Source: Micromonospora echinaurantiaca (GTDB lineage Bacteria > Actinomycetota > Actinomycetes > Mycobacteriales > Micromonosporaceae). Taken from it: 64,000 nucleotides of DNA. Position numbers and translations under genes: made by a program. The stretch lies in contig NZ_LT607750.1 of NCBI RefSeq assembly GCF_900090235.1, positions 1,872,501 through 1,936,500 on the forward strand, given 5' to 3'. Under the pieces are notes generated by a model. It worked only from the letters and a program-made list of their open reading frames with translations, was not told the origin of the DNA and did no database searches. Numbering within the stretch: position 1 is the stretch's first letter; every line of letters starts with the position of its first letter. This document shows positions 1-64,000 of this stretch, one piece after another.

Positions 1-465
1 ACCGCCGCCGAGGTGGGACGCACCACCCTGCACCGCTACTTCGCCGAGCGTTCCGACCTGCTGGCCGCGGTGGGCGCCGAGGCCGTCGCCCGGCTGGGCC
101 GCGCCACGGCCCAGGCCCGCATCGGCGAGGGCGCCGGTGCCGCGGCGCTGCGCCGGCTCTGCCAGGAGTACTTCGACCTGGGCAACCTGCTCTCGCTCAT
201 GTTCACCGAGCCCGAACTCTGCGTCGACCCGGCAGCCGCCGGTCAGTCCGACGGGTGCGATCCCGACTTCGCCGCGATGGTCGAGCGTGGCCACGCCGAC
301 GGCACCATCGACCCGGAGCTGCCGGCGGACTGGTTGCAGAGTCTGGTCTGGAGCCAGCTCTACGCGGGCTGGGCCTACCTCGCCGAGACCGGCGCCTCCC
401 GGCACGAGGTGCTGCGCCTGATCCTGCGCACCGTCGACGGCGCGATCGCCGTCCGGGCGGCCTGA
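1..465 (+). CDS. TetR-family transcriptional regulator, 5' end outside the window
   Basis: The reading frame is open from base 1 and starts with TAAEVGRTTLHRYFAERSDLL, the second half of a TetR helix-turn-helix (recognition helix GRTTLHRYF, then the F-x-x-R-x-x-L turn). The N-terminal part of the DNA-binding domain is therefore cut off by the window edge. The remaining about 130 residues are a helical ligand-binding domain with no recognisable pocket signature. The stop at 463-465 is followed by 64 bases before the convergent stop of the next gene. Its target and ligand cannot be read from the sequence. Confidence 0.8.
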   Translation, partial: TAAEVGRTTLHRYFAERSDLLAAVGAEAVARLGRATAQARIGEGAGAAALRRLCQEYFDLGNLLSLMFTEPELCVDPAAAGQSDGCDPDFAAMVERGHADGTIDPELPADWLQSLVWSQLYAGWAYLAETGASRHEVLRLILRTVDGAIAVRAA

Positions 466-529
466 CCCGGCGGCGGCCGGTGGCCGCCCGACCCGACCGT
501 CCGACGGCGTTGATCGCTCGGCCGGCCGG

Positions 530-1999
530 TCACCGCCCGCCCTCGGCCAGCTCGGCGAGCAACCCCTCGCAGCTGCGCACCACGACCTCCGCGCCCCGCC
601 GCTGGGCCAGCCGCAGCACCGGATCCTCCGCGCGTTCCCGCCAGCGCGCCTGCGCGTCGGCGGCGACCTCCCACAGCCGCTGCACGGTCGCGTCGTGCTC
701 CACGCCGAGCCGGGCGGCCAGCCCGACCCCGTCGCCGCCGACCAACCGCCGCGCCTCCTCGGCCAGCTCGGCGTCGAAGCCGATCCGGGTGTCGCGCAGC
801 GCGGCGAGCAGGCGCAGCTCCTGGAACTCGTGCGCGCCGGCGAGGATCTGCTCGACCGTGCCGAGCAGCTCCGCGCTGCCCGGACCGGGCTCGGCCCGCA
901 GCAACACCTCCACGGCGGCCAGCGCCGAGCGCGCCTTCAGGGTGTCCCGCCGGTCGACGAAGAACCGGTGCACCGACTCGCGCAGCTCGGTCAGGCCGCT
1001 GCGCCGGATCAGCTCGGCGCAGAGCGCCACCCGACTGTCGCCACCCGTCCGCACCAGGGTGGTGGCCAGCCGGACGCCGAACAGACCCAGCCGCTCCAGC
1101 AGCGTGGCGCGCACCTCGGGGTCCAACGCCACCGGCAGCTCGCCACGGCGGAAGCGGTCGGCCGAGAGCAGGTGCGCCTCCAGCTCCGGGCGCGGCACCC
1201 GGGCCAGCTGGGCCAGCGCCGCGTAGTCCGACTCGCTGAGCACCCGGCCGGCCAGGCCGAGTAGCCCGCTGCACGCCACCACGTTCAGGCAGACCGCGTC
1301 GACCCGCGGGTCGCGGTGCTGCCGGCGGGCGACCTGCCGGGCGGTGAGCAGGGCGTCGATCCGCCCGCCCCCGACCTCGTCCGACCGGGACAGCACCAGC
1401 ACCACCGGCACCGGGGCGGCCTGCCCGACCGCGCTCTCCCGGACCGACTCCAGCACCCGCAGGTCGCTGCCCCGGCCGTCCCGGGTCAGGTAGAGCAGGG
1501 CGTCCGCGTCGCGCAGCACCCGGTCCAGCACCGGGGACCGGCCGTGCTCGTCCGGGCCACCGACCGGCGGCGTGTCGATCAGCGTGATCTGCCGCAGCGC
1601 CCGGGTCGGCCACCGCACCACGATGTCGCGCAGCTCGCCGGCCCGCCAGCCGACCAGGTCCACCCGCATCCCGGTCGCCGACTTGGCCACCGCCAGTTGC
1701 TGCGGCGGGTGGCTGGTCGAATAGGCGGTCGCCGCCGGCTGCGCCCCGTTCTCGTACCAGGTGAAGACGCCGCTGCCGTCGGTTCCCTCGACCGGGGCGA
1801 CCTCCTCGCCCATCAGCGCGTTCAGCACCGTCGACCGGCCGGAGCGCCACGGACCGGCGATCGCGATGCGCAGCGGCTGCTCCAGCCGGGCCAGCTGGCG
1901 GCGCAGGTGGGCGGTGGCGCGGGCGTCGTCCCGGTAGCACTCCAGGGCCCGGTGCAGCAGCCCCCACACCGCCTCGTCCAGCCGCAGGCCGACGGTCAT
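530..1999 (-). CDS. Dynamin-like GTPase, second of a pair (IniC-like)
   Basis: A 489-residue protein with an N-terminal GTPase domain. The P-loop is GPWRSGRST at about 49-57, the G3 motif is DTPP at 142-145 and the G4 position reads SRSD at 204-207 instead of N/TKxD. The rest is mostly helical, as in bacterial dynamin-like proteins that remodel membranes. The P-loop and G4 are degenerate compared with the upstream partner, so nucleotide handling may be weaker. The ATG overlaps the stop of the upstream dynamin gene by four bases (ATGA), so the two are translationally coupled and probably work as a hetero-pair, like mycobacterial IniA/IniC. The name rests on this arrangement, not on a database hit. 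Confidence 0.75.
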   Translation of the reverse strand: MTVGLRLDEAVWGLLHRALECYRDDARATAHLRRQLARLEQPLRIAIAGPWRSGRSTVLNALMGEEVAPVEGTDGSGVFTWYENGAQPAATAYSTSHPPQQLAVAKSATGMRVDLVGWRAGELRDIVVRWPTRALRQITLIDTPPVGGPDEHGRSPVLDRVLRDADALLYLTRDGRGSDLRVLESVRESAVGQAAPVPVVLVLSRSDEVGGGRIDALLTARQVARRQHRDPRVDAVCLNVVACSGLLGLAGRVLSESDYAALAQLARVPRPELEAHLLSADRFRRGELPVALDPEVRATLLERLGLFGVRLATTLVRTGGDSRVALCAELIRRSGLTELRESVHRFFVDRRDTLKARSALAAVEVLLRAEPGPGSAELLGTVEQILAGAHEFQELRLLAALRDTRIGFDAELAEEARRLVGGDGVGLAARLGVEHDATVQRLWEVAADAQARWRERAEDPVLRLAQRRGAEVVVRSCEGLLAELAEGGR

Positions 2000-3843
2000 G
2001 CCCGCGGCTCCAGCGTCGCCGGCGCGGGCCGGGCGCCGGTCAGCTGCTGCGCCTGCTCGTAGAGCGCGGCCAACCGGGTCATCTTCAACCGGATCTCACG
2101 CTGGCGCTGGTCGCGCGCCGCCGCGTCGGTGTCCGCGGCCTGCTTGGCGGTACGCAGCGACGCGACGATCGCCTCCTGCAACTCCTCGGTCAACGCGGTG
2201 AAGTGGTCCCGCAGCATCCGCTGCACCTGCCGGGTGACGTCCCGGCACTCCTTCGTCATCCGGACGAAGACGTCGTCGACGTGCCGCTGGATCGCCGACT
2301 TGACGGTCGCCTGGCGACGGCGCAGCAGCTGCCGGCTCTCGTCCCGGATGCTCTTGCCGCCGAACAGCGCGCCGGCGCCGATCGACACCGGGTTGATCAT
2401 CGGCATCCCGGCCAGCGTCATCGCCAGGCCGAACATCAGCAGGCCGCCGTACGAGCCCTTCATGCCGGTGAACACCTTCTGGGCGGCGGTGAACCGGTCG
2501 ATGCTCGGCCGCTCCATGCCCGGCAGCCGGCCGCCGAGGTCCTCGGGCACCGACATCGACCACGGCGGCAGCACGTCGTAGCCGTACCGGGCGAAGTTGC
2601 CGGCCACCCGCCGGGCGGCGAAGTCGCAGCGCTGCACCAGCCATTCGTGGTTGGCCTCGGCCGCCTCGACCAGGCTCTGCCGCAGCCACTCCTCGAAGGT
2701 TTCCCAGGCGACCAGCGGGTCGGCGGTGTCGAACGCGTCGTCGACCATCCGCAGGATCTCCCGGGTCCGGTCGCGCAGGTCGTACTCGATGTCGGAGAGC
2801 AGGTCGGCCATCTCGTCGGCGAGCGTGTTCTGCCACCGGGTGGAGCACCGGCGCAGCTCGTCGGCCTCCCGCTGGGCGGCGTGCAGCCGGGACATCGGCC
2901 CGGTCTCCCGCTCGGCCTGCTGGCTGGCCAGTTCGGCGCGCAGCGGCGCGGCGAGCTGCTCCACCACCGTGCGGGCGACCAGGCTCACCGACGCCCGCGC
3001 CAGCACGTCGGCCTTGCCGGCCAGGTCCCGCTGAAGCCGCGCGATCAGCACCGGAAAACCCGACTCGGCGTTGAGGCCACGATCGTCGGCGGCGGCCGCC
3101 CGCAGCCGCAACGCCGCCGACACGCAGACCAGCGCCGCCGGCACACCGGCCTCGGCGAGGTGCTTGCGGTTGCGCTCGGCCACCGCCCGCCAGTCCGGCG
3201 CCAGGTCGGTCTTGGTCTGCACCACCAGCACGTTGGAATGCGACCGGGCGAGGTGCAGCAGCACGTTCAGCTCGGCCACCGAGAGCTCCCGGGTCGAGTC
3301 CGAGACCAGCAGCACGGCGTCCGCGCGGTTCAGCGCGGCGGCCGGCGCGGCGCCGCCGAGCGCGGCCACCTCGTCGGCGCCCGGGGTGTCCACCAGCACC
3401 AGGCCCGCGCCGAGCAGGGCACGGGGGAGTCCGATCTCGACGTACGCCGGACCGCCGCCGGCCCGGCGCAGGGTGCCGGCCACCCCGGCGGCGATCTGGT
3501 CCAGCGGCAGCTCGGTCCGCTCCACGGTCGCGGTGCCCCCGCCGGGCCGGCCCGGGATGGACGGTGGCCCCTGGACCACGGTGGCGGTGGCGACCGCGGC
3601 GTGCCGCACGACGGTCGGCAGCACGGTGGTACGGCCGTCGCCCACCGGGCAGACCGGGGCGTTGACGATCGCGTTGACCAGCTGGCTCTTGCCCTGGTTC
3701 GGCTCGCCGAGGACCAGCACCCGCAGCGTCGGATCCAGCAGCTGGGCGCGCTTCTCGCGGACCGTCTGGAGCAGGTCGCCGCGCCCGTGCTCCCGACACG
3801 TACGGGCGATCTCGTCGAGCACGTCCAGCCAGATCCCCGCCAT
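1996..3843 (-). CDS. Dynamin-like GTPase, first of a pair (IniA-like)
   Basis: About 615 residues with a complete GTPase core: P-loop GEPNQGKS at about 46-53, G3 DTPG near 152 and G4 TKTD near 210. A long helical region follows, then a hydrophobic stretch at about 455-490 (GGLLMFGLAMTLAGMP and following) that fits a membrane-inserting paddle, then a charged coiled-coil C-terminus. This is the order of bacterial dynamin-like proteins. Start chosen at the ATG at 3843; a GTG lies one codon upstream. It overlaps the second dynamin gene by ATGA and lies downstream of the IniB-like gene on the same strand, from which a strong hairpin separates it. By analogy with IniA it probably repairs or stabilises the membrane under envelope stress. 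Confidence 0.8.
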   Translation of the reverse strand: MAGIWLDVLDEIARTCREHGRGDLLQTVREKRAQLLDPTLRVLVLGEPNQGKSQLVNAIVNAPVCPVGDGRTTVLPTVVRHAAVATATVVQGPPSIPGRPGGGTATVERTELPLDQIAAGVAGTLRRAGGGPAYVEIGLPRALLGAGLVLVDTPGADEVAALGGAAPAAALNRADAVLLVSDSTRELSVAELNVLLHLARSHSNVLVVQTKTDLAPDWRAVAERNRKHLAEAGVPAALVCVSAALRLRAAAADDRGLNAESGFPVLIARLQRDLAGKADVLARASVSLVARTVVEQLAAPLRAELASQQAERETGPMSRLHAAQREADELRRCSTRWQNTLADEMADLLSDIEYDLRDRTREILRMVDDAFDTADPLVAWETFEEWLRQSLVEAAEANHEWLVQRCDFAARRVAGNFARYGYDVLPPWSMSVPEDLGGRLPGMERPSIDRFTAAQKVFTGMKGSYGGLLMFGLAMTLAGMPMINPVSIGAGALFGGKSIRDESRQLLRRRQATVKSAIQRHVDDVFVRMTKECRDVTRQVQRMLRDHFTALTEELQEAIVASLRTAKQAADTDAAARDQRQREIRLKMTRLAALYEQAQQLTGARPAPATLEPRA

Positions 3844-3893
3844 CACCGCACCAAGTGTGCGGATTTCAGGGCAATTATCAAGAGGGGTCCGGG

Positions 3894-3928
3894 AAAAGGC
3901 CGGACCGCCCTGGGCGGTCCGGCCTTTT
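3894..3928 (-). terminator. Rho-independent-type hairpin after the IniB-like gene
   Basis: A perfect inverted repeat: 17 bases (3894-3910), one central base, then the 17-base complement (3912-3928). The outer pairs are A4/T4, so on the minus strand the stem ends in a short U run. It lies 18 bases past the IniB-like stop and 50 bases before the dynamin gene start. Transcription from the IniB-like promoter would meet it first, which would give more IniB-like than dynamin mRNA. It can also work on the plus strand. Confidence 0.8.
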
Positions 3929-3945
3929 CGCTACACCGGGTTCCG

Positions 3946-4866
3946 TCAGAGCAGACCGTCGGTGACGCCGAGCAGGCCCCCGCCGGCCGACGCCGAGGCG
4001 TCACCGTGGACCCCGGCGTCGCCGGTCACCCCGCCGGTCACGCCACCCGTCACGCCACCCGTCACGCCGCCCACCGTGCCGGTCACCCCACCCAGCAGAC
4101 CGTCGACCTGGCCGGTGACGCCGTCCACGGTGGATGGCACGTCGATCGGTGGGACGACGCTGCCGGGGCCGGTGGTGATGCCGAGGCCGCCGAGGGTGTC
4201 GTCGACGCCGAGGCCGTCGACGAGGCCGTCGACCTGGCTCTGGGTGTTGCCGAGGGTGCCGCCGAGGAGGCCGTCGCCGCCGAGGACGCCGGTGCCGAGC
4301 AGGCCGTTGTCGCCGCTGTCGAGGGCGGTGGTGGGGTTGCCGAGGGTGCTGGTGAGGTCGCTGACGGCGGGGTCGGCGATGGTGTCGGTGGCGCCGATGA
4401 CGTCGGCGTCGAGGGTGTGGGCGAGGTCGTGGGCGCCGGTGAGGTCGGTGCTGAGGCCGCCGGGGCCGATGCCGAGGCCGATGCCGGGTAGGACGGTGGC
4501 GCCGACGCCGACGGCGGTGGGGTCGACGGCGATGGCGCCGAGGACGCCGGCTTTGACGTCGAGGCCGTTGTCGCTGGTGGTGAGGGTGAGCTGGTGGGTG
4601 ACGTTCTGGAGTTGGCCGACGACGTCGGTGGTGTCGGCGAGCAGGGGGTCGACGCCGAGTTGCCCGGCGGTGGGGCCGACGGGGTTGAGGCCGTGGACGG
4701 GGGCGTAGTCGACCACGAGGGGGACGACGTCCTGCACGTCGGCGGCGGTGATGTCGTTCAGGCCGGCGGCCCGCAACGCGCCCTCCGGGTCGAGGTCGAA
4801 CGCCGACCGCGCGTCCGGGTCGGTGAGCAGGTTGAGGACGAAGTCGTGCAGGGTCTGGTGCGGCAT
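3946..4866 (-). CDS. IniB N-terminal-domain protein with Gly/Asp-rich repeats
   Basis: A 306-residue protein. The first about 55 residues (MPHQTLHDFVLNLLTDPDAR onward) form the compact helical domain typical of actinobacterial IniB-like proteins. The rest is low-complexity, rich in Gly, Leu, Asp, Val and Thr, and has no enzymatic motif. Near the C-terminus (4020-4080) a 12-base unit encodes tandem GGVT repeats. There is no clear signal peptide. The ATG at 4866 has a good GAGGAG ribosome site about 10 bases upstream. It lies next to two dynamin-like genes and is divergent from an Hsp70-like gene. Known IniB is a small Gly-rich protein induced by cell-wall inhibitors; its molecular role is unclear, and so is this one's. 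Confidence 0.75.
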   Translation of the reverse strand: MPHQTLHDFVLNLLTDPDARSAFDLDPEGALRAAGLNDITAADVQDVVPLVVDYAPVHGLNPVGPTAGQLGVDPLLADTTDVVGQLQNVTHQLTLTTSDNGLDVKAGVLGAIAVDPTAVGVGATVLPGIGLGIGPGGLSTDLTGAHDLAHTLDADVIGATDTIADPAVSDLTSTLGNPTTALDSGDNGLLGTGVLGGDGLLGGTLGNTQSQVDGLVDGLGVDDTLGGLGITTGPGSVVPPIDVPSTVDGVTGQVDGLLGGVTGTVGGVTGGVTGGVTGGVTGDAGVHGDASASAGGGLLGVTDGLL

Positions 4867-5167
4867 GGTGCCAGTTCTCCTCGGTTGGCGTCGGTGACCG
4901 TCGATCGTCGACAGCGACCGTACGGCCGGGGGCCGGCACCGGGCATCGGGGAACGCCCCGCAACCCGCCCCGCCGGATTAGGGTGTCCGCCCCCTCGTCC
5001 GTTAGGGGGACTGGGGGACTCGGGCCGGCCAGAGTTAGGGTCCCGATCCGGGAGTGATCTCTGGTACGAACGTAGGAGCCCACGGGGGTTCCACCGGGGG
5101 TGGTCGCCGACCGGTGCCGACGCCGTCGCCACCGGCCGGGCCGACTCGCGGTGAGGAAAGAAAGCGG
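4867..5167. promoter_or_regulatory. Divergent promoter region with three TTAGGG boxes
   Basis: This 301-base gap separates the IniB-like gene (minus) from the Hsp70-like gene (plus) and must hold both promoters. TTAGGG occurs three times in direct orientation, at 4978-4983, 5002-5007 and 5035-5040. The middle copy is part of an inverted repeat, CCCCCT-N8-AGGGGG, near 4990-5008. A GAGGAAAG ribosome site stands before the Hsp70 start. No classical -35/-10 pair is obvious. The boxes are candidates for binding by the large LuxR-type protein encoded at 6463, which is an inference. Confidence 0.4.
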
Positions 5168-6466
5168 ATGCCGTACGTCCTGGGGATAGACATCGGAAGC
5201 ACCACCACCGTGGCCAGTGTGGCCCGGCGCCGTGGAGCGACCTGGACCCGCCCCGAGGCGGTCACGCTGGATGACGGTTCGGTGACCGTACCGTCGGTGC
5301 TGCGGCTGTCGGCGGACGGCATGTTCCTGGTCGGCGAGCCCGCCGTCGCCGAACCCGGCCGGACCGCCCGCGGCTTCGTCCGTCGGGTCGGCGACGACGT
5401 GCCCCTGCTGCTCGCCGGCGAGCCGTGCTCGCCCCAGACGCTGACCGCCGCGCTGGCGACCTGGGTGGTGCAGCGCGTCCACGACCGGGAGGGCGAGCCG
5501 GCCGAGGCGGTCGTGCTCAGCCACCCCGCCGGCTGGGGCCGGCACCGGCGCGACCTGCTGCGCGACGCGCTGCGCGAGTTCGGGCTGATCGGGGTGACCC
5601 TGCTGCCCCGCACGGTCACCGTGGCCGAGAGCCATGCCGCTCGCGGCTTCCCGGGCGGCACGGCGGCCGTGTACGCGCTCGGCGGCGCCACCTTCGAGGC
5701 GGCCCTGGTGCGCCGCACCCCGCGTGGCACGTACGAGACGTTCGGTCTCCCGCAGGGGCTCGACCGGCTCGGCGGCGCCGACTTCGACGAGGCGCTGGCC
5801 GACCACGTGCGCACCGTGCTGGCCCGGGAACTCGGCGCCGCCGGCCGGCGGACGGCGCACGCCGTGCTGCGCGGCCTGCTGCCGCAGTGCGAGCGGGCCA
5901 AGCGCGAGCTGACCGTGGACGCCGAGACCGACGTGCTGCTGACCCTGCCGACCGGCCCGGCCCGGGTGCCGATCAGCCGGACCGCGTTCGAGGAACTGGT
6001 CCGGCCGGCCGTGCAGGCCACCGTCGACCTGCTGGTGCGCACCGTCCACTCCGCCGGGTTGCGGCCGGCGCAGCTCGACGGCGTTCTGCTCGCCGGGGGG
6101 TCCACCCGAATCCCGCTGGTCGCCGAACTGCTCGCCGCGGCCTTCCCGGTGCCGGTCGAGGTGGAGCCCCACCCGCAGCTGACCGCCGCCACCGGCGCTG
6201 CGCTGGCCGCCTGCCAGGTGGTCGCGCCTCGCACGCCGCGACGGGCGCCGGAGCCCGGCCCGGCCGCCGGGCCGGGCGGCACCGACGCCCACGCCCCGGT
6301 CAGCGGCGCGGGCCGGGTGGCCGTACCGGCCCAGCGCCGACCGGACCTGGACCGGCCGGCGACCGGTCAGCCTCCACCCCGGCCGCCGGTCCGGATCACC
6401 CCACTGGAACTGCCGAAGGCGTCCCGCCGCCTGGCGCTCACGCGAGGACGGGGCCGCGAAGGATGA
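5168..6466 (+). CDS. Hsp70-family protein, nucleotide-binding domain only
   Basis: A 432-residue protein. The three ATP-binding signatures of the actin/Hsp70 fold are present: GIDIGSTTT near residue 6 (phosphate 1), YALGGATFEAAL near 160 (phosphate 2) and GVLLAGGSTRIPL near 305 (adenosine). A normal DnaK has about 600 residues; here the substrate-binding beta-sandwich and lid are missing and replaced by a Pro/Arg-rich tail from about 355. It therefore cannot be a full chaperone and may act as an ATP switch for partners such as the dynamin or IniB proteins (inference). The start at 5168 was chosen for its GAGGAAAG ribosome site; the frame is open further upstream. Its stop overlaps the next start (ATGA), so it is coupled to the regulator gene. 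Confidence 0.8.
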   Translation: MPYVLGIDIGSTTTVASVARRRGATWTRPEAVTLDDGSVTVPSVLRLSADGMFLVGEPAVAEPGRTARGFVRRVGDDVPLLLAGEPCSPQTLTAALATWVVQRVHDREGEPAEAVVLSHPAGWGRHRRDLLRDALREFGLIGVTLLPRTVTVAESHAARGFPGGTAAVYALGGATFEAALVRRTPRGTYETFGLPQGLDRLGGADFDEALADHVRTVLARELGAAGRRTAHAVLRGLLPQCERAKRELTVDAETDVLLTLPTGPARVPISRTAFEELVRPAVQATVDLLVRTVHSAGLRPAQLDGVLLAGGSTRIPLVAELLAAAFPVPVEVEPHPQLTAATGAALAACQVVAPRTPRRAPEPGPAAGPGGTDAHAPVSGAGRVAVPAQRRPDLDRPATGQPPPRPPVRITPLELPKASRRLALTRGRGREG

Positions 6467-9009
6467 CCATGATCATGAGTAGCGTGGCCGGGTCCCGGCT
6501 GGTGCTGGACCCGGGGCCGCGGGCCCTGCTCGACGCCGTCGGGCGGGACCCGGACGCGCCGCTCACGCTCGGCGTGACCGGGCCGGGCGGGCACGGCCGC
6601 AGCGCGTACCTGCGGGAGCTGGGCCGGATCTACCGGGAGGCCGGGACGACCGTGCTGGAGGGCGCGCCGGTGGCCGCCGAGACGGTCGACCCGGCGGCGG
6701 TGCTGCTGGTCGACGACGCGCACCTGCTCGACGACGCCCGGCTGCGCGCGCTGCACGCTCTGGTGGTCGCCCGCCGGCACCGGCTGGTCGTCGGCTACCG
6801 GCCGTGGCCCCGGCCGGCGGCGCTGGTCGAGCTGGCCGACGCGCTGCGCCGGGACGGGCAGCTGGTCCTGCTCACCCCGTTCGCCCGCGAGCAGACCGCG
6901 GCCTACCTGGCCGCCGCCGACCTCGGCCGCCGCTCCGACCTGGTCGACTTCGTGCACACCCAGACCGGCGGGGTGCCGCGGGACGTCGAGCGGCTGGTCC
7001 GCGGGCTGCGCGGGCACGGCGGCGGGGTGCCCGCCGAGCCGTCCCGGCAGGTGGTGCTGGAGTTCGCGCCCGACCTGGAGGAGCTGACCCCGGACGTACG
7101 CCGGCTGCTGCTCGCCGTCGCCGCCGGGGTGCCGCTGCCGGTCGACCTGCTCGGCCCGCTGCTCGGGCGTACCCCCGAGGAGGTGGACGGCCTGGTCGCG
7201 GCGACCCGGGCGGCCGGCCTGCTCGGCGCGGACGGCCGGCTCGCGCCGATCGTGCGCCGGGCGGTGGCCGCGCTGAGCCCGGCCACCGACCGCACCGCGG
7301 TGTGGCGCCGGCTCACCGAGGTGCAGCTCGCCCGCGGCGGGCCGGTGCTCCCGCTGGTCCGTTCGCTGCTCGCGGCCGGCGTGGCGGCCGACTGCCCGGC
7401 CCCCACGTTGGCGGCCGCAGCCGAGGAGGCGCTGGCCGGCGAGCCGGCGCTGGCCGCGGAGCTGTTCGCGGCCGCCGCGGCCGCGGGTCGGCCGGTGACG
7501 GTCCGGCAGGCGGCCGCCGCCGCGCTCGCCGGCGACCTGGACGCCGCCCTGCGGCTGGCCGATCGGCTGCTGGACACGGCCATGCCGGCCGAGCGCGCCG
7601 AGGCGGCGACGGTCGCCGCCACGGCGCTCGCGCACCGCGGCCAGCTCGGCCGCAGCGTGGAGCTGTACCGCTGGTCGGGCGGCGCCTCGGCGACGGCGTT
7701 CGCGGCCGTCGGCGCGCTCGCCGCCGGTCAGCCGGACGACCGCCCGGACGCCGTCGGGCCGGCCCCCGACGGGCCGCCCACCCTGCACGCCAGCGCGGCC
7801 CGGCTGATGGCCGACGGGATCGCCGCCAGCGTCGACGGCCCGCCGACCGCCGCGCTCTCCACCCTGGTGCAGGCGGCCGCGCTGCTCGAACCGGCCGGCC
7901 GGGCGGTGCTGCTGCCGGACAGCCCGGCCGCGCTCGCCGCGCTGACCGCGCTGCACTGCGGCGAGCTGGAGATCGGCGAACGGGTGCTCGACCGCGCCGT
8001 GGCCGCCGGCACCGGCGGGCCGCTGCTGGCTCGGCGGCACCGGCTGCTGCAGGCCTGGATCGCGATGGTCCGCGGCCGTACGGTGCTCGCCGCCGACCGG
8101 CTCGCGTCGGTGACCGGTGGCCGGCCGCTGGAGTCGCGGGACCTGCTCTTCGCCACCGCGCTCGAACTCGGCATCGCCCGGCGCAACAGCGACCTCGGCG
8201 CCCTCCAGCGGGGCTGGGGGCACGCGCTGGAGGCGCTGGTCCGCCACCCGGTCGACCTGTTCACCCTGCTGCCCCTCGGTGAGCTGGCGATCGCCGGCGC
8301 GCGCCTGGGCGACCTGGCGCGCCTGGCGCCGTACCTGCGTGAGGCCCGGCTGCTGCTGGCCCGGCTCGGCGACCCGCCACTGTGGAGCGCGCCGCTGCAC
8401 TGGAGCGGGCTGCACGCGGCGATCCTCACCGAGGAGCCGGCGGCCGCCGACGACCACGTGGCCGCGCTGCTCGCCGCCGCCGGCCACAGCCGGTACGCCG
8501 CCGTGGTCGCGGCAGCGGCCGCGAGCTGGGTGGAGGTGCTGCGCGGCGTCGTCGACCCGGTCCGGGTGGAGGCGGCCGCCCGCGGGCTGCACGACGCCGG
8601 CCTGTGCTGGGACGGCGCCCGGCTCGCCGGGCAGGCGGCGATCCGCACCTCGGACCGGCGGGCGATGACCGCGCTGCTGGACTGCGCCCGGATGTTGCAG
8701 GGACGGCCGGCCGGCGCCAAGGGCGCACCGCGGGCCGAGGACGCCGAGGCCATCGCCAGCCCCGCACCGCACCGGCTCAGCGACCGGGAGCGCGAGGTGG
8801 GCGAACTGGTGGTGGCCGGGCTGACCTACCGCGAGATCGGCGACCGGCTGTTCATCTCCGCCAAGACGGTCGAGCACCACGTGGCCCGGATGCGCGCCCG
8901 GCTCAACTGCGCCAACCGGGCCGAACTGCTCGCGCTGCTGCGGACGCTGCTGGCCGACCGCTCGGGCGACGCGTCCGGCCGGCCCTGGCCGGAGAGGCCG
9001 ACGCCGTGA
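6463..9009 (+). CDS. Large ATPase (STAND-like) LuxR-family regulator, IniR-like
   Basis: About 848 residues. The N-terminus carries a degenerate Walker A (GPGGHGRS, about 39-46; the usual Lys is replaced) and a Walker B-like LLVDDAHLL near 82-90, followed by winged-helix and alpha-solenoid regions. The last about 70 residues are a LuxR/GerE helix-turn-helix (LSDREREVGELV then TYREIGDRLFISAKTVEHHV). This is the layout of large ATP-binding LuxR regulators. Mycobacterial iniBAC lies beside a regulator of this size class, so a role as local regulator of the Ini-like genes is likely but inferred. The first ATG overlaps the Hsp70 stop; ATGs at 6469 and 6475 are possible. Its own stop overlaps the following kinase start. 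Confidence 0.75.
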   Translation: MTMIMSSVAGSRLVLDPGPRALLDAVGRDPDAPLTLGVTGPGGHGRSAYLRELGRIYREAGTTVLEGAPVAAETVDPAAVLLVDDAHLLDDARLRALHALVVARRHRLVVGYRPWPRPAALVELADALRRDGQLVLLTPFAREQTAAYLAAADLGRRSDLVDFVHTQTGGVPRDVERLVRGLRGHGGGVPAEPSRQVVLEFAPDLEELTPDVRRLLLAVAAGVPLPVDLLGPLLGRTPEEVDGLVAATRAAGLLGADGRLAPIVRRAVAALSPATDRTAVWRRLTEVQLARGGPVLPLVRSLLAAGVAADCPAPTLAAAAEEALAGEPALAAELFAAAAAAGRPVTVRQAAAAALAGDLDAALRLADRLLDTAMPAERAEAATVAATALAHRGQLGRSVELYRWSGGASATAFAAVGALAAGQPDDRPDAVGPAPDGPPTLHASAARLMADGIAASVDGPPTAALSTLVQAAALLEPAGRAVLLPDSPAALAALTALHCGELEIGERVLDRAVAAGTGGPLLARRHRLLQAWIAMVRGRTVLAADRLASVTGGRPLESRDLLFATALELGIARRNSDLGALQRGWGHALEALVRHPVDLFTLLPLGELAIAGARLGDLARLAPYLREARLLLARLGDPPLWSAPLHWSGLHAAILTEEPAAADDHVAALLAAAGHSRYAAVVAAAAASWVEVLRGVVDPVRVEAAARGLHDAGLCWDGARLAGQAAIRTSDRRAMTALLDCARMLQGRPAGAKGAPRAEDAEAIASPAPHRLSDREREVGELVVAGLTYREIGDRLFISAKTVEHHVARMRARLNCANRAELLALLRTLLADRSGDASGRPWPERPTP

Positions 9010-11324
9010 ACCGCGCCGACGCGGTGCGCCCCGCCGACGCCGTGAGCCGTGCCGACCCGGTGAGCCCTGCCGACGCCGTGAGCCGTGCCGGCGCCGTGGG
9101 TCGCGCCGGCGGGGTGGACCGTGCGGCTGCGCTGGCCTGGCCCGGCGATCCCCGGATCCGCCGGCAGCTCGCCGCGCTCGCCGTCGTGCTCCTCGCCCTC
9201 TGGTCGTACGCCGCCTTCCTGACCGGCCGGGACGCCGCCGACCTGCTCCGGGTGCGGGCGCTCGCGGAGACCGTCGGGCAGCCCACCGACCAGCTGATCC
9301 TCGATCTGCAGGTCGAACGCCGGATCAGCGCGGCGGCGATCGCCGGGGACGACCGGGCCCGTGCCGCGCTGACCGGCGTACGGGCGGACACCGACCACTC
9401 CGCCGGCGTCCTGCGGGCGGCCGCCGACGGTGTCGACCTCCGGTTGGTCACCGCCGGTGCCGTCCGGGACCGGGTCGACGACCTGCTCGGACGGCTGGCC
9501 GGGCTGCCCGGGCTGCGCGCCGAGGCGGACGTCGGCCGGGCCGCCGCGGTGGCCGGCTACCACGGCCTGATCGACGCCGCCTTCGCCGTGTACGGCCCGG
9601 AGTGGGGGGCACGGGAGAGCACCCTGGCCGCCGAGACCCGCGCGGTGATCGGGCTGGCCCGGGCCCGCGAGCTGCTCGCCCGGGAGGACACCCTGGTCAC
9701 CGCCGCGCTGGCCAACGGCTGGCTCACCGCCGACGACCGGCTCCGGCTGACCGAACTGGTCAGCACCCACCGCCACGTCCGGGCCGAGGCGACCGCCGGG
9801 CTCTCCGTCGCCGACCGGAACGACCACCGTGCCCTGGTGGAGGGGCCGGGCTTCACCGCGTTGCTCTCGCTGGAGGATCGGCTGCTGCGCGCCGGTGAGG
9901 ACGGGCCGGTGCCCACCGGCGAGCAGTGGCGCGCGGCGGTCGACCCGGCCCTGGCCGGGCTGCACCGGCTGGTGACGTCCGCCGCCCGGGGCAGCGTCGA
10001 GCGGGCCACCCCGGGCGCGGCGCTGGTGGTCACCCGGACTGGCGTGGTGCTGGGCCTCGGCCTGGTCGCGGTGCTCGTCGTGCTGGTCGGCTGGGTGGGC
10101 ACCGTCCGCCGGCTGGCCGCTGCCGCCGGCGCCCCCGCGTCGCCCCGGCCGGGCGTGCCGACCGGCGACCCGGACCGCCGCAACGGCGCCCTCGCCGGGC
10201 CCGACCCGTCGACCGCCGGGTTCGCCGGCCACCTGGTCGGTCCCGCCGCGGCGGCACCGTCCACTAGGGACATCGTCGACCGACGCCCGCCCGAGGTGGC
10301 GGTTCGGCACGGCGGGACGGCGGTCACCGAGGCCATCCGGCCGGCGCCGGGTGCGGGGGAGCCGGCCCTGCGCGAGCTGTTCGTCCGGCTGACCCAGCGC
10401 AACCAGGTCCTGCTGCGTGACCAGCTCACCCTGTTGGACGCGCTGGAGCGCCGCGAGCGTTCGGCCGCCGAGGCCGCCGAACTGTTCCGGCTCGACCACC
10501 TGGCCACCCGGATCCGGCGCAACGTGGAGAAGGTGGTCACCCTTGCCGGCGGCACGCCCGCCCGGCGCTGGCGACGGCCGGTGCCGCTGCTGGACGTGGC
10601 GCGTGGCGCGGTCGCCGAGGTGGCGGACTACCAGCGCGTCCTCGTCGCGGCGCACTGGCCGTGGACGCTCGCCGGCCCGGCGGTCACCGACCTGGTCCAC
10701 CTGCTGGCCGAGCTGATCGAGAACGCCCTGGTCTGCTCGCCGGCGAGCAGCACCGTGCGGGTCGCCGCCGAGGCCGCGGCACCGGGTTGCGCCGTCCTGG
10801 TCACCGACGACGGGCCGGGGCTGGACGCCGCCGCGCTGGCCGAGCTGAACCGCCTGCTCGCCGCCCCGCCGCCGGGCGGCCCCCCGGCCGGCCAGGCGGG
10901 GTTGTACGCTGCCGCACTGCTCGCCACCCGCCACGGCGTCCGGGTGTCGCTGCGGCCCGGCCCGCGGGGTGGCACGACAGCGGTCGTGTGGCTGCCGGCC
11001 GGCCTGGTCGCCCCGACCAGCCCGGATGGCGTCCCGGCCGCGACGGCTGACGAGCCGACCCGGGTGGGTGGCGTCCCGGCCGGGGTGGGCGGCCGTCCGG
11101 GCGGGCTGGCTGGCGCGCCGGCCGGCGCCGGTGGCCTTCCCGCCGGCCCGGACGGCGGACCGGACGGCGGGCCCGAGCGACCACCGGCCCGGTCCGGCGG
11201 GCCGGGCGACAGCGGCGGTCTGCCGGTACGAGACCGCAGACCCGGGTCGGTGCGGCCCGGGCCGGGCACCATCGGCTCCGACACGGTCGAGATGCCGGTT
11301 CCCCGAGCACCGAGAGGACGATGA
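9006..11324 (+). CDS. NIT-domain sensor kinase of a conservon-like cassette
   Basis: A 772-residue membrane sensor. After an odd repeated N-terminus (see the repeat entry) come a membrane segment at about 55-75, an extracytoplasmic helical region resembling the nitrate/nitrite-sensing (NIT) domain, a second membrane segment at about 345-365, and a kinase-like half. The likely phospho-acceptor is the His in RLDHLATRIRRN near 498. The ATPase domain shows ELIENAL (N box) and DDGPGL (G1). The last about 130 residues are Gly/Pro-rich and disordered. The GTG start overlaps the regulator stop (GTGA). It is followed by roadblock/LC7 and DUF742 genes with overlaps, the order of cvnA-B-C in conservons, where such proteins form a membrane complex. 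Confidence 0.8.
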   Translation: MNRADAVRPADAVSRADPVSPADAVSRAGAVGRAGGVDRAAALAWPGDPRIRRQLAALAVVLLALWSYAAFLTGRDAADLLRVRALAETVGQPTDQLILDLQVERRISAAAIAGDDRARAALTGVRADTDHSAGVLRAAADGVDLRLVTAGAVRDRVDDLLGRLAGLPGLRAEADVGRAAAVAGYHGLIDAAFAVYGPEWGARESTLAAETRAVIGLARARELLAREDTLVTAALANGWLTADDRLRLTELVSTHRHVRAEATAGLSVADRNDHRALVEGPGFTALLSLEDRLLRAGEDGPVPTGEQWRAAVDPALAGLHRLVTSAARGSVERATPGAALVVTRTGVVLGLGLVAVLVVLVGWVGTVRRLAAAAGAPASPRPGVPTGDPDRRNGALAGPDPSTAGFAGHLVGPAAAAPSTRDIVDRRPPEVAVRHGGTAVTEAIRPAPGAGEPALRELFVRLTQRNQVLLRDQLTLLDALERRERSAAEAAELFRLDHLATRIRRNVEKVVTLAGGTPARRWRRPVPLLDVARGAVAEVADYQRVLVAAHWPWTLAGPAVTDLVHLLAELIENALVCSPASSTVRVAAEAAAPGCAVLVTDDGPGLDAAALAELNRLLAAPPPGGPPAGQAGLYAAALLATRHGVRVSLRPGPRGGTTAVVWLPAGLVAPTSPDGVPAATADEPTRVGGVPAGVGGRPGGLAGAPAGAGGLPAGPDGGPDGGPERPPARSGGPGDSGGLPVRDRRPGSVRPGPGTIGSDTVEMPVPRAPRGR
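9015..9122 (+). repeat. Six 18-base tandem repeats at the start of the sensor kinase gene
   Basis: Six in-frame 18-base units encode the hexapeptides ADAVRP, ADAVSR, ADPVSP, ADAVSR, AGAVGR and AGGVDR, right after the GTG start and before the first membrane segment. The copies differ mainly at single bases. The array lies on the predicted cytoplasmic side. Copy number could change by slippage without breaking the frame. Confidence 0.8.
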
Positions 11325-11770
11325 TGACGCAATCCTTGGTCAGCGCCGACAGCCTGACCGCCGCCCTGAACGACCTGGTCGACCGGGTGCCCGGGGCCGA
11401 GTTCGCGGTGGTGCTGTCCCCGGACGGGCTGCTGCTCGGCGCCTCCCGGGACGTCGACGACGAGCTGGCCGCCCAGCTGTCCAGCATGGTCGCCGGGCTG
11501 GAGGCGCTGGGCATGGCGGCCACCCGGGTCTGCGTCGGTGGCGCGCTGCGCCAGGTCGTGGTGCAGATGTCCCGGGCGTTCCTGTTCGTGGCCACCACCC
11601 GCAACGGGGCGATCCTCACCGTCCGGATCGGCGGGGACGCCGAGGTCGGCGACATGGCGTACGAGGTGGCGCTCTTCGTGGGGCAGGCCGAACGGCACCT
11701 GCCGGTGTACCTGGAACCGGCCTCGATGGCGACGAACGGGGGCCCGGGTGCGGGCGACCGGCGACGCTGA
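11321..11770 (+). CDS. Roadblock/LC7-domain protein (conservon CvnB type)
   Basis: A 149-residue single-domain protein with the roadblock/LC7 pattern (LNDLVDRVPGAEFAVVLSPD then LLLGASRDVDDELAAQLSSM), related to MglB, which serves small GTPases as activator or scaffold. The ATGATG start overlaps the kinase stop. The downstream DUF742 gene begins inside its 3' end. In complete conservons the next partner after DUF742 is a small Ras-like GTPase; none is found here. No membrane segment or signal peptide is present, so it is cytoplasmic and presumably docks to the sensor kinase. Confidence 0.85.
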   Translation: MMTQSLVSADSLTAALNDLVDRVPGAEFAVVLSPDGLLLGASRDVDDELAAQLSSMVAGLEALGMAATRVCVGGALRQVVVQMSRAFLFVATTRNGAILTVRIGGDAEVGDMAYEVALFVGQAERHLPVYLEPASMATNGGPGAGDRRR

Positions 11771-12125
11771 CGAGGCGTGGTACGACGACGACGCCGGCCC
11801 GATCGTCCGGCCGTACGCGATGACGCGCGGCCGCAGCGCGCCCGACCAGGGGCGGTTCGACCTGATCACCCTGGTGGTGACCCGGCCCGCCGCCCCCGCC
11901 ACCCAGCTCTTTCCCGAGCAGGCGCGGATCGTCGAGCTGTGCCGGCGTCCACTGTCGGTGGCCGAGGTCGGCGCGGAGCTGGACCTGCCGGTGGGCACCG
12001 TCCGGGTGCTGCTCGCCGACCTGGCGGCCGCCGGGCTGATCGAGACCCACGAGCCGCCGATGCTGTCCGCGCTGCCGACCGAGGCGCTGCTCAAGGAGCT
12101 GCTCGCCGGGCTTCGCGCACTGTGA
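11748..12125 (+). CDS. DUF742 protein (conservon CvnC type)
   Basis: A 125-residue protein with the conserved DUF742 start (DAGPIVRPYAMTRGRS) and a winged-helix-like C-terminal half (ARIVELCRRPLSVAEVGAEL, then VGTVRVLLADLAAAGLI). It is the third component of conservons; its biochemical role is not well defined, though the helix-turn-helix look suggests DNA or protein binding. The GTG at 11748 overlaps the 3' end of the roadblock gene by 23 bases, which implies coupling. Confidence 0.85.
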   Translation: MRATGDADEAWYDDDAGPIVRPYAMTRGRSAPDQGRFDLITLVVTRPAAPATQLFPEQARIVELCRRPLSVAEVGAELDLPVGTVRVLLADLAAAGLIETHEPPMLSALPTEALLKELLAGLRAL

Positions 12126-12196
12126 CCGGGCCGGGGCGGCCCGCCGCCCGCCGGGGCGGCAGCGTGCCCGGCGGACGATCTGTAGGGGGAAACGCA

Positions 12197-12910
12197 ATGC
12201 CGGCAGCACCGCCGCAGCCACGGCGGACCGTGGCCATCATCGTGCTCGACCGGATCATGGCCGTCGTCGCATCGGTGCGGCAGGTGGCCACCGGCCGGGC
12301 TGACGGGGCGACCGTGGCCCGGCTCGCGTTGCTCGCCGCGGTGGCGGTGCTGGTCGCGACGGCGGTCGCCGTCGTCGTGGTGCTGCGGACCCCGGAGCGC
12401 CTGGCGCCGGTGGCCCTGGGCCCGCCGCCGGCGGTCGCGGTGCCGACCGGTCCCCCCGCGGGCGGCTCCGGGGTGCAGGCCGAGCCACCCAGCTCCCGCC
12501 CGACGTCGGCGCGCCCGAGCACGGCGACCTCCTCGGCCGCCCCGGCGACGAGCGGGTCCACGGCGACGCCGCCGGCCACCGGGCCGGCGCTCGGCGCCGA
12601 GTTCGCCATCGAGGAGCGCGCCCTGCTCAGCTACGGCGCGGCGGTGACCATCAGCAACCCTGGGCCGGGCCGGGTGACCGCCTGGACCCTGGTGATCACG
12701 TTGCCCCGGGAATCCCTGGAGGTCACCTCGGTCAGCGGTGCCCGGGCCAGCCGGGACGGCGCGACGTGGAGCTTCGTGCCGGACGGCGCCGGCGCGGCGG
12801 TGCCCGCCGACGGCTCGGTGCGGGTGACCTTCCGGGTGACCGGTTCCCCGGTCAGCGCCGGCCCGACCGCCTGCACCATCGACGGCACGCCCTGCACCGG
12901 CCTGAACTGA
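12197..12910 (+). CDS. Membrane-anchored protein with CBM2-like domain
   Basis: A 237-residue protein. There is a short cytoplasmic part, one membrane helix at about 40-62 (rich in Ala and Val), a Pro/Ser/Thr linker at about 75-135, and an extracellular domain of about 100 residues. The domain resembles carbohydrate-binding module family 2: YGAAVTISNPGPGRVTAWTL matches the first strands, and the C-terminal part ending in CTIDGTPCTG matches the closing strands with two Cys that could pair. It follows DUF742 by 71 bases on the same strand, with a GGGGGA ribosome site, in the place where conservons carry a GTPase gene. It may present a polysaccharide-binding face linked to the sensor kinase (inference). 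Confidence 0.7.
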   Translation: MPAAPPQPRRTVAIIVLDRIMAVVASVRQVATGRADGATVARLALLAAVAVLVATAVAVVVVLRTPERLAPVALGPPPAVAVPTGPPAGGSGVQAEPPSSRPTSARPSTATSSAAPATSGSTATPPATGPALGAEFAIEERALLSYGAAVTISNPGPGRVTAWTLVITLPRESLEVTSVSGARASRDGATWSFVPDGAGAAVPADGSVRVTFRVTGSPVSAGPTACTIDGTPCTGLN

Positions 12911-13058
12911 GCCGCCGGTCGCCGCCGTGCCCCGCCCGGGCCGCCGCCCCCGCGCCGTCGTGCCAACCGCGATCCGGGGCGGTGCGGCGGGGGTGTGACC
13001 CCGTCCCCGGGTGCCGGGCGGTGCCGGCGGCGCTGCCGGGCCGCCGGCGCGGCGGCGC

Positions 13059-13292
13059 TCAGCGCTCCGGGTGGCGGCGGACGAAGTCCTGGTACGTCTC
13101 GTTGGCCAACTCGATCTCACGAACCTGCGCGGCCAGCTCGGCTCGGCGGATCTCCGCCGTCGCCCGGGCGCGGGCCAGCCGCAGCTCGTGCCGCCGGTCG
13201 CGCCGGCGGGACCAGCCGCGGGCGGCGGCCCAGGCGATCCAGCCGCCCGACGCCGCCAGCCCGGTCAGCCCGAAGGCGAGCAGGAATTCCAC
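13059..13292 (-). CDS. Small membrane protein with basic coiled tail
   Basis: A 77-residue protein: one N-terminal membrane helix (LLAFGLTGLAASGGWIAWAA, about 4-23), then a highly charged Arg-rich helix (about 25-77). The GTG start at 13292 has a strong GGAAGGAGG ribosome site. It lies 19 bases downstream of the ABC permease gene on the same strand, so it is the last gene of that operon. No family was recognised; it may be an accessory subunit of the ABC exporter. Confidence 0.6.
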   Translation of the reverse strand: MEFLLAFGLTGLAASGGWIAWAAARGWSRRRDRRHELRLARARATAEIRRAELAAQVREIELANETYQDFVRRHPER

Positions 13293-13311
13293 GGTGCCTC
13301 CTTCCGGCTGC

Positions 13312-14154
13312 TCAGCCGACGTCCCGGCGGACCGCCAGCCAGGTGCCGAGCCCGAACGTCAGCAGGACGTATCCGGCCAGCACGGTGGCCGGCAGCACGG
13401 CGCTGGTGGCGTCGAGCACGCCGGGCGTACCGCCGTCGAACTGGGACCGGGAGCCCAGCGCGCCGGCCAGCGCGCCGGAACTCGGCGCCAGCAACAGCTT
13501 CTGCGGCACCGTCAGCGGGTCGAGGACGAGGGCGAGCCCGCTGACCGCGTTCTCCAGCACCAGCGTCCACACCAGACCGACGGCGATCGCGGTGGCGGTG
13601 CTGCGGAAGGCGATCGCGAGGAACCAGCCGACCCCGGCGTGGGCGGTGCAGATCAGCCAGGCGGCGGCCACCGCCCCGGCGACGTTCCCGGCCGGCGGCC
13701 AGTCGGGTCCCCGCCCTTCGATCGCGGCCAGCACCCCGGTGACCAGCGCCAGCGCCGCGAAGGTGGCGACCACGACCAGCAGGGTCAGCCCGCACAGGAC
13801 GACGGCGTGCCCGGCCATCACCTGCGCTCGCCGCGGTCGCTGTGTGAAGATCAGGTTCAGCGTGCCCCAGCGGTACTCGTTGCCGACCACCAGCGCGCCG
13901 AGGATCACCACGATCGCCCCGCCGAAGAGCGGGAACAGTCCGATCCCGGTGGTGACCAGCTCGCCGGGCAGGACGGCGGCGAGCAGCGACTCGGCGGCCT
14001 CCGCCTGCTCCGGGTCGCCGGCCAGCGCCAGGTGCACCAGGTAGGGGATGCCGACGCCGAAGGCGAGCGCCAGGATCGTCCAGGTCGCGGTGATCGTCCA
14101 CACCGCCGGTCGCTTCCGGTCGGCGAACCAGGCCGCGCGGATCGAACCGATCAT
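13312..14154 (-). CDS. ABC-2-type transporter permease
   Basis: A 280-residue integral membrane protein with about six hydrophobic segments and the ABC-2 permease layout: a cytoplasmic N-terminus (IRAAWFADRKRPAVW), a central loop containing NEYRWGTLNLIFTQRPRR, the coupling-helix-like motif of this family, and a C-terminal membrane helix. The ATG overlaps the ATPase stop by four bases. With the upstream ATPase it forms an exporter. It lies divergently from the RiPP operon, so it could export the peptide or give self-protection, but this is inferred from position only. Confidence 0.8.
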   Translation of the reverse strand: MIGSIRAAWFADRKRPAVWTITATWTILALAFGVGIPYLVHLALAGDPEQAEAAESLLAAVLPGELVTTGIGLFPLFGGAIVVILGALVVGNEYRWGTLNLIFTQRPRRAQVMAGHAVVLCGLTLLVVVATFAALALVTGVLAAIEGRGPDWPPAGNVAGAVAAAWLICTAHAGVGWFLAIAFRSTATAIAVGLVWTLVLENAVSGLALVLDPLTVPQKLLLAPSSGALAGALGSRSQFDGGTPGVLDATSAVLPATVLAGYVLLTFGLGTWLAVRRDVG

Positions 14155-15170
14155 CGGGCGCCTCCCGTCACGGTCGCGGACTCGTGCCGCTCGCCGGGCG
14201 CCGGCTCGTCGGGCTCCGGGGCCGCCGGCTCGGCGCGGTCGCGGCCCGGCGACCGGTCGCCGGGTGCGGCGGTCAGTTCCAGGAACGCCTCCTCCAGCGA
14301 GTGGCGCAGCGGGCGCAGTTCCCGTACGTCGACGCCGGCCTCGACCAGGCGTCGGTTGAGTTCCGCGGCCAGCGCCGGATCGGTGGTGACCCGCAGCAGC
14401 CCGTCGACCACCTCGACCGCCCGGACCCGGTCGTGCTCGCGCAGCTGGGCGACCGCCGCGTCCACCGGGTCGGCGTCGATCAGCAGCACGGCCCGGCCCA
14501 GCGCCTCGCGCAGGTCGTCCGGGCTGCCGTCGGCGACCAGCCGGCCGTGGTCGATGACCGCGATCCGGTCGCAGATCTGCTCCACCTCGCCGAGGACGTG
14601 GCTGGACAGCAGCACGGTCCGGCCCTGCTGCCCGAGCGAGCGGAGCAGCTCCCGGATCTCGGAGACGCCGGCCGGGTCGAGGCCGTTGGTCGGCTCGTCC
14701 AGGATCAGCAGGTCCGGTTCCTTGAGCAGCGCGGCGGCCACCCCGAGTCGCTGCTTCATGCCCAGCGAGTAGGTGCGGAACGCCGAACCCGCCCGCCCGG
14801 CCAGGCCGACCTCGGCGAGCACCCGCTCGGCGGCGCCGTCGGGCACCCCGGCGTAGCGGGCGGCCAGCCGCAGATTGTCCAGCCCGGACAGGTGCGGGTA
14901 GAACGTCGGCGACTCGATGAGGGCGCCGACCCGGGCCAGTTGCCCCGGCGCCCCGGGCGGCAGGCCCAGCACCCGGATCCGTCCGCTGGTGGGCCGGACC
15001 AGCCCGACCAGCATGCGCATGGTGGTTGTCTTGCCCGCGCCGTTCGGCCCCAGGAAGCCGAGCACCTCGCCCGCGGGCACCCGCAGGTCGAGGCCGTCGA
15101 CAGCGGTCACCCCGCCGGGATAACGCTTGGTGACCCCGGCCAATTCAATGGCAAATCGGTCATTCCTCAA
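14151..15170 (-). CDS. ABC transporter ATP-binding protein
   Basis: About 339 residues. Walker A is GPNGAGKTT, the Q-loop lies near LARVGALIESP, the signature is SLGMKQRLG and Walker B is LLILDEPTNGLDP followed by the H-loop SSH. The about 90-residue C-terminal extension is typical of drug/bacteriocin-type (CcmA/NatA-like) ATPases. Start set at the TTG at 15170: it overlaps the stop of a short leader ORF as TTGA and gives a normal N-terminus (LRNDRFAIELAGVTKRYPG). A TTG at 15218 would add 16 residues of atypical sequence without a ribosome site. Confidence 0.8.
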   Translation of the reverse strand: MRNDRFAIELAGVTKRYPGGVTAVDGLDLRVPAGEVLGFLGPNGAGKTTTMRMLVGLVRPTSGRIRVLGLPPGAPGQLARVGALIESPTFYPHLSGLDNLRLAARYAGVPDGAAERVLAEVGLAGRAGSAFRTYSLGMKQRLGVAAALLKEPDLLILDEPTNGLDPAGVSEIRELLRSLGQQGRTVLLSSHVLGEVEQICDRIAVIDHGRLVADGSPDDLREALGRAVLLIDADPVDAAVAQLREHDRVRAVEVVDGLLRVTTDPALAAELNRRLVEAGVDVRELRPLRHSLEEAFLELTAAPGDRSPGRDRAEPAAPEPDEPAPGERHESATVTGGAR

Positions 15171-15235
15171 CGCGGCGCCGCAATCGTACGCCCTCGCGCG
15201 AGGTTTCCGACGGCCCAATTTGACGCAATGTTCAT
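15167..15235 (-). CDS. Possible 22-residue leader ORF before the ABC ATPase gene
   Basis: Starting at the ATG at 15235 with a well-spaced AAGGA ribosome site, this ORF encodes MNIASNWAVGNLARG and seven further residues. It ends at a TGA (15169-15167) that overlaps the TTG start of the ATPase gene. The better ribosome site belongs to this small ORF, so the ATPase would be translated by coupling. It resembles regulatory leader peptides of resistance ABC genes, but no stem-loop or arrest motif was identified, and it could be chance. Confidence 0.35.
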   Translation of the reverse strand: MNIASNWAVGNLARGRTIAAPR

Positions 15236-15626
15236 CCGGCAGTCCTTAGAATTCCTGACCGCGACACAGGGTTAATTGCGTGCGGTCAACTAACTGCTCG
15301 TTAAGGCAACTGCCCAGGTCGCGACGGGGGTCGGGCCTGGGCCGTGTCATCGTGCCGCCGCCGGTCGCGGCCCTTGCCGTGTAACGATGTAAAAGCCTCT
15401 GACCTGCGGCGGGGCCGATGACGCCCACAGCGTAGCGGAGGTCGATCGTCGCCGGAAGGCCCCTCGGCGCGTGCCGCCCATCGATTTTGTCTTAGCCGCA
15501 GCTCAGCCCGTACGAATTCACCGTCACCACTGGTCGACGCGAAACATTCTGTTGACGAATGAATTGATCTTGGGCAGCATGAAGGCACTTTCGAGTTGAC
15601 CGTGGTCGTTGGCATGGGGGCCGAAG
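15236..15626. promoter_or_regulatory. Divergent intergenic region upstream of the RiPP operon
   Basis: About 390 bases without a gene and clearly richer in A/T than the surroundings. It must hold the promoters of the ABC operon (minus) and the RiPP operon (plus). A plus-strand candidate is TTGACG at 15552-15557, 17 bases, then CAGCAT at 15575-15580, which would start transcription about 40 bases before the first RiPP gene. A TTGACC on the minus strand near 15282-15287 is a weaker candidate for the ABC operon. No clear operator palindrome was found. Confidence 0.45.
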
Positions 15627-17768
15627 ATGAGCCAGTCGCCGGACGGTGGAATGACCCTTGAAATGCGTCCCAAGCTCCGGCACGACGTGGTGTTCCTGGA
15701 CGCTCCGGCGGGTGCCTACCTGCGCGGCCCGGACACCGCCTTCCTGATCAAGGGACGGTCCGCCTTCCGGTGGCTGAGCTCGCTGAGCCCCTACCTCACC
15801 GGCGAGCACACCCTCGCGCAGCTCACCGCCACCCTGGAACCCGGCCAGCGGCAGACCGTGCTGACCCTGGTCCGGGCGCTGGTCGCCCGCGGCTTCGCCA
15901 AGGACGCCGGCGACCGTACCGAGCTGCCGGAGCCGGTGGCCCGCCGCTTCGCCGCCCAGATCGAATTCGTCGACCACTTCGCCGACGACGCGACCGGCCG
16001 GTTCCGCCGCTTCCACGCCGCCCGGGTGGCGCTCGGCGGTGGGGGAGCGCCGCTGCTGGCCGCGGCGGCCGGCCTGCTCCGCAACGGGTGCCTCCGGCTC
16101 GACCTGCACCCGGACGACGACCCCGCACCCTACCTCGAGGCCCTGCGGCCCGAACTGGACGAGCTGCGCGCCGACGGGCTGCCGGTCGAGGTCACCGTCG
16201 GCACCGGGCCGCTGGCCGCCACCGGCGCCGACGCGGTGCTCCACTGCGCCGGCCCGGACGGGCTGGCCGGCCTGGCCGAGCTGGCCCGCGCCAGCCACCG
16301 GGACGGCCCGCTGCTGGTGCCGGTGGTCTGGGACGGCGACCGGGCGGTGGTCGGGCCGACCGTGGCGGCCGGACAGACCCCCTGCTGGTGCTGCGCCCAG
16401 CTACGGCTGACCGCCACCGCCGAGCCGGCGGCGGCCGCCGACTTCTGGCGCCGCGCCGCCCTCGGCACCGGCGAGCCGGTCTTCCTGCCCGAGGTGACCG
16501 GGCGGATGCTGGGCAACGCCGCCGCCTTCGAACTCTTCCGCGCGCTGACCGGCGCCGTGCCGCCGGACACGGCCGCGGGCGTGCTGCTGCTCGACCCGAC
16601 CACGCTGGAATCGAGCCGCGAGCGGGTGCTGCCGCACCCCGCCTGCCCGGTCTGCCGGGACGTCGAGGTGACCGCGCCGGCGGCGCCACCCGCCTCGGAC
16701 GACGAGACCTACCAGCGGGCCGAGGCGCTGGTGTCCCCGTACGCCGGGGTGTTCACCCGGTTCGTGGACGACCCGCTGGAGCAGGCCCCGCTGAAGACGG
16801 CCCGGCTGCGGCTGCCGGGGCGGCGCGGGCCGCGCGAGGTGACCGCGTTCGACGTGCACACCGTGATGAACGCCCGGCTGGCCGCCTACCGGGTCGCGGT
16901 CCGGGAGCACGCCGCCCGCCATCCGGACCCGGCCGCCGTGCGGACGGCGTCGGCCGTCGAACTGCGCGAGCAGGGCGAGCATCCGGTCCCGTGGTTGGAA
17001 CTGGACTCGGCCACCGGAGCGCCCCCGATGGACCCGGCACGGCGGACACGTTGGCTCCGCGCGGCGGTGCTCGGGCGGCCGGAGACCGTCTGGGTGCCGG
17101 CCGCGCTGGCGCTGCCCACCTCCGCGCTGAACGCCGAGGGCTGGGCCGAGCCGACCGTGGCCGGCGCGGCCGTCGCCGCCACCGTCGACGGCGTGATCGA
17201 CCAGGGGCTGGCCGACGCGCTGGCGTACCGCGCGCTCACCGCCGCCCTGCGCGGCCGGGGCGACCTGCGGTCGCTGGCCGAGGAGGACCTGGTCGGCGAC
17301 GACGACACCGCGTTCGTGGTCAAGGCGGCGCGCCGGTTCGGCCGGCGGCTGTCGGTCTTCGTCCTGGGCGCCGCCGCCCCCGCGCACGCGGTGCTCGCCG
17401 TCACCGAGGCCCCCGACGGCGGCGACCGCGGCTGGGCGCTGGCCGCCGGCTTCGACCCGGTGTCCGCCCGGCTGGCGGCCGTGCGGGACGCGGTCGGCCG
17501 GGTCCAGGTGCGGCACTTCGAGGGTACGGACGCCGACCTCGGCGACCCGCTGCTGCGCGACTTCGACCCGGCGGCGGTCACCGTCCACGCCACCACCGGC
17601 GCGGCCGCGCCGGCCAGCGCCACCGACCGGGCCACCGTGCTGGCCGCGCTGGCCGAGCGGGGAACCGACGCCCTGCTGGTCGAGACCACCACCCGCGACG
17701 TCCGGGCGAGCGGCGCCTTCCGTAGCGGGGTGGTCCTGCTGCGCCACCACGGCCGAGCGGCCGACTGA
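15627..17768 (+). CDS. Ocin-ThiF-like TOMM leader-peptide-binding protein
   Basis: A 713-residue protein. The N-terminal about 90 residues (MRPKLRHDVVFLDAPAGAYL onward) have the winged-helix look of a RiPP recognition element. The middle part is an E1/ThiF-like domain without a nucleotide-binding glycine loop but with two Cys clusters, CWCC near 252 and CPVC near 340, that likely hold a structural zinc. The C-terminal half has no motif I can name. Such F-type proteins bind the precursor leader and deliver it to a YcaO enzyme in thiopeptide and goadsporin-like pathways. ATG 15627 is used, with GGGGG as ribosome site; a TTG at 15609 is possible. It is first in the operon, 53 bases before precursor 1. 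Confidence 0.75.
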   Translation: MSQSPDGGMTLEMRPKLRHDVVFLDAPAGAYLRGPDTAFLIKGRSAFRWLSSLSPYLTGEHTLAQLTATLEPGQRQTVLTLVRALVARGFAKDAGDRTELPEPVARRFAAQIEFVDHFADDATGRFRRFHAARVALGGGGAPLLAAAAGLLRNGCLRLDLHPDDDPAPYLEALRPELDELRADGLPVEVTVGTGPLAATGADAVLHCAGPDGLAGLAELARASHRDGPLLVPVVWDGDRAVVGPTVAAGQTPCWCCAQLRLTATAEPAAAADFWRRAALGTGEPVFLPEVTGRMLGNAAAFELFRALTGAVPPDTAAGVLLLDPTTLESSRERVLPHPACPVCRDVEVTAPAAPPASDDETYQRAEALVSPYAGVFTRFVDDPLEQAPLKTARLRLPGRRGPREVTAFDVHTVMNARLAAYRVAVREHAARHPDPAAVRTASAVELREQGEHPVPWLELDSATGAPPMDPARRTRWLRAAVLGRPETVWVPAALALPTSALNAEGWAEPTVAGAAVAATVDGVIDQGLADALAYRALTAALRGRGDLRSLAEEDLVGDDDTAFVVKAARRFGRRLSVFVLGAAAPAHAVLAVTEAPDGGDRGWALAAGFDPVSARLAAVRDAVGRVQVRHFEGTDADLGDPLLRDFDPAAVTVHATTGAAAPASATDRATVLAALAERGTDALLVETTTRDVRASGAFRSGVVLLRHHGRAAD

Positions 17769-17821
17769 ACCACCACACCAGTGGTCCCGGCGAGGCACGC
17801 ACCCTGGAAGGAGGTGGACAC

Positions 17822-18004
17822 ATGCCGATCACCCTGAACGACGAGCTCCGTGAGCTGGAGACCGAGACCTTCGAGATCGAGGAGGTCGAGGACGGCGGCG
17901 AGGCGCTCGCCGCGAGCAGCTCCAGCTGCTCCTGCTCCAGCTGCTGCAGCTGCAGCACGTCGAGCTGCTGCAGCACCAGCACCAGCACCTCCAGCTGCGG
18001 CTGA
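17822..18004 (+). CDS. RiPP precursor peptide 1, Cys/Ser/Thr-only core
   Basis: A 60-residue peptide. The acidic leader (1-31) contains ELRELETETFEIEEVED, shared with the other two precursors and the probable recognition motif. Residues 32-60 are the core: 16 Ser, 8 Cys, 4 Thr and a final Gly, so 28 of 29 residues can be cyclised or dehydrated. It begins SSSSCSCSSCCSCSTSSCC. The ATG has a strong AAGGAGGTGG ribosome site. Bases 17918-17989 differ at only two positions from precursor 3. The leader/core boundary is probably near Ala30-Ala31. It resembles predicted thiazolylpeptide-type bacteriocin precursors; no characterised peptide with this core is known to me. Confidence 0.85.
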   Translation: MPITLNDELRELETETFEIEEVEDGGEALAASSSSCSCSSCCSCSTSSCCSTSTSTSSCG

Positions 18005-18007
18005 CCG

Positions 18008-18034
18008 GGCGTCCGGGGTTGACGCCCCGACGCC
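18008..18034 (+). terminator. Hairpin directly after precursor 1
   Basis: GGCGT, one bulged C, CGGGG, a six-base loop, then CCCCG and ACGCC form a 10-pair stem starting four bases after the stop codon. There is no U run, so it may be an attenuator or an mRNA 3' stabiliser rather than a full terminator. Confidence 0.5.
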
Positions 18035-18191
18035 GACGACCTCCAGTCCTGGTGGGACACCGCAAGACGACGCACCATCCGCCGCCGGCCGACACCGGCG
18101 AGTAGCCCCTGCGTGCCTCCGCTGGATCCACCGTGGTGGTGCGGGCAGACCCACCGACGACTGGCACCGACCGCGGCTCAAGGAGAGGCCC

Positions 18192-18410
18192 GTGCCGACC
18201 CAACCCCTGACATCCGGCGCACTGCCCGACTCGGTCCGCAGTGAACTGCGCGATCTGCAGACCGAGACGTTCGAGGTCGAGGACATCGCGGATCTGTCCG
18301 CCGACCTCATGGACATCTGCAGCAGCAGCACGAGCACGTCGAGCTGCTCCAGCTGCAGCACGTCCAGTTGTTGCAGCTGCACCTCGTCGAGTTGCAGCAG
18401 CACCAGCTGA
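18192..18410 (+). CDS. RiPP precursor peptide 2, Cys/Ser/Thr-only core
   Basis: A 72-residue peptide from a GTG with an AAGGAGAGG ribosome site. The leader carries ELRDLQTETFEVEDI at about 18-32, matching precursors 1 and 3, but has a longer N-terminus (MPTQPLTSGALPDSV). From Cys43 to the end all 30 residues are Ser (18), Cys (7) or Thr (5). The Cys spacing differs from the other two, so this is a distinct product. The core starts with Cys43 after MDI, so the cleavage site is not the same as in precursor 1. It lies 187 bases after precursor 1. Confidence 0.85.
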   Translation: MPTQPLTSGALPDSVRSELRDLQTETFEVEDIADLSADLMDICSSSTSTSSCSSCSTSSCCSCTSSSCSSTS

Positions 18411-18420
18411 GCCGTGGCGC

Positions 18421-18449
18421 CGCCGGCCGCTCCGGACGGCCGGCCGGCG
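18421..18449 (+). terminator. Hairpin after precursor 2
   Basis: CGCCGGCCG (18421-18429), an 11-base loop, then CGGCCGGCG (18441-18449): a perfect nine-pair stem starting 11 bases after the stop of precursor 2 and ending before the ribosome site of precursor 3. It has no U run. Confidence 0.45.
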
Positions 18450-18481
18450 TCGGGGCCCCGAAACACCGAGGGGAGGTAGAA

Positions 18482-18667
18482 GTGCCGGAACTGACTGAGG
18501 AACTGCGCGCGCTGGAGACGGAGACGTTCGAGATCGAGGACGTCGACGCCGTCGACGCGATGGTCATGGACTGGTCCAGCTCCAGCTGTTCCTGCTCCAG
18601 CTGCTGCAGCTGCAGCACGTCGAGCTGCTGCAGCAGCAGCACCAGCACCGGATGCGGCGGCGGCTGA
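18482..18667 (+). CDS. RiPP precursor peptide 3, near-copy of precursor 1
   Basis: A 61-residue peptide from a GTG with a GAGGGGAGGT ribosome site. The leader has ELRALETETFEIEDVD. The core (32-61) again begins SSSSCSCSSCCSCSTSSCC, then diverges to end in TGCGGG: 15 Ser, 8 Cys, 3 Thr and 4 Gly. At DNA level 18578-18649 matches precursor 1 at 70 of 72 bases, while the leaders and the last 10 residues differ, so duplication or gene conversion kept the core. The Trp31 just before the core is unusual and could serve as a chromophore tag of the leader or first residue of the product. Confidence 0.85.
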   Translation: MPELTEELRALETETFEIEDVDAVDAMVMDWSSSSCSCSSCCSCSTSSCCSSSTSTGCGGG

Positions 18668-18680
18668 CCGTCGCCACCGT

Positions 18681-18707
18681 CCCCGCCGGCGAGCCACGCC
18701 GGCGGGG
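18681..18707 (+). terminator. Strong hairpin between the precursors and the enzyme genes
   Basis: CCCCGCCGGC (18681-18690), a seven-base loop and GCCGGCGGGG (18698-18707) form a perfect 10-pair stem 13 bases after the stop of precursor 3. It precedes the YcaO gene with no tract of T. In RiPP operons such elements let most transcripts end after the precursor genes, giving substrate in excess over enzymes. Confidence 0.6.
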
Positions 18708-18754
18708 CACCCCGGTCCGCCCCGCAACCGCAGCGAGCCAGACAGGTGAACCGC

Positions 18755-20713
18755 ATGATCGTCGACGTCCGGACCACCTCCACCGGGTGGGACTCCAGCC
18801 TCAAACACCTCGGCGAGGCGTTGCACCAGCGACGCCAGGACCTGGCGCCCCGGCCCGCCGGCCCGCCGCGGCTGGACGGGATCACCGTCCGCGTCGCGGC
18901 CCTCGGCCTGACCGACCTGCAGCGCGACGACGCCGCCGGGCCGACCGGTGACGTGGTGCCGATCTGGCTGCACGGCGCCACCGCCCTGGTCGGCCCCCGC
19001 TGGTCGCCACCGGTGGGCGGGCAGCGGCCGGGCCCGTGCCCGGTCTGCGTGCAGCGCCGCTGGCAGGCCATCCGGCTCCGGGACGAGCGGCACGCCCTGG
19101 AACACGGCGCCGCCGTCGGCACCGTGGCGGCGCTGCCGCACCTGACCCCGTTCGCCGTCGACGCGGTCTGGCAACTGCTGCTCGACGCGTGCCGGCCGCA
19201 GCCCGGCCGGCCCGGCGTCGGCCGGTTGCGGCAGCTGCGGATGGACACCCTGGAGACGTCGATGGTCGAGGTGCTGGCCGACTCGGAGTGCCCGGCCTGC
19301 GCCACCCCGGCGCCGGACACCGCCGAGGCCGCGGTGATCCGGCTGACCAGCCGGCCCAAGCCGGACGTGTCCGCGTACCGGCTGCGGTCGGCCCGGGAGC
19401 TGGACCTGCCGGTCGGGGCGCTGGCCAACCCGGTCGCGGGCGCGCTGGGCGGCAACGCGCTGCGCGCCTACAACGCCACCGCCACCGCGCCGGTCACCGG
19501 CTACTTCCGGGTCCGCAGCCGCTACGACCTGCACGAGATGTGGTGGAGCGGGCACGCCGACAGCTACGGCGCGAGCGAGACGTACGCGCTGCTGGAGGGG
19601 CTGGAGCGGTACGCCGGGCAGTTCCCCCGCGCCCGGCGGACCACTGTCTTCGACAGCTACGCCAACCTGGCGCCGGACGCGCTGGACCCGGCCGGGCTGG
19701 GCTACCACCCGGCGTTCTACCACGGCCACGGCCTCTACTACGCCCCGTACTCGCCGACCGAGCCGATGCACTGGGTGTGGGGCTGGTCGCTGCGCGACCG
19801 GGCCCCCCGGCTGGTGCCCGAGCAGCTCGTCTACTACCTGGACCGGCGCACCGACCAGCGCAAGTTCGTCCAGGAGTGCTCCAACGGCTGCGCCAGCGGC
19901 AGCTGCCCGGAGGAGGCCCTGCTGCACGGCATGCTCGAACTGGTCGAGCGGGACGCCTTTTTGCTCGCCTGGTACGGCTCGGCCCGGCTCGCCGAGATCG
20001 ACCCGGCCACCTGCCGCGACGAGCGGGTGCACTTCATGCTCGACCGGGTGGACCTGCTCGGGTACGACATCCGGCTCTTCGACACCCGGGCCGACCTGCC
20101 GGTCCCGGTGGTCACCGCGGTCGCGGTGAAGCGCGGCGACGGCCTCGGCCAGCTCTGCTTCGCCGCCGGCGCCAGCCTCGACCCCGAGGACGCGGTCCGC
20201 GCGGCGGTCTGCGAAACCGCGTCCTACGTGCCCGGCTTCGACGAGCGGGTCGCCGCCAGCGAGCCGGAACTGCGCGAGATGACCCGGGACTACACCAAGG
20301 TCACCGAGCTGAGCCACCACGCCCTGCTGTACGGGCTGCCGGAGATGACGCGGCACGCCCGGTTCCTCTTCGACGACCCGCCGCTGCGCTCGATGACCGA
20401 GCTGTACGGCGACTGGCTGGCGACCCGGCCGACCCACGACGACCTGCGGGCCGACACGGAGTACCTGTGCGGGCTGATCGCCGGACTGGGCGGCGACGTG
20501 GTGGCGGTCGACCAGACCTGCCCCGAGCAGGAGATCGCCGGGGTGCACACGATGGCGGTGGTGGCGCCCGCCCTGGTGCCGATCGACTTCGGTTGGCAGC
20601 GGCAGCGGGTGCTCTGGAGCGACCGGCTGGCCCGGCACCTGGCCCGCGGCCCGCAGGGGCCCGACCGGCTCGGCGCGACCGGCCGCAACCCGAACCCGCA
20701 CCCCTTTCCCTAG
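18755..20713 (+). CDS. YcaO cyclodehydratase (azoline-forming)
   Basis: A 652-residue protein. Residues 1 to about 190 are a reduced E1-like (C-protein) domain with Cys pairs PCPVC near 93 and CPAC near 177, likely a zinc site. The YcaO domain follows: SETYALLEGLERY near 273-285 and EALLHGMLELVERDAF near 386-401 carry the ATP-binding Glu/Arg residues. The C-terminus is RNPNPHPFP, the Pro-rich tail typical of YcaO enzymes that make azolines by phosphorylating the peptide amide. It should convert core Cys (and perhaps Ser/Thr) to thiazolines and oxazolines. The ATG at 18755 was chosen because an AGGTGA site lies seven bases upstream; a GTG at 18746 overlaps that site. Confidence 0.9.
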   Translation: MIVDVRTTSTGWDSSLKHLGEALHQRRQDLAPRPAGPPRLDGITVRVAALGLTDLQRDDAAGPTGDVVPIWLHGATALVGPRWSPPVGGQRPGPCPVCVQRRWQAIRLRDERHALEHGAAVGTVAALPHLTPFAVDAVWQLLLDACRPQPGRPGVGRLRQLRMDTLETSMVEVLADSECPACATPAPDTAEAAVIRLTSRPKPDVSAYRLRSARELDLPVGALANPVAGALGGNALRAYNATATAPVTGYFRVRSRYDLHEMWWSGHADSYGASETYALLEGLERYAGQFPRARRTTVFDSYANLAPDALDPAGLGYHPAFYHGHGLYYAPYSPTEPMHWVWGWSLRDRAPRLVPEQLVYYLDRRTDQRKFVQECSNGCASGSCPEEALLHGMLELVERDAFLLAWYGSARLAEIDPATCRDERVHFMLDRVDLLGYDIRLFDTRADLPVPVVTAVAVKRGDGLGQLCFAAGASLDPEDAVRAAVCETASYVPGFDERVAASEPELREMTRDYTKVTELSHHALLYGLPEMTRHARFLFDDPPLRSMTELYGDWLATRPTHDDLRADTEYLCGLIAGLGGDVVAVDQTCPEQEIAGVHTMAVVAPALVPIDFGWQRQRVLWSDRLARHLARGPQGPDRLGATGRNPNPHPFP

Positions 20714-20723
20714 GAGCACCGAC

Positions 20724-22676
20724 ATGCAGCAGCAGGCGATCGAGGTGGTCCGGGACTACGCCGGGGCGGTGTTCCGCCGGGCCCGGGTGCCGATGGAACC
20801 GCTCGACTACGAGGTGGACTGGGTCGACCAGCCGTCCCGGCACACCAGCTACCCCGGCGCGCCCCGGGTGCCGCTGCCGGCCGACCTGCCGGCGCTGCCC
20901 ACCCTGCGCGAGCTGTTCACCGGGGAGCACCCGCCGCCGCGGGCCGGCTGGTCGCTGCCCCGGCTGGCGACGCTGCTGCGGCTGTCGTACGGGGTGCTCG
21001 ACCGACGGCTGACGGTCAACTGGAACCAGGACGTCGCCAAGCGGACCCACTTCGAGCACGCCGTGTGGGGCCGGGGCACCGCCTCCGGCGGAGGCATGTA
21101 TCCGGTGGAGCTCTACCTGGTCAGCGGGGCGTCCGGGCCGCTGCTGCCCGGCGTGTACCACTACCACACCGGCCAGCACGTGCTGGAGCGGCTGCTGCTC
21201 GGCGACGTCACCGGCACCGTACGCGGCGCCCTCGACCCCGCCGGCCGCCCTACCGGTGTCGGGGACAGCTTCCTGCTGGCCGCCATCCGGTTCTGGAAGA
21301 ACTCCTTCAAGTACAACAGCTTCTGCTACCACGTGGTCACCCAGGACCTGGGCGCGCTGCTCGGCTCGTGGGAGCTGCTCGCCGACGCGCTGGGCGTACC
21401 GCTGCGCCGGCTGCTCTGCTTCGATCCGGCGCCGCTGGACCGGCTGCTCGGCTTCGACAGCGACCAGGAGGGCGTCTTCGCCGTCGTCCCGATCGAGTGG
21501 TCCGCCGACCGTCCGGCCGTCGATCACCCGGCCGCCGGTTACCCGGCCGCCGGTTACCCGGCCGCCGGTCACCCGGCCGCCGACCGCCCGGCCGGCGCCG
21601 TCCCGACCTCCCGCCCACCCGGCGAGATGTCGACCGGCGTCGCCCCAACCGATCGCGGTTTCGGGGACGGCCCGAACGGCGGGCCGTCCCCGGACGGGGC
21701 CGGGCTGGCAACCGAGCTGCGGGTGCGGTATCCGGCCTTTGAGCGGTCCCGGCAGGTCCGGCGGTTCCCGGCCGTCACCGCGGTGCACGGGGCGGCGGCG
21801 ATGCCGACCAGGCCCGCCCCGGGCGCGCTCGCCGACGCCGCCCCTCGGCGGTGGCCGGGTGAACCCGTCGCCCTGCCCGAGCCGGCGCTGGCGTCGCTGG
21901 ACCGTCCGCTGTCGACGGTGCTGGCCAGCCGGTCGAGCAGCTTCGGCCGGTTCCGCCGGCCGCCGGAGCTGACCGCCGCCGAACTCGGCACCACGCTGGC
22001 CTTCGCCGCCGCCGGCCGACCCCACCCGGCCGACGCCGACCCGGTCGCACCACCCCCGGCCGGCGCCGATCCGGTCGCGCCACCCCCGGCGGACGCCGCG
22101 CCGCTCGGGCCGCGCACCGGCACGGCCGAGCCGCACCCGGCCGGCACCACGGCGTCCGGCCGCGACCCGGGCAACGGTGCGGCGGCCGGGCCCGACCCGG
22201 CCGGCGGCACCGGGTCCGGCGGGCCGGCGCTGACCCGGCTCTGGGTCTTCGCCAACCACGTCGACGGCCTCGCCACCGGCAGCTACGCCTACTGCCCCCG
22301 CCGGCACGCGCTGCTGCCCGCCGGGGCGGCCCCCGAGGGTGGCATGTCCGCCTTCCTGCAACAGCAGTACTTCCTCACCAACTACACGATGGGGCAGGTG
22401 GGCGCGGTGCTGGCCGTCTCCGGCCGGCTGGACGCCGTGCTCGACGCCGTCGGCCCGCGCGGCTACCGGATCCTGAACGCCGAGATCGGCGCCGTGGCGC
22501 AGCGGGCGTACTGCGCGGCGACCGCGCAGCGCATCGGCTGCGGCGCCGTCCTGGGCTTCGACAACGTCGCCATGGACGAGGCGCTCGGCCTCACCGGCAC
22601 CGACGAACGGACGGTGTTGTTCCTGCTGCTCGGGCGGCATCCGGACGCCGTCGCCGACCTGGCGTACCGGCTGTGA
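20724..22676 (+). CDS. Duplicated SagB-type azoline dehydrogenase
   Basis: A 650-residue protein containing two nitroreductase-fold halves. The first (about 50-265) has TASGGGMYPVELYLV and FWKNSFKYNSFCYHVVTQDLG; the second (about 350-650) has LTRLWVFANHVDGLATGSYAY and MSAFLQQQYFLTNYTMGQVG. Single SagB-type oxidases are FMN enzymes that oxidise thiazolines to thiazoles. The halves are joined by a Pro/Ala/Gly linker that includes a pentapeptide repeat, and a second low-complexity stretch (HPADADPVAPPPAG onward) lies inside the second half. One half is probably catalytic and the other structural, but which keeps FMN was not settled. The TAGGAG ribosome site lies six bases before the ATG. Confidence 0.8.
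   Translation: MQQQAIEVVRDYAGAVFRRARVPMEPLDYEVDWVDQPSRHTSYPGAPRVPLPADLPALPTLRELFTGEHPPPRAGWSLPRLATLLRLSYGVLDRRLTVNWNQDVAKRTHFEHAVWGRGTASGGGMYPVELYLVSGASGPLLPGVYHYHTGQHVLERLLLGDVTGTVRGALDPAGRPTGVGDSFLLAAIRFWKNSFKYNSFCYHVVTQDLGALLGSWELLADALGVPLRRLLCFDPAPLDRLLGFDSDQEGVFAVVPIEWSADRPAVDHPAAGYPAAGYPAAGHPAADRPAGAVPTSRPPGEMSTGVAPTDRGFGDGPNGGPSPDGAGLATELRVRYPAFERSRQVRRFPAVTAVHGAAAMPTRPAPGALADAAPRRWPGEPVALPEPALASLDRPLSTVLASRSSSFGRFRRPPELTAAELGTTLAFAAAGRPHPADADPVAPPPAGADPVAPPPADAAPLGPRTGTAEPHPAGTTASGRDPGNGAAAGPDPAGGTGSGGPALTRLWVFANHVDGLATGSYAYCPRRHALLPAGAAPEGGMSAFLQQQYFLTNYTMGQVGAVLAVSGRLDAVLDAVGPRGYRILNAEIGAVAQRAYCAATAQRIGCGAVLGFDNVAMDEALGLTGTDERTVLFLLLGRHPDAVADLAYRL
21525..21599 (+). repeat. 15-base tandem repeat in the dehydrogenase linker
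   Basis: Five in-frame 15-base units encode HPAAG, YPAAG, YPAAG, HPAAD and RPAGA. The first three are nearly identical (the second and third are the same). They form the flexible linker between the two nitroreductase halves and could vary in copy number between strains. Confidence 0.8.
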
Positions 22677-22705
22677 CGTCCACCCCGCCGACGAAGGGAA
22701 TCACC

Positions 22706-25483
22706 GTGACGGTCGCCCTGCCCGCGCCTTCGGCCACCGAGGTGTCCTGGCGGATGCCCGAGGTCTTCATGCTGCGTACCGCCGGCCTGCCGCTGGAGGT
22801 CGCCGACCGGCTGGCCTTCGACCGCAGCGCCGCCTGGGCCCGCCGGGTCCTCGACCTGGAGGACCAGCTCCGGGCCACCGGCCGGGAGCTCGCCGACGAC
22901 CTCCAGGGCGCGGTCGCCCGCAACCTCGACGACGAGCGGCTGCGGCGGCGGCTGATCCGGCTCCGCCGCGACGTCTACAACCTGCGCCGGCCGGACCCCG
23001 ACGACCCGGCCGGGTGGCCGGTGGAGCCGCTGGGCGAGCCGACCCACCGGGCGTTGGCCGACTGGCTGACGCGGCACGCCGCGTATCGGCGCGAGCTGGC
23101 CGGCGGCCCGGCGGTGCTCACCGAGGAGCTGGCCGAACGCCGGGGGCTGCTGCGCGACCTGGCCGACGACCCCGACCTGCGCGGCGGGATCCTGCTCGCC
23201 TCCCCGTCGCTGGACCAGTACCTGCCCGGCTACCTGGCGACGCCGGGCCGGCTCGGCAAGCGGGCCCGGCGGGTGGAGCGGTCGTTGCTGGAGTACGCGC
23301 TGCGCACCGCCTGCAAGACCAGCCCGTTCAGCCGGCTGACCACCGTCAACGTCGGCACCTTCGGCCCCGGCACCGGGCCGTTGCTCACCGCCGAACCGGT
23401 CCCCGGCGCGGCCGCCGACGCGAAACAGGGGGTGGCCCGGCTCAACCTCGCCGCGCTGGGCCGGATCTCCGCCATCGTGCTGGCCGACGAGACGCTCCGC
23501 GCCGACCTGCCGGTCACCCTCACCACCGGCTGGCGGATCGAGCGGGGCCGGCTGCGCTACCTGCGCCGGCGCCGGACCGGATCGGAGGACGGCGACGCGG
23601 CGGTCACCCTGGAGTCCATCCACGAGTCGCTCTTCGTGCTGCCCACCGGTCGGGTGCTGCACGACATCCTGGCCGCGCTCGCCGGCGGCCGGGTCCGACG
23701 GATGGCCGACCTGGTCACCGAGCTGGCCACCGCCGACCGCCCGGCGGCCGAGGTGGAGCAGTACCTGCACCACCTGCTCCGGGTCGGGCTGCTGGTGGTG
23801 CCGAACCTGCACCTGGACATCCACGCCGCCGACCCGGTCGACGGCTACCGGCGGGCGCTGCGGCGGATCGGCCGGGACTGGGCGGACCGGCTCGCCGACC
23901 GGGTCGGCATGGTCAACCGGCTGGCCACCGGCTACCCGGCCCACGACGTCGCCGGGCGCCGCCAGGTGCTCGCCGACATCCGCCGGGAACTGGCCGCGGC
24001 CCACGCCGACCTGGGTCGCTCCGACGTGCCGGCGCCGCGCACCCTGCTCTACGAGGACGCCACCCTGCGTACCCGGAGGCCGGTCACCGCCGCCCGCGGC
24101 AGTTGGGAACGGGACGTCCTGCCCGGGCTGCGGGCGCTGGCCCGGATCATGCCGGTCTTCGACATCAACCTGCCCCGCCGGCTGGCCACCAAGGGCTTCT
24201 TCCGGGCCCGCTACGGCGTCGGCGGCCGCTGCGACGACCTGCTCACCTTCGCCCACGAGTTCCAGCAGGACTTCTTCGAGCACTACACCGGGCGGATGAT
24301 GCGCCGGCGTGCCTTCGACGCGGACAACGCCTACGTCCGGCAGGAGAACTGGTTCCGGCAGGACGAGATCACCGCGCTGGACGACGCCCGGATCGAGGTC
24401 GCCCGGCGGATCAACGAGGCGTACGGCCGGCTGCCGGCCGGCGCCGAGGAACTGCGCCTCGACGACGCGTTCCTGGCCGACGTCGCCGCGATGGTGCCGG
24501 AGAGCCTCGGCACGCTGGACCCCCGGTCCTTCTTCCTCCAACTGGCCGACCAGGGCGACCGGCACCGGGTGGTGGTGAACCGGGTCTACTCCGGAATGAC
24601 CCTGCTCTTCTCCCGGTTCGCCCACCTCTTCGCCGACGCGGACCTGGCCGGCGCGCTCCGCGCCGAACTGGCCCGGTTGCAACCGCCCGGCGCGGTGCTC
24701 GCCGAGCTCAAGGGCGGGTACGACGCCACCAACCTCAACCTGCACCCGGCGGTCACCCCCTACGAGCTGGTCTGCCCCGGCGAGATCAGCTTCCGGCCGG
24801 ACGCCGAGCAGATCCACATGGACGACCTCAGCGTCGAACACGACCCGGCGAGCGACCGGTTGCTGCTGCGCTCCCGCCGGCTCGACGCCGAGGTGATCCC
24901 GGTCTACCTCGGGTTCCTGCTGCCGATGGCGTTGCCGGAGGTGCAGCAGGTGCTGCTCACCTTCGCCTACCTGGGCATGGCGCAGCCGGACCTGTGGGCC
25001 GGCACCACCGTGCCGCTGCCGGGGCGGGGCATCGCCGGCTACCCGCGGATCGTGCACGGCGACCTGGTGCTGCAACGGCGGATGTGGAAGCTGCACCCGG
25101 ACCACCTGCCACCGCCGCGCACCCCGGAGCAGGACGACGCGGACTGGTTCCTGCGCTGGCAGCGGTGGCGGCGCGACAACGGGCTGCCGCGCCGGGTCTT
25201 CGCCACCCCGGAGGGGACCCGGCTCGCTCCGGCCGCGGGCGACGAGACCGCGCAGCCCGGGGCGGCCGGCCGGCCGGACCACAAGCCGCTCTACGTCGAC
25301 TTCGACAGCCACTTCTGCCTGCAGCTGCTGGAGGCGACCGGACGGGCGGCGGGCAGCCGGCTGGTGCTCACCGAGATGCTGCCGGACCGCGACGAGCAGG
25401 TGCTCCGCGGGCCCGGCGGCACCCACGTCACCGAACTCACCGTCGAACTCAACGGCGTCCGAGTGGGAAAGGCGGACCGATGA
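22706..25483 (+). CDS. LanB-type dehydratase, glutamylation (large) subunit
   Basis: A 925-residue protein of the lantibiotic-dehydratase N-terminal family (TbtB/GodF-like). It lacks the C-terminal elimination domain, which is encoded by the next gene, as in thiopeptide and goadsporin pathways. Landmarks are FMLRTAGLPLEV at the start, LLEYALRTACKTSPFSRLTTV near 195, the NLPRRLATKGFFRARYG region and the final beta region PLYVDFDSHFCLQLLEA. It should transfer glutamate from glutamyl-tRNA to core Ser/Thr side chains. GTG 22706 has a GAAGGGAA site; an upstream GTG at 22673 overlaps the dehydrogenase stop. The stop overlaps the next ATG. Confidence 0.85.
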   Translation: MTVALPAPSATEVSWRMPEVFMLRTAGLPLEVADRLAFDRSAAWARRVLDLEDQLRATGRELADDLQGAVARNLDDERLRRRLIRLRRDVYNLRRPDPDDPAGWPVEPLGEPTHRALADWLTRHAAYRRELAGGPAVLTEELAERRGLLRDLADDPDLRGGILLASPSLDQYLPGYLATPGRLGKRARRVERSLLEYALRTACKTSPFSRLTTVNVGTFGPGTGPLLTAEPVPGAAADAKQGVARLNLAALGRISAIVLADETLRADLPVTLTTGWRIERGRLRYLRRRRTGSEDGDAAVTLESIHESLFVLPTGRVLHDILAALAGGRVRRMADLVTELATADRPAAEVEQYLHHLLRVGLLVVPNLHLDIHAADPVDGYRRALRRIGRDWADRLADRVGMVNRLATGYPAHDVAGRRQVLADIRRELAAAHADLGRSDVPAPRTLLYEDATLRTRRPVTAARGSWERDVLPGLRALARIMPVFDINLPRRLATKGFFRARYGVGGRCDDLLTFAHEFQQDFFEHYTGRMMRRRAFDADNAYVRQENWFRQDEITALDDARIEVARRINEAYGRLPAGAEELRLDDAFLADVAAMVPESLGTLDPRSFFLQLADQGDRHRVVVNRVYSGMTLLFSRFAHLFADADLAGALRAELARLQPPGAVLAELKGGYDATNLNLHPAVTPYELVCPGEISFRPDAEQIHMDDLSVEHDPASDRLLLRSRRLDAEVIPVYLGFLLPMALPEVQQVLLTFAYLGMAQPDLWAGTTVPLPGRGIAGYPRIVHGDLVLQRRMWKLHPDHLPPPRTPEQDDADWFLRWQRWRRDNGLPRRVFATPEGTRLAPAAGDETAQPGAAGRPDHKPLYVDFDSHFCLQLLEATGRAAGSRLVLTEMLPDRDEQVLRGPGGTHVTELTVELNGVRVGKADR

Positions 25484-26529
25484 CCAGGTATCCCTCGCCG
25501 ACTGCGCACGGCTGGCTCAGCGTCCACGTCTTCTACGCCAGCAACGCCAACCCGATGCTGGTCGAGGGCGTCCGGCCGCTGGTGGACGAGCTGCGCGCCG
25601 AAGGGCTGATCAGCCGCTACTTCTTCATCAAGTACTGGATGGAGGGCCCGCACGTCCGGCTGCGGGTGCTGCCCGCCCCGGGCGTCGACCCGGCGGTGGT
25701 CCGGGCGCGGGTGGACGCCGCGATCGACGCGTTCCTGCGCCGCCGTCCCGCGCTCTACGAGGTGGACAGCGACGGGCTCGGCGACCTGTACAAGCAGATG
25801 TACCTCGCCGAGTACGGCCGGCAGCGGTGGGACGAGGAGTACGGGCCGGACGGCGTGATGCCGATGCGGGCGAACAACAGCCGGCACCACATCCCGTACG
25901 AGCGCGAGTACGGCCGCTACGGCGGACCGGTTGGCATCGATCTCGCCGAGTGGCACTTCGAGCACTCCAGTGACGTGGTGCTGGACCTGCTCGCCACCAC
26001 CAACGTGCACGTCCGCCCGGTGCTGCTCGGCCTCTCCGCCCAGCTGACCATGATGATGTGCGCGGTCTTCCTCGCCGACGACCGGCGGATCGCCGGGTTC
26101 CTCGACGAGTATCGCCGGTTCTGGGAGGTCGCCTACGCCGAGCCGAGCGACGACTACCACGACAGCTTCGACACCAGCTACCGGCGGATGGACGACGCGC
26201 TGCGGGCCCGGCTGGCCGACATCCGGGCGGCCGCCCGCCAGGCCGCCGACGTACGCCCCGCCGGGGTGGAGGGCCGCTGGTCGGCGCACTGCCGCGAGCT
26301 GCGGGACCGGGTCGTGGCCGCGGCCGAGCGGGGTGACCTGGTGTTCCAGCGCGGCGCCGGCGAGCCCACCGTGGTGCGCGACCTCGACGCCGCGCTGCCC
26401 ATCCTGCTCAGCTCGTACGTGCACATGACCAACAACCGGCTCGGGGTGAGCATCCTCGACGAGATCTACCTGTCGTACCTGATGCGGACCGCACTGCTGG
26501 ACGACCTCGCCCCGGCGGCCCCGCGATGA
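25480..26529 (+). CDS. Thiopeptide-type dehydratase, elimination (small) subunit
   Basis: A 349-residue stand-alone SpaB_C-type protein (thiopeptide-type bacteriocin biosynthesis domain). Key stretches are WLSVHVFYASN at the N-terminus, FIKYWMEGPHVRLRV near 50, the hallmark YEREYGRYGGPVG near 140, AEWHFEHSSD, and VHMTNNRLGVSILDE near the end. It should remove glutamate from glutamylated Ser/Thr to leave dehydroalanine and dehydrobutyrine. The pyridine-forming enzymes of thiopeptide clusters share this fold, but only one such gene exists here and the glutamylation subunit needs an eliminase, so elimination is the more likely job. It overlaps both neighbours by ATGA. Confidence 0.85.
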   Translation: MTRYPSPTAHGWLSVHVFYASNANPMLVEGVRPLVDELRAEGLISRYFFIKYWMEGPHVRLRVLPAPGVDPAVVRARVDAAIDAFLRRRPALYEVDSDGLGDLYKQMYLAEYGRQRWDEEYGPDGVMPMRANNSRHHIPYEREYGRYGGPVGIDLAEWHFEHSSDVVLDLLATTNVHVRPVLLGLSAQLTMMMCAVFLADDRRIAGFLDEYRRFWEVAYAEPSDDYHDSFDTSYRRMDDALRARLADIRAAARQAADVRPAGVEGRWSAHCRELRDRVVAAAERGDLVFQRGAGEPTVVRDLDAALPILLSSYVHMTNNRLGVSILDEIYLSYLMRTALLDDLAPAAPR

Positions 26530-27758
26530 CTACCGTGGACGCGACCTGGGTCCGACCCCGGCTGCGGGCCGGGATCGTGCTCGGACCCGGCCAGTGGCGT
26601 GACGGGAAGCTCGTCCACCACGTCAAGGACCCGGAGACCGGCTGGTTCTACCGGATCGGGCCGCGCGAGCACTTCCTGCTGTCCCGGATGGACGGCACCC
26701 GGACGCTGGACGACCTCGCCGCCGAGTACGCCACCAGCTACCGGCGCCGGCTCGGGCCGGAGAACTGGCAGCAGCTCTTCGGCATGCTGCACCAGCGGCA
26801 ACTGCTGGACGGCGCCACCGATCCGCAGGCGCTCGCCCGGCTGACCGCCACGGCCGCCGAGAACGCGACGCGCACCCGACGCGGGCCGCTGTCCGCCCGG
26901 TTCCCGCTGTTCGACCCGGAACGGCTCTTCACCCGGCTGCTGCCCGCGATGTCGCCGCTGTTCAGCTGGTGGTTCGTCGTCCCGGCGCTGCTGGCGGTGC
27001 TGGCCGTCGCCGGGTACGTGGTGGTGTGCCTGCCCGAGATGCTCGCCGGGGTCGGGCGGGGCGGTAGGCCGCTCGCCGCGGTGCTGGCCGCCGTGGTGAT
27101 CACCTGGGCGGTGGTCTTCCTGCACGAGTGCGCGCACGGGCTGACCTGCCGGCACTTCGGCGGGCGGGTCACCGAGATCGGCGTGATGTGGCGGTTCCCG
27201 ATGCTGGCCCCGTACTGCAAGGTCGACGACATCGTGCTGTTCACCCCGCGCCGGCGGGTGGCCACCGCGTTCGCCGGCGTCTTCGTCAGCATGCTGGCCC
27301 TGGTGCCGTTCGCCGTGCTGCACGGCTGGGGCCCGGCCACCGGCGGGCTGCACGACCTGGCCGGCGCGATGCTGCTCTTCGGCACCGCCACCGCCGCGAT
27401 CAACCTGGTGCCGTTCCTGCGGCTGGACGGCTACCACATGCTCGGCCACGCGCTGAACCTGGCGGACCTGCGGGGAGACAGCTACCGGTTCTACGGCCGG
27501 CTGCTGCGCCAGGGCGCCGGAGCGGTACGCGGCTACCGACCGCGGGACCGGGCCGCGTACGCCCTCTACGGCCTGGCCTCGGCGGTGTTCGCGGTGACCG
27601 TGCTGACGCTACTGGTGCGCTACTGGTACGACGCGTTGCACGGCTGGGTCGGCGCCGGCTGGGCGGTCACCATCCTGGTCGCCGAGGCGGTGCTGGTGGC
27701 GGCGCTGCTCGCCCGCTTCACCGCCCGCCGCCCGACCGCGACGACCGGGACCGGCTGA
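26526..27758 (+). CDS. PqqD-like/M50 membrane metalloprotease fusion
   Basis: A 410-residue protein. Residues about 25-95 (GWFYRIGPREHFLLSRMDG, then a Leu-rich helix pair) look like a PqqD-type RiPP recognition element. From about 145 it is an integral membrane protein with about six hydrophobic segments. HECAH at 200-204 is the HExxH zinc motif and LRLDGYH at 298-304 matches the second zinc-binding motif of site-2 (M50) proteases. A protease that binds the leader itself could remove the leader at the membrane during export; this is inferred. It is the last gene of the operon, overlapping the eliminase gene by ATGA. Confidence 0.8.
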   Translation: MTTVDATWVRPRLRAGIVLGPGQWRDGKLVHHVKDPETGWFYRIGPREHFLLSRMDGTRTLDDLAAEYATSYRRRLGPENWQQLFGMLHQRQLLDGATDPQALARLTATAAENATRTRRGPLSARFPLFDPERLFTRLLPAMSPLFSWWFVVPALLAVLAVAGYVVVCLPEMLAGVGRGGRPLAAVLAAVVITWAVVFLHECAHGLTCRHFGGRVTEIGVMWRFPMLAPYCKVDDIVLFTPRRRVATAFAGVFVSMLALVPFAVLHGWGPATGGLHDLAGAMLLFGTATAAINLVPFLRLDGYHMLGHALNLADLRGDSYRFYGRLLRQGAGAVRGYRPRDRAAYALYGLASAVFAVTVLTLLVRYWYDALHGWVGAGWAVTILVAEAVLVAALLARFTARRPTATTGTG

Positions 27759-27783
27759 CCGGCCGCCCCGGTTCGGCGGCCGG
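27759..27783. terminator. Bidirectional hairpin ending the RiPP operon
   Basis: CCGGCCGCC (27759-27767), seven bases, then GGCGGCCGG (27775-27783), starting directly after the protease stop and lying between two convergent stop codons. A GC-only stem without a U run; its position suggests termination for both genes. Confidence 0.55.
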
Positions 27784-27788
27784 CCGGC

Positions 27789-28832
27789 TTACTCGTCGGC
27801 GCCGGCCCGCTGCCGCAGCAGGGCGATCGCCTCGTCCACCCGGCCGTGTTCGGTGAGCAGCGTCAGCAGCAGCGGCAGCGACCGCCAGTCGTCGTCGGCG
27901 ACCGCCTGCCGCAGCAGGCTCATCGCCTCGTCGTGCCGGCCCTGACCGGCGAGCAGCGCGGCCAGTTCGTGCCGGGCCCGGGGTTCGCCCTGGTCGGCGG
28001 CGATCCGCCAGTAACGCTCCGCCTCGTCGTCCCGGCCCCGGGCGGCCAGCAGCGCGGCGAGCCGGGAAGCGGCGTGCCAGTCGCCGTGCTCGGCGCGCAG
28101 CCGCAGCTCCTCGGTGCGGCCCCGGTCGGCCAGCAGGTCGACCAGCACACTGCCCGCGCCGGTCGCGCCGGTCTCCCCGGAGGCGGCCAGATCGCGCAGG
28201 TAGCCGGTCGGATCGGGGACCGCGACCAGCCCGGACGCCTCGGGGCCGAAGAAGCGGCTGCCGCCGAACTCCTGCCGGAGCTGGTCGTCCAGGTCGTCGG
28301 CGAGCTCGATCATCGCGCGCAGCGCCAGCAGCAGCTGAGTGGGTTGGAACTCCTGCCCGAACACCGGGATGGAGGCCCAGACCGTGTCGCCGGTGCAGTA
28401 GACCCGGCCGATCACCAGGCCGTTGGTGAGGTCGGACAGTCGCTGGTAGAGGGTCTCGGTGGCGTCGACGCCGGTGAGCAGCGGCGAGAAGACGTCCACC
28501 AGCGGCGGGTCCTCCTGGGTACGTACGAAGATCATGGCGGAGCCGGCCCGGATGCCGACGTCGCCGTCGGAGTCCACCCGCAGCTGGTCGGCGGTGGTGC
28601 CGAGGATGCCGGCCAGCACCTCCCGGACCCGCTGGGTCAGCTTGCCGTCGTGGTAGCGGTCGGCCAGCGGCGGGACCGGCCCGGAGCCCGGCCGCAGACC
28701 GGCCACCGGACGGGCCGCGAGCGCGGCGGCGAACCGGGTCCGGGTGGGCGGCGGGACGGTGGTGGCGGTGGTGGCCGGCCGGGCGGCCAGGGCGTCGGCG
28801 AGCCGGCGCAGGAAGCTGTCACGCGGCGTCAT
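27789..28832 (-). CDS. YbjN/CesT-fold-like protein with TPR/Sel1-like repeats
   Basis: A 347-residue soluble protein. Residues about 60-190 alternate strands and helices (LRVDSDGDVGIRAGSAMIFV, then VIGRVYCTGDTVWASIPVFG and LLLALRAMIELADDLDDQL), resembling the YbjN or secretion-chaperone (CesT) fold. Residues about 225-345 form three or four helical-pair repeats (AERYWRIAADQGEPRARHEL, GRHDEAMSLLRQAVADDDWR) like TPR/Sel1 scaffolds. No catalytic motif is visible. It is convergent with the RiPP operon and overlapped by the upstream small membrane protein gene, so it is probably not part of the pathway. Exact function unknown. Confidence 0.6.
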   Translation of the reverse strand: MTPRDSFLRRLADALAARPATTATTVPPPTRTRFAAALAARPVAGLRPGSGPVPPLADRYHDGKLTQRVREVLAGILGTTADQLRVDSDGDVGIRAGSAMIFVRTQEDPPLVDVFSPLLTGVDATETLYQRLSDLTNGLVIGRVYCTGDTVWASIPVFGQEFQPTQLLLALRAMIELADDLDDQLRQEFGGSRFFGPEASGLVAVPDPTGYLRDLAASGETGATGAGSVLVDLLADRGRTEELRLRAEHGDWHAASRLAALLAARGRDDEAERYWRIAADQGEPRARHELAALLAGQGRHDEAMSLLRQAVADDDWRSLPLLLTLLTEHGRVDEAIALLRQRAGADE

Positions 28833-29178
28833 CGTGGCTGCCGTTCGGGCCGTCGCCGCTCGGGTCGGCGGGGCGGTCCGCCACCCGGAACTGGTCGAAC
28901 ATCTTGGCGATCACCAGCGGCGCGGCCACCCCGAAGGTGAAGCTGGCGAAGGCGGTGGTGGCCAGGCCGCCGGCGCCGGCCGCGGCGGCCAGCCCGGTGC
29001 CGGCCACCATCCGCAGCAGGACGGCGAAGAGCACGATCGGCCGGTCCTGCGGATCCCGCCACGGCCACTGCCACCGGTGCCCCGACTCGGTGGTCGGGCG
29101 CATCATCCCGTAGAGGTTCAGCGCCTCCGCCACCGCGCTGCCGACCAGTCCCCACATCGCGGCCATCCATAGAGACAC
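28819..29178 (-). CDS. Small membrane protein of unknown function
   Basis: A 119-residue protein with three hydrophobic segments (about 5-22, 48-68 and 72-92) and a charged C-terminal tail. GTG at 29178 is used with TAGGG as a weak ribosome site; an ATG four codons downstream is an alternative. Its 3' end overlaps the following gene by 14 bases, so the two are likely co-translated. No family recognised. The 199 bases between it and the next gene upstream show nothing clear. Confidence 0.55.
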   Translation of the reverse strand: MSLWMAAMWGLVGSAVAEALNLYGMMRPTTESGHRWQWPWRDPQDRPIVLFAVLLRMVAGTGLAAAAGAGGLATTAFASFTFGVAAPLVIAKMFDQFRVADRPADPSGDGPNGSHDDAA

Positions 29179-29377
29179 ATCCCTACCCTACTGATCGCCG
29201 AACCGGCTCCCGCACCAGCCCTCGGCGCGGGGGTGCCGGGCGTGCCCGGTTGGTAGCGCCGACTCCGACGGTAGGCAGCCGGGGCAACCGGCCCGGGGGA
29301 GGGGCGACGCCGCCGGTGCCGGGCCGACGCTGACCGCCAGGCGGGACGCCCGGCGGTCACCGTCCGTCGTCCGTCGG

Positions 29378-30370
29378 TCAGGCGATCCGCCGGATCCGGC
29401 GTACCGCGAGCAGCAGCAGGAGCGCGGCGAGCGCGACGAAGATGCCCGTCTCGATGTACTGGAACGCCCAGTACCGGTCCGCCGGCTGGTAGAGCTGCCA
29501 GTTGTAGGCGCCCGGCTCGAGGCCGAGTTCCGCCCCGCAGCGCCCACCGCTCGGCCCGGTTGCGCCGGGCGGGCAGGCGATCTGGGCGTTGGCCATCACC
29601 ATGGTGCCCTCGGCGTCGCGGATGCCGTTGGCGAGGATCCAGTCGCCGTGGGCCTGGTGCGGCATCGGGCTGTCGCTTTCCACGGGGAAGGTACGCGTCC
29701 GCGCCGCGATGTAACGCGGCCGGGCGAACTCCGCCAAGGCGACGCGCAGGCCGATGAAGCCGGCCAGGGTGGCCCCCATGGCCGGCAGCATCCGCGGCCA
29801 CAGCGTGCCGGCGAAGATCCCGAGCGCGACCGCGAGCACGGTGTAGCCGACCGGAACCAGCCCCTGCATGTCGAAGAGGAAGGGGTCGAGGCGGCCCTGC
29901 CGCTCCGCCTGGAGCAACGGGGTGAGCCACCAGGACATGCCCAGCCCGTAGCCGGCGGCCGCGACGATCGCGCCCGCCCCGACCAGCCCGAACTTGACAG
30001 CGGCCCAGCGGCGCCGGCTGACCCCCTGGGTCCACACCAGCCGGTGGGTGCCGTGCTCCACCTCCCCGGCGACCAGCGGGGCACCCCAGAACAGGCCGAC
30101 CAGCAGCGGCAGGACGAGGAACAGCACGCCCACCAGGTTCAACGTGTCGTACTGGTTGCTGAACTGGTCGAACGCACGGTTGCAGGTCTCCACCACGCCC
30201 GGCGCCAGCTCGGAGCGGGCCAGTTGGCGGACGCACTCCGGACCGCCGAGGTCGGCGAACCGGTTCCGCATGGCGAGGCCGGTGGGGACCAGCACGGCGG
30301 CGAGCGCCGCCAGGCCGGCGAGGGTGAACAGCGCCTGCCGGCGGTGTTGGCGCCAGGTCAGCCAGATCAT
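29378..30370 (-). CDS. ABC transporter permease of a YtrA-type operon
   Basis: A 330-residue membrane protein with about six hydrophobic segments and a large extracytoplasmic loop between segments 1 and 2 (about 40-95, containing two Cys). The N-terminus MIWLTWRQHRRQALFTLAGL and the motif EVEHGTHRLVWTQGVSRRRW are typical of actinobacterial ABC permeases paired with GntR regulators. The ATG overlaps the ATPase stop by ATGA. Together with the ATPase and the GntR gene it forms a three-gene operon of the YtrA type, usually linked to cell-envelope or antibiotic stress. Substrate unknown. Confidence 0.8.
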   Translation of the reverse strand: MIWLTWRQHRRQALFTLAGLAALAAVLVPTGLAMRNRFADLGGPECVRQLARSELAPGVVETCNRAFDQFSNQYDTLNLVGVLFLVLPLLVGLFWGAPLVAGEVEHGTHRLVWTQGVSRRRWAAVKFGLVGAGAIVAAAGYGLGMSWWLTPLLQAERQGRLDPFLFDMQGLVPVGYTVLAVALGIFAGTLWPRMLPAMGATLAGFIGLRVALAEFARPRYIAARTRTFPVESDSPMPHQAHGDWILANGIRDAEGTMVMANAQIACPPGATGPSGGRCGAELGLEPGAYNWQLYQPADRYWAFQYIETGIFVALAALLLLLAVRRIRRIA

Positions 30371-31257
30371 GCCGGCACCTCCCACTCGGCGTGGCTTGCC
30401 CCCGCGTCGCCTTCGGCGAGGTAGCTGAGGATGACGTCCTCCAGGGACACCTCGCGGACGGTCCAGTTCGGGTCGACGACCGCTCCGTCGGTACGCACCA
30501 GGAGGGTGGACTGGCGGTCGGTGTGGCTGGCTCGGACCACTGCCGCCACGCCGGGGATCGGCTCGCCACCGTGCCGCGGCCCGATCAGCTGCCGGTGCTC
30601 GGCGACCAGGTCCTCGACGGCGCCGATCAGCCGGGCCTGGGCGGCGTGCAGCACGATCAGGTAGTCGCAGACGCGTTCCAGGTCGGCGAGCAGGTGCGAG
30701 GAGAGCAGCACCGTGGTGCCGGCGTCGGCGACGCTGCCCATCAAGGACTGGAGGAACTCCCGCCGGGCGAGTGGGTCGAGGCTGGCCACCGGCTCGTCGA
30801 GCAGCAGCAGCCGGGGGCGCTTGGCCAGCGCGATGGCGAGCGCCACCTGGGCCCGCTGGCCACCGGAGAGCTGCCCGACCGGCTTGCGGGGCGGAATGCC
30901 CAGTTCGGCGAGGCGGTTGCGGGCGAGCGCCCCGTCCCAGCGCCGGTTCAGCTTGGCGCCCAGGGTGAGCAACTCGGCCGCGGTGAAGTCCGGGTAGAGC
31001 GGGGTGTCCTGCGCGACGAACCCGATCTCGGACAGGACGGCGGTGTTGCCGTACGGTGCCTCGCCGAAGATCCGCACCGCACCGGCGTCGGGCCGCAGCA
31101 GGCCCACCGCCAGGTGTAGCAGGGTGCTCTTGCCCGCGCCGTTCGGCCCGACCAGGGCGGCGATGCGGCCGGCGGGCAGCTGCAGCGTGCAGTCCTGTAG
31201 CGCCCACTTGTTTCTATATCGCTTACCGAGCTGGTCGGTCTCCAGCACGACGTCCAT
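30367..31257 (-). CDS. ABC transporter ATP-binding protein of a YtrA-type operon
   Basis: A 296-residue ATPase. Walker A is GPNGAGKST near 35, the signature is QLSGGQRAQVALA, Walker B is RLLLLDEPVASLDP and the switch His follows in SSH. The last about 90 residues are an accessory domain. The ATG at 31257 has AGAGGAG as ribosome site; an in-frame ATG five codons earlier overlaps the GntR stop as ATGA, so coupling is likely in either case. It should drive the neighbouring permease. Confidence 0.85.
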   Translation of the reverse strand: MDVVLETDQLGKRYRNKWALQDCTLQLPAGRIAALVGPNGAGKSTLLHLAVGLLRPDAGAVRIFGEAPYGNTAVLSEIGFVAQDTPLYPDFTAAELLTLGAKLNRRWDGALARNRLAELGIPPRKPVGQLSGGQRAQVALAIALAKRPRLLLLDEPVASLDPLARREFLQSLMGSVADAGTTVLLSSHLLADLERVCDYLIVLHAAQARLIGAVEDLVAEHRQLIGPRHGGEPIPGVAAVVRASHTDRQSTLLVRTDGAVVDPNWTVREVSLEDVILSYLAEGDAGASHAEWEVPA

Positions 31258-31268
31258 CCGGACTCCTC

Positions 31269-31679
31269 TCATCTGCTCACGCTTGCCTGTGGCGGCTCGG
31301 CCGGGAGGGTGGCCCGGATCGTCGTCTCCACCAGGGCGGTGATGTCCTCGTGGCCGAGCCCGGCGGCCCGCGCGCGGTGCAGCCAGGCCACCAGGTCGCC
31401 GCGGAGCTCGGCCTGGTGCGGCAGTGAATCGCCGGCGAGGGTGCGCCGGACGAACGTGCCCAACCCGGGGCGACCCTCCACCAGGCCCTCGATCTCCAGC
31501 TCCCGGTACGCCTTCAACACCGTGTTCGGGTTGATCGCCAGGGACTGCGCGACGTCACGGACCTTCGGCAGTTGGTCACCAGGGGCGAGCAGGCCGACCC
31601 GCAGCGCCTGCTTCACCTGCTGCACCAGCTGCACGTAGGTGTTCACCTTGGACCGGCCGTCCAGCACGAACTCGATCAC
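31269..31679 (-). CDS. GntR-family regulator, YtrA subfamily
   Basis: A 136-residue protein: a GntR winged helix (YVQLVQQVKQALRVGLLAPG, then LPKVRDVAQSLAINPNTVLKAYRELEIEGL) and a short helical tail of about 60 residues, the size that defines the YtrA subfamily. These repress their own operon until an envelope-active compound is sensed, often through the ABC partner. GTG start at 31679 with AGGAGGG about 11 bases upstream. A palindrome that overlaps the promoter lies 20 bases upstream, consistent with autoregulation. Its proximity to the RiPP operon suggests it could respond to the peptide, but there is no direct evidence. Confidence 0.85.
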   Translation of the reverse strand: MIEFVLDGRSKVNTYVQLVQQVKQALRVGLLAPGDQLPKVRDVAQSLAINPNTVLKAYRELEIEGLVEGRPGLGTFVRRTLAGDSLPHQAELRGDLVAWLHRARAAGLGHEDITALVETTIRATLPAEPPQASVSR

Positions 31680-31698
31680 CCGGAACGATCCCTCCTAT

Positions 31699-31726
31699 TG
31701 TCCTACGTCAGTAAGACTATAGGACA
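31699..31726 (-). promoter_or_regulatory. Operator and promoter of the GntR/ABC operon
   Basis: TGTCCTA (31699-31705), 14 bases, TAGGACA (31720-31726): a perfect inverted repeat. On the minus strand TATAGT (31721-31716) is a good -10 box inside the repeat, so the predicted transcription start falls within it, and a protein bound here would block RNA polymerase. The GntR protein encoded just downstream is the obvious candidate. Confidence 0.65.
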
Positions 31727-31870
31727 GACGGATCGGCGAACAGCCCGGAATTCGTGGTGTGTTCGAAAGTGGAGTCAGCGCGGACGACGCCCGGACGCGC
31801 GGCGGCACCCGTGATCGCCGCGACCGGCCGGCGACAGCGAACGCTAAACCGGCTGATCGCCGCGGCCGAA

Positions 31871-31915
31871 CGGGTGGGGTCCGGGCAACCGACGGGGATG
31901 CCCGGACCCCACCCG
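31871..31915 (-). terminator. Terminator hairpin of the beta-helix glycosidase gene
   Basis: A perfect 17-pair stem (31871-31887 with 31899-31915) with an 11-base loop, beginning two bases after the stop codon of the minus-strand gene. Very stable and GC-rich, no U run. Confidence 0.75.
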
Positions 31916-31917
31916 GC

Positions 31918-34038
31918 TCACCACCGTGCCGGTGGCGGCGGGGGTACGACCGGCGGCCGGTCGTCGCAGGTGATGGTGTTCGGCAGCTGCCAGGGAGCGA
32001 GCCAGCCGCCGTCGTTGCCGCCGAGGTCGGTGAGGGAGAACTCGGAACCCGCCGGGGTGAAGTGGAACGAGCCGCAGTTGTTCACGCCGACGGCGCCCAC
32101 GTGCCGCGCGTCGACGTTCTGGAACGACGCCGAGCCCGCGGTCCGGGCGCTCACCACCGAGGTGCCGGCGCCGTCCACCCGGATGTCCCGGAAGTGCACG
32201 TCGCTGATCGAGTGGAGGTCCTTCACCGCCCACTCGCTGACCAGCATGATCGCGTTGTAGGTGTTGTCGAGGTACGCGTCCCCGACCACCTCGATCCGCG
32301 CGTCGATGCTGCGGTCCAGCGCGTAGAGCCAGATCGCGCCGAGGCCGATCTTCCAGTTCAGCTCGTACGTGCCGGCGCGGACGGTGGTGTTGTCCCGGAT
32401 CCGGACGTACCCGGTGAACGGTTCCGCGCCGAACCGGGAACCGAGCTGGATGGCGCTGCCCTCGCGGACCGGGTCGGCGATCAGGTTGCCGGAGACGGTG
32501 TTGTCGGCGCCGCCGTAGAGGGCGATGCCGTTGGCGAGCACCGGCGACTGCACGGTGTTGTTGGCGAACGTGTTGCGGGCGTTCGCCGTCGACTCCGACC
32601 ACATGGCCAGGCCGTCGTCGCCGGTGTTGCGGACGAAGTTGTGCGCGACCAGCGAGTCGGTGACGCCGGTGTGGAAGTTCAGCGCGTCCGCGATCTGGTC
32701 GACGATGATGTTGTTGGTGATCCGCACGTTGCGCATCGGCCCGTCGAACCACATGCCCACCTTGGTGTGCCGCAGATACAGGCCGTCGATGGTGGAGTCG
32801 CTGAGGGCGCCGCCGATCCCGTTGACCTGGTCGGTGTCGATGCGCTCCCGGACGTCGCCCTCGATAGCGAACCCGGAGAGGTGCACGTTCCGGCTGCCGC
32901 CGTCGGCGGCGGCCCGGCCGTAGAAGCCGACTCCGGTGTGCACCGAGCCGTCCGGCGCCGGGGTGGGCAGGGCCACCTCGCGGCCCTTGATGACCGTGTA
33001 CCAGTTGCCGGCGCCCTCGATGGTCACGTCGTCGACGAGGATGTGCCGGTTGACCTGGTAGGTGCCGGGTGGGAGGTAGACGGGCAGCCCGGTGCGCCGG
33101 GCGAAGGCGATGGCCCGCTCGATGGCCGGGGCGGCGTCCCGGCGGCCGGTCGGGTCGGCGCCGAAGGCCAGCACGTTCGCCGCCGCCAGCCGCACCCGCG
33201 GCGGGCCTACCAGTTCGGAGTCGAGCAGGTCGATGACGGTCCACGCGGCGTTGCTGCCGGCGGGGACGGTGAGCCGGATCCGGTCGCCCGCCCGGTAGGT
33301 CCGGCCGAGCGGCAGGCGCTGCTCGTCGTAGAAGTGGCTGGGGCGGAACGGCTTGGCGATGCTCGGGAACGGGGTGGTCGCGGCCGGCACGCAGGAGCAC
33401 TCCGTGATCCACCAGTCGGGGTGCAGCAGGTCGGCCTGCGGGTCGTTGGTGAACGGGTACTGGTTGTACAGCCAGGCGTACTGCGAGGTGAGGGTCATGG
33501 TGCGGACCCGCTTGCGGTTCACCGCCACGTCCAGCGGCGCGGTGATGCCGCCGCCCTCGGGCGCGTCCGGGATGCTGTAGCGCACGGTGATCGCGTTGGC
33601 CGCGGCGGGCAGCACGAACTCCACGTGCTGGCCGGGGGTCAGCCGCACCGCCCGCCGGCCGGACGCCTCCGACGGCAGCGTGTAGGCCGTCCGGTCGGGA
33701 CCGATGACCTCGCCGTCGGTGTACGCGTTCTCCGCCTCCTGCTCGAGGAAGTCGACCCGGGCGCCCCGGCCGGCGACCAGCGCCGGGTCGAGGGCGGCCC
33801 GGGTCACGACCGGGCGTTGGCCGGAGCGGCCGGCCGGGTCGGCGGCGGAGGAGGCGGGCGCGCCGGCCAGCACGCCGACGGCGAGCGCCACCGCGGTGGC
33901 GGACGCCACGGTCCGCGCGGGCCGGCGCCGCCGCAGCGACCGCGGCGGACCTGGTCGGAGCATCGGCGAGCCGATTCTGTCGGTGCGGGCGGAAGCCGGC
34001 GGGACGGAACCGATCAGCTTGCGGCGGGAGAGCGCCAT
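31918..34038 (-). CDS. Secreted parallel beta-helix glycoside hydrolase (GH87-like)
   Basis: About 706 residues. The signal peptide ends near VLAGAPASSA followed by ADPAG and is preceded by an Arg-rich stretch. Residues about 80-270 (EQEAENAYTDGEVIGPDR onward) resemble a CBM35/CBM6-like beta-sandwich. From about 290 (ADPTGRRDAAPAIERAI onward) it is a pectate-lyase-like right-handed beta-helix with repeated NN/V motifs. NTGDDGLAMWS near 540 contains the paired Asp expected for GH87 (mycodextranase/alpha-1,3-glucanase) type enzymes. It would act outside the cell on a polysaccharide, perhaps fungal alpha-glucan. The ATG at 34038 has GAAGGGG upstream; an ATG at 33963 would give a shorter, more usual signal peptide. 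Confidence 0.7.
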   Translation of the reverse strand: MALSRRKLIGSVPPASARTDRIGSPMLRPGPPRSLRRRRPARTVASATAVALAVGVLAGAPASSAADPAGRSGQRPVVTRAALDPALVAGRGARVDFLEQEAENAYTDGEVIGPDRTAYTLPSEASGRRAVRLTPGQHVEFVLPAAANAITVRYSIPDAPEGGGITAPLDVAVNRKRVRTMTLTSQYAWLYNQYPFTNDPQADLLHPDWWITECSCVPAATTPFPSIAKPFRPSHFYDEQRLPLGRTYRAGDRIRLTVPAGSNAAWTVIDLLDSELVGPPRVRLAAANVLAFGADPTGRRDAAPAIERAIAFARRTGLPVYLPPGTYQVNRHILVDDVTIEGAGNWYTVIKGREVALPTPAPDGSVHTGVGFYGRAAADGGSRNVHLSGFAIEGDVRERIDTDQVNGIGGALSDSTIDGLYLRHTKVGMWFDGPMRNVRITNNIIVDQIADALNFHTGVTDSLVAHNFVRNTGDDGLAMWSESTANARNTFANNTVQSPVLANGIALYGGADNTVSGNLIADPVREGSAIQLGSRFGAEPFTGYVRIRDNTTVRAGTYELNWKIGLGAIWLYALDRSIDARIEVVGDAYLDNTYNAIMLVSEWAVKDLHSISDVHFRDIRVDGAGTSVVSARTAGSASFQNVDARHVGAVGVNNCGSFHFTPAGSEFSLTDLGGNDGGWLAPWQLPNTITCDDRPPVVPPPPPARW

Positions 34039-34349
34039 GACAACCGCCCCTTCACCAGGCCGGCGAGAATTGACGGCCATCATGCCAGCGCCGGACACCG
34101 TCACGCAATAGACCGATCAACGAACGAAAAAACATGTGTCTACATTGCAAGAAACGGTTGGCTGGTGGAGTTGCGAGGTCGGGTGGTGGCGGCGGGCACG
34201 AGGGCTTCCGCTGGATCCGATCGGGACCTGAGTGCCTCGGCCGGCTGGCCTCAGCGCGCACCGAACCGGGCCGGACCTCGGGCGCCGATCGTCGGTGCAC
34301 CGGTGCACCGGTGCCGCGGTGGCTCGCCGGCACGGGCCACAATGGCCGG
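34039..34349. other. Intergenic region between divergent genes
   Basis: About 310 bases between the glycosidase (minus) and the DUF2071 gene (plus). An A/T-rich patch at about 34105-34160 is the likely promoter area. At 34293-34314 the unit CGGTGCAC is tandemly repeated twice plus six bases; since it contains GGTGCACC it is also palindromic and may be an operator. No gene was recognised. Confidence 0.4.
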
Positions 34350-35084
34350 GTGGATCCGGAGGAGGTGACGGCCGAGGCGGTCCGGCCGCTGCGCCGGCCG
34401 GTGCTGGTGCAGCGCTGGGAGGATCTGGCCTTCCTGCACTGGCCGGTGGACCCGGCGGTGGTGGCGCCGCTGCTGCCGGCCGGCACCCGACCGGACGTCG
34501 TCGACGGGCGCACGTACGTCGGCCTGATCGGGTTCCGGATGGTCGGGCTCGGCCTGTTCGCCGGCCCGGGCCTGCCCTACCTGGGCACCTTCTGCGAGAC
34601 CAACGTGCGGCTGTACAGCGTGGACGTCGCCGGCCGGCGGGCCGTGGTGTTCCGGTCCCTGGACGCGTCCCGGCTGCTGCCCGTGCTGGTCGCCCGGGCC
34701 AGCCTGCGACTGCCGTACCTGTGGTCGCGGATGCGCCTGCGCCGCGACGGCGACGTGCTGACCTACACCAGCCGCCGCCGCTGGCCGGGGCCGCGCGGCG
34801 CGGCCACCGCGTTCAGCGTCCGGGTGGGTGCGGCGATCGCCGAGCCGACGCCGCTGGAGCACTTCCTCACCGCACGCTGGGGGCTGCACACCCGGGCGTA
34901 CGGGCGCACGCTGCACCTGCCCAACGTGCATCCCCGGTGGCCGCTGCACCGCGCGGAACTGGTGCGCCTCGACGACGGGCTGGTCCGCGCCGCCGGCCTG
35001 CCCGACCCCGGGGCGGCGCCGGTCAGCGTGCTCTACTCGCCGGGCGTCCCGGTGCGGTTCGGCAGCCCCGCCGTCGTCCGCTGA
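34350..35084 (+). CDS. DUF2071 (YqjF-like) protein
   Basis: A 244-residue protein of the DUF2071 family, related to the acetoacetate-decarboxylase fold. The typical start is VLVQRWEDLAFLHWPVDPAV, then LLPAGTRPDVVDGRTYVGLI, FCETNVRLY and the C-terminal LEHFLTARWGLHTRAYGRTL. It has no signal peptide or membrane segment. The GTG at 34350 was chosen because the family starts a few residues before the VLVQRW motif; the upstream open frame is low quality. No enzymatic activity is established for the family. It stands alone; the next gene is 123 bases away. Confidence 0.8.
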   Translation: MDPEEVTAEAVRPLRRPVLVQRWEDLAFLHWPVDPAVVAPLLPAGTRPDVVDGRTYVGLIGFRMVGLGLFAGPGLPYLGTFCETNVRLYSVDVAGRRAVVFRSLDASRLLPVLVARASLRLPYLWSRMRLRRDGDVLTYTSRRRWPGPRGAATAFSVRVGAAIAEPTPLEHFLTARWGLHTRAYGRTLHLPNVHPRWPLHRAELVRLDDGLVRAAGLPDPGAAPVSVLYSPGVPVRFGSPAVVR

Positions 35085-35207
35085 CCGCGCCCTCCCGGGT
35101 CCGCCGCAAATCGAGCGCCGGGACTGGTGATTTCACCGATGCGGACGGCCACCGGCGCGCCGAAGACTGACTGACGTCGATATCCCCGACCTCAGGGAGT
35201 GCCCGAC

Positions 35208-36101
35208 GTGTCCGCACCGACCACCACCCGTACCCGTCCCCTCGCTCGCGTCACCCGGCTGGCCGTGGCCACCGTCCTGGCCGCCGCCGGTGTGCTCGCG
35301 GCGGCTCCGGCGCAGGCCGCCGACAACCCGTACGAGCGCGGCCCCGCACCGACCGCCGCGCTGCTGGAAGCCAGCCGCGGCCCCTTCGCCACCGCCTCGC
35401 AGAGCGTCTCCTCGCTCAGCGTCTCCGGCTTCGGCGGGGGAGTGATCTACTACCCGACCAGTACCAGCGAGGGCACCTTCGGCGCCATCGCCATCTCGCC
35501 CGGCTACACCGCCGCCTGGTCCAGCATCAGCTGGCTCGGCCCGCGGATCGCCTCGCACGGTTTCGTGGTGATCGGCATCGAGACCAACAGCCGGCTCGAC
35601 CAGCCGGACAGCCGCGGCCGGCAACTGCTCGCCGCGCTCGACTACCTGGTGCAGCGCAGCTCGGTGCGGGGCCGGATCGACGGCACCCGGCTCGCCGTCG
35701 CCGGTCACTCGATGGGCGGCGGTGGCAGCCTGGAAGCCGCCGTCTCCCGGCCCGCCCTGCAGGCCGCCGTGCCGATCGCACCGTGGAACCTGGACAAGAC
35801 CTGGTCGGACGTCCGGGTGCCGACGCTGATCATCGGCGGGGAGAGCGACAGCATCGCGCCGGTCTCCTCACACTCGGTGCCGTTCTACAACAGCATCCCG
35901 GCGTCCTCGGAGAAGGCGTACCTGGAGTTGAACGGGGCGAGCCACTTCTTCCCGCAGACGGTCAACACGCCCACCGGCCGGCAGATGGTGGCCTGGTTGA
36001 AGCGGTTCGTCGACAACGACACCCGCTACGAGCCGTTCCTCTGCCCGGGCCCGAGCGGCTTCGAGATCGAGGAGTACCGCAACACCTGCCCGAGCGCCTG
36101 A
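35208..36101 (+). CDS. Secreted cutinase / polyester (PET) hydrolase, type I
   Basis: A 297-residue secreted alpha/beta hydrolase, closely similar over its length to Thermobifida cutinases and LCC as I recall them. The signal peptide ends at AAPAQA (37). Catalytic triad: Ser168 in GHSMGGGG, Asp214 in ESDSIAP and His246 in GASHFF. The oxyanion-hole Tyr100 is in GYTA and Met169 follows the nucleophile. Cys279 and Cys294 fit the single C-terminal disulfide of type I enzymes; the second disulfide of IsPETase is absent. His/Phe occupy the positions that are Ser/Ile beside the wobbling Trp of IsPETase, the ancestral state. GTG 35208 is used since AGGGAG lies eight bases before it; GTG 35199 overlaps that site. 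Natural substrate likely plant cutin or another polyester. Confidence 0.9.
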
Positions 36102-36295
36102 CCCGCCTCGGGACAGCCGCCCACGCGCAGCAACCCCGGCCCGTCGCCGCCGTACCGCGGCGGCGGGTCGGCGTCGCATCTGGAGTGCAGAATGCTCTGC
36201 CGCCTGCGAGCCGGCGGCTTGCGTCCGTGACGGCGACGATCCAGGCGCATCGGGGGCTATCGCCGTTCGGATACCGGCGGTGGGCATCGAAGGTA

Positions 36296-36332
36296 TTGAC
36301 GCGAGACTCGAGAAACGTACACTCCCAGTGTA
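36296..36332 (+). promoter_or_regulatory. Promoter with overlapping palindrome before the liv-type operon
   Basis: TTGACG (36296-36301), 16 bases, TACACT (36318-36323) make a plausible sigma-70-type promoter. TACACT-CCC-AGTGTA (36318-36332) is a perfect palindrome that includes the -10 box, so a repressor bound there would block transcription. It lies 33 bases before the livG-like start. The regulator is not identifiable from the sequence. Confidence 0.6.
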
Positions 36333-36364
36333 AATAACGCCCCGCCGGAGCGAGGGATGGGTCA

Positions 36365-37150
36365 ATGGAGCAAGGGCTCGCGCTGCACCACATCGGGGTG
36401 CGTTTCGGCGGCCTCACCGCCCTCGACGACGTCTCGCTGCGGGTGCCCCCCGGCCGGGTGGTCGGCGTGATCGGCCCCAACGGAGCCGGCAAGACCACCC
36501 TGTTCAATGTGGTCTGCGGCTTCGTCCCGCCGGACACCGGCACGATCACCCTCGACGGCCGGCCGCTGCGGCCCCAGCCGCACCGGCTGACCCGGCTCGG
36601 CATCGCCCGCACGTTGCAGGGCACCGGGCTCTTCGCCGGGCTCACCGTGCTGGAGAACGTGATGGCCGGCGCCACCCACACCGCCCGCGCCGGTTTCCTC
36701 TCCGCGCTGCTCGGCCTGCCGCGCAGCGACCGGGACGAGCGCCGGCTGCGCCGGCACGCCCTGGACGTGCTCGACAGCCTGGGCATCGCCGGGCACGCCG
36801 ACGCCGCGCCGGGCACCCTGCCGTTCGCCGTACGCCAGCGGGTCGCGTTGGCCCGGGCGATGGCCGCGCGGCCCCGGCTGCTGCTGCTGGACGAGCCGGC
36901 CGGCGGGCTCGGCGGCGACGACATCGCCGAGCTGGCGGAGCTGGTCCGGCAGCTGCCCCGGCGGGACACCGACCTCTGCGCGGTGCTGCTGGTGGAGCAC
37001 CACATGGACCTCGTGATGTCGGTCTGCGACGAGATCGTGGTGCTCGACTTCGGCCGGGTCATCGCCGCCGGCACGCCAGACGAGATCCGCGACGACCCGG
37101 CCGTCACCGACGCCTACCTCGGTGCCGCCGTCGACGAGGCGGCCGCATGA
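36365..37150 (+). CDS. Branched-chain amino acid-type ABC transporter ATPase (LivG-like)
   Basis: A 261-residue ATPase. Walker A is GPNGAGKTT near 39, Walker B is RLLLLDEPAGGLGG, and the sequence has the LivG layout with the VLVEHHMDLVMSVCDEI C-terminal region. The usual LSGGQ signature is eroded here: LPFAVRQRVALARAM, a Leu-Pro-Phe-Ala variant often seen in LivG-like proteins. ATG 36365 with GAGGGATGG upstream. First of five genes encoding a complete importer; the substrate may be an amino acid or another small carboxylate, since catabolic acyl-CoA genes follow. Confidence 0.85.
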   Translation: MEQGLALHHIGVRFGGLTALDDVSLRVPPGRVVGVIGPNGAGKTTLFNVVCGFVPPDTGTITLDGRPLRPQPHRLTRLGIARTLQGTGLFAGLTVLENVMAGATHTARAGFLSALLGLPRSDRDERRLRRHALDVLDSLGIAGHADAAPGTLPFAVRQRVALARAMAARPRLLLLDEPAGGLGGDDIAELAELVRQLPRRDTDLCAVLLVEHHMDLVMSVCDEIVVLDFGRVIAAGTPDEIRDDPAVTDAYLGAAVDEAAA

Positions 37151-37197
37151 AGCGAGCGGAGCGAGCGGATCAGCAGGCTCAGCACGGTGGTGCCGGC

Positions 37198-37920
37198 ATG
37201 AGTGGCGAGGACCTGCTGGTGGTGCGCGGGCTGGTGGCCGGCTACGGCGCCGCGCCGGTGCTGCACGGGGTCGACCTCACCGTGCCGGCGGGCACCATCG
37301 CCGCGGTGGTGGGGGCGAACGGGGCGGGCAAGACCACCCTGCTGCGCGCCCTCTCCGGCATGCTGCGCCCGCTCGCCGGTCGGGTCGCGCTGGCCGGCGA
37401 CGACCTGCGCGGCGTACCGGTGGAACAGCTGGTCCGGCGCGGCATGGCGCACGTGCCGGAGGGACGGGGCGTGGTCGGCGAGCTCACGGTGGACGAGAAC
37501 CTGCGGCTCGGCGGGTTGTGGCGGCGCGACCGGGCCGACGCGACGCGCGCCCTGGACGAGGTGTACCAGCTGTTCGAGCCGCTGGCCCGGCGCCGGCGGC
37601 ACCTCGGCCACCAGCTCTCCGGCGGCGAACGGCAGATGCTCGCCCTCGGCCGGGCGCTCGTCGGGCGACCCCGGCTGCTGCTGCTCGACGAGCCGTCCCT
37701 CGGCCTGGCGCCGCGGGTGGTCGCCCAGACCATGGCCCTGCTGCGCCAGTTGCGCGACCGCACCGGGCTGACCGTGCTGCTGGTCGAGCAGAACGTGCGC
37801 AGCGCGCTGTCGGTCGCCGACCAGGGCGTGGTGATGGCGCTGGGCCGGGTGGTCAGCACCGCGCCGGCCGCCCGGCTGCGCGACGACGACGACCTGCGCC
37901 ACGCCTACCTCGGTTTCTGA
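37198..37920 (+). CDS. Branched-chain amino acid-type ABC transporter ATPase (LivF-like)
   Basis: A 240-residue ATPase with Walker A GANGAGKTT, signature LSGGERQMLALGRAL, Walker B RLLLLDEPSLGLAP and the LivF C-terminal VLLVEQNVRSAL region. An in-frame ATG at 37147 overlaps the livG stop, but the 17 residues it would add (MKRAERADQQAQHGGAG) lie on a repetitive GAGCGGAGCGAGCG-type spacer and are unlike the family, so the ATG at 37198 is preferred. Second component of the importer. Confidence 0.8.
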   Translation: MSGEDLLVVRGLVAGYGAAPVLHGVDLTVPAGTIAAVVGANGAGKTTLLRALSGMLRPLAGRVALAGDDLRGVPVEQLVRRGMAHVPEGRGVVGELTVDENLRLGGLWRRDRADATRALDEVYQLFEPLARRRRHLGHQLSGGERQMLALGRALVGRPRLLLLDEPSLGLAPRVVAQTMALLRQLRDRTGLTVLLVEQNVRSALSVADQGVVMALGRVVSTAPAARLRDDDDLRHAYLGF

Positions 37921-37945
37921 CCACCTCGTCCCCGCGGGAGGACTG

Positions 37946-38824
37946 TTGGACCGCTTCGTCTTCCTCACCCTCGACGGCCTGTCCCGGGGTGCGGTCTACG
38001 CCGCGTTCGCGCTGGCCCTGGTGCTCATCTGGCGGGCCGCCCGGATCGTCAACTTCGCCCAGGGCGCGATGGCCGTGGCCACCGCGTACGTCGCCTACAG
38101 CGTGTCGGCCGCGACCGGCTCGTACTGGCTGGGTTTCCTGGCCGCGTTGGTCGCCGGGCTGCTGCTCGGCGCCGCGGTCGACCTGGCGGTGATGCGCTTC
38201 GTCGACCACCGGTCCCCGCTCAACCCGGTGATCGTCGCGCTCGGCCTGGTGCTGCTGATCCAGGCGGTCCTCGGCATGGTCTACGGCAACGAGTTCCTGC
38301 CCGCCGAGGCGCCGTTCTCCCGGTCCGCGCTGACCGTGGCCGGGATCGCCGTGCTCTCCCCGTACGACCTGTTCGCGTTCGCGGCGGTCGGGGTGGTGGT
38401 GGTCGGGCTGGCCTGGATCTTCACCCGCACCGCAGTCGGGTTGCGGATGCGCGCCGCGGCGTTCGCCCCCGAGGTGTCCCGGCTGCTCGGGGTCAACGTC
38501 GGCGGCATGCTCACCCTCGGCTGGGCGCTCGCCTCCGGGGTGGGCGCGCTGGCCGGCATGCTGGTCATCCCCACCGAGCTGGGCCTGCACCCGCACGCGA
38601 TGGACCTGGTCTTCGTCTCGGCGTTCACCGCCGCCGTGGTGGGCGGGCTGGACAGTCCACCGGGGGCGGTGGTCGGCGGGCTCGCGGTGGGCCTGCTGCT
38701 TTCCTATGTCAGCGGCTACGCCGGCAGCGACCTCACCCCGCTGGCGGTGCTCGTGCTGCTGCTGGCGGTGCTGCTGGTCCGTCCCGGCGGGCTGTTCGCC
38801 CCGGTCGCCGCGAGGCGGGTGTGA
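37946..38824 (+). CDS. Branched-chain amino acid-type ABC permease (LivH-like)
   Basis: A 292-residue membrane protein with about eight hydrophobic segments. Typical LivH stretches are LDGLSRGAVYAAFALALVLI, RIVNFAQGAMAV and FVSAFTAAVVGGLDSPPGAV. It starts at a TTG (37946) with GGGAGGA five bases upstream, and its stop overlaps the next GTG start (GTGA), so it is coupled to the LivM-like gene. Confidence 0.85.
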   Translation: MDRFVFLTLDGLSRGAVYAAFALALVLIWRAARIVNFAQGAMAVATAYVAYSVSAATGSYWLGFLAALVAGLLLGAAVDLAVMRFVDHRSPLNPVIVALGLVLLIQAVLGMVYGNEFLPAEAPFSRSALTVAGIAVLSPYDLFAFAAVGVVVVGLAWIFTRTAVGLRMRAAAFAPEVSRLLGVNVGGMLTLGWALASGVGALAGMLVIPTELGLHPHAMDLVFVSAFTAAVVGGLDSPPGAVVGGLAVGLLLSYVSGYAGSDLTPLAVLVLLLAVLLVRPGGLFAPVAARRV

Positions 38825-39936
38825 GCGCCACCCGGGCGGCCACGCCGCCGCGCATCCCGGCGCCGGAGGTCGGCACCCGCCCGGCTGGTACGCACCGCGT
38901 CCCGACCCTGCTGCGCCATCTCGGCGTCGCGCTGGTCGCCGCGCTCCTGCTGGTGGTGGTCAGCTACGGCCTGGATCCGTTCCGCAACTTCCAGTTCGCG
39001 ACCGTGGCGGCCTACCTCTGCGCCACCGCCGGGCTGACCGTGCTGACCGGGCTCAACGGGCAGCTCTCGCTGGGGCACGGCGCGCTGATGGCCACCGGCG
39101 CGTACACGGTGGCCTTCTGTCAGACCGCGTTCCTCGACGCCGGGCTCACCGGCGGCTGGTGGCTGGCCGTCTCGCTGGTCGCGGCGGTGCTGGCCGCGCT
39201 GGCGGTCGGCGCCGTGGTCGGGGCGGCCGCGGCCCGGTTGCGCGGCCCGTACCTGGCCGGGGTGACGTTGGCCGTCGCGGTGGTGGTGCCGGCGTTGACC
39301 GTCACCTTCGACGGCCTCTTCAACGGCGAGCAGGGGCTGTCGGTGCCGGTGGAGCCGCCGCCGGCCGCGCTCGGTGCGTACTTCCCCTACGAGCGCTGGC
39401 AGCTCTGGGTCGCCGCGGCGGCCACCCTGCTCGCCCTGGTGCTGCTGGCCAACCTGGTCCGCAGCCGGTACGGCCGGACCTTCCGCGCGGTGCGCGACGA
39501 CGAGGTCGCCGCCCGCCTCGCCGGCATCCACGTGGCCCGCACCCAGGTGCTCGCCTTCGTGGTCAGCGCGGCCGGCGCCGGGCTCGGCGGCGCGCTGCTG
39601 GCCGTGCTCGCGCAGAGCGTCTCGCCCGGGGCGTTCTCGCTGACCCTGTCGCTCTTCCTGCTGATGGCGGTCGTCATCGGCGGCCTGGGCAGCCTCGCCG
39701 GCGCGCTCTGGGGCGCCGTCCTGCTGGTGGTCCTGCCCGACCTCACGCACAGCCTGACCGAGCAGCTCACCCTCTCCCCAGCCGTGGCGCAGCGGATGGA
39801 GGGCAACCTTCCGCTGGCCATCTTCGGGATCACCCTGATCGTCGTCATGATCGCCGCGCCCGGCGGTGTGCAGGGCCTGCTGGCCCGCCTCGGCCGGGCG
39901 GTGGCCGCCCGGCTGCCGGGCCGCCGGCGGTCCTGA
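38821..39936 (+). CDS. Branched-chain amino acid-type ABC permease (LivM-like)
   Basis: A 371-residue membrane protein. After a cytoplasmic stretch of about 35 residues come about nine hydrophobic segments. Family landmarks are LTGLNGQLSLGHGALMATGA and TFRAVRDDEVAARLAGIHV (the cytoplasmic coupling loop), then VVIGGLGSLAGALWGAVLL. GTG start overlapping the LivH stop. It pairs with the LivH-like protein to form the membrane channel. Confidence 0.85.
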   Translation: MSATRAATPPRIPAPEVGTRPAGTHRVPTLLRHLGVALVAALLLVVVSYGLDPFRNFQFATVAAYLCATAGLTVLTGLNGQLSLGHGALMATGAYTVAFCQTAFLDAGLTGGWWLAVSLVAAVLAALAVGAVVGAAAARLRGPYLAGVTLAVAVVVPALTVTFDGLFNGEQGLSVPVEPPPAALGAYFPYERWQLWVAAAATLLALVLLANLVRSRYGRTFRAVRDDEVAARLAGIHVARTQVLAFVVSAAGAGLGGALLAVLAQSVSPGAFSLTLSLFLLMAVVIGGLGSLAGALWGAVLLVVLPDLTHSLTEQLTLSPAVAQRMEGNLPLAIFGITLIVVMIAAPGGVQGLLARLGRAVAARLPGRRRS

Positions 39937-40018
39937 ACCGACCCGGGCCCCCGTCCGCACTCCGCTCCACCCCGCCACCCGCCAACCAGAACCGGACCGA
40001 GGAAAGGTCGGTGTCCCC

Positions 40019-41305
40019 ATGCCACCCTCGACACGACGTGCTCTCGCGATCGCCACCGCCATCACCCTGCTCGCCACCTCCGCCGCGTGCAGCGGCGACG
40101 GCGGCGGGTCGTCGGGACGCGGGCCGGTGCCCGGCGTCACCGACGCCGAGATCGTGGTCGGCACCCACATGCCGCTGACCGGCCCGGCCTCGGCCGGCTA
40201 CTCCAAGATCGCGCCGGCCACCAAGGCGTACTTCGACTACGTGAACGCCAACGGCGGCGTGCACGGCCGGAAGATCACCTACAAGATCATGGACGACGGC
40301 TACAACCCGGCGAACACCCAGCAGGTGGTCCGCCAACTGGTCCTGCAGGACAAGGTCTTCGCGGTGCTCAACGGGCTCGGTACGCCGACCCACACCGGCG
40401 TGCTCGACTTCCTCAAGAGCAACCGGGTGCCGGACCTCTTCGTCGCCTCCGGCAGCCGCAGCTGGGACCAGCCGGACAAGTATCCGGGCACCTTCGGGTT
40501 CAACCCGGACTACACGGTGGAGGGCAAGATCCTGGCCAACCACGTGAAGACCGCGCTGCCCGGCAAGAAGGTCTGCTTCCTGGGCCAGGACGACGACTTC
40601 GGCCGGGACAGCCTGGCCGGGGTGGAGCAGGTGCTCGGCGCCGGCGCGGTGGTGGCCAAGCAGACGTACGTCACCAGCAACACCAACGTGGCGCCGCAGG
40701 TCGGCGCGTTCAAGGCCGCCGGCTGCGAGGTGGTCGTGCTGGCCACCGTGCCCGGCTTCACCGCCCTCGCCGTCGGCACCGCGGCCCGGCTGGGCTTCAA
40801 GCCGCAGTGGCTGGTCTCCAACGTCGGCGCCGACCACCCCACCCTGGCCAAGCAGCTCGGTGACGCCGCGCCGCTGCTGGAGGGCATGATCGGCGTCAAC
40901 TACCTGCCCATGCAGAACGACACGGCGAACCCGTGGATCCAGCTGTTCAGCAAGGTGAACAAGGAGCACAACGGGGACGCGCCGTTCGACGGCAACACCG
41001 TCTACGGGATGGCCGTCGGCTACCTCTTCGTGCAGGTGCTCCAGGCCGCCGGCAAGGACCTCACCCGGGAGTCGGTGCTGGCGGCGGTCAGCAGGGGCGG
41101 CTACCAGGGCCCGGGGCTGGCGCCGCTGCGCTTCAGCGACACCGACCACTCCGGCTACGGCGGCGAGCGGCTGACCCGGGTCAGCGGCGGCGTGCAGGCG
41201 TACTTCGGGCCGGCGTACGAGACGGACGAGGGTGACGGCCCGGTGCGGGAGTACGCCGTCGCCCCGGTTGCCCCGCCGGCCAACGGGATCCCCGCCGCCT
41301 CCTGA
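40019..41305 (+). CDS. Substrate-binding lipoprotein of the liv-type transporter
   Basis: A 428-residue lipoprotein. The lipobox LLATSAAC puts the lipid on Cys24. The rest is a type I periplasmic-binding fold of the LivK/ABC-branched family (ITDAEIVVGTHMPLTG-like start, YFDYVNANGGVHGRKI, then FGFNPDYTVEGKILANHV). It follows the permeases by 82 bases with GGAAAGG as ribosome site and is probably made in excess. Ligand residues cannot be assigned; the catabolic gene neighbourhood suggests a carboxylic or aromatic acid as well as amino acids. Confidence 0.85.
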   Translation: MPPSTRRALAIATAITLLATSAACSGDGGGSSGRGPVPGVTDAEIVVGTHMPLTGPASAGYSKIAPATKAYFDYVNANGGVHGRKITYKIMDDGYNPANTQQVVRQLVLQDKVFAVLNGLGTPTHTGVLDFLKSNRVPDLFVASGSRSWDQPDKYPGTFGFNPDYTVEGKILANHVKTALPGKKVCFLGQDDDFGRDSLAGVEQVLGAGAVVAKQTYVTSNTNVAPQVGAFKAAGCEVVVLATVPGFTALAVGTAARLGFKPQWLVSNVGADHPTLAKQLGDAAPLLEGMIGVNYLPMQNDTANPWIQLFSKVNKEHNGDAPFDGNTVYGMAVGYLFVQVLQAAGKDLTRESVLAAVSRGGYQGPGLAPLRFSDTDHSGYGGERLTRVSGGVQAYFGPAYETDEGDGPVREYAVAPVAPPANGIPAAS

Positions 41306-41350
41306 GCCCGGTGCCGGGTGCGGTCGGCTCGACCGCGCCCGGCACCGGGC
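41306..41350. terminator. Long bidirectional hairpin between convergent genes
   Basis: GCCCGGTGCCGGG (41306-41318) pairs with CCCGGCACCGGGC (41338-41350); inside, GCGGTCG pairs with CGACCGC, with one T-G pair between. The result is a stem of about 20 pairs with a three-base loop, right after the binding-protein stop and just before the convergent thiolase stop. It should end transcription from both sides. Confidence 0.8.
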
Positions 41351-41363
41351 CGGCCGGGCCCGG

Positions 41364-42584
41364 TCAGCTCAGCCGTTCGACGATCATCGCCATGCCCTGG
41401 CCGCCGCCGACGCACATGGTCGCCAGTCCGACCTGCCGGTCGTGCCAGCGCAGCGAGTTGAGCAGCGTGGTGGTGATCCGGGCGCCGGTCATGCCGAACG
41501 GGTGGCCGACCGCGATCGCGCCGCCGTTGACGTTGAGCCGGTCCCAGTCGACGCCGAGCTCGCGGGCGCTCGGCAGCACCTGGGCCGCGAACGCCTCGTT
41601 GATCTCGACCAGGTCGACGTCCGCGATGGACATTCCGGCGTGGCGCAGCGCCCGCCGGGACGCTTCCACCGGCCCGAGCCCCATGATCTCGGGGGAGAGC
41701 GCGCTCAGGCCGGTGGCGACGATCCGGGCCAGCGGGGTGACGCCCAACTCCCGGGCCCGTACGTCGGACATCACGACGAGCGCGGCGGCCCCGTCGTTGA
41801 GCGGACAGGAGTTGCCGGCGGTCACCGTGCCGTCCGGCCGGAACACCGGCGGCAGCGCGGCCACCGCCGCCAGGGTCACCCCGGGACGCGGTCCGTCGTC
41901 GGCGGCGACCACCGCGCCGCCGGGCACGGTGATCGGGGTGATCTCCCGCGCCCAGAAGCCGTCGGCGATCGCCTTCTCGGCCAGCAGCTGCGACCGTACG
42001 GCGAACTCGTCCTGGCTCTCCCGGGAGATCCCGCGCAGCTGGGCCACGTTCTCCGCGGTCTGTCCCATGGCGACGTAGACGTCCGGCAGCTCGCCGTCGG
42101 CGCGCGGATCGTGCCAGGCCGGCCCCGCGCCGCCGGCCCGGGTGGCGGTCCGCGTCACCGCGTCGCCGAACCGCGGGTTGGTGCTGTCCGGGTGCCCGTC
42201 GCTGCGACCCCGGTGGTAGCGGGAGACGCACTCCACCCCGGCCGAGACGAACACGTCGCCCTCGCCGGCGCGGATGGCGTGCAGGGCCATCCGGGTGGTC
42301 TGCAGCGACGAGGAGCAGTACCGGTTGACGGTGGTGCCGGGCAGGTGGTCGAGGCCGAGCAGGACGGCCACCACACGAGCGAGGTTGTAGCCCTGCTCGC
42401 CGGCGGGCTGGCCGCAGCCGAGCATCAGGTCGTCGATCCCGGCCGGGTCGAGCTGGGGCACCTGGTCCAGGGCGGCCCGCACGATGGTGGCGGCCAGGTC
42501 GTCGGCGCGCAGTTCGCGCAGCGAGCCCTTGTTCGCCCGACCGATCGGTGATCGGGCGGCGGCGACGATGACGGCTTCCGGCAT
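41364..42584 (-). CDS. Acetyl-CoA acyltransferase (thiolase)
   Basis: A 406-residue thiolase. The nucleophilic Cys90 is in NRYCSSSLQ, the active-site His in GGAIAVGHPFGMTGAR and the second Cys in CVGGGQGMA; NEAFA is also present. These are the complete catalytic elements for 3-ketoacyl-CoA cleavage. Length and features fit FadA-type degradative thiolases. The AAAGGA ribosome site precedes the ATG. It is transcribed away from the SDR/acyl-CoA dehydrogenase genes from a shared region that carries two related palindromes, so both are probably under one regulator. Confidence 0.85.
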   Translation of the reverse strand: MPEAVIVAAARSPIGRANKGSLRELRADDLAATIVRAALDQVPQLDPAGIDDLMLGCGQPAGEQGYNLARVVAVLLGLDHLPGTTVNRYCSSSLQTTRMALHAIRAGEGDVFVSAGVECVSRYHRGRSDGHPDSTNPRFGDAVTRTATRAGGAGPAWHDPRADGELPDVYVAMGQTAENVAQLRGISRESQDEFAVRSQLLAEKAIADGFWAREITPITVPGGAVVAADDGPRPGVTLAAVAALPPVFRPDGTVTAGNSCPLNDGAAALVVMSDVRARELGVTPLARIVATGLSALSPEIMGLGPVEASRRALRHAGMSIADVDLVEINEAFAAQVLPSARELGVDWDRLNVNGGAIAVGHPFGMTGARITTTLLNSLRWHDRQVGLATMCVGGGQGMAMIVERLS

Positions 42585-42608
42585 GGTGGGGTCCTTTCCG
42601 GGGGAGTT

Positions 42609-42629
42609 ATCTGCACTGACGGTGCGGTT
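42609..42629 (-). promoter_or_regulatory. Imperfect operator at the thiolase promoter
   Basis: ATCTGCAC-N5-GTGCGGTT, with the same 8-5-8 spacing as the perfect site 98 bases away in front of the SDR gene. Half-sites agree at six of eight positions. It lies downstream of a minus-strand TTGACA (42648-42643), so it would cover the promoter or the transcription start of the thiolase gene. Confidence 0.5.
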
Positions 42630-42679
42630 ACTACGGTGGCCGTGTCAACGGATTGTGAGATGGTCATCGGCATTCGTCG

Positions 42680-42727
42680 TTGACGAGTCGGTTCCGTCCT
42701 CCTACTATCTGCATCGTGAATGCAGAT
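42680..42727 (+). promoter_or_regulatory. Leaderless promoter with operator at the SDR gene start
   Basis: TTGACG (42680-42685), 17 bases, TACTAT (42703-42708) is a near-consensus promoter. The GTG start at 42716 lies eight bases after the -10 box, so the mRNA probably begins at or one base before the start codon, and no ribosome site is present. ATCTGCAT-N5-ATGCAGAT (42707-42727) is a perfect palindrome spanning the transcription start and start codon, a classic repressor position. Confidence 0.7.
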
Positions 42728-43486
42728 TCAGCTCGGTTGGCCGGTCGGGTCGCGCTGGTCACCGGGGCGAGCCGCGGCATCGGCCTGGCGGTCGCCCGCC
42801 GGCTGGTCGCCGAGGGCGCCCGGGTCGGCCTGACCGCCCGCCACCCGGAGCCGCTGGCCGAGGCGGTCGCCGAGCTGGGCGGCCCGACGCGCGCGGTGGC
42901 GGTGGCCGGTCGGGCCGACGACGCCGAGCACCGTCGGGCCGCGGTGCACCGGGTCACCGAGGCGTTCGGGCCGGTGGACGTCCTGGTCAACAACGTCGGC
43001 ATCAACCCGGTCCACGGGCCACTGGCCGAACTGGACCTGGCCGCGGCCCGCAAGATCCTCGACGTCAACCTGGTCGGCACGCTCGGCTGGGTGCAGGAGG
43101 TCCGCGCCGCGGGGATGGCCGAGCGCGGGGGCTGCGTGGTCAACGTCTCCTCGATCGCCGGGCTGACGCCGTCGCCGGGCATCGCGTTCTACGGCGTCAG
43201 CAAGGCCGCCGTCAACCACCTCACCGCCTGCCTCGCCGTCGAGCTGGCCCCGGCGATCCGGGTCAACGCGGTCGCCCCGGCCGTGGTGAAGACCCGGTTC
43301 GCGGCCGCCCTGCACGAGGGCCGGGAGGACGAGGTCGCCCGGGCGTACCCGCTGGGGCGGCTCGGCGTACCCGAGGACGTCGCCGGCGCGGTCGCCTTCC
43401 TCGCCTCCGCCGACGCGGCCTGGATCACCGGGCAGACCCTGGTCCTCGACGGCGGGGTCGGCCTCGCCGGCCGGATCGCCGGATGA
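42716..43486 (+). CDS. Short-chain dehydrogenase/reductase
   Basis: A 256-residue SDR. The NAD(P)-binding motif is TGASRGIG at 16-23, NNVG lies near 95, and the catalytic Ser and Tyr-x-x-x-Lys are in VSSIAG and FYGVSKAA. The C-terminus ([17 protein letters not shown]) is FabG-like, so a 3-hydroxyacyl(-CoA) or alcohol substrate is likely. The GTG at 42716 gives a normal N-terminus; it appears to be leaderless (see promoter entry). The stop overlaps the next ATG. Confidence 0.85.
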
Positions 43487-44367
43487 CCGCGCCGGCCGCA
43501 CCCCGCGGCCTGGTCGTGGCCGGGGCCGGCGTGGTGGTCACCGGGGCCGGCTCCGGCATCGGCGCCGCCCTGGCCACCCGGTTCGCCGCCGACGGCGCCC
43601 GGGTGGTGGTCAACGACGTCGACGCCGCGGCTGCCCGGGCGGTGGCCGCGCGGATCGGGGGGTACGCCTGCCCTGGCGACGCGGCCGACCCGGCCGCCGT
43701 GGCCGCCCTGGTCGGCTTCGCCCGCGACCGCCTCGGCGCGGTCGACCTGTTCTGCGCCAATGCCGGGGTGGCCCCGACCGGCGGGGCCGACGCCTCGGAC
43801 GAGGCGTGGCAGCGGGCCTGGCAGGTGAACGTGTTGGCGCACGTGCTGGCGGCGCGCGAGCTGCTGCCGCACTGGCTCGCCGCCGGCCGCGGCCGGCTGC
43901 TGGTCACCGCCTCGGCGGCGGGCCTGCTCATCCTGCTCGGCAAGGCGCCCTACTCGGTGACCAAGCACGCCGCGCTGGCCTTCGCCGAGTGGTTGCGGGC
44001 CAGCTACGCCCACCGCGGCATCACCGTCCAGGCGCTCTGCCCGCAGGGGGTGCGGACGCCGATGCTGGCTGCCGCCGACGACGCCAGCGCCGCCCTGCTG
44101 GACGCGACCGCGGTCAGCTCCGAGCAGGTGGCCGACTGCGTCAGCGCGGCGCTGGCCGACGACCGGTTCCTGGTGCTGCCGCATCCGGAGGTCGCCGCCT
44201 GGTACGCGCGCCGCGCCGCCGACCCGGACCGCTGGTTGCGGGCGATGAACCGCACCCAGCGCGACATCGAGCGGCGCGGCACCGACCGGCCCGAGCCGCG
44301 GCCGGAGCCGCCGGACCTCGACCCGCGGCCGGCGGCGGCCGGCCCCGACCCGCACCGGAGCGCCTGA
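43483..44367 (+). CDS. Short-chain dehydrogenase/reductase, second
   Basis: A 294-residue SDR with TGAGSGIG near 20-27, CANAG near 100 and the catalytic Tyr-x-x-x-Lys in APYSVTKHA, with Ser in TASAAG. The C-terminus extends about 40 residues beyond the usual SDR fold as a Pro/Arg-rich tail. Such classical SDRs oxidise a secondary hydroxyl; substrate not assignable. It overlaps the first SDR by ATGA and the acyl-CoA dehydrogenase start by one base, so the three genes form an operon. Confidence 0.8.
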
Positions 44368-45599
44368 TGGACTTCCGCTACGACGAGACCACCGAGCGGC
44401 TGCGCGAGAGACTGCTCGCCTTCATGGCCGAGCGGATCCATCCGGCCGAGCCCGTCTTCGCCGACCAGTCGGCGGCGCGCGTCGACCGGTGGGGCGCCCC
44501 GCCCGTGGTCGCCGAGTTGCAGGCCGAGGCGCGCCGGCACGGCCTGTGGAACCTCTTCCTCCCGGGCGAGCACGGCGCGGGCCTGACCAACCTGCAGTAC
44601 GCGCCGCTGGCCGAGATCACCGGCTGGTCGCCCGAACTCGCCCCGGTGGCGCTGAACTGCGCGGCGCCGGACACCGGCAACATGGAACTGCTGGCCCTGT
44701 TCGGCACCCCGGAGCAGCGGGACCGCTGGCTCACTCCGCTGCTGGACGGCCGGATCCGCTCGGCGTTCGCGATGACCGAGCCGGCCGTCGCGTCGTCCGA
44801 CGCCACCAACATCGCCACCCGGATCGAGCGCGACGGCGACGAGTACGTGGTCAACGGCCGCAAGTGGTTCGTCACCGGGGCGCTCGACCCGCGCTGCGCG
44901 GTCTTCGTCGTGATGGGACGGACCGATCCCGACGCGCCCCGGCACCGGCAGCAGAGCCAGCTGCTGGTGCCGCGCGACACCCCCGGGGTCACGCTCCGCC
45001 GGGGTCTGCGCACCTTCGGGTACGACGACGGCGACCACGGCGGCCACGCCGAGATCGACTTCGTCGACGTCCGGGTGCCGGTGGGCAACCTGATCGGGGC
45101 GGAAGGCGACGGCTTCGCCATCTCGCAGGCGCGGCTCGGGCCGGGCCGGGTGCACCACTGCATGCGGCTGGTCGGCATGGCCGAGCGGGCCGTCGAGCTG
45201 ATGTGCCGGCGGGTGGCCGACCGGCACGCGTTCGGCGGGCCGCTGGCCACGCAGGGGGTCATCCGGGACTGGATCGCCGAGGCACGGGTCCGGCTGGAAC
45301 AGGCCCGGCTGCTGGTGCTCAAGACGGCCTGGCTGATGGACACCGTCGGCAACCGGGCCGCGCACACCGAGATCCAGGCGATCAAGATCGCGGTGCCGGA
45401 GACCGTGCAGTGGGTGATCGACCGGGCCGTGCAGGCGCACGGCGCGGCCGGGGTCAGCCAGGACACGCCACTGGCCCGGCTCTGGGTGAAGGCCCGCGCG
45501 CTCCGGTTGGCCGACGGCCCGGACGAGGTGCACCGGCAGTCGTTGGCCCGTCGGGAGCTGCGCCGGCACCAGCCGGTCCGGCCGGCGGCCCGAGGCTAG
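44367..45599 (+). CDS. Acyl-CoA dehydrogenase (ACAD10/11-like)
   Basis: A 410-residue flavoprotein. [16 protein letters not shown] is the FAD/substrate-binding stretch, [18 protein letters not shown] follows, and [19 protein letters not shown] is the C-terminal region found in ACAD10/11-type enzymes and related bacterial proteins of about 400 residues. It should introduce the alpha-beta double bond in an acyl-CoA. It is the third gene of the SDR operon; the TetR gene begins 50 bases later. Confidence 0.85.
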
Positions 45600-45649
45600 A
45601 CTCCCGGGGCGGTGGGGACGACGTGGCAGCGGTGAGAGGGAGAGCGCGG

Positions 45650-46261
45650 ATGGGCGGGGCCGACGCGCCGGGCCGGGTCGACGGGCGGACCGCCCGGGCC
45701 GAGCGCACCCGGGCGGCCATCGTCGAGGCGCACCTCGCGCTCATCTCCGAGGGCGACCTGCGGCCGACCGGCGAGCGCATCGCCGAACGGGCCGGCATCT
45801 CGCTGCGCACGCTGTGGACCAACTTCAAGGACATGGAGACGCTCTTCGAGGCCAGTGGCGCGGAGGTGCTCCGCCAGCAGGATGCCGCGTACCGGCCGAT
45901 CTCGCCGACGCTGCCGCTGGCCAAGCGGGTCGACGCGTACTGCCGGCAGCGGGCCCGCCTGCTCCAGCTGGTCGCGCCGTCGGCGCGGGCCGCCCAGATG
46001 CGCGAGCCGGTCTCGGCGCAGCTGCACCGTAACCGGCTCAAGCACATCGACCGGGTCCGCGACGAGGTCGAGCAGCTCTTCGCGGCGGAGCTGGCGCAGG
46101 CCGGGCCGGGTCGGGAGCAGCTGGTGCACGCGCTGGTCGCGGTGAGCATGTGGCCGGCCTGGTCGATGCTGCGGGACGGGCTGGGGCTGGGCGTGGACCA
46201 GGCCCGGGCGGTGATGGCCCGCACCGTGGGCGCGCTGCTGACCGACGTTTCCGAGCGCTGA
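45650..46261 (+). CDS. TetR-family transcriptional regulator
   Basis: A 203-residue regulator: helix-turn-helix at about 20-65 (TRAAIVEAHLALISEGDLRP, then GERIAERAGISLRTLWTNFKDMETLF) and a helical ligand domain. ATG 45650 has GAGAGGGAGAG upstream. As the last gene of the SDR/acyl-CoA dehydrogenase operon it is the best candidate to bind the ATCTGCAT-N5-ATGCAGAT palindromes and to sense an acyl-CoA intermediate, which is inferred from position. Confidence 0.85.
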   Translation: MGGADAPGRVDGRTARAERTRAAIVEAHLALISEGDLRPTGERIAERAGISLRTLWTNFKDMETLFEASGAEVLRQQDAAYRPISPTLPLAKRVDAYCRQRARLLQLVAPSARAAQMREPVSAQLHRNRLKHIDRVRDEVEQLFAAELAQAGPGREQLVHALVAVSMWPAWSMLRDGLGLGVDQARAVMARTVGALLTDVSER

Positions 46262-46410
46262 CCGACGCGCCGGGGCTGTTGCCGGCTGGCCCCCGCGCCG
46301 GTTGGGCCGCCGCGCCGGTTGGCCGCCACACCGGTCGGGTCGCTGCGGGGTTGGCCGGGGCGGCTCGCGCGGAAATCGACTCTTTCCTTCCGGTTTCCGA
46401 TAGGTGACAC

Positions 46411-46433
46411 TCGATGCATGGTTACTGCATCGA
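46411..46433 (+). promoter_or_regulatory. Palindrome overlapping the LuxR start codon
   Basis: TCGATGCA (46411-46418), seven bases, TGCATCGA (46426-46433): perfect eight-base half-sites. The ATG at 46418-46420 begins within it. It shares the TGCAT core and CTGCATCG string with the SDR-gene operator but has a different spacing. It could be a repressor site or an mRNA hairpin that masks the start. Confidence 0.45.
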
Positions 46434-49165
46434 CAGTGCAATTAACCGGGCTGCGGGGCCGCGACGCCGAGTGTGCGGCCATCCGGCGGCTGCTCGACGG
46501 ACCACCGGACGCCGGGGGCGCGCTGCTGCTGTGGGGCGAGCCGGGCGCGGGCCGCAGCGCGCTGGTCGGCTACGCGCACCGGCAGGCCGGCGCCCGTACC
46601 GTGCTGGCCGGCGCCGGGCTAGCCGAGGAGGCGCTGCTGCCGTACGCCGGACTGCAACGCCTGCTCGACCCGCTGCTGGACCGGGCCGACGCGCTGCCCG
46701 AACCGCAGCGTGGGGTGCTGCGGGCGGCGCTGGCCGGCGCCGGCTGCCCGGCCCACCGCCGGCTCGCCCTGTCGATGGCCGTGCTCGGGCTGCTCACCGC
46801 CGCCGCCCGGGAGCGCCCACTGCTGTGCACCATGGACGACGTCGACCAGGGTGACCCGCAGACCGCCGAGGTGCTCGGTTTCGTGGCCCGGCGGCTGCGC
46901 GAGCTGCCGGTCGCCGTCCTGCTCACCGCCGGCACCGACGCGGTGGCCGGGGGAGTGCCCCGGCACCGGCTGCGGCCCCTCGACGACCGGGCCGGCGCCG
47001 CCCTGCTGGCCGACCGGCTGCCCCGCCTCGACCCGGCGGTGGCGGTGGCCCTCACCGCCGTCGCCGGGGGTAACCCGCAGGCCCTGGTCGACCTGGCCGA
47101 GGTGCTCACCCCCGGGCAGTGCCGGGGCGACGAGCCGCTGCCCGAGACGCCGCCGGTCGACGGCGCGCTGGGCCGCGGCTACCGCGCCCGGCTGGGCCGG
47201 CTGCCGGCCGACACCCGGCGCGTGCTGCTGCTCGCCGCGCTCGACCCGGACGGCGACCCGGCCACCCTGGCCCGGGCGGCGCGGGCCGCCGGCACCGCGG
47301 TCGAGGCCCTCGCCCCGGCCGAGGCGGCCGGCCTGGTCCGGGTCGACGCCCGGCGGGTCACCCTGCCGCAACCGCTGGCCCGCGCGGTGGTCGCGCAGAG
47401 CGTTCCACTGGCCGCGCGGCGCGCCGCCCACCTGCTGCTCGCCGGCGTGCTCGACGGCACCGACCAGCGGCTGCGTCGAGCCCTGCACCGGGCCACCGCG
47501 GCGGAACCACCGGCTCCGGCCCTGGCGGCGGAACTCGAGGCGGCAGCCGGCGACGCGGCTCCCGCGGCCGCGGCGGCGGCGCTGGCCCGGGCCGCCGAAC
47601 TCAGCGCCACGCCCCGGCAGGCCGCCGCCCGGCTGGTCGGTGCCGCCCGGCACGCCTGGACCGCCGGCCGGCCACAGTGGGCCCGCCGGCTGCTGGCCGA
47701 CTCCCGGGTGCGCGGTCCGGCCGACCCGACCACCGCCGCCCGGGCCGGGCTGCTCCGCGGTGAGCTGGAGCTGCGCTGCGGCGCGCCGTCGGCCGCCTCG
47801 GCCACCCTGCTGGCCGCCGCGGCGGCCGTGTCCGGCGTCGACCGGCTCGCCGCCCTCGGCGCGCTGGTCCGCGCCGGGGAAGCGGTCTGCTTCACCGGCG
47901 ACCAGTACCGGTACGCCGAGGTGGCGCGCCGGGCGGCGGCGCTGCGCCGGCCCGGGGACCCGCCCGCCGCCGAGCTGATGACCGCGCTGGCCGCCGGAGT
48001 GGCGGCGACGCTGCGCGGCGACCACGAGCGGGGCGGGCCCGCGCTGCGCCGGGTCGTCGTCCTCGGCAACCGGTTGACCGGGCCGGCGCTCACCCCGGCC
48101 GCGCTGACCTGTGCGGCGGTAGCCGGCCTGCTGGTCGCGGTGGACGGCGCCGCCCACCGGCTCGCCGAGCGCGCCGTCGAGGTGGCGCGCGCCCGTGGCG
48201 AGCTGTCCCTGCTCTCCCGGGCGCTGGAGCTGCGCGCCATCGCGGAGTACTGGCTGGGCCGGCACGACGCGGCGGCGGACACCTCCCGCGAAGGGCTGCG
48301 GGTGGCCCGGGAGACCGGCCAGGTCACCTGCGCCGGCGTGCACCTGGGCATGCTCGCGGTGCTGGCGGCGGTACGGGCGGACCGGGACACCAGCCTGCGC
48401 CGGATCCGGGAGATCGGGGAGGCGGCCGCGCCGTACAGCCGGCCCCGGGCGCTGGCGCAGTGGGCCCTCGCGGTGCTCGACCTGGTGGACAACCGGCACG
48501 ACGCCGCCGCCGCGCGGCTGACCGCCCTGGCCCGCCCCGGCATCGGCCGGGGGCAGGTGCTGATCCAGGTGATGGCGACCCCGTACCTGGTGGAGGCCGC
48601 CGCCGGCACGGCCCACCGGCCGGCGGCCACCGCCGCGCTCGCCGTCTTCGACCGGTGGGCCAGCAGCACGGCGAGCCCGTCCCGCCGGGCGCTGTCGGCG
48701 CGCTGCCACGCGCTGCTGGCGCCCCGGGGGAGCGCCGGGGCCGAGGACGGGTTCCGCACGGCGCTGCGGCTGCACCCGGCGGACGCCGGCGCGTTCGAGC
48801 GCGCCCGCACCGAGCTGCTCCTCGGCCGCGAGCTGCGCCGCAACCGCCGCCCCCGGGACGCCCGGGAACACCTGCACACCGCCCGGGAGACCTTCGGTCT
48901 GCTCGGCCTGACCGCCTGGGCCGAGCAGGCGACCACCGAGCTGCGGGCGGCCGGGGAGTCGGTCGGCACGCCGGACCAGCCGGCGGCGCGGCTGCTCACC
49001 GGCCAGCAGCTACGGATCGCGCAACTGGTCGCCGAGGGGGCCACCAACCGGGAGATCGCCGCCCGGATGTTCCTCTCCACCCGTACCGTCGACCACCACC
49101 TGCGCAACATCTTCCACCGGCTCGGCATCCGCTCGCGTACCGAACTGGCCCGCGCCCTCACCTGA
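46418..49165 (+). CDS. LAL-type LuxR regulator with ATPase domain
   Basis: A 915-residue protein of the large ATP-binding LuxR (LAL) class. The N-terminus has a Walker A-like WGEPGAGRSAL near 41-50 (Lys replaced by Arg) and Walker B-like CTMDDVDQGD near 140. A long helical-repeat region follows, and the last about 60 residues are the LuxR helix-turn-helix (LTGQQLRIAQLVAEGATNRE onward, with TRTVDHHLRNIF). Such proteins often switch on neighbouring catabolic or secondary-metabolic genes; the target here is unknown. AGGTGA nine bases upstream serves as ribosome site. Convergent with the alcohol dehydrogenase gene. Confidence 0.85.
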   Translation: MVTASTVQLTGLRGRDAECAAIRRLLDGPPDAGGALLLWGEPGAGRSALVGYAHRQAGARTVLAGAGLAEEALLPYAGLQRLLDPLLDRADALPEPQRGVLRAALAGAGCPAHRRLALSMAVLGLLTAAARERPLLCTMDDVDQGDPQTAEVLGFVARRLRELPVAVLLTAGTDAVAGGVPRHRLRPLDDRAGAALLADRLPRLDPAVAVALTAVAGGNPQALVDLAEVLTPGQCRGDEPLPETPPVDGALGRGYRARLGRLPADTRRVLLLAALDPDGDPATLARAARAAGTAVEALAPAEAAGLVRVDARRVTLPQPLARAVVAQSVPLAARRAAHLLLAGVLDGTDQRLRRALHRATAAEPPAPALAAELEAAAGDAAPAAAAAALARAAELSATPRQAAARLVGAARHAWTAGRPQWARRLLADSRVRGPADPTTAARAGLLRGELELRCGAPSAASATLLAAAAAVSGVDRLAALGALVRAGEAVCFTGDQYRYAEVARRAAALRRPGDPPAAELMTALAAGVAATLRGDHERGGPALRRVVVLGNRLTGPALTPAALTCAAVAGLLVAVDGAAHRLAERAVEVARARGELSLLSRALELRAIAEYWLGRHDAAADTSREGLRVARETGQVTCAGVHLGMLAVLAAVRADRDTSLRRIREIGEAAAPYSRPRALAQWALAVLDLVDNRHDAAAARLTALARPGIGRGQVLIQVMATPYLVEAAAGTAHRPAATAALAVFDRWASSTASPSRRALSARCHALLAPRGSAGAEDGFRTALRLHPADAGAFERARTELLLGRELRRNRRPRDAREHLHTARETFGLLGLTAWAEQATTELRAAGESVGTPDQPAARLLTGQQLRIAQLVAEGATNREIAARMFLSTRTVDHHLRNIFHRLGIRSRTELARALT

Positions 49166-49237
49166 CGACCGCCTCGGCGGCCCGAGCCGCGGCGCCGTTC
49201 CGAGCGGTCCCGGTCGGGCCGGTGGCGAGCGGGGCGG

Positions 49238-50311
49238 TCAGGGCAGGACGACGGTGCGGGCGCCCTCGCCCCGGGCCATCCGGTCGAACGCCGCCGCCGC
49301 GCCGTCCAGCCCGGTCCGGTCGGTGATCAGGGGGGCCAGGTCGAGGGCGCCGTCGAGCACGGCCCGGGCGAGTTCGGGCACGTCCCGGTCCGGATCGGAC
49401 GATCCGTAGACCGAGGAGCGCAGCGTCCGCGCCGAGTGGAAGATGTCCAGCGCGCTCAGCCCCACCACGTCGTCCTTCGCGCCCATGCCCACCACGGTCA
49501 CCTGCCCGCCGCGCCGGGTGGCCCGCCAGGCGGTGCGGATGGTGGCGCCGCGTCCGACACACTCCAGCGCGTGGTCGACGCCGCGGCCCCCGGTCCGCGC
49601 CCGGATCGCCCTGCCGAGCGAGTCGTCGGCGAGCAGGAAGTCGGTGGCGCCGGCCGCGCCGGCCAGCTCCGCCTTGGCCGGCGACACGTCGACCGCGAGC
49701 ACCGGATCGGCGCCGGCGGCCCGGGCGGCGGAGACCACCGACAGGCCCACCCCGCCGAGGCCGATCACCGCCACCGAGTCGCCGGCGGCCACCCGGGCGG
49801 TACGGCGCACCGCGCCGACTCCGGTGAGCACGGCGCAGCCGAGCAGCGCCGCGGCGTCGAAGGGCAGTTCCGCCGGCACCGGGATGACCGCGTCCTGCGG
49901 CACCACCACCTCGTCGGCCAGCGCGCCGAGACCGAGCGTGACGTGCAGCGGCTCGCCGGTCGACGTCCGGCCCCGCGCGGCGGCCGGGGAGCCGGCCCGC
50001 TCGCAGAGCCACGGCTCGCCGTGCCCGCAGTACCAGCACTGCCGGCACGGCGGCGCCCAGTTGAGCACCACGTGCGCGCCGGGGGCGACCCGGTCGACGT
50101 CGGCGCCGGCCTCGACCACCACGCCGGCGGCCTCGTGCCCGAGCACCAGCGGGTACGGCGGCGCCAGGGTGCCGTTGACCATGGACAGGTCGGAGTGGCA
50201 GACCCCGGCGGCCCGGATGGCCACCCGTACCTCGCCGGGCCCGGGGGCGGGCAGTTCCACCTCCTCGACCAGCAGCGGCCCGCCCACCGCCCGGGCGACC
50301 AGCGCCCTCAC
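49238..50311 (-). CDS. Zinc-dependent alcohol dehydrogenase
   Basis: A 357-residue medium-chain dehydrogenase. The catalytic zinc ligands include Cys in VCHSDLS and GHEAAG, the structural-zinc loop is CRQCWYCGHGEPWLC, and the NAD-binding motif is VIGLGGVGLSV, with Asp after the second strand favouring NAD. It matches class III-like/aryl-alcohol dehydrogenases. The GTG start overlaps the aldehyde dehydrogenase stop (GTGA), so alcohol to aldehyde to acid conversion is encoded in one transcript. Confidence 0.85.
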   Translation of the reverse strand: MRALVARAVGGPLLVEEVELPAPGPGEVRVAIRAAGVCHSDLSMVNGTLAPPYPLVLGHEAAGVVVEAGADVDRVAPGAHVVLNWAPPCRQCWYCGHGEPWLCERAGSPAAARGRTSTGEPLHVTLGLGALADEVVVPQDAVIPVPAELPFDAAALLGCAVLTGVGAVRRTARVAAGDSVAVIGLGGVGLSVVSAARAAGADPVLAVDVSPAKAELAGAAGATDFLLADDSLGRAIRARTGGRGVDHALECVGRGATIRTAWRATRRGGQVTVVGMGAKDDVVGLSALDIFHSARTLRSSVYGSSDPDRDVPELARAVLDGALDLAPLITDRTGLDGAAAAFDRMARGEGARTVVLP

Positions 50312-51726
50312 CGCTGGATGGCCTTGGTCTGCAGGTACTCGTCCAGCCCGTAGCGGCCCAGCTCGCGGCCGAGCCCGGACTGCTTGTAGCCGCCGAACGG
50401 GGCGAGCGGGTTGAACGGCGCGCCGTTGATGTCGACGGCGCCGGTGCGCAGCCGCCGGGCGACCCGCAGCGCCCGCTCCTGGTCGCCGGACCAGACCGCG
50501 CCGGCCAGTCCGTACCGGGAGTTGTTGGCGACGGCGACGGCCGCGTCCTCGTCGTCGACCGGGATGACCGCGAGCACCGGGCCGAAGACCTCCTCCTGGG
50601 CCAGCGCGCTGTCCGGGTCGACGTCGGCGATCACCGTCGGGGCGACGAAGTAGCCGCGCTCCGGCAGCGGGGCGTCCGGGCCGCCGGCGACCAGCCGGCC
50701 GCCGTCGGCCAGCCCCCGGGCGACGTGCCCGGCGATCCGGTCCCGCTGGGCGGCGGAGACGACCGGGCCGAGCCGGGTGGCCGGGTCGAACGGGTCGCCG
50801 AGCCGGTAGCCCTCGGCCACCTTGGCGGCCAGCGCCAGCGCCTCGTCGTAGCGGTCCCGGTGCACCAGCATCCGGGTCCAGGCGGTGCAGGTCTGCCCCG
50901 AGTTGAGGAAGGCGTTGCCCACCCCGACCTTGACCGCGGTGGCCAGGTCGGCGTCGTCGAGGATCACGTTGGCGGACTTGCCGCCGAGTTCCAGGGCCAC
51001 CCGGGCGATCCGGTCGGCGGCCAGGTGGGAGATCCGCCGCCCGGTGGCGGTCGAGCCGGTGAAGGAGACCATGTCGACGTCCGGGTGCGCGGCGATGGCC
51101 TCGCCGACCTCCGGGCCGGTGCCGGGTACCAGGTTGACCACCCCGGGCGGGAAGCCGGCCTCGTGGATCGCGTCGACGAGCAGGTACGCGGTGAGCGGGG
51201 TCAGCTCGCTCGGCTTGAGCACCACTGTGCAGCCGGCGGCCAGGGCGGGCGCCAGCTTCGCCACCACCTGGTGCAGCGGGTAGTTCCACGGGGTGATCGC
51301 GCCGACCACCCCGACCGGCTCGCGGACGACCAGCGAGTTGCCGACCGACTCCTCCGCCGGTGGTTCGGCGGCCAGGTCGACGTAGCTGCGCAGCACGGTC
51401 AGCGGCAGCCCGGCCTGCACCCGGACGGCGATCTTCAGCGGGGTGCCCAGCTCCGTCGCGACGGTGTTGGCGACCGTGTGGGCCCGCGCGGTGAGCGCGG
51501 CGTGCAGCCGGTCCAGCGCGGCGGCCCGCTCGGCCGGGGCGGTGTCGGCCCAGCCGGGGAAGGCGGCCCGGGCCGCCGCGACGGCCCGGTCGACGTCGGC
51601 CGCCGTGCCCGCCGGCACGGTCGCGACGATCTCCTCGGTCGCCGGATTGCGCACCGCCAGGGTCTGCCCGGAGGAGGCGGCGACCCAGGCGCCGTCGAGG
51701 TAGATGTCGGTCCGTGTGAGATCCAT
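50308..51726 (-). CDS. Aldehyde dehydrogenase (NAD(P)-dependent)
   Basis: A 472-residue ALDH. The catalytic Cys is in NSGQTCTAW, the general-base Glu in VALELGGKSAN, the cofactor Asn in TPWNYPL, and the FGGYKQSGLGRELG motif closes the protein. ATG 51726 has GAGGGG upstream. It begins 23 bases downstream of a TetR operator copy and is followed by the alcohol dehydrogenase. The substrate is probably the aldehyde of the same pathway. Confidence 0.9.
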   Translation of the reverse strand: MDLTRTDIYLDGAWVAASSGQTLAVRNPATEEIVATVPAGTAADVDRAVAAARAAFPGWADTAPAERAAALDRLHAALTARAHTVANTVATELGTPLKIAVRVQAGLPLTVLRSYVDLAAEPPAEESVGNSLVVREPVGVVGAITPWNYPLHQVVAKLAPALAAGCTVVLKPSELTPLTAYLLVDAIHEAGFPPGVVNLVPGTGPEVGEAIAAHPDVDMVSFTGSTATGRRISHLAADRIARVALELGGKSANVILDDADLATAVKVGVGNAFLNSGQTCTAWTRMLVHRDRYDEALALAAKVAEGYRLGDPFDPATRLGPVVSAAQRDRIAGHVARGLADGGRLVAGGPDAPLPERGYFVAPTVIADVDPDSALAQEEVFGPVLAVIPVDDEDAAVAVANNSRYGLAGAVWSGDQERALRVARRLRTGAVDINGAPFNPLAPFGGYKQSGLGRELGRYGLDEYLQTKAIQR

Positions 51727-51750
51727 GGCGCCCCTCACGTACGTCGGCCA

Positions 51751-51769
51751 AAACTAGCGGTGCAAGTTT
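51751..51769 (-). promoter_or_regulatory. TetR operator copy 1, aldehyde dehydrogenase promoter
   Basis: AAACTAGCGGTGCAAGTTT, an inverted repeat with half-sites extending to CAAAACT and AGTTTTG (51749-51771). The minus-strand -10 candidate TAGTTT lies inside it. The same 19-base sequence with one central change recurs in front of the acyl-CoA dehydrogenase gene. It is just after the TetR gene. Confidence 0.75.
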
Positions 51770-51774
51770 TGACT

Positions 51775-52440
51775 CTAGTACGCCGTGCCGGCCGACGGGA
51801 GGGGCGGCAACGGCCCGATGTGCTCCTCGTAGGTGCGGGAGAGCCCGTCGATGAGCGCGTCGAGGCCGAGCGCGAAGGCGCCCTCGTCCACCCGCTGCTG
51901 GTGCTCGGCGAGCCGGTGCGCCTGGGTCAGGTGCGGGTACTGCTCGGCGTAGAGGCTCGGGTCCTCGACGAAGCCGCGGGCGAACGACCCGAGCGCCGAA
52001 CCGGCGACGAAGTAGCGCATCAGCGCGCCGATGTGGGTGGCCCGGGCGGGCGGCCAGCCCGCGTCGACCAGTCCACCGTAGACGGCGTCGGCCATGGCCA
52101 GCGCCGCCGGGCGGCGCCCCGGCCCGCGGGCCAGGTACGGCACGATGTTCGGGTGCGCGGCCAGCGCCGCCCGGTACGAGTGCCCCCACCAGCGCAGCGC
52201 CTCGCGCCAGTCGACGTGGCCGAAGAACGACACGTCCACCTGGCCGGTGACGCTGTCGGCCACCGCGTCGAGGATCTCGTCCTTGGTGGCGAAGTGGTTG
52301 TACAGCGACGGCCCGCGTACCCCGAGTTCGGCAGCGAGTCGGCGGGTGGAGAACCCCTCCAGGCCCTCCGCGTCGATCAGCGCGGCGGCGGCCTCGACGA
52401 TCCGCTGCCGGCTGAGCAGCGCCTGCCGCGGCCGGGGCAT
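51775..52440 (-). CDS. TetR-family regulator controlling the flanking genes
   Basis: A 221-residue TetR protein. The helix-turn-helix is at about 10-55 (RIVEAAAALIDAEGLEGFST, then LAAELGVRGPSLYNHFATKDEIL), followed by a TetR_C-type ligand domain. ATG 52440 was chosen for its GAGGGAGGGA site; an upstream ATG (52482) would add 14 residues. One 19-base palindrome lies upstream of the gene and one downstream, so it probably represses itself, the aldehyde/alcohol dehydrogenase genes and the divergent acyl-CoA dehydrogenase operon. Confidence 0.85.
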   Translation of the reverse strand: MPRPRQALLSRQRIVEAAAALIDAEGLEGFSTRRLAAELGVRGPSLYNHFATKDEILDAVADSVTGQVDVSFFGHVDWREALRWWGHSYRAALAAHPNIVPYLARGPGRRPAALAMADAVYGGLVDAGWPPARATHIGALMRYFVAGSALGSFARGFVEDPSLYAEQYPHLTQAHRLAEHQQRVDEGAFALGLDALIDGLSRTYEEHIGPLPPLPSAGTAY

Positions 52441-52491
52441 CCGTCCCTCCCTCGCTCGATGGTCCGCCGCAAACTCTGCCACAGCCGGGTC

Positions 52492-52521
52492 TGGACGGAA
52501 TTAAACTTGCAGCGCTAGTTT
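52492..52521 (+). promoter_or_regulatory. TetR operator copy 2 with leaderless promoter
   Basis: AAACTTGCAGCGCTAGTTT (52503-52521) is the reverse complement of operator copy 1 except for one central base. On the plus strand TGGACG (52492-52497), 18 bases and TAGTTT (52516-52521) form a promoter. The acyl-CoA dehydrogenase ATG at 52529 lies eight bases after the -10 box, without a ribosome site, so this mRNA is probably leaderless. Confidence 0.75.
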
Positions 52522-52528
52522 ATCGGCC

Positions 52529-53677
52529 ATGGACCTTCAGCTCTCCGCCGAGCAGGCGTCGGTCCGCCGGCTCGCCGCGGAGTTCGTCGACCGCGAGGTG
52601 ACCCCGCACGCTGCGGCCTGGGACCGGCGCGAGTCGGTAGATCCGGAGATCGTCGGCAAGCTCGGCCAGCTCGGCTTCCTCGGGCTGACCATCCCCGAGG
52701 CCGACGGCGGCTCCGGCGGCGACCACCTCGCGTACTGCCTGGTGCTGGAGGAACTGGGCCGGGGCGACTCGGCCGTGCGCGGCATCGTGTCGGTGTCGCT
52801 CGGGCTGGTGGCCAAGTCGATAGCCGCGCACGGCACCCCGGCGCAGCGGGCGCAGTGGCTGCCCCGGCTCTGCGCCGGCACCGCCCTCGGCTGCTTCGCG
52901 CTCACCGAACCGGACAGCGGTTCGGACGCCGCCGCGCTGACCACCCGGGCGGTCCGCGACGGCGGCGACTGGCTGCTCACCGGCACGAAGACGTTCATCA
53001 CCAACGGAACCACCGCCGACGTGGCCCTGGTCTTCGCCCGCACCGGCGGGCCCGGCCACCGGGGCATCACCGCGTTCCTGGTGCCCACCGACGCGCCCGG
53101 GCTCACCCGGTGCGAGATCCACGGCAAGCTCGGCCTGCGCGGGCAGGCCACCGGCGAGCTGCGCCTCGACGGCGTGCGGGTGCCGGACTCGGCGCGCCTG
53201 GGCGAGGAGGGCGGCGGCTTCCGGCTGGCGCTGGCCACCCTGGCCAAGGGCCGGATGTCGGTCGCCGCCGGCTGCGTCGGCATCGCCCAGGGCTGCCTGG
53301 ACGCCGCGGTCGGCTACGCCGGGCAGCGCACCCAGTTCGGCAAGCCGATCGCCGGCCACCAACTGGTGCAGCAACTGCTCGCCGCCATCGCGGTGGACAC
53401 CAACGCCGCCCGGCTGCTGGTGTGGCAGGTCGCCGACCTGATCGACCGGGGCCAGCCGTTCGCCACCGAGGCGTCGATGGCCAAGCTCTTCGCCAGCGAG
53501 GCCGCCGTCCGCGCGGCGAACAACGCCGTCCAGGTCTTCGGCGGGTACGGCTACATCGACGAGTACCCGGTCGGCAAGTACCTGCGCGACGCCCGCGTCG
53601 CCACCCTCTACGAGGGCACCAGCCAGATCCAGCAGCTGCTCATCGGGCGCGCGCTCACCGGCGTGAACGCCTTCTGA
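52529..53677 (+). CDS. Acyl-CoA dehydrogenase, short/medium-chain type
   Basis: A 382-residue flavoprotein with CFALTEPDSGSDAAAL (FAD and substrate), KTFITNGTTADVALVFA, and the catalytic Glu in LYEGTSQIQQLLIGRAL near the C-terminus. This is the canonical length and motif set of short-chain/butyryl-CoA-type acyl-CoA dehydrogenases. It is first in a four-gene operon (dehydrogenase, FabG-like reductase, dehydrogenase, MaoC hydratase) that together can do two oxidation/hydration rounds of beta-oxidation. Confidence 0.9.
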   Translation: MDLQLSAEQASVRRLAAEFVDREVTPHAAAWDRRESVDPEIVGKLGQLGFLGLTIPEADGGSGGDHLAYCLVLEELGRGDSAVRGIVSVSLGLVAKSIAAHGTPAQRAQWLPRLCAGTALGCFALTEPDSGSDAAALTTRAVRDGGDWLLTGTKTFITNGTTADVALVFARTGGPGHRGITAFLVPTDAPGLTRCEIHGKLGLRGQATGELRLDGVRVPDSARLGEEGGGFRLALATLAKGRMSVAAGCVGIAQGCLDAAVGYAGQRTQFGKPIAGHQLVQQLLAAIAVDTNAARLLVWQVADLIDRGQPFATEASMAKLFASEAAVRAANNAVQVFGGYGYIDEYPVGKYLRDARVATLYEGTSQIQQLLIGRALTGVNAF

Positions 53678-53692
53678 CCCCAGGGAGCAACC

Positions 53693-54451
53693 GTGACCAG
53701 ATTCGCCGACCGGGTCGCCGTCGTCACCGGCGCCGCGCAGGGCATCGGCGCCGCGACCGCGCGGCGACTGGCCGCCGAGGGCGCCGCCGTCGCCGTGGTC
53801 GACCTCGACGCGGAGCGCAGCCAGGCCGTCGCCGACGAGATCACCGCGGCCGGCGGCCGGGCCGTCGGGATCGGCGCCGACGTGACCGACCCGGAGGCGG
53901 TTGCCGCGCTGACCGACCGGGTGGTGCGCACCTACGGCGGGCTGCACGTGCTGGTGAACAACGCCGGCATCACCCGCGACGACCTGCTGTTCAAGATGCC
54001 GCTGCAACGCTGGGAGGCGGTGCTGACCACCAACCTGACCAGCATGTTCCTCTGCTGCCAGGCGGCCCAGCAGCACATGGTCGCGGCCCGCTACGGACGG
54101 ATCGTCAACCTCAGCAGCCGCTCCGCGCTCGGCAACCGGGGCCAGGTCAACTACGCGGCGGCCAAGGCCGGCGTGCAGGGCTTGACCGCCACCCTCGCCA
54201 TCGAGCTGGGGCCCTTCAACATCACCGTGAACGCGGTCGCCCCGGGCTACGTGGCCACCGCGATGACCGCCGCCACCGCCCAGCGGGTGGGCGCCAGCCC
54301 GGAGGAGCACCAGCGGATGGTCGCCGAGCACACCCCGCTGCGCCGGGTCGCCCAGCCGGCCGAGATCGCCTCGGTGATCGCCTTCCTGGCCAGCGACGAC
54401 GCCTCGTACGTCAGCGGCCAGACCCTGTACGTCAACGGCGGCGCGCGCTGA
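53693..54451 (+). CDS. FabG-like SDR (3-hydroxyacyl dehydrogenase/reductase)
   Basis: A 252-residue SDR with TGAAQGIG near 13-20, NNAG near 90, catalytic Ser and Tyr in LSSRSALGNRGQVNYAAAK and the FabG C-terminus YVSGQTLYVNGGAR. GTG start with CAGGGAG upstream, 15 bases after the previous stop. In this setting it more likely oxidises a 3-hydroxyacyl-CoA than makes fatty acids. Confidence 0.85.
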   Translation: MTRFADRVAVVTGAAQGIGAATARRLAAEGAAVAVVDLDAERSQAVADEITAAGGRAVGIGADVTDPEAVAALTDRVVRTYGGLHVLVNNAGITRDDLLFKMPLQRWEAVLTTNLTSMFLCCQAAQQHMVAARYGRIVNLSSRSALGNRGQVNYAAAKAGVQGLTATLAIELGPFNITVNAVAPGYVATAMTAATAQRVGASPEEHQRMVAEHTPLRRVAQPAEIASVIAFLASDDASYVSGQTLYVNGGAR

Positions 54452-54484
54452 GGCGCGCGTACCAGCTCAGCACCCGGAGGGGAC

Positions 54485-55657
54485 ATGGACTTCGCGCTTT
54501 CCGACACCGAGCGGGCCATCCGCGACACCGCCCGCGACTTCATCACCAAGGAGGTCATGCCGCTGGAACAGGAGCTGCTGCGGCGGGAACGGGCGCACCG
54601 GCCCGGGCTGGAACCGGCTGAACTTCGCGAGTTGCAGCTCAAGGCGCGCGCGTTCGGCTTCTGGGGCCTGGCCACCCCGGAGGAGTACGGCGGCATGGAC
54701 CTCTCCGCCGTCACCCAGTCGCTGATCTGGACCGAGATCGGCCGCTCGTTCGTGCCGTTCCGGTTCGGCGGCGAGGCCGACAACATCCTGTTCCACTGCA
54801 ACGAGGAGCAGAAGCGGGAGTACCTGATCCCGACCATCGAGGGCGAGCGGCGCAGCTGCTTCGCGATCACCGAGCCGGGCGCCGGGTCGGACGCGGCCAA
54901 CATCAAGCTCAGCGCCCGCCGCGACGGCGACGACTGGATCCTCAACGGCGAGAAGACCTTCATCACCGGCGGCAACGAGGCCGACTTCGCCATCGTGATC
55001 GCGGTGACAGACCGGGAGAAGGGGGCGCGCAACGGCGGCGCCACCGCGTTCCTGGTGGACCGGTCGATGGGCTGGCGGTCGGAGTTCATCCAGACCATGG
55101 GCGAGGGCGGGCCGGCCTCGCTGGTGTTCGAAGACGTCCGGGTGCCCGGGCGCAACATCCTCGGCGAACCGGGCCAGGGCTTCGCCCTCGGCATGGAGTG
55201 GATCGGCAAGGGCCGCTACACCATCCCCTCGCACGCGGTGGGCATCGCCGAGCGGGCCCTGCGGATGGCGATCGACCAGGCCAACAGCCGGCAGACGTTC
55301 GGCCGGCCGATCGGCGAGAACCAGGCGATCCAATGGATGATCGCCGACTCGGAGACCGAACTGGAGGCGGCCCGCTGGCTCATCCTGCGGGCCGCGTGGA
55401 CGGTGGACCAGGGGATGGACCCGCGGCACGCCTCGTCGATGGCGAAGCTCTACGGCGCCGGCATGGTCAACCGGGTGGTCGACCGGGTGCTCCAGATCCA
55501 CGGCGGGATGGGCTACACCCGGGAGCTGCCGATCGAGCGCTGGTACCGGCAGGTCCGGCTCTACCGGATCTTCGAGGGCACCGACGAGATGCAGCGGCTG
55601 ATCATCGCGCGGGACCTGCTGCGTGGCTACACCAAGTTGGGCGGGCACCTGGCATGA
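54485..55657 (+). CDS. Acyl-CoA dehydrogenase, third
   Basis: A 390-residue acyl-CoA dehydrogenase. FAITEPGAGSDAANI and KTFITGGNEADFAIVIA are the flavin-site motifs; the C-terminus has IHGGMGYTRELPIERWYRQV and RIFEGTDEMQRLIIARDLL with a Glu at the catalytic position. Similar to long-chain or crotonobetainyl-type enzymes. GGAGGGG before the ATG. Its 3' end overlaps the hydratase start by ATGA. Confidence 0.9.
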   Translation: MDFALSDTERAIRDTARDFITKEVMPLEQELLRRERAHRPGLEPAELRELQLKARAFGFWGLATPEEYGGMDLSAVTQSLIWTEIGRSFVPFRFGGEADNILFHCNEEQKREYLIPTIEGERRSCFAITEPGAGSDAANIKLSARRDGDDWILNGEKTFITGGNEADFAIVIAVTDREKGARNGGATAFLVDRSMGWRSEFIQTMGEGGPASLVFEDVRVPGRNILGEPGQGFALGMEWIGKGRYTIPSHAVGIAERALRMAIDQANSRQTFGRPIGENQAIQWMIADSETELEAARWLILRAAWTVDQGMDPRHASSMAKLYGAGMVNRVVDRVLQIHGGMGYTRELPIERWYRQVRLYRIFEGTDEMQRLIIARDLLRGYTKLGGHLA

Positions 55658-56106
55658 GGACCTTCGCCTCCCTCGACGAGCTGGCCGCGGCGGTCGGCGA
55701 GACCATCGGCCCCGGCGACTGGCAGCGGATCGACCAGAGCCGGGTCGACCTCTTCGCCGACGCCACCGACGACCACCAGTGGATCCACGTCGACCCGCAG
55801 CGGGCCGCCGCCGGCCCGTTCGGCGGCACCGTCGCGCACGGCTACCTGACGCTGTCCCTGCTGCCGGCGCTGGCCGGCGGCCTCTACCGGGTGCAGGGCG
55901 TGCGGATGGGGGTCAACTACGGGCTGAACCGGGTGCGGTTCCCGGCCCCGGTCCGGGTCGGCAGCGCGATCCGGGCCAGCGCCACCATCGCCGAGGTGTC
56001 CCCGGTGGACGGCGGGGTGCAACTGGTCGCCGCGGTCACCGTGGAGAGCGACGCGGGTGGCAAGCCGGTCTGCGTCGCCGAGACGGTCAGCCGCCTCTAC
56101 GCGTGA
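55654..56106 (+). CDS. MaoC-family (R)-specific enoyl-CoA hydratase
   Basis: A 150-residue single hot-dog domain with the hydratase-2 motif FADATDDHQWIHVDPQRAAA followed by FGGTVAHGYLTLSLLP; Asp and His in this motif are the catalytic pair. It would hydrate the enoyl-CoA made by the neighbouring dehydrogenases. Last gene of the operon, overlapping the previous stop by ATGA, and convergent with the SplB-like gene. Confidence 0.9.
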   Translation: MRTFASLDELAAAVGETIGPGDWQRIDQSRVDLFADATDDHQWIHVDPQRAAAGPFGGTVAHGYLTLSLLPALAGGLYRVQGVRMGVNYGLNRVRFPAPVRVGSAIRASATIAEVSPVDGGVQLVAAVTVESDAGGKPVCVAETVSRLYA

Positions 56107-56113
56107 GTCGCGC

Positions 56114-56142
56114 GCCGGCCGGGCCCGGGTGGCCCGGCCGGC
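56114..56142. terminator. Bidirectional hairpin between convergent genes
   Basis: GCCGGCCGGGCC (56114-56125), five bases, GGCCCGGCCGGC (56131-56142): a perfect 12-pair stem between the hydratase stop (56106) and the convergent SplB-like stop (56150). Confidence 0.75.
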
Positions 56143-56149
56143 GGCCGCA

Positions 56150-57310
56150 CTAGAAGGCGTACCGGATGCGGCAGTACGGCGTCCGGGCGGCGATCAGCTC
56201 GGTCAGCGCGGCGACGTAGCGACCCTTCTGGCCGGTGCGGTAGCGCACGTTCCAGCCGCCGGTCTGCGAGCGCTTCGGCTGCTGCAGGTCCGGGCGCCAG
56301 AGCAGCTCCTCGGCCTTCGGGTGCCAGCCGAGGTTGACCTCGTGCAGCCGGTCGTTGTGGGTGAGGAAGACGACCTCGGCGGCGAGCTGCGCCCGGGCCC
56401 GGGGCCCGATCCCGGCGTCGAGCTGGTCGAGCAGCTCCGCCCAGTCGTCGAGCCAGCCGTCGCGGACCACCACCGGGCTGAAGTTGACGTGCACCTCGTA
56501 CCCGGCGGCGACGAAGTCGTCGATGGCGGCGATCCGCTCGGCGACCGGTGAGGTGCGGATGTCGAGCAGCTTGGCGTCCCGGGCGGGCATCAGCGAGAAC
56601 CGGATCCGGGTCCGCCCGCGCGGGTCCCAGTCGAGCAGGTCCCGGTTGACGTGCTTGGTGGCGAAGCTGGCCTTCGCGGTGGGCAGGTCGCGGAAGCAGG
56701 TGACCAGGTCGCGGACGTTGTCGCTGACCCGGGCGTCCAGCGAGCAGTCGGAGTTCTCGCCGATGTCGTAGACCCACGCGTGCGGGTCGCACTGGTTCGG
56801 GGCGTCCTTCACGCCCTGCCGGGCGACGTGCCGGGACAGGTAGCCGGTGATCCGCTCGATGTTGGCGAAGACGGTGATCGGATTGCTGTAGCCCTTGCGC
56901 CGGGGCACGTAACAGTAGGCGCAGGCCATGGCGCAGCCGTTGGCGGTGGACGGGGCGATGAAGTCGCTGGAACGCCCGTTGGGCCGGGCGGTGAGCGACT
57001 TCTTCACCCCGAGCACCAGGGTCTCGCTCTTGATCCGCACCCAGCGGGCCACGTTCGTCTCGTCGCCGTACAGCTCCGGGATGCGGGTGTGGCTGTCGAT
57101 CTCGATCCGCTCGGCGTCGGGGAAGCGGGCCAGCACCTGCTGGCCGCGCGGGAGCGCGGCGGCCTCCGGCTCCACGAAGATCCGCCGGATGTCGAGCAGC
57201 CGGGACTGCGGGACGACGTCGGTCACAAACCAGTACAACTGCGGACCGACCGCCCGTCTTCCCACCGGCGGCGACGTTTCCCGTCGGGCCCGCCGGGTAT
57301 CCGCCGCCAT
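56150..57310 (-). CDS. Spore photoproduct lyase-family radical SAM protein
   Basis: A 386-residue protein with the radical SAM cluster motif NGCAMACAYCYVPR (C-x3-C-x2-C), PNQCDPHAWVYDIGENSDCS and the C-terminal GQKGRYV region, as in actinobacterial SplB-like proteins. The family repairs UV spore photoproduct (5-thyminyl-5,6-dihydrothymine) in spores; whether this actinomycete protein does the same reaction is not proven. The ATG at 57310 lies only 29 bases from a divergent DNA-glycosylase start, so the two repair genes share one promoter region. Confidence 0.85.
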   Translation of the reverse strand: MAADTRRARRETSPPVGRRAVGPQLYWFVTDVVPQSRLLDIRRIFVEPEAAALPRGQQVLARFPDAERIEIDSHTRIPELYGDETNVARWVRIKSETLVLGVKKSLTARPNGRSSDFIAPSTANGCAMACAYCYVPRRKGYSNPITVFANIERITGYLSRHVARQGVKDAPNQCDPHAWVYDIGENSDCSLDARVSDNVRDLVTCFRDLPTAKASFATKHVNRDLLDWDPRGRTRIRFSLMPARDAKLLDIRTSPVAERIAAIDDFVAAGYEVHVNFSPVVVRDGWLDDWAELLDQLDAGIGPRARAQLAAEVVFLTHNDRLHEVNLGWHPKAEELLWRPDLQQPKRSQTGGWNVRYRTGQKGRYVAALTELIAARTPYCRIRYAF

Positions 57311-57339
57311 GCCCGCACTGTCCCGCCGAGGCCGCTGAC

Positions 57340-58089
57340 GTGCCCGAAGGGCACCTGATCCACCGGTACGCCCGCGAGCAGCACGCCGCGCTCGCCGGGC
57401 AGGTGCTGACGGTCTCCAGCCCGCAGGGCCGGTTCGATCCCGGCCCGTACGACGGGCGCCGGCTGCACGCCGTGGAGGCGTACGGCAAGCATCTGCTCTA
57501 CCACCTGGACGGCAGCCCGACCCTGCACGTGCACCTCGGCATGCGCGGGCTGTTCCTGCGCCACGACGACCCGACCGCCGCCCCGCGCGCCGGGGTGCGG
57601 CTGCGGCTGGCCGGCGCCGCCGTCGCGTACGACCTGATCGCCCCGATCCGGTGCGAGCCGCTCCCGCCTGGCGGTGAAAGCGCGCTGCGGGCCTCGCTGG
57701 GGCCGGACCCGCTGCGCGCCGACGTCGACCCGGCGGAGGCGGTCCGCCGGCTGGCCGCCGCGCGGGGCGCGGTCGGCGCCGCGGTGCTCGACCAGGCGGT
57801 CTGGGCGGGCATCGGCAACGCCTGGCGGGCCGAACTGCTCTTCCTCGCCGGCCTGGATCCGGACACCAGGGACGTCGGGCCGGAAACAGCTCGGCGGCTG
57901 TGGGACCTTGCGGTCCGGTACCTGGCCCTGGGCCGCGACGCCGGGCAGGTGGTCAGCGACCCGGCGGCCCCGGACGAGCGGTGGGTCTACAAGCGGCAGG
58001 CGTGCCGCCGCTGCGGGGCGCCGGTGCGGGTGTGGGAGCTGGGCGGGCGCTCGGCGTACGCCTGCCCGGTCGACCAGCCCCGCGGCTGA
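57340..58089 (+). CDS. Fpg/Nei-family DNA glycosylase/AP lyase
   Basis: A 249-residue protein. The mature N-terminus is PEGHLIHR, with Pro and Glu of the catalytic PE motif right after the initiator (GTG), and QAVWAGIGNAWRAELLF is the helix-two-turn-helix. The C-terminal zinc finger reads CRRCGAP then YACPVDQ: the fourth ligand, normally Cys, is Asp. It should excise oxidised bases (endonuclease VIII-like, as Nei2-type enzymes of actinomycetes). Divergent from the photoproduct lyase gene; lacks a clear ribosome site, so possibly leaderless. Confidence 0.85.
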   Translation: MPEGHLIHRYAREQHAALAGQVLTVSSPQGRFDPGPYDGRRLHAVEAYGKHLLYHLDGSPTLHVHLGMRGLFLRHDDPTAAPRAGVRLRLAGAAVAYDLIAPIRCEPLPPGGESALRASLGPDPLRADVDPAEAVRRLAAARGAVGAAVLDQAVWAGIGNAWRAELLFLAGLDPDTRDVGPETARRLWDLAVRYLALGRDAGQVVSDPAAPDERWVYKRQACRRCGAPVRVWELGGRSAYACPVDQPRG

Positions 58090-58106
58090 CCCGGCCGCGG
58101 CGGGGT

Positions 58107-58745
58107 TCAGCCGGCCCGGACGGGGGCGGCCGCCGCGCGCCGGGCCGAACCCGCACCGGCCTGCCCGGGCCCGGTGGGCCGAGTCGGCCGGGACACCTCC
58201 GCGACGGCCTCCTCGACGGTGTCGAAGACCGGGAAGAGCCCGTCCACGCGCATCGTGTGCAGCACCGTGCGGATGTAGCGGGACGGCGCGGCGAGGCACA
58301 GCACCGCCCCGCGCTCGCGGGCGTCCCGGTGGGCGCGGACCAGCAGTCCGAGCCCGGTGGAGTCGATCAGGTGGACCCGGGCCAGGTCGACCACCACGTG
58401 CCCGCGCACCTCGACCGCGCTGTGCAGCGCCGCCCGGAGCGCGTCGCCCCCGTCCAGGTCGATGTCGCCCGCGACGCTCACCACCGGCACGTCCTCGAGG
58501 TAGTCGATGCCGAGCACCTCGCCCGGGTGGCCACCGTCGGTGGGGTCGGTCGGGTCGGGCGGCAGCGGGGCGCAGCGCGGGCAGCGGTGCGGCCCGGTGG
58601 CGAAGGGCGAGCCGCTCCAGCCGTGCTCGGACACCAGGGTCCAGACCACCTCGGCGTCCGGCAGCACGCAGGCGGTCGCCCGGACGGTGTCGCCGCAGGC
58701 GTCGCAGATCAGCGTCATCAGGTTCTCGTCGGGTACGACGGTCAT
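58107..58745 (-). CDS. STAS-domain anti-sigma antagonist with N-terminal Cys motifs
   Basis: A 212-residue protein. Residues about 1-60 carry CDACG near 14 and CPRC near 55, a probable zinc ribbon. The STAS domain (about 80-180) has the phospho-acceptor region VHLIDSTGLGLLVRAH, where the Ser is the usual kinase target, and follows the SpoIIAA/RsbV fold. The N-terminal metal module is not usual for simple antagonists and may sense redox or zinc. Partner anti-sigma factor not in the window. Confidence 0.8.
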   Translation of the reverse strand: MTVVPDENLMTLICDACGDTVRATACVLPDAEVVWTLVSEHGWSGSPFATGPHRCPRCAPLPPDPTDPTDGGHPGEVLGIDYLEDVPVVSVAGDIDLDGGDALRAALHSAVEVRGHVVVDLARVHLIDSTGLGLLVRAHRDARERGAVLCLAAPSRYIRTVLHTMRVDGLFPVFDTVEEAVAEVSRPTRPTGPGQAGAGSARRAAAAPVRAG

Positions 58746-58879
58746 GTCCTCTTCCTCGCGTTCTGCCCGGGCCCGGCGGCCCTCGCGTCCCGGTCGCCGC
58801 CCCGCCGGCGTCCGTCGGGCGGGCCGCCGGAGCGGCCGGTCCGGCCCGGCGGCGGAATGGCCGGGCCGGGGAACCCGGA

Positions 58880-59152
58880 TCAGGTCGGGTCGGATCCCTC
58901 GCGGCCGGTGGTGAGCGCGACCAGGGCGACGCCGGCCACGGCCGACCCGACCTGCACGACGAGGTCGAGCGGGCCGAAGCGGCCGCCGGCGTCGGCCAGG
59001 CCGACCACCACCGTGCCCAGCACCGCGGTGACCACCCCGACCACCAGCGCCAGCCAGACCGGTACGGCCCGCAGGCCCGGTACGGCGAACCGGCCCACCG
59101 CCCCGACGGCGAGGCCGATGGCCACCGCCGTGCCGAGACCGGTCGCGGTCAT
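58880..59152 (-). CDS. GlsB/YeaQ/YmgE-like small membrane protein
   Basis: A 90-residue protein with three hydrophobic segments and Gly-rich turns (AVAIGLAVGAVGRFAVPG, WLALVVGVVTAVLGTVVVGL, VGSAVAGVALVAL), the pattern of transglycosylase-associated small membrane proteins. AGGAGG ribosome site before the ATG. It lies between two STAS genes on the same strand, separated from them by 134 and 43 bases. Function unknown, often stress-related. Confidence 0.7.
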   Translation of the reverse strand: MTATGLGTAVAIGLAVGAVGRFAVPGLRAVPVWLALVVGVVTAVLGTVVVGLADAGGRFGPLDLVVQVGSAVAGVALVALTTGREGSDPT

Positions 59153-59195
59153 GCTGTCCTCCTCGGTACTCGGCCCGCGGCCGCTGCGCGGGCGA

Positions 59196-59699
59196 TCACG
59201 ACGGCGAGGCGACCGCCGCCCTGCCGTACGGGCGACCGTTCGGGCCGCTGGAGCGGCCCGCCCCACCGGCCGGCAGGGGGGTGGTGCCGGCCGGTGGGGG
59301 AGCCGTGCCGGCCGGCGGGGGAGCCGGACCGACCGGTGGGGGTGGCGCGTCGGTGGAGGGTGGCGCGTCCGCGGGGCGGACCGGCTGCGCGGTCTCGGTC
59401 ACCGACAGCACCTGGTCCAGCCGGGCGGTCTGCAGGATCTTCCGGATCCGCGGGCTCGGGTCACGCAGGCTCAGCACCGCCTGTCGGCGGGCGAGCCGGC
59501 GGTGCACGTCCAGCAGCAGCCCGATGCCGGCGGCGTCGACGTGCCGGCAATCGGCGAGGTCCACCACCACATGCCCCGGGCGCAGCGCCAGCACCCGATC
59601 GAAGACCAGGCCCGTCACCGACAGGGCGGCCCGGTCCAGTTCCGTGCTGAACGCCACCTCGATCAGCGGCACCGACCACCCTGCCTGCTGTTCCGACAC
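59196..59699 (-). CDS. STAS-domain anti-sigma antagonist with Pro-rich tail
   Basis: A 167-residue protein. The STAS domain (about 10-105) has DLADCRHVDAAGIGLLLDVH, where the residue usually phosphorylated (Ser) is replaced by Ala, so it may be constitutively in the unphosphorylated state. The C-terminal about 60 residues are Pro/Ala/Gly-rich repeats (PPPAG). The GTG at 59699 was chosen as it has a GAGGG site and gives a normal N-terminus (MSEQQAGWSVP). It is divergent from the response regulator gene. Confidence 0.8.
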   Translation of the reverse strand: MSEQQAGWSVPLIEVAFSTELDRAALSVTGLVFDRVLALRPGHVVVDLADCRHVDAAGIGLLLDVHRRLARRQAVLSLRDPSPRIRKILQTARLDQVLSVTETAQPVRPADAPPSTDAPPPPVGPAPPPAGTAPPPAGTTPLPAGGAGRSSGPNGRPYGRAAVASPS

Positions 59700-59771
59700 C
59701 GGTCGCCCTCCCCGCCCGTCGACTCCGGGACCCACCCTGCCGGCCGGCCTTGGCACTGGACGCGCGGTTGC

Positions 59772-59788
59772 ATGACAGTTATGTGACA
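59772..59788 (+). promoter_or_regulatory. Candidate response-regulator site
   Basis: ATGACAGTTATGTGACA contains two direct ATG-TGACA/ATGACA-like units about 9 bases apart, the spacing typical of OmpR/PhoB-family binding. It lies between the divergent STAS gene and the response regulator gene and could be its autoregulatory site. No proof beyond the pattern. Confidence 0.35.
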
Positions 59789-59847
59789 AATCCGTCCGGC
59801 GTCGGCCAGGGCTGGGCGCCCGGCAGGGCGCCGGGGATGATGCGGGT

Positions 59848-60522
59848 ATGACGGGCGTACTGGTGATCGAGGACGACGACCGGATCCGTCTGGCCCTGCT
59901 ACTCGCCCTGGAGGACGAGGGGTACACGGCACGTGGGGCGGCCACCGCGGAGGAGGGACTGCGGGCGCAGCGTCAGGACCCGGCCGACAACGTGCTCGTC
60001 GACCTGATGCTGCCGGGGCTGGACGGCTTCGAGTGCATCCGGCAGCTGCGCCGCGACGACGACGTGCCGATCGTGGTGATCAGCGCCCGCGACGACACCC
60101 ACGACATCGTCGCGGCGCTGGAGGCGGGCGCCGACGACTACGTGGTCAAGCCGGTCGCGATCAAGGAGCTGTCCGCCCGGCTGCGCGCCCTGCGCCGGCG
60201 CGCCCGGGCCGCCGCCCCGGCGGTGTCCGTGCTCACCTTCGGCGAACTGGAGATCAGCCCGGAGGCCGGCGAGGTACGCCGCGACGGGCAGCCCGTGCCG
60301 GTCACCCGCACCGAGTTCCGGCTGCTCTGCGAGCTGGCCGAGCACGCCGGACGGGTGCTGTCCCGGCAGCAGCTGCTGAGCCGGGTGTGGGGCTACGACA
60401 CCGGCGACGAACGGCTCGTCGACGTGCATGTCGGCCGGCTCCGGCAGAAGATCGAGAGCGACCCGGCCAACCCGCGCCACCTGGTCACCCTGCGTGGGCT
60501 CGGCTACAAGTTGCAACGATGA
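59848..60522 (+). CDS. OmpR/PhoB-family response regulator
   Basis: A 224-residue response regulator. Acidic pair EDDD near 8-11, phospho-acceptor Asp52 in VLVDLMLPG, conserved Thr/Ser in VISARD and Lys103-region VVKPVA make a complete receiver; a winged helix follows (FRLLCELAEHAGRVLSRQQL, then VDVHVGRLRQKIE). The stop overlaps the kinase start (ATGA). The gene order with a GerMN lipoprotein is MtrA-MtrB-LpqB-like. Confidence 0.9.
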   Translation: MTGVLVIEDDDRIRLALLLALEDEGYTARGAATAEEGLRAQRQDPADNVLVDLMLPGLDGFECIRQLRRDDDVPIVVISARDDTHDIVAALEAGADDYVVKPVAIKELSARLRALRRRARAAAPAVSVLTFGELEISPEAGEVRRDGQPVPVTRTEFRLLCELAEHAGRVLSRQQLLSRVWGYDTGDERLVDVHVGRLRQKIESDPANPRHLVTLRGLGYKLQR

Positions 60523-61874
60523 GGCGGCTCGGCCTGCGGGCCCGGGTCACCGCCGGCTTCGCCGTCGGCGCGCTGCTGCTGGCCGCCTCGATGGCCCTGG
60601 TGTCGTACGAGCTGACCCGGCGGTCCCTGCTCGATGAGCGGGAGCGCACCGCGCTGCGGGCGGCGTACTTCGACGCGGCCGTGGTGCGCACCGGCCTGGA
60701 CGCCGAGGCGCCCGACGTGGCGGAGGTGCTGCGGTCGCTGGACACCGGCGGCAACCGCCGCCCGCTGCTGTACCGCGACGACCAGTGGTACCTGCGCACC
60801 GCCGACGACGGGCTGACCGCCGCCGTCCCCGCCGAGCTGCAACGCCTGGTGCGCGACGGGGAACCGGCGGTGCAGCGGGTCCGGATCGACGGCCAGCCGG
60901 CCCTGCTGGTCGGCGTGCCGCTGGCCGAGGCGGTCGGCTACTACGAGGTGACCTCGCTGCGGGAGCTGGAGGAGACCCTCCAGGTCCTCGCCCTGGCGCT
61001 GACCGCGGTCGCCATCGTGGTCGCCGGATCGGGCGCCGCCGTCGGCTGGTACGCCACCCGGCACAGCCTGCGGCCGCTGACCGCGGTCGCCGACGCGGCG
61101 GAGAAGATCGCGGCGGGCAGCTTCACCGCCCGGCTGGCACCGACCACCGACCCGGACCTGACCCGGCTCTCCACCTCGTTCAACCACATGGTCGACCAGC
61201 TCGCCCGGCGGATCGAACGGGACCGCCGGTTCGCCGCCGACGTCAGCCACGAGCTGCGCTCACCGTTGCAGACGCTGTCGGCCGCGGCGAGCGTGCTGGC
61301 CAACCGCCGGGAACACCTCGACGAGCGGACCGCGCTGGCCGCCGGCCTGGTGGCCGACGAGGTCGCCCGCTTCCAGCAGCTGGTCAACGACCTGATCGAA
61401 CTGGCCCGCAGCGACCGGCCCGCCGACCGGGCGCCGGTCGACGTGGCGGCCCTGGCCCGGGAGGCCTGCCGGTCCCGGTCCCTGCCCGACTCGCTGGTGC
61501 AGGTCGCGCCGGGCACCGCGACGACCTGGTCGGTGGACCGGCGCCGGGTGGAGCAGATCCTGGTCAACCTGCTCGACAACGCCGTACGGTACGGCGGCGG
61601 GCCGGTCGCGGTGCGGCTGGCCCGGCGGGGCGGGACGGGCGTCGTCGAGGTCGACGACGAGGGTCCCGGCGTGCCGGTCGCCGAGCGGGAGGCGGTCTTC
61701 GACCGGTTCGTCCGGGCCCGGGCCGCGCACGCCCGGGCCGGCGGCGACGGCAGCGGCCTCGGGCTGGCCCTCGTCGCCCAGCACGCCGCCACCCATGGTG
61801 GCCGGGCCGAGGTCGGGGACCGCCCCGGCGGCGGGGCCCGGTTCCGCGTCGAACTGCCGGAGGCCCTCCGATGA
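60519..61874 (+). CDS. Sensor histidine kinase
   Basis: A 451-residue kinase: membrane segment at about 11-31, an extracytoplasmic domain of about 130 residues, second membrane segment at about 160-185, HAMP linker, His near 243 in DVSHELRSPLQTL, N box NLLDNAVRYGG near 350, DDEGPGVP and GSGLGLALVAQH. It phosphorylates the regulator encoded just upstream. The stop overlaps the lipoprotein start. The signal sensed is unknown, but co-encoded GerMN lipoproteins suggest the cell envelope. Confidence 0.9.
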   Translation: MRRLGLRARVTAGFAVGALLLAASMALVSYELTRRSLLDERERTALRAAYFDAAVVRTGLDAEAPDVAEVLRSLDTGGNRRPLLYRDDQWYLRTADDGLTAAVPAELQRLVRDGEPAVQRVRIDGQPALLVGVPLAEAVGYYEVTSLRELEETLQVLALALTAVAIVVAGSGAAVGWYATRHSLRPLTAVADAAEKIAAGSFTARLAPTTDPDLTRLSTSFNHMVDQLARRIERDRRFAADVSHELRSPLQTLSAAASVLANRREHLDERTALAAGLVADEVARFQQLVNDLIELARSDRPADRAPVDVAALAREACRSRSLPDSLVQVAPGTATTWSVDRRRVEQILVNLLDNAVRYGGGPVAVRLARRGGTGVVEVDDEGPGVPVAEREAVFDRFVRARAAHARAGGDGSGLGLALVAQHAATHGGRAEVGDRPGGGARFRVELPEALR

Positions 61875-62527
61875 GCCCTGACCGCGCCGGAACCGTCCCG
61901 GGCTCGGCCGCCGGAACCGGACGCAAGGCCGCCACGGCCCGGCGCACCGCAGCCGGGATGCGTCCGGGCCGCCGGGCGGCGGCTCTCGCCGCGTTGGTAG
62001 TGCTGCTCGCCGGCTGCGGGGTGCCGGTCGAGGACGCTCCCCGCACCGTGCCCGCGCCGCGCGGCCCGTTCCCGTCGGCGGCGAGCGGCGAGGCGACCTC
62101 CCCGGCGGGCCGGGTCGCCGAGGTGCTCTGCTTCGTCCGCGACGACCGACTGGTCCCCGTCGAGCGGCGGTTGGACGCCGCCCCGACGGCCGACGCCCAG
62201 CTGGCCCACCTGCTCGCCGGCCCGAGCGCCGCCGAACGCGACCGGGGGCTGACCAGCTCGCTGCCCGGCGCGGTCGGCGGGGCCACCGTCCGGGTCGCCG
62301 ACACCCGCGCCGAGGTCGAGGTCGACGCGGTCGACGACGAGGCCGGCCGCAGCGACGAGATGCTCGCCTTCGGGCAGCTGGTCTGCACCCTGACCGCCCG
62401 CGCCGACGTGGAGACCGTGTCGTTCCTGCGGCGCGGGCAGCCGCTCGGCGTACCGCGGGCGGACGGGTCGCTGTCCCGGCAGCCGCTCAGCGCGGCCGAC
62501 TACACCGATCTCATCACGCCGCGCTGA
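61871..62527 (+). CDS. GerMN-domain lipoprotein (LpqB N-terminal-like)
   Basis: A 218-residue protein with an Arg-rich N-terminus, a hydrophobic stretch and lipobox LVVLLAGC (Cys near 49), then a GerMN-type domain (VLCFVRDDRLVPVERRL, LAHLLAGPSAAERDRGLTSS). In MtrAB-LpqB systems such a lipoprotein interacts with the sensor kinase; here only the GerMN part is present and the beta-propeller of LpqB is missing. Coupled to the kinase gene by ATGA. Confidence 0.8.
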   Translation: MSPDRAGTVPGSAAGTGRKAATARRTAAGMRPGRRAAALAALVVLLAGCGVPVEDAPRTVPAPRGPFPSAASGEATSPAGRVAEVLCFVRDDRLVPVERRLDAAPTADAQLAHLLAGPSAAERDRGLTSSLPGAVGGATVRVADTRAEVEVDAVDDEAGRSDEMLAFGQLVCTLTARADVETVSFLRRGQPLGVPRADGSLSRQPLSAADYTDLITPR

Positions 62528-62540
62528 CCGCGCGGCTCCG

Positions 62541-62591
62541 TCCGCGCGTGGCGCCGGTCCGCGCGTGGCGCCGGTCCGCGCGTGGCGCCGG
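62541..62591. repeat. Three 17-base direct repeats
   Basis: TCCGCGCGTGGCGCCGG is repeated exactly three times (62541-62557, 62558-62574, 62575-62591), followed by a degenerate partial copy. Non-coding, 13 bases after the lipoprotein stop, between convergent genes. A simple variable repeat; each unit contains the palindrome GGCGCC. Confidence 0.85.
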
Positions 62592-62679
62592 TCTGCGCGC
62601 GGTCGCGGTCCGCGGCGCGGTGTCCCCGGGACCGGCTCCGGCACGCCGGCCGGCGCCCGGGACCGGATTGCGGCGCCGC

Positions 62680-63180
62680 TCAGCCGGTCAGCCGGCCGTG
62701 CACCACCAGAGCCCAACCGAGCAGGGCGAACGCGGCGGTCGAGGCGACCGCGCGGAGGACGTTCCAGCGCACCCAGGCGGTGGTGAACCGGTCCCGCACC
62801 GCGGCCAGGTCGGCCACCCGGTCCGGGTCGCCGGCGGCGGCCAACTGGTTGTTCAACGGCACGTTGACCGTCCCGGTGACCACCAGCACCACCAGGTAGA
62901 GCAGCAGCGCGGCGACGAGCCACGGCAGGACGGCCCGGTGCGCCGAGCCGAGGTGCAGCACCGCCGTCAGCGCCGTGCAGACCAGGGCGCCGAGGAAGCA
63001 GACCAGGAACCAACCGTTGATGATGGACTCGTTGATCCGCTGCATCGCGAGGACCAGGGTCCGGTCGTCCGTGCGGACCAGGCCGGGCATCACCGCGTAG
63101 GCGAACGCCGCGAACAGCCCGGCCACCAGGCCGGTGGACACCGCGGCGGCGAGCAGGCTGAGCGTACGCAGCACGGTCAT
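62680..63180 (-). CDS. DUF1772 (anthrone-oxygenase-like) membrane protein
   Basis: A 166-residue protein with four hydrophobic segments and the DUF1772 pattern: MPGLVRTDDRTLVLAMQRIN after the first segment, GTVNVPLNNQLAA between segments three and four, and ARDRFTTAWVRWNVLR-like stretch before the last. Related proteins include anthrone oxygenase-type enzymes, but most bacterial members are uncharacterised. Its ATG nearly touches the stop of the upstream oxidoreductase gene, so the two are one operon. Confidence 0.8.
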   Translation of the reverse strand: MTVLRTLSLLAAAVSTGLVAGLFAAFAYAVMPGLVRTDDRTLVLAMQRINESIINGWFLVCFLGALVCTALTAVLHLGSAHRAVLPWLVAALLLYLVVLVVTGTVNVPLNNQLAAAGDPDRVADLAAVRDRFTTAWVRWNVLRAVASTAAFALLGWALVVHGRLTG

Positions 63181-63181
63181 C

Positions 63182-64000
63182 TCAGGCCGCCCACACGCCG
63201 GTCGCGGCGGTGGCCCGCGCGTACCCGGTGACGTCCCGGGGCGGTCGGCCCAGGGCCCGCCGCACGCCGTCGGCCAGGCTGGCGTTGCGCCCGTCGAGGA
63301 CCTCGGTGAACAGGTACGTCAGCAGCGCGACCACCTCGGCCGGCGCGCCGGCCCGGCCCAGCGCCGCGGCGTAATCCGGCGCGGGGACCGGGGTGAACCG
63401 GACCGGCCGGCCGGTCGCGGCGGCGATCTCGGCGACCACCTCGGCGAACGTCAGCAACCGGGGGCCGGTCACCTCGTACACCTCGCTGGCGTGCCCGTCC
63501 CCGGTCAGCGCCGCGACGGCGACCTCCGCGACGTCGTCCGCGTCGACGAACGGCTCCGTTACCCCGTCGACCGGCAGCGCCACCTCGCCCCGCCGTACGT
63601 CGTGGACGAACGGGCCCTCGCTGAAGTTCTGCTGGAACCAGCTCGCCCGCACCACCGTCCACCGGCCACCGGCGGCGTCCACCACCTGCCGGACCGCCTG
63701 CTCGGCCTGCTCGGCCTCGGGCTCGCCCCGGCCGGAGAGCAGCACCACCCGGTCCACCCCGCGGGCGACCGCCAGCCGGGTGAACGACTCCACCGCCGCC
63801 ACGGCGCCGGGCACCGCCAGGTCCGGCTGGTACGACAGGTACACCGTGCCGACGCCGTCCAGCGCTGCCGGCCAGGTCGCCCGGTCGGTCCAGTCGAAGG
63901 GGGGCGTGCCGGTCCGGGATCCGCGCCGGACGGGCCGGCCGAGCGCGGTGAGGCGGTCGGCGACGCGGCGGCCGGTCTTGCCGTTGCCGCCGAGCACCAG
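63182..64000 (-). CDS. NmrA-type NAD(P)-binding oxidoreductase, 5' end outside the window
   Basis: About 272 residues are visible, starting at the window edge within the dinucleotide-binding motif LVLGGNGKTGRRV, so only a few N-terminal residues are missing. NmrA/atypical SDR features: GGNGKTG glycine motif, VRRGSRTG after the second strand, VVLLSGRGEPEAEQAEQAV and WTVVRASWFQQNFSEGPF. It reduces or binds an unknown substrate; these proteins often accompany quinone or aromatic redox enzymes. Coupled to the DUF1772 gene. Confidence 0.8.
   Translation of the reverse strand: MVLGGNGKTGRRVADRLTALGRPVRRGSRTGTPPFDWTDRATWPAALDGVGTVYLSYQPDLAVPGAVAAVESFTRLAVARGVDRVVLLSGRGEPEAEQAEQAVRQVVDAAGGRWTVVRASWFQQNFSEGPFVHDVRRGEVALPVDGVTEPFVDADDVAEVAVAALTGDGHASEVYEVTGPRLLTFAEVVAEIAAATGRPVRFTPVPAPDYAAALGRAGAPAEVVALLTYLFTEVLDGRNASLADGVRRALGRPPRDVTGYARATAATGVWAA

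Follow-up and report, generated by a model that had tools for sequence, protein, structure and literature searches.

Thiopeptides require a pyridine synthase, which is a SpaB_C homologue, and those of the thiomuracin type share with the locus described here an F protein and fused YcaO enzyme, a dehydrogenase and a TbtB-like LanB; two of the three precursors of the locus each pass one thiopeptide-type precursor model. Goadsporin and the spongiicolazolicins, as presented in the consulted sections of the literature (to which all our statements on published systems refer), share with it a YcaO enzyme, a dehydrogenase and a split LanB (GodF/GodG), and are described there with no [4+2] enzyme (PMC5303826, PMC4603692). 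Coryneazolisins, a bioinformatic class from Corynebacterium whose product is unknown (PMC4603692, section 26), likewise combine lanthipeptide-like dehydratases with the lack of a [4+2] enzyme, and their core is given as ten Cys/Ser/Thr residues, an Ile and then five to seven Cys/Ser/Thr residues. A further likeness is found in the dehydrazoles, among which carnazolamide carries eight azoles and as many dehydroalanines in a core of 30 residues, the dehydroalanines only before azoles (PMC10676384). Uninterrupted modifiable residues are known from telomestatin, in which all eight residues of the core CTTSSSSS become azol(in)es (PMC5469769), and from the cytolysins, with runs of at least ten heterocyclizable residues (PMC4603692). 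Within the open PMC text, figures not included, we found no description of the precursor family reported below, which does not imply its absence from print, and the only match to the printed core strings was an unrelated bridging code.

Cluster genes and precursors in Micromonospora echinaurantiaca

Within the 64-kb stretch of DNA analysed here (the window), a cluster at 13312-27758 comprises an ABC transporter pair on the minus strand and, on the plus strand, genes for an F protein, three precursors (P1, P2 and P3), a YcaO enzyme, a SagB-type dehydrogenase, a LanB protein, a SpaB_C protein and an M50 protease. The sequence-only reading had picked out three open reading frames with cores almost purely of Cys, Ser and Thr, and all three were recovered with the composition it had described. 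P1 (17822-18004, plus strand, 60 aa, ATG start) has the core SSSSCSCSSCCSCSTSSCCSTSTSTSSCG (17915-18001), of which 28/29 residues are Ser, Cys or Thr; P2 (18192-18410, plus strand, 72 aa, GTG start) has the core CSSSTSTSSCSSCSTSSCCSCTSSSCSSTS (18318-18407; 30/30), and P3 (18482-18667, plus strand, 61 aa, GTG start) the core SSSSCSCSSCCSCSTSSCCSSSTSTGCGGG (18575-18664; 26/30). AG-rich ribosome-binding sites lie upstream of each, and the leaders are acidic and carry ETETFE within a block like E-L-R-x-L-x-T-E-T-F-E. At the 20 loci from the same genus, P3 starts with ATG in 19 and GTG in one, whilst P2, found in 15, starts with GTG in 11 and ATG in four. In all six frames of the window, at least 25 Ser/Cys/Thr per 28 residues occurred in the three cores only, and in 30 copies of the window generated by a first-order Markov model no stretch of 28 residues had 18 or more; the Ser/Cys/Thr-rich stretches are not a product of chance. 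The reading frame of P1-P3 is right, as shown by homologous leaders and by core residues that stay the same between families while their codons change, AGY-TCN serine switches among them. A promoter and terminator scan of 15150-18760 found none and is uninformative here.

The proteins encoded around the precursors fall into recognizable families. On the minus strand lie an ABC-2 type permease, putatively for export or self-protection (13312-14154; PF12679, 30.8 bits, cut-off 27.2), and an ABC transporter ATPase (14151-15218) whose resemblance to drrA scored 216 bits and that to lantibiotic-protection ATPases 215 bits, neither reaching its cut-off. All others are on the plus strand, beginning with a putatively leader-binding, ocin-ThiF-like F protein (15663-17768; TIGR03882, 74.3 bits, cut-off 36.9), which scored 82.7 bits against TIGR03693 without reaching its cut-off of 561.9 and had no match in Pfam. 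The YcaO cyclodehydratase (18746-20713; TIGR03604, 294 bits, cut-off 219; PF02624, 280 bits) has a fused N-terminal domain and ends in ...NPNPHPFP, with a PxPxP motif at residue 649 of 655; as a query it gave a single match in the source genome (E <= 1e-60). It is followed by a SagB-family azoline dehydrogenase (20724-22676; TIGR03605, 122.8 bits in two stretches, cut-off 78.4), a LanB glutamylation protein (22673-25483; PF04738, 130 bits), a SpaB_C protein of the glutamate-elimination type (25480-26529; PF14028, 162 bits; TIGR03891, 106 bits, cut-off 48) and an M50 site-2-type intramembrane metalloprotease with HECAH and NLVPFLRLDG motifs, a candidate leader peptidase (26526-27758), which scored 178 bits against the daptide protease model NF041824 (cut-off 300, not reached). 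The best solved relatives of LanB were 6ec7 ('Lantibiotic dehydratase domain protein', E 1.4e-41), which we take to be TbtB, and, less close, the goadsporin biosynthetic protein 9jhq (E 2.9e-17). P1-P3 are thus supported as RiPP precursors, and with an F protein, a YcaO enzyme, a dehydrogenase and a split LanB dehydratase beside them, azoles and dehydroamino acids are the expected modifications, the chemistry that the sequence-only reading had named.

By gene content, the cluster is goadsporin-like in the broad sense, with YcaO, dehydrogenase, split LanB and no pyridine synthase. It differs from goadsporin in having an F protein, an M50 protease and nearly pure Ser/Cys/Thr cores, whereas goadsporin has a peptidase-domain ABC transporter and an N-acetylation enzyme, neither of which appeared among the family matches of the genes in 13312-27758 (for the ATPase at 14151-15218, NCBIfam matches only). 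From thiopeptides it is set apart by the lack of a separate pyridine-synthase match, by the M50 protease and by its 29-30-residue, nearly pure Ser/Cys/Thr cores. Coryneazolisins have two D proteins rather than the one YcaO found among the cluster genes here, a distinction drawn from their published description. The carnazolamide system has a proteusin-like leader and employs a DUF4135 dehydratase of the LanM type together with an epimerase and a methyltransferase (PMC10676384), none of which were among the matches here; DUF4135 had no match among the Pfam-scanned cluster genes, and the dehydratase is instead of the PF04738/PF14028 type. Telomestatin differs in its length of eight residues and its macrocycle, and no LanB-type dehydration is described for it in the consulted text (PMC5469769). 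With fairly high confidence, we read the locus as a RiPP cluster of thiopeptide/goadsporin ancestry that has no pyridine synthase and yields three linear, very heavily modified peptides.

A second ABC transporter and a GntR regulator (29378-31679) were considered as cluster members and rejected, as they had no separate syntenic match in 20 long loci; the ATPase of this transporter, used as a query, hit only where the other ATPase sits. Elsewhere in the window, an alpha-1,3-glucanase-type beta-helix protein (PF22815/PF22816; 31918-33909) lies near the cluster, and the region 530-9009 brings together a pair of dynamin-like GTPases, an Hsp70-like protein and an ATPase/LuxR regulator that resembles IniR (482 bits, cut-off 750), a group reminiscent of the mycobacterial ini genes. 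Two more open reading frames with the LanB N-terminal domain (PF04738) occur in the genome without a SpaB_C partner (G000:C1:3445916-3450141).

Conservation of the cores and extent of modification

A family-wide search gave a YcaO match (E <= 1e-60) in 67 of 354 genomes, and the group with 83-100% identity comprised 21 loci including the window's own, all in the same genus. Enzymes, M50 protease and ABC pair occurred together in 15/15 same-genus loci of 19.5 kb (L035-L049) and in four of five more distant long loci (L050, L051, L053 and L054), with the ABC genes placed beyond M50 and on its strand in L050, L053 and L054; the fifth, L052, held only pieces of SagB, F and YcaO. P3 was matched in all 15 same-genus long loci, and P2 was partial in L037, weak in L048 and not found in L039 and L045. 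Scanning of named genome contigs with a SpaB_C alignment yielded 53 loci, 39 of which had at least one precursor by our filter (114 precursors in all); of these, 112 and the window's three formed a set of 115 cores, part of whose purity is imposed by the filter (15 Ser/Cys/Thr in the last 26 residues) and the core definition (80% Ser/Cys/Thr). In three Actinomadura loci (L100, L101 and L109) with F, YcaO, LanB, SpaB_C and M50 present, no precursor was found even with looser filters, which in L112 gave two precursors with shorter and less pure cores. Similar clusters extend across Actinomycetota, with hosts including Micromonospora, Saccharothrix, Pseudonocardia, Jiangella, Kribbella, Haloactinopolyspora, Phytoactinopolyspora, Acrocarpospora, Nocardiopsis, Stackebrandtia, Modestobacter, Ornithinimicrobium and Nostocoides, and to one Chloroflexota genome, Ktedonosporobacter rubrisoli. 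The three precursor types co-occurred in 18/39 loci, in the order P1-P2-P3 in 12 from Micromonosporaceae and P2-P3-P1 in six others, whilst the cores of other clusters (e.g. Nocardiopsis and Stackebrandtia) differ from the P1-P3 types. The precursors of L079, a record named Streptomyces sp. SID13031, match those of the Kribbella loci L078 and L087, a possible mislabel.

The cores of RiPPs are commonly the variable part of the precursor. The comparison of precursors across actinomycetes that the sequence-only reading had proposed as a check revealed instead that core residues are conserved between families. In a chosen subset of equal-length cores with at least 24 matches from ten named loci (P2 of L079 and L087 being excluded as longer by the core rule), cores outside Micromonospora matched those of the window at 26-28 of 29 positions for P1 (eight comparisons), 27 of 30 for P2 (four) and 27-28 of 30 for P3 (seven). 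The leaders in the same comparisons, right-anchored and gapless, kept only 12-17 of 30-35 residues, and the best tblastn segments of the enzymes in the same seven loci were 31-62% identical. P1 of Kribbella L078 retains 28/29 core and 14/31 leader residues; its codons differ synonymously at ten positions, and AGY-TCN serine switches account for four of these. The loci were retrieved via SpaB_C and not via the core, although the threshold of 24 matches favours similar cores. That the core is kept amid codon and leader divergence implies selection on the exact residue and makes it unlikely that the precursor alone was transferred recently. In clusters sharing the P1-P3 types, the core is, by these alignments, the most conserved element, above leaders and enzymes, which was unexpected.

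Exchanges between cores hint at which residues form rings. A per-column table fixes several columns by its own pattern, and we relied on exchange counts between pairs, taken from 114 unique cores, of which 58 came from the loci and the others only from a P3 protein search that favours similar cores. The 54 pairs with one difference, which are not mutually independent, comprised 24 Cys-Thr, 17 Cys-Ser, nine Ser-Thr and four other exchanges, against 0, 90, 68 and 460 among codons one base away from those of the window's cores; a Cys-Thr exchange requires two base changes. The smaller but unbiased set from loci alone (n = 10) gave three, four, three and no such exchanges, respectively. These counts hint that Cys and Thr form azole rings and that Ser mostly becomes dehydroalanine, possibly with some oxazole. 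In P1, 10/16 Ser precede Cys or Thr; the two dehydroalanines of goadsporin arise at Ser directly before an azole, which is required (PMC5303826), and the carnazolamide dehydratase acts only on Ser preceding an azole (PMC10676384).

In the pathway that we propose, the F protein would bind the ETETFE leader and present the core to YcaO, and the SagB enzyme would oxidize the azolines, converting most Cys to thiazole and probably many Thr to methyloxazole. LanB would then glutamylate Ser adjoining azoles and SpaB_C would eliminate the glutamate to give dehydroalanine, after which the M50 protease may cut off the leader at the membrane and the ABC transporter may export the product or protect the cell. 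The ring and dehydroalanine positions, the order of steps and the roles of F, M50 and ABC are inferred. A more far-reaching version, which we regard as tentative and rather doubtful, is that azoles form from Cys and Thr and dehydroalanine from Ser nearly everywhere (at most 11-12 azoles and 15-18 dehydroalanines per 29-30-mer), leaving hardly a spacer unmodified, and that the three core types, retained jointly and nearly unaltered in several families, either belong to a single multi-component product or make up a fixed trio acting on one sharply constrained target. The claim that such a chain is without precedent was too strong given the all-azol(in)e telomestatin and the runs of the cytolysins, but a modified chain of 29-30 residues would still be much longer. 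For a P1 core cut directly ahead of SSSSCS, the calculated [M+H]+ falls from 2696.816 without modification to 2536.606 with thiazole at every Cys, 2456.502 with azoles at every Cys and Thr, 2276.396 with dehydroalanine added at the ten Ser before Cys or Thr, and 2168.333 with every Ser dehydrated as well; the corresponding values span 2811.897 to 2247.393 for P2 and 2679.801 to 2189.354 for P3.

Modification may also be partial, with, for example, thiazole formed from Cys and dehydroalanine from some Ser while other Ser and Thr are left free, a serious possibility, if short of probable; it is compatible with the enzymes of our preferred pathway and competes with the full chain only. Precedents point this way: carnazolamide converts eight of 20 core Ser/Thr/Cys to azoles and eight to dehydroalanine (PMC10676384), and goadsporin has six azoles and two dehydroalanines (PMC5303826). 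Against it stands the rarity of differences involving residues other than Ser, Cys and Thr, at 4/54 pairs against 460/618 non-synonymous single-base neighbours, which is not readily expected of unmodified spacers but is a result that the core definition of at least 80% Ser/Cys/Thr favours.

The SpaB_C protein, the M50 protease and the thiopeptide alternative

The product could instead be a true macrocyclic thiopeptide, its six-membered ring made by the single SpaB_C protein or an unrecognized enzyme, which we consider improbable. In its favour, P2 passes the thiopeptide precursor model TIGR03892 (thiopep_precurs, 28.9 bits, cut-off 25) and P3 passes NF033400 (thiazolyl_B, 32.8 bits, cut-off 30), whilst P1 passes neither (NF033400, 15.8 bits); several of the 105 relatives found among 159 candidates in the P3 protein search are named 'thiazolylpeptide-type bacteriocin'; and the predicted fold of SpaB_C (mean pLDDT 81.9) is closest to TbtD/PbtD and then to NisB-type domains. 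The genome has one PF14028 protein, the window's SpaB_C, which is also the sole match to NF045556 (106 bits, cut-off 325), and thus no separate [4+2] pyridine-synthase match by these two models. Candidate synthases of other clusters likewise scored below 325 (133-151 bits), so that elimination motifs rather than this cut-off decide. SpaB_C carries HVRLR, YEREYGRYGG and HMTNNRL, which align with stretches of NisB and MibB and presumably contain NisB's elimination residues.

As a control, these patterns were sought in 54 main SpaB_C open reading frames from 53 related loci, and all three were present together in 50 frames, one at each of 50/53 loci; the third was missing from L078 and L105, and the remaining two are pieces of the split gene of L080. 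This Micromonospora tarensis gene (L080 7538-8583) consists of two overlapping frames, reflecting a broken gene or a sequencing error. The second SpaB_C frames found elsewhere (n = 5; L102, L103, L106, L110 and L111) match only the pyridine-synthase model, and all five are without the second and third elimination patterns. Were the sole SpaB_C a cyclase, moreover, LanB would be left without an elimination partner. The genome's only NF045556 match is this protein of the elimination type. The pyridine-synthase reading suggested by NF045556 and the fold was set aside on the motifs and on the distribution of clusters, and the product, despite its database name, is probably not a macrocyclic thiopeptide.

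The distribution concerned is that of the M50 protease, which had a hit in 39/39 loci with precursors. A second SpaB_C frame was present in 5/7 loci where M50 gave no hit, compared with 0/46 where it did (hand count within flanks of up to 10 kb; Fisher 7e-6, among loci related to one another); when L102 is excluded, its contig ending just behind SpaB_C where M50 would lie, the former becomes 4/6 (Fisher 5.5e-5). Ring formation in thiopeptides removes the leader according to the consulted part of a review (PMC10885120), so a leader protease would be needed where the ring enzyme is missing, and the daptide peptidase MpaP is an intramembrane enzyme that cleaves off the leader (PMC10036551). By this analogy, M50 is likely the leader protease of the cluster. 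The reading of P1-P3 as low-complexity AGC/TGC-type repeat DNA without genes, prompted by repetitive AGC/TGC codons in the DNA and three short partial DNA matches elsewhere in the genome, is refuted by the conservation of leaders, starts, ribosome-binding sites and synteny and by residues kept despite codon turnover.

An M50 protease with one elimination-type SpaB_C, as opposed to a second SpaB_C, offers a simple rule, checkable in genome data, for telling this family, now hidden under the label 'thiazolylpeptide-type bacteriocin', from real thiopeptides. Full modification, if true, would give an unbroken chain of azoles and dehydroamino acids far longer than that of telomestatin. Among clusters with the P1-P3 types, a core kept between families despite the divergence of leaders and enzymes suggests that both product and target are precisely defined.
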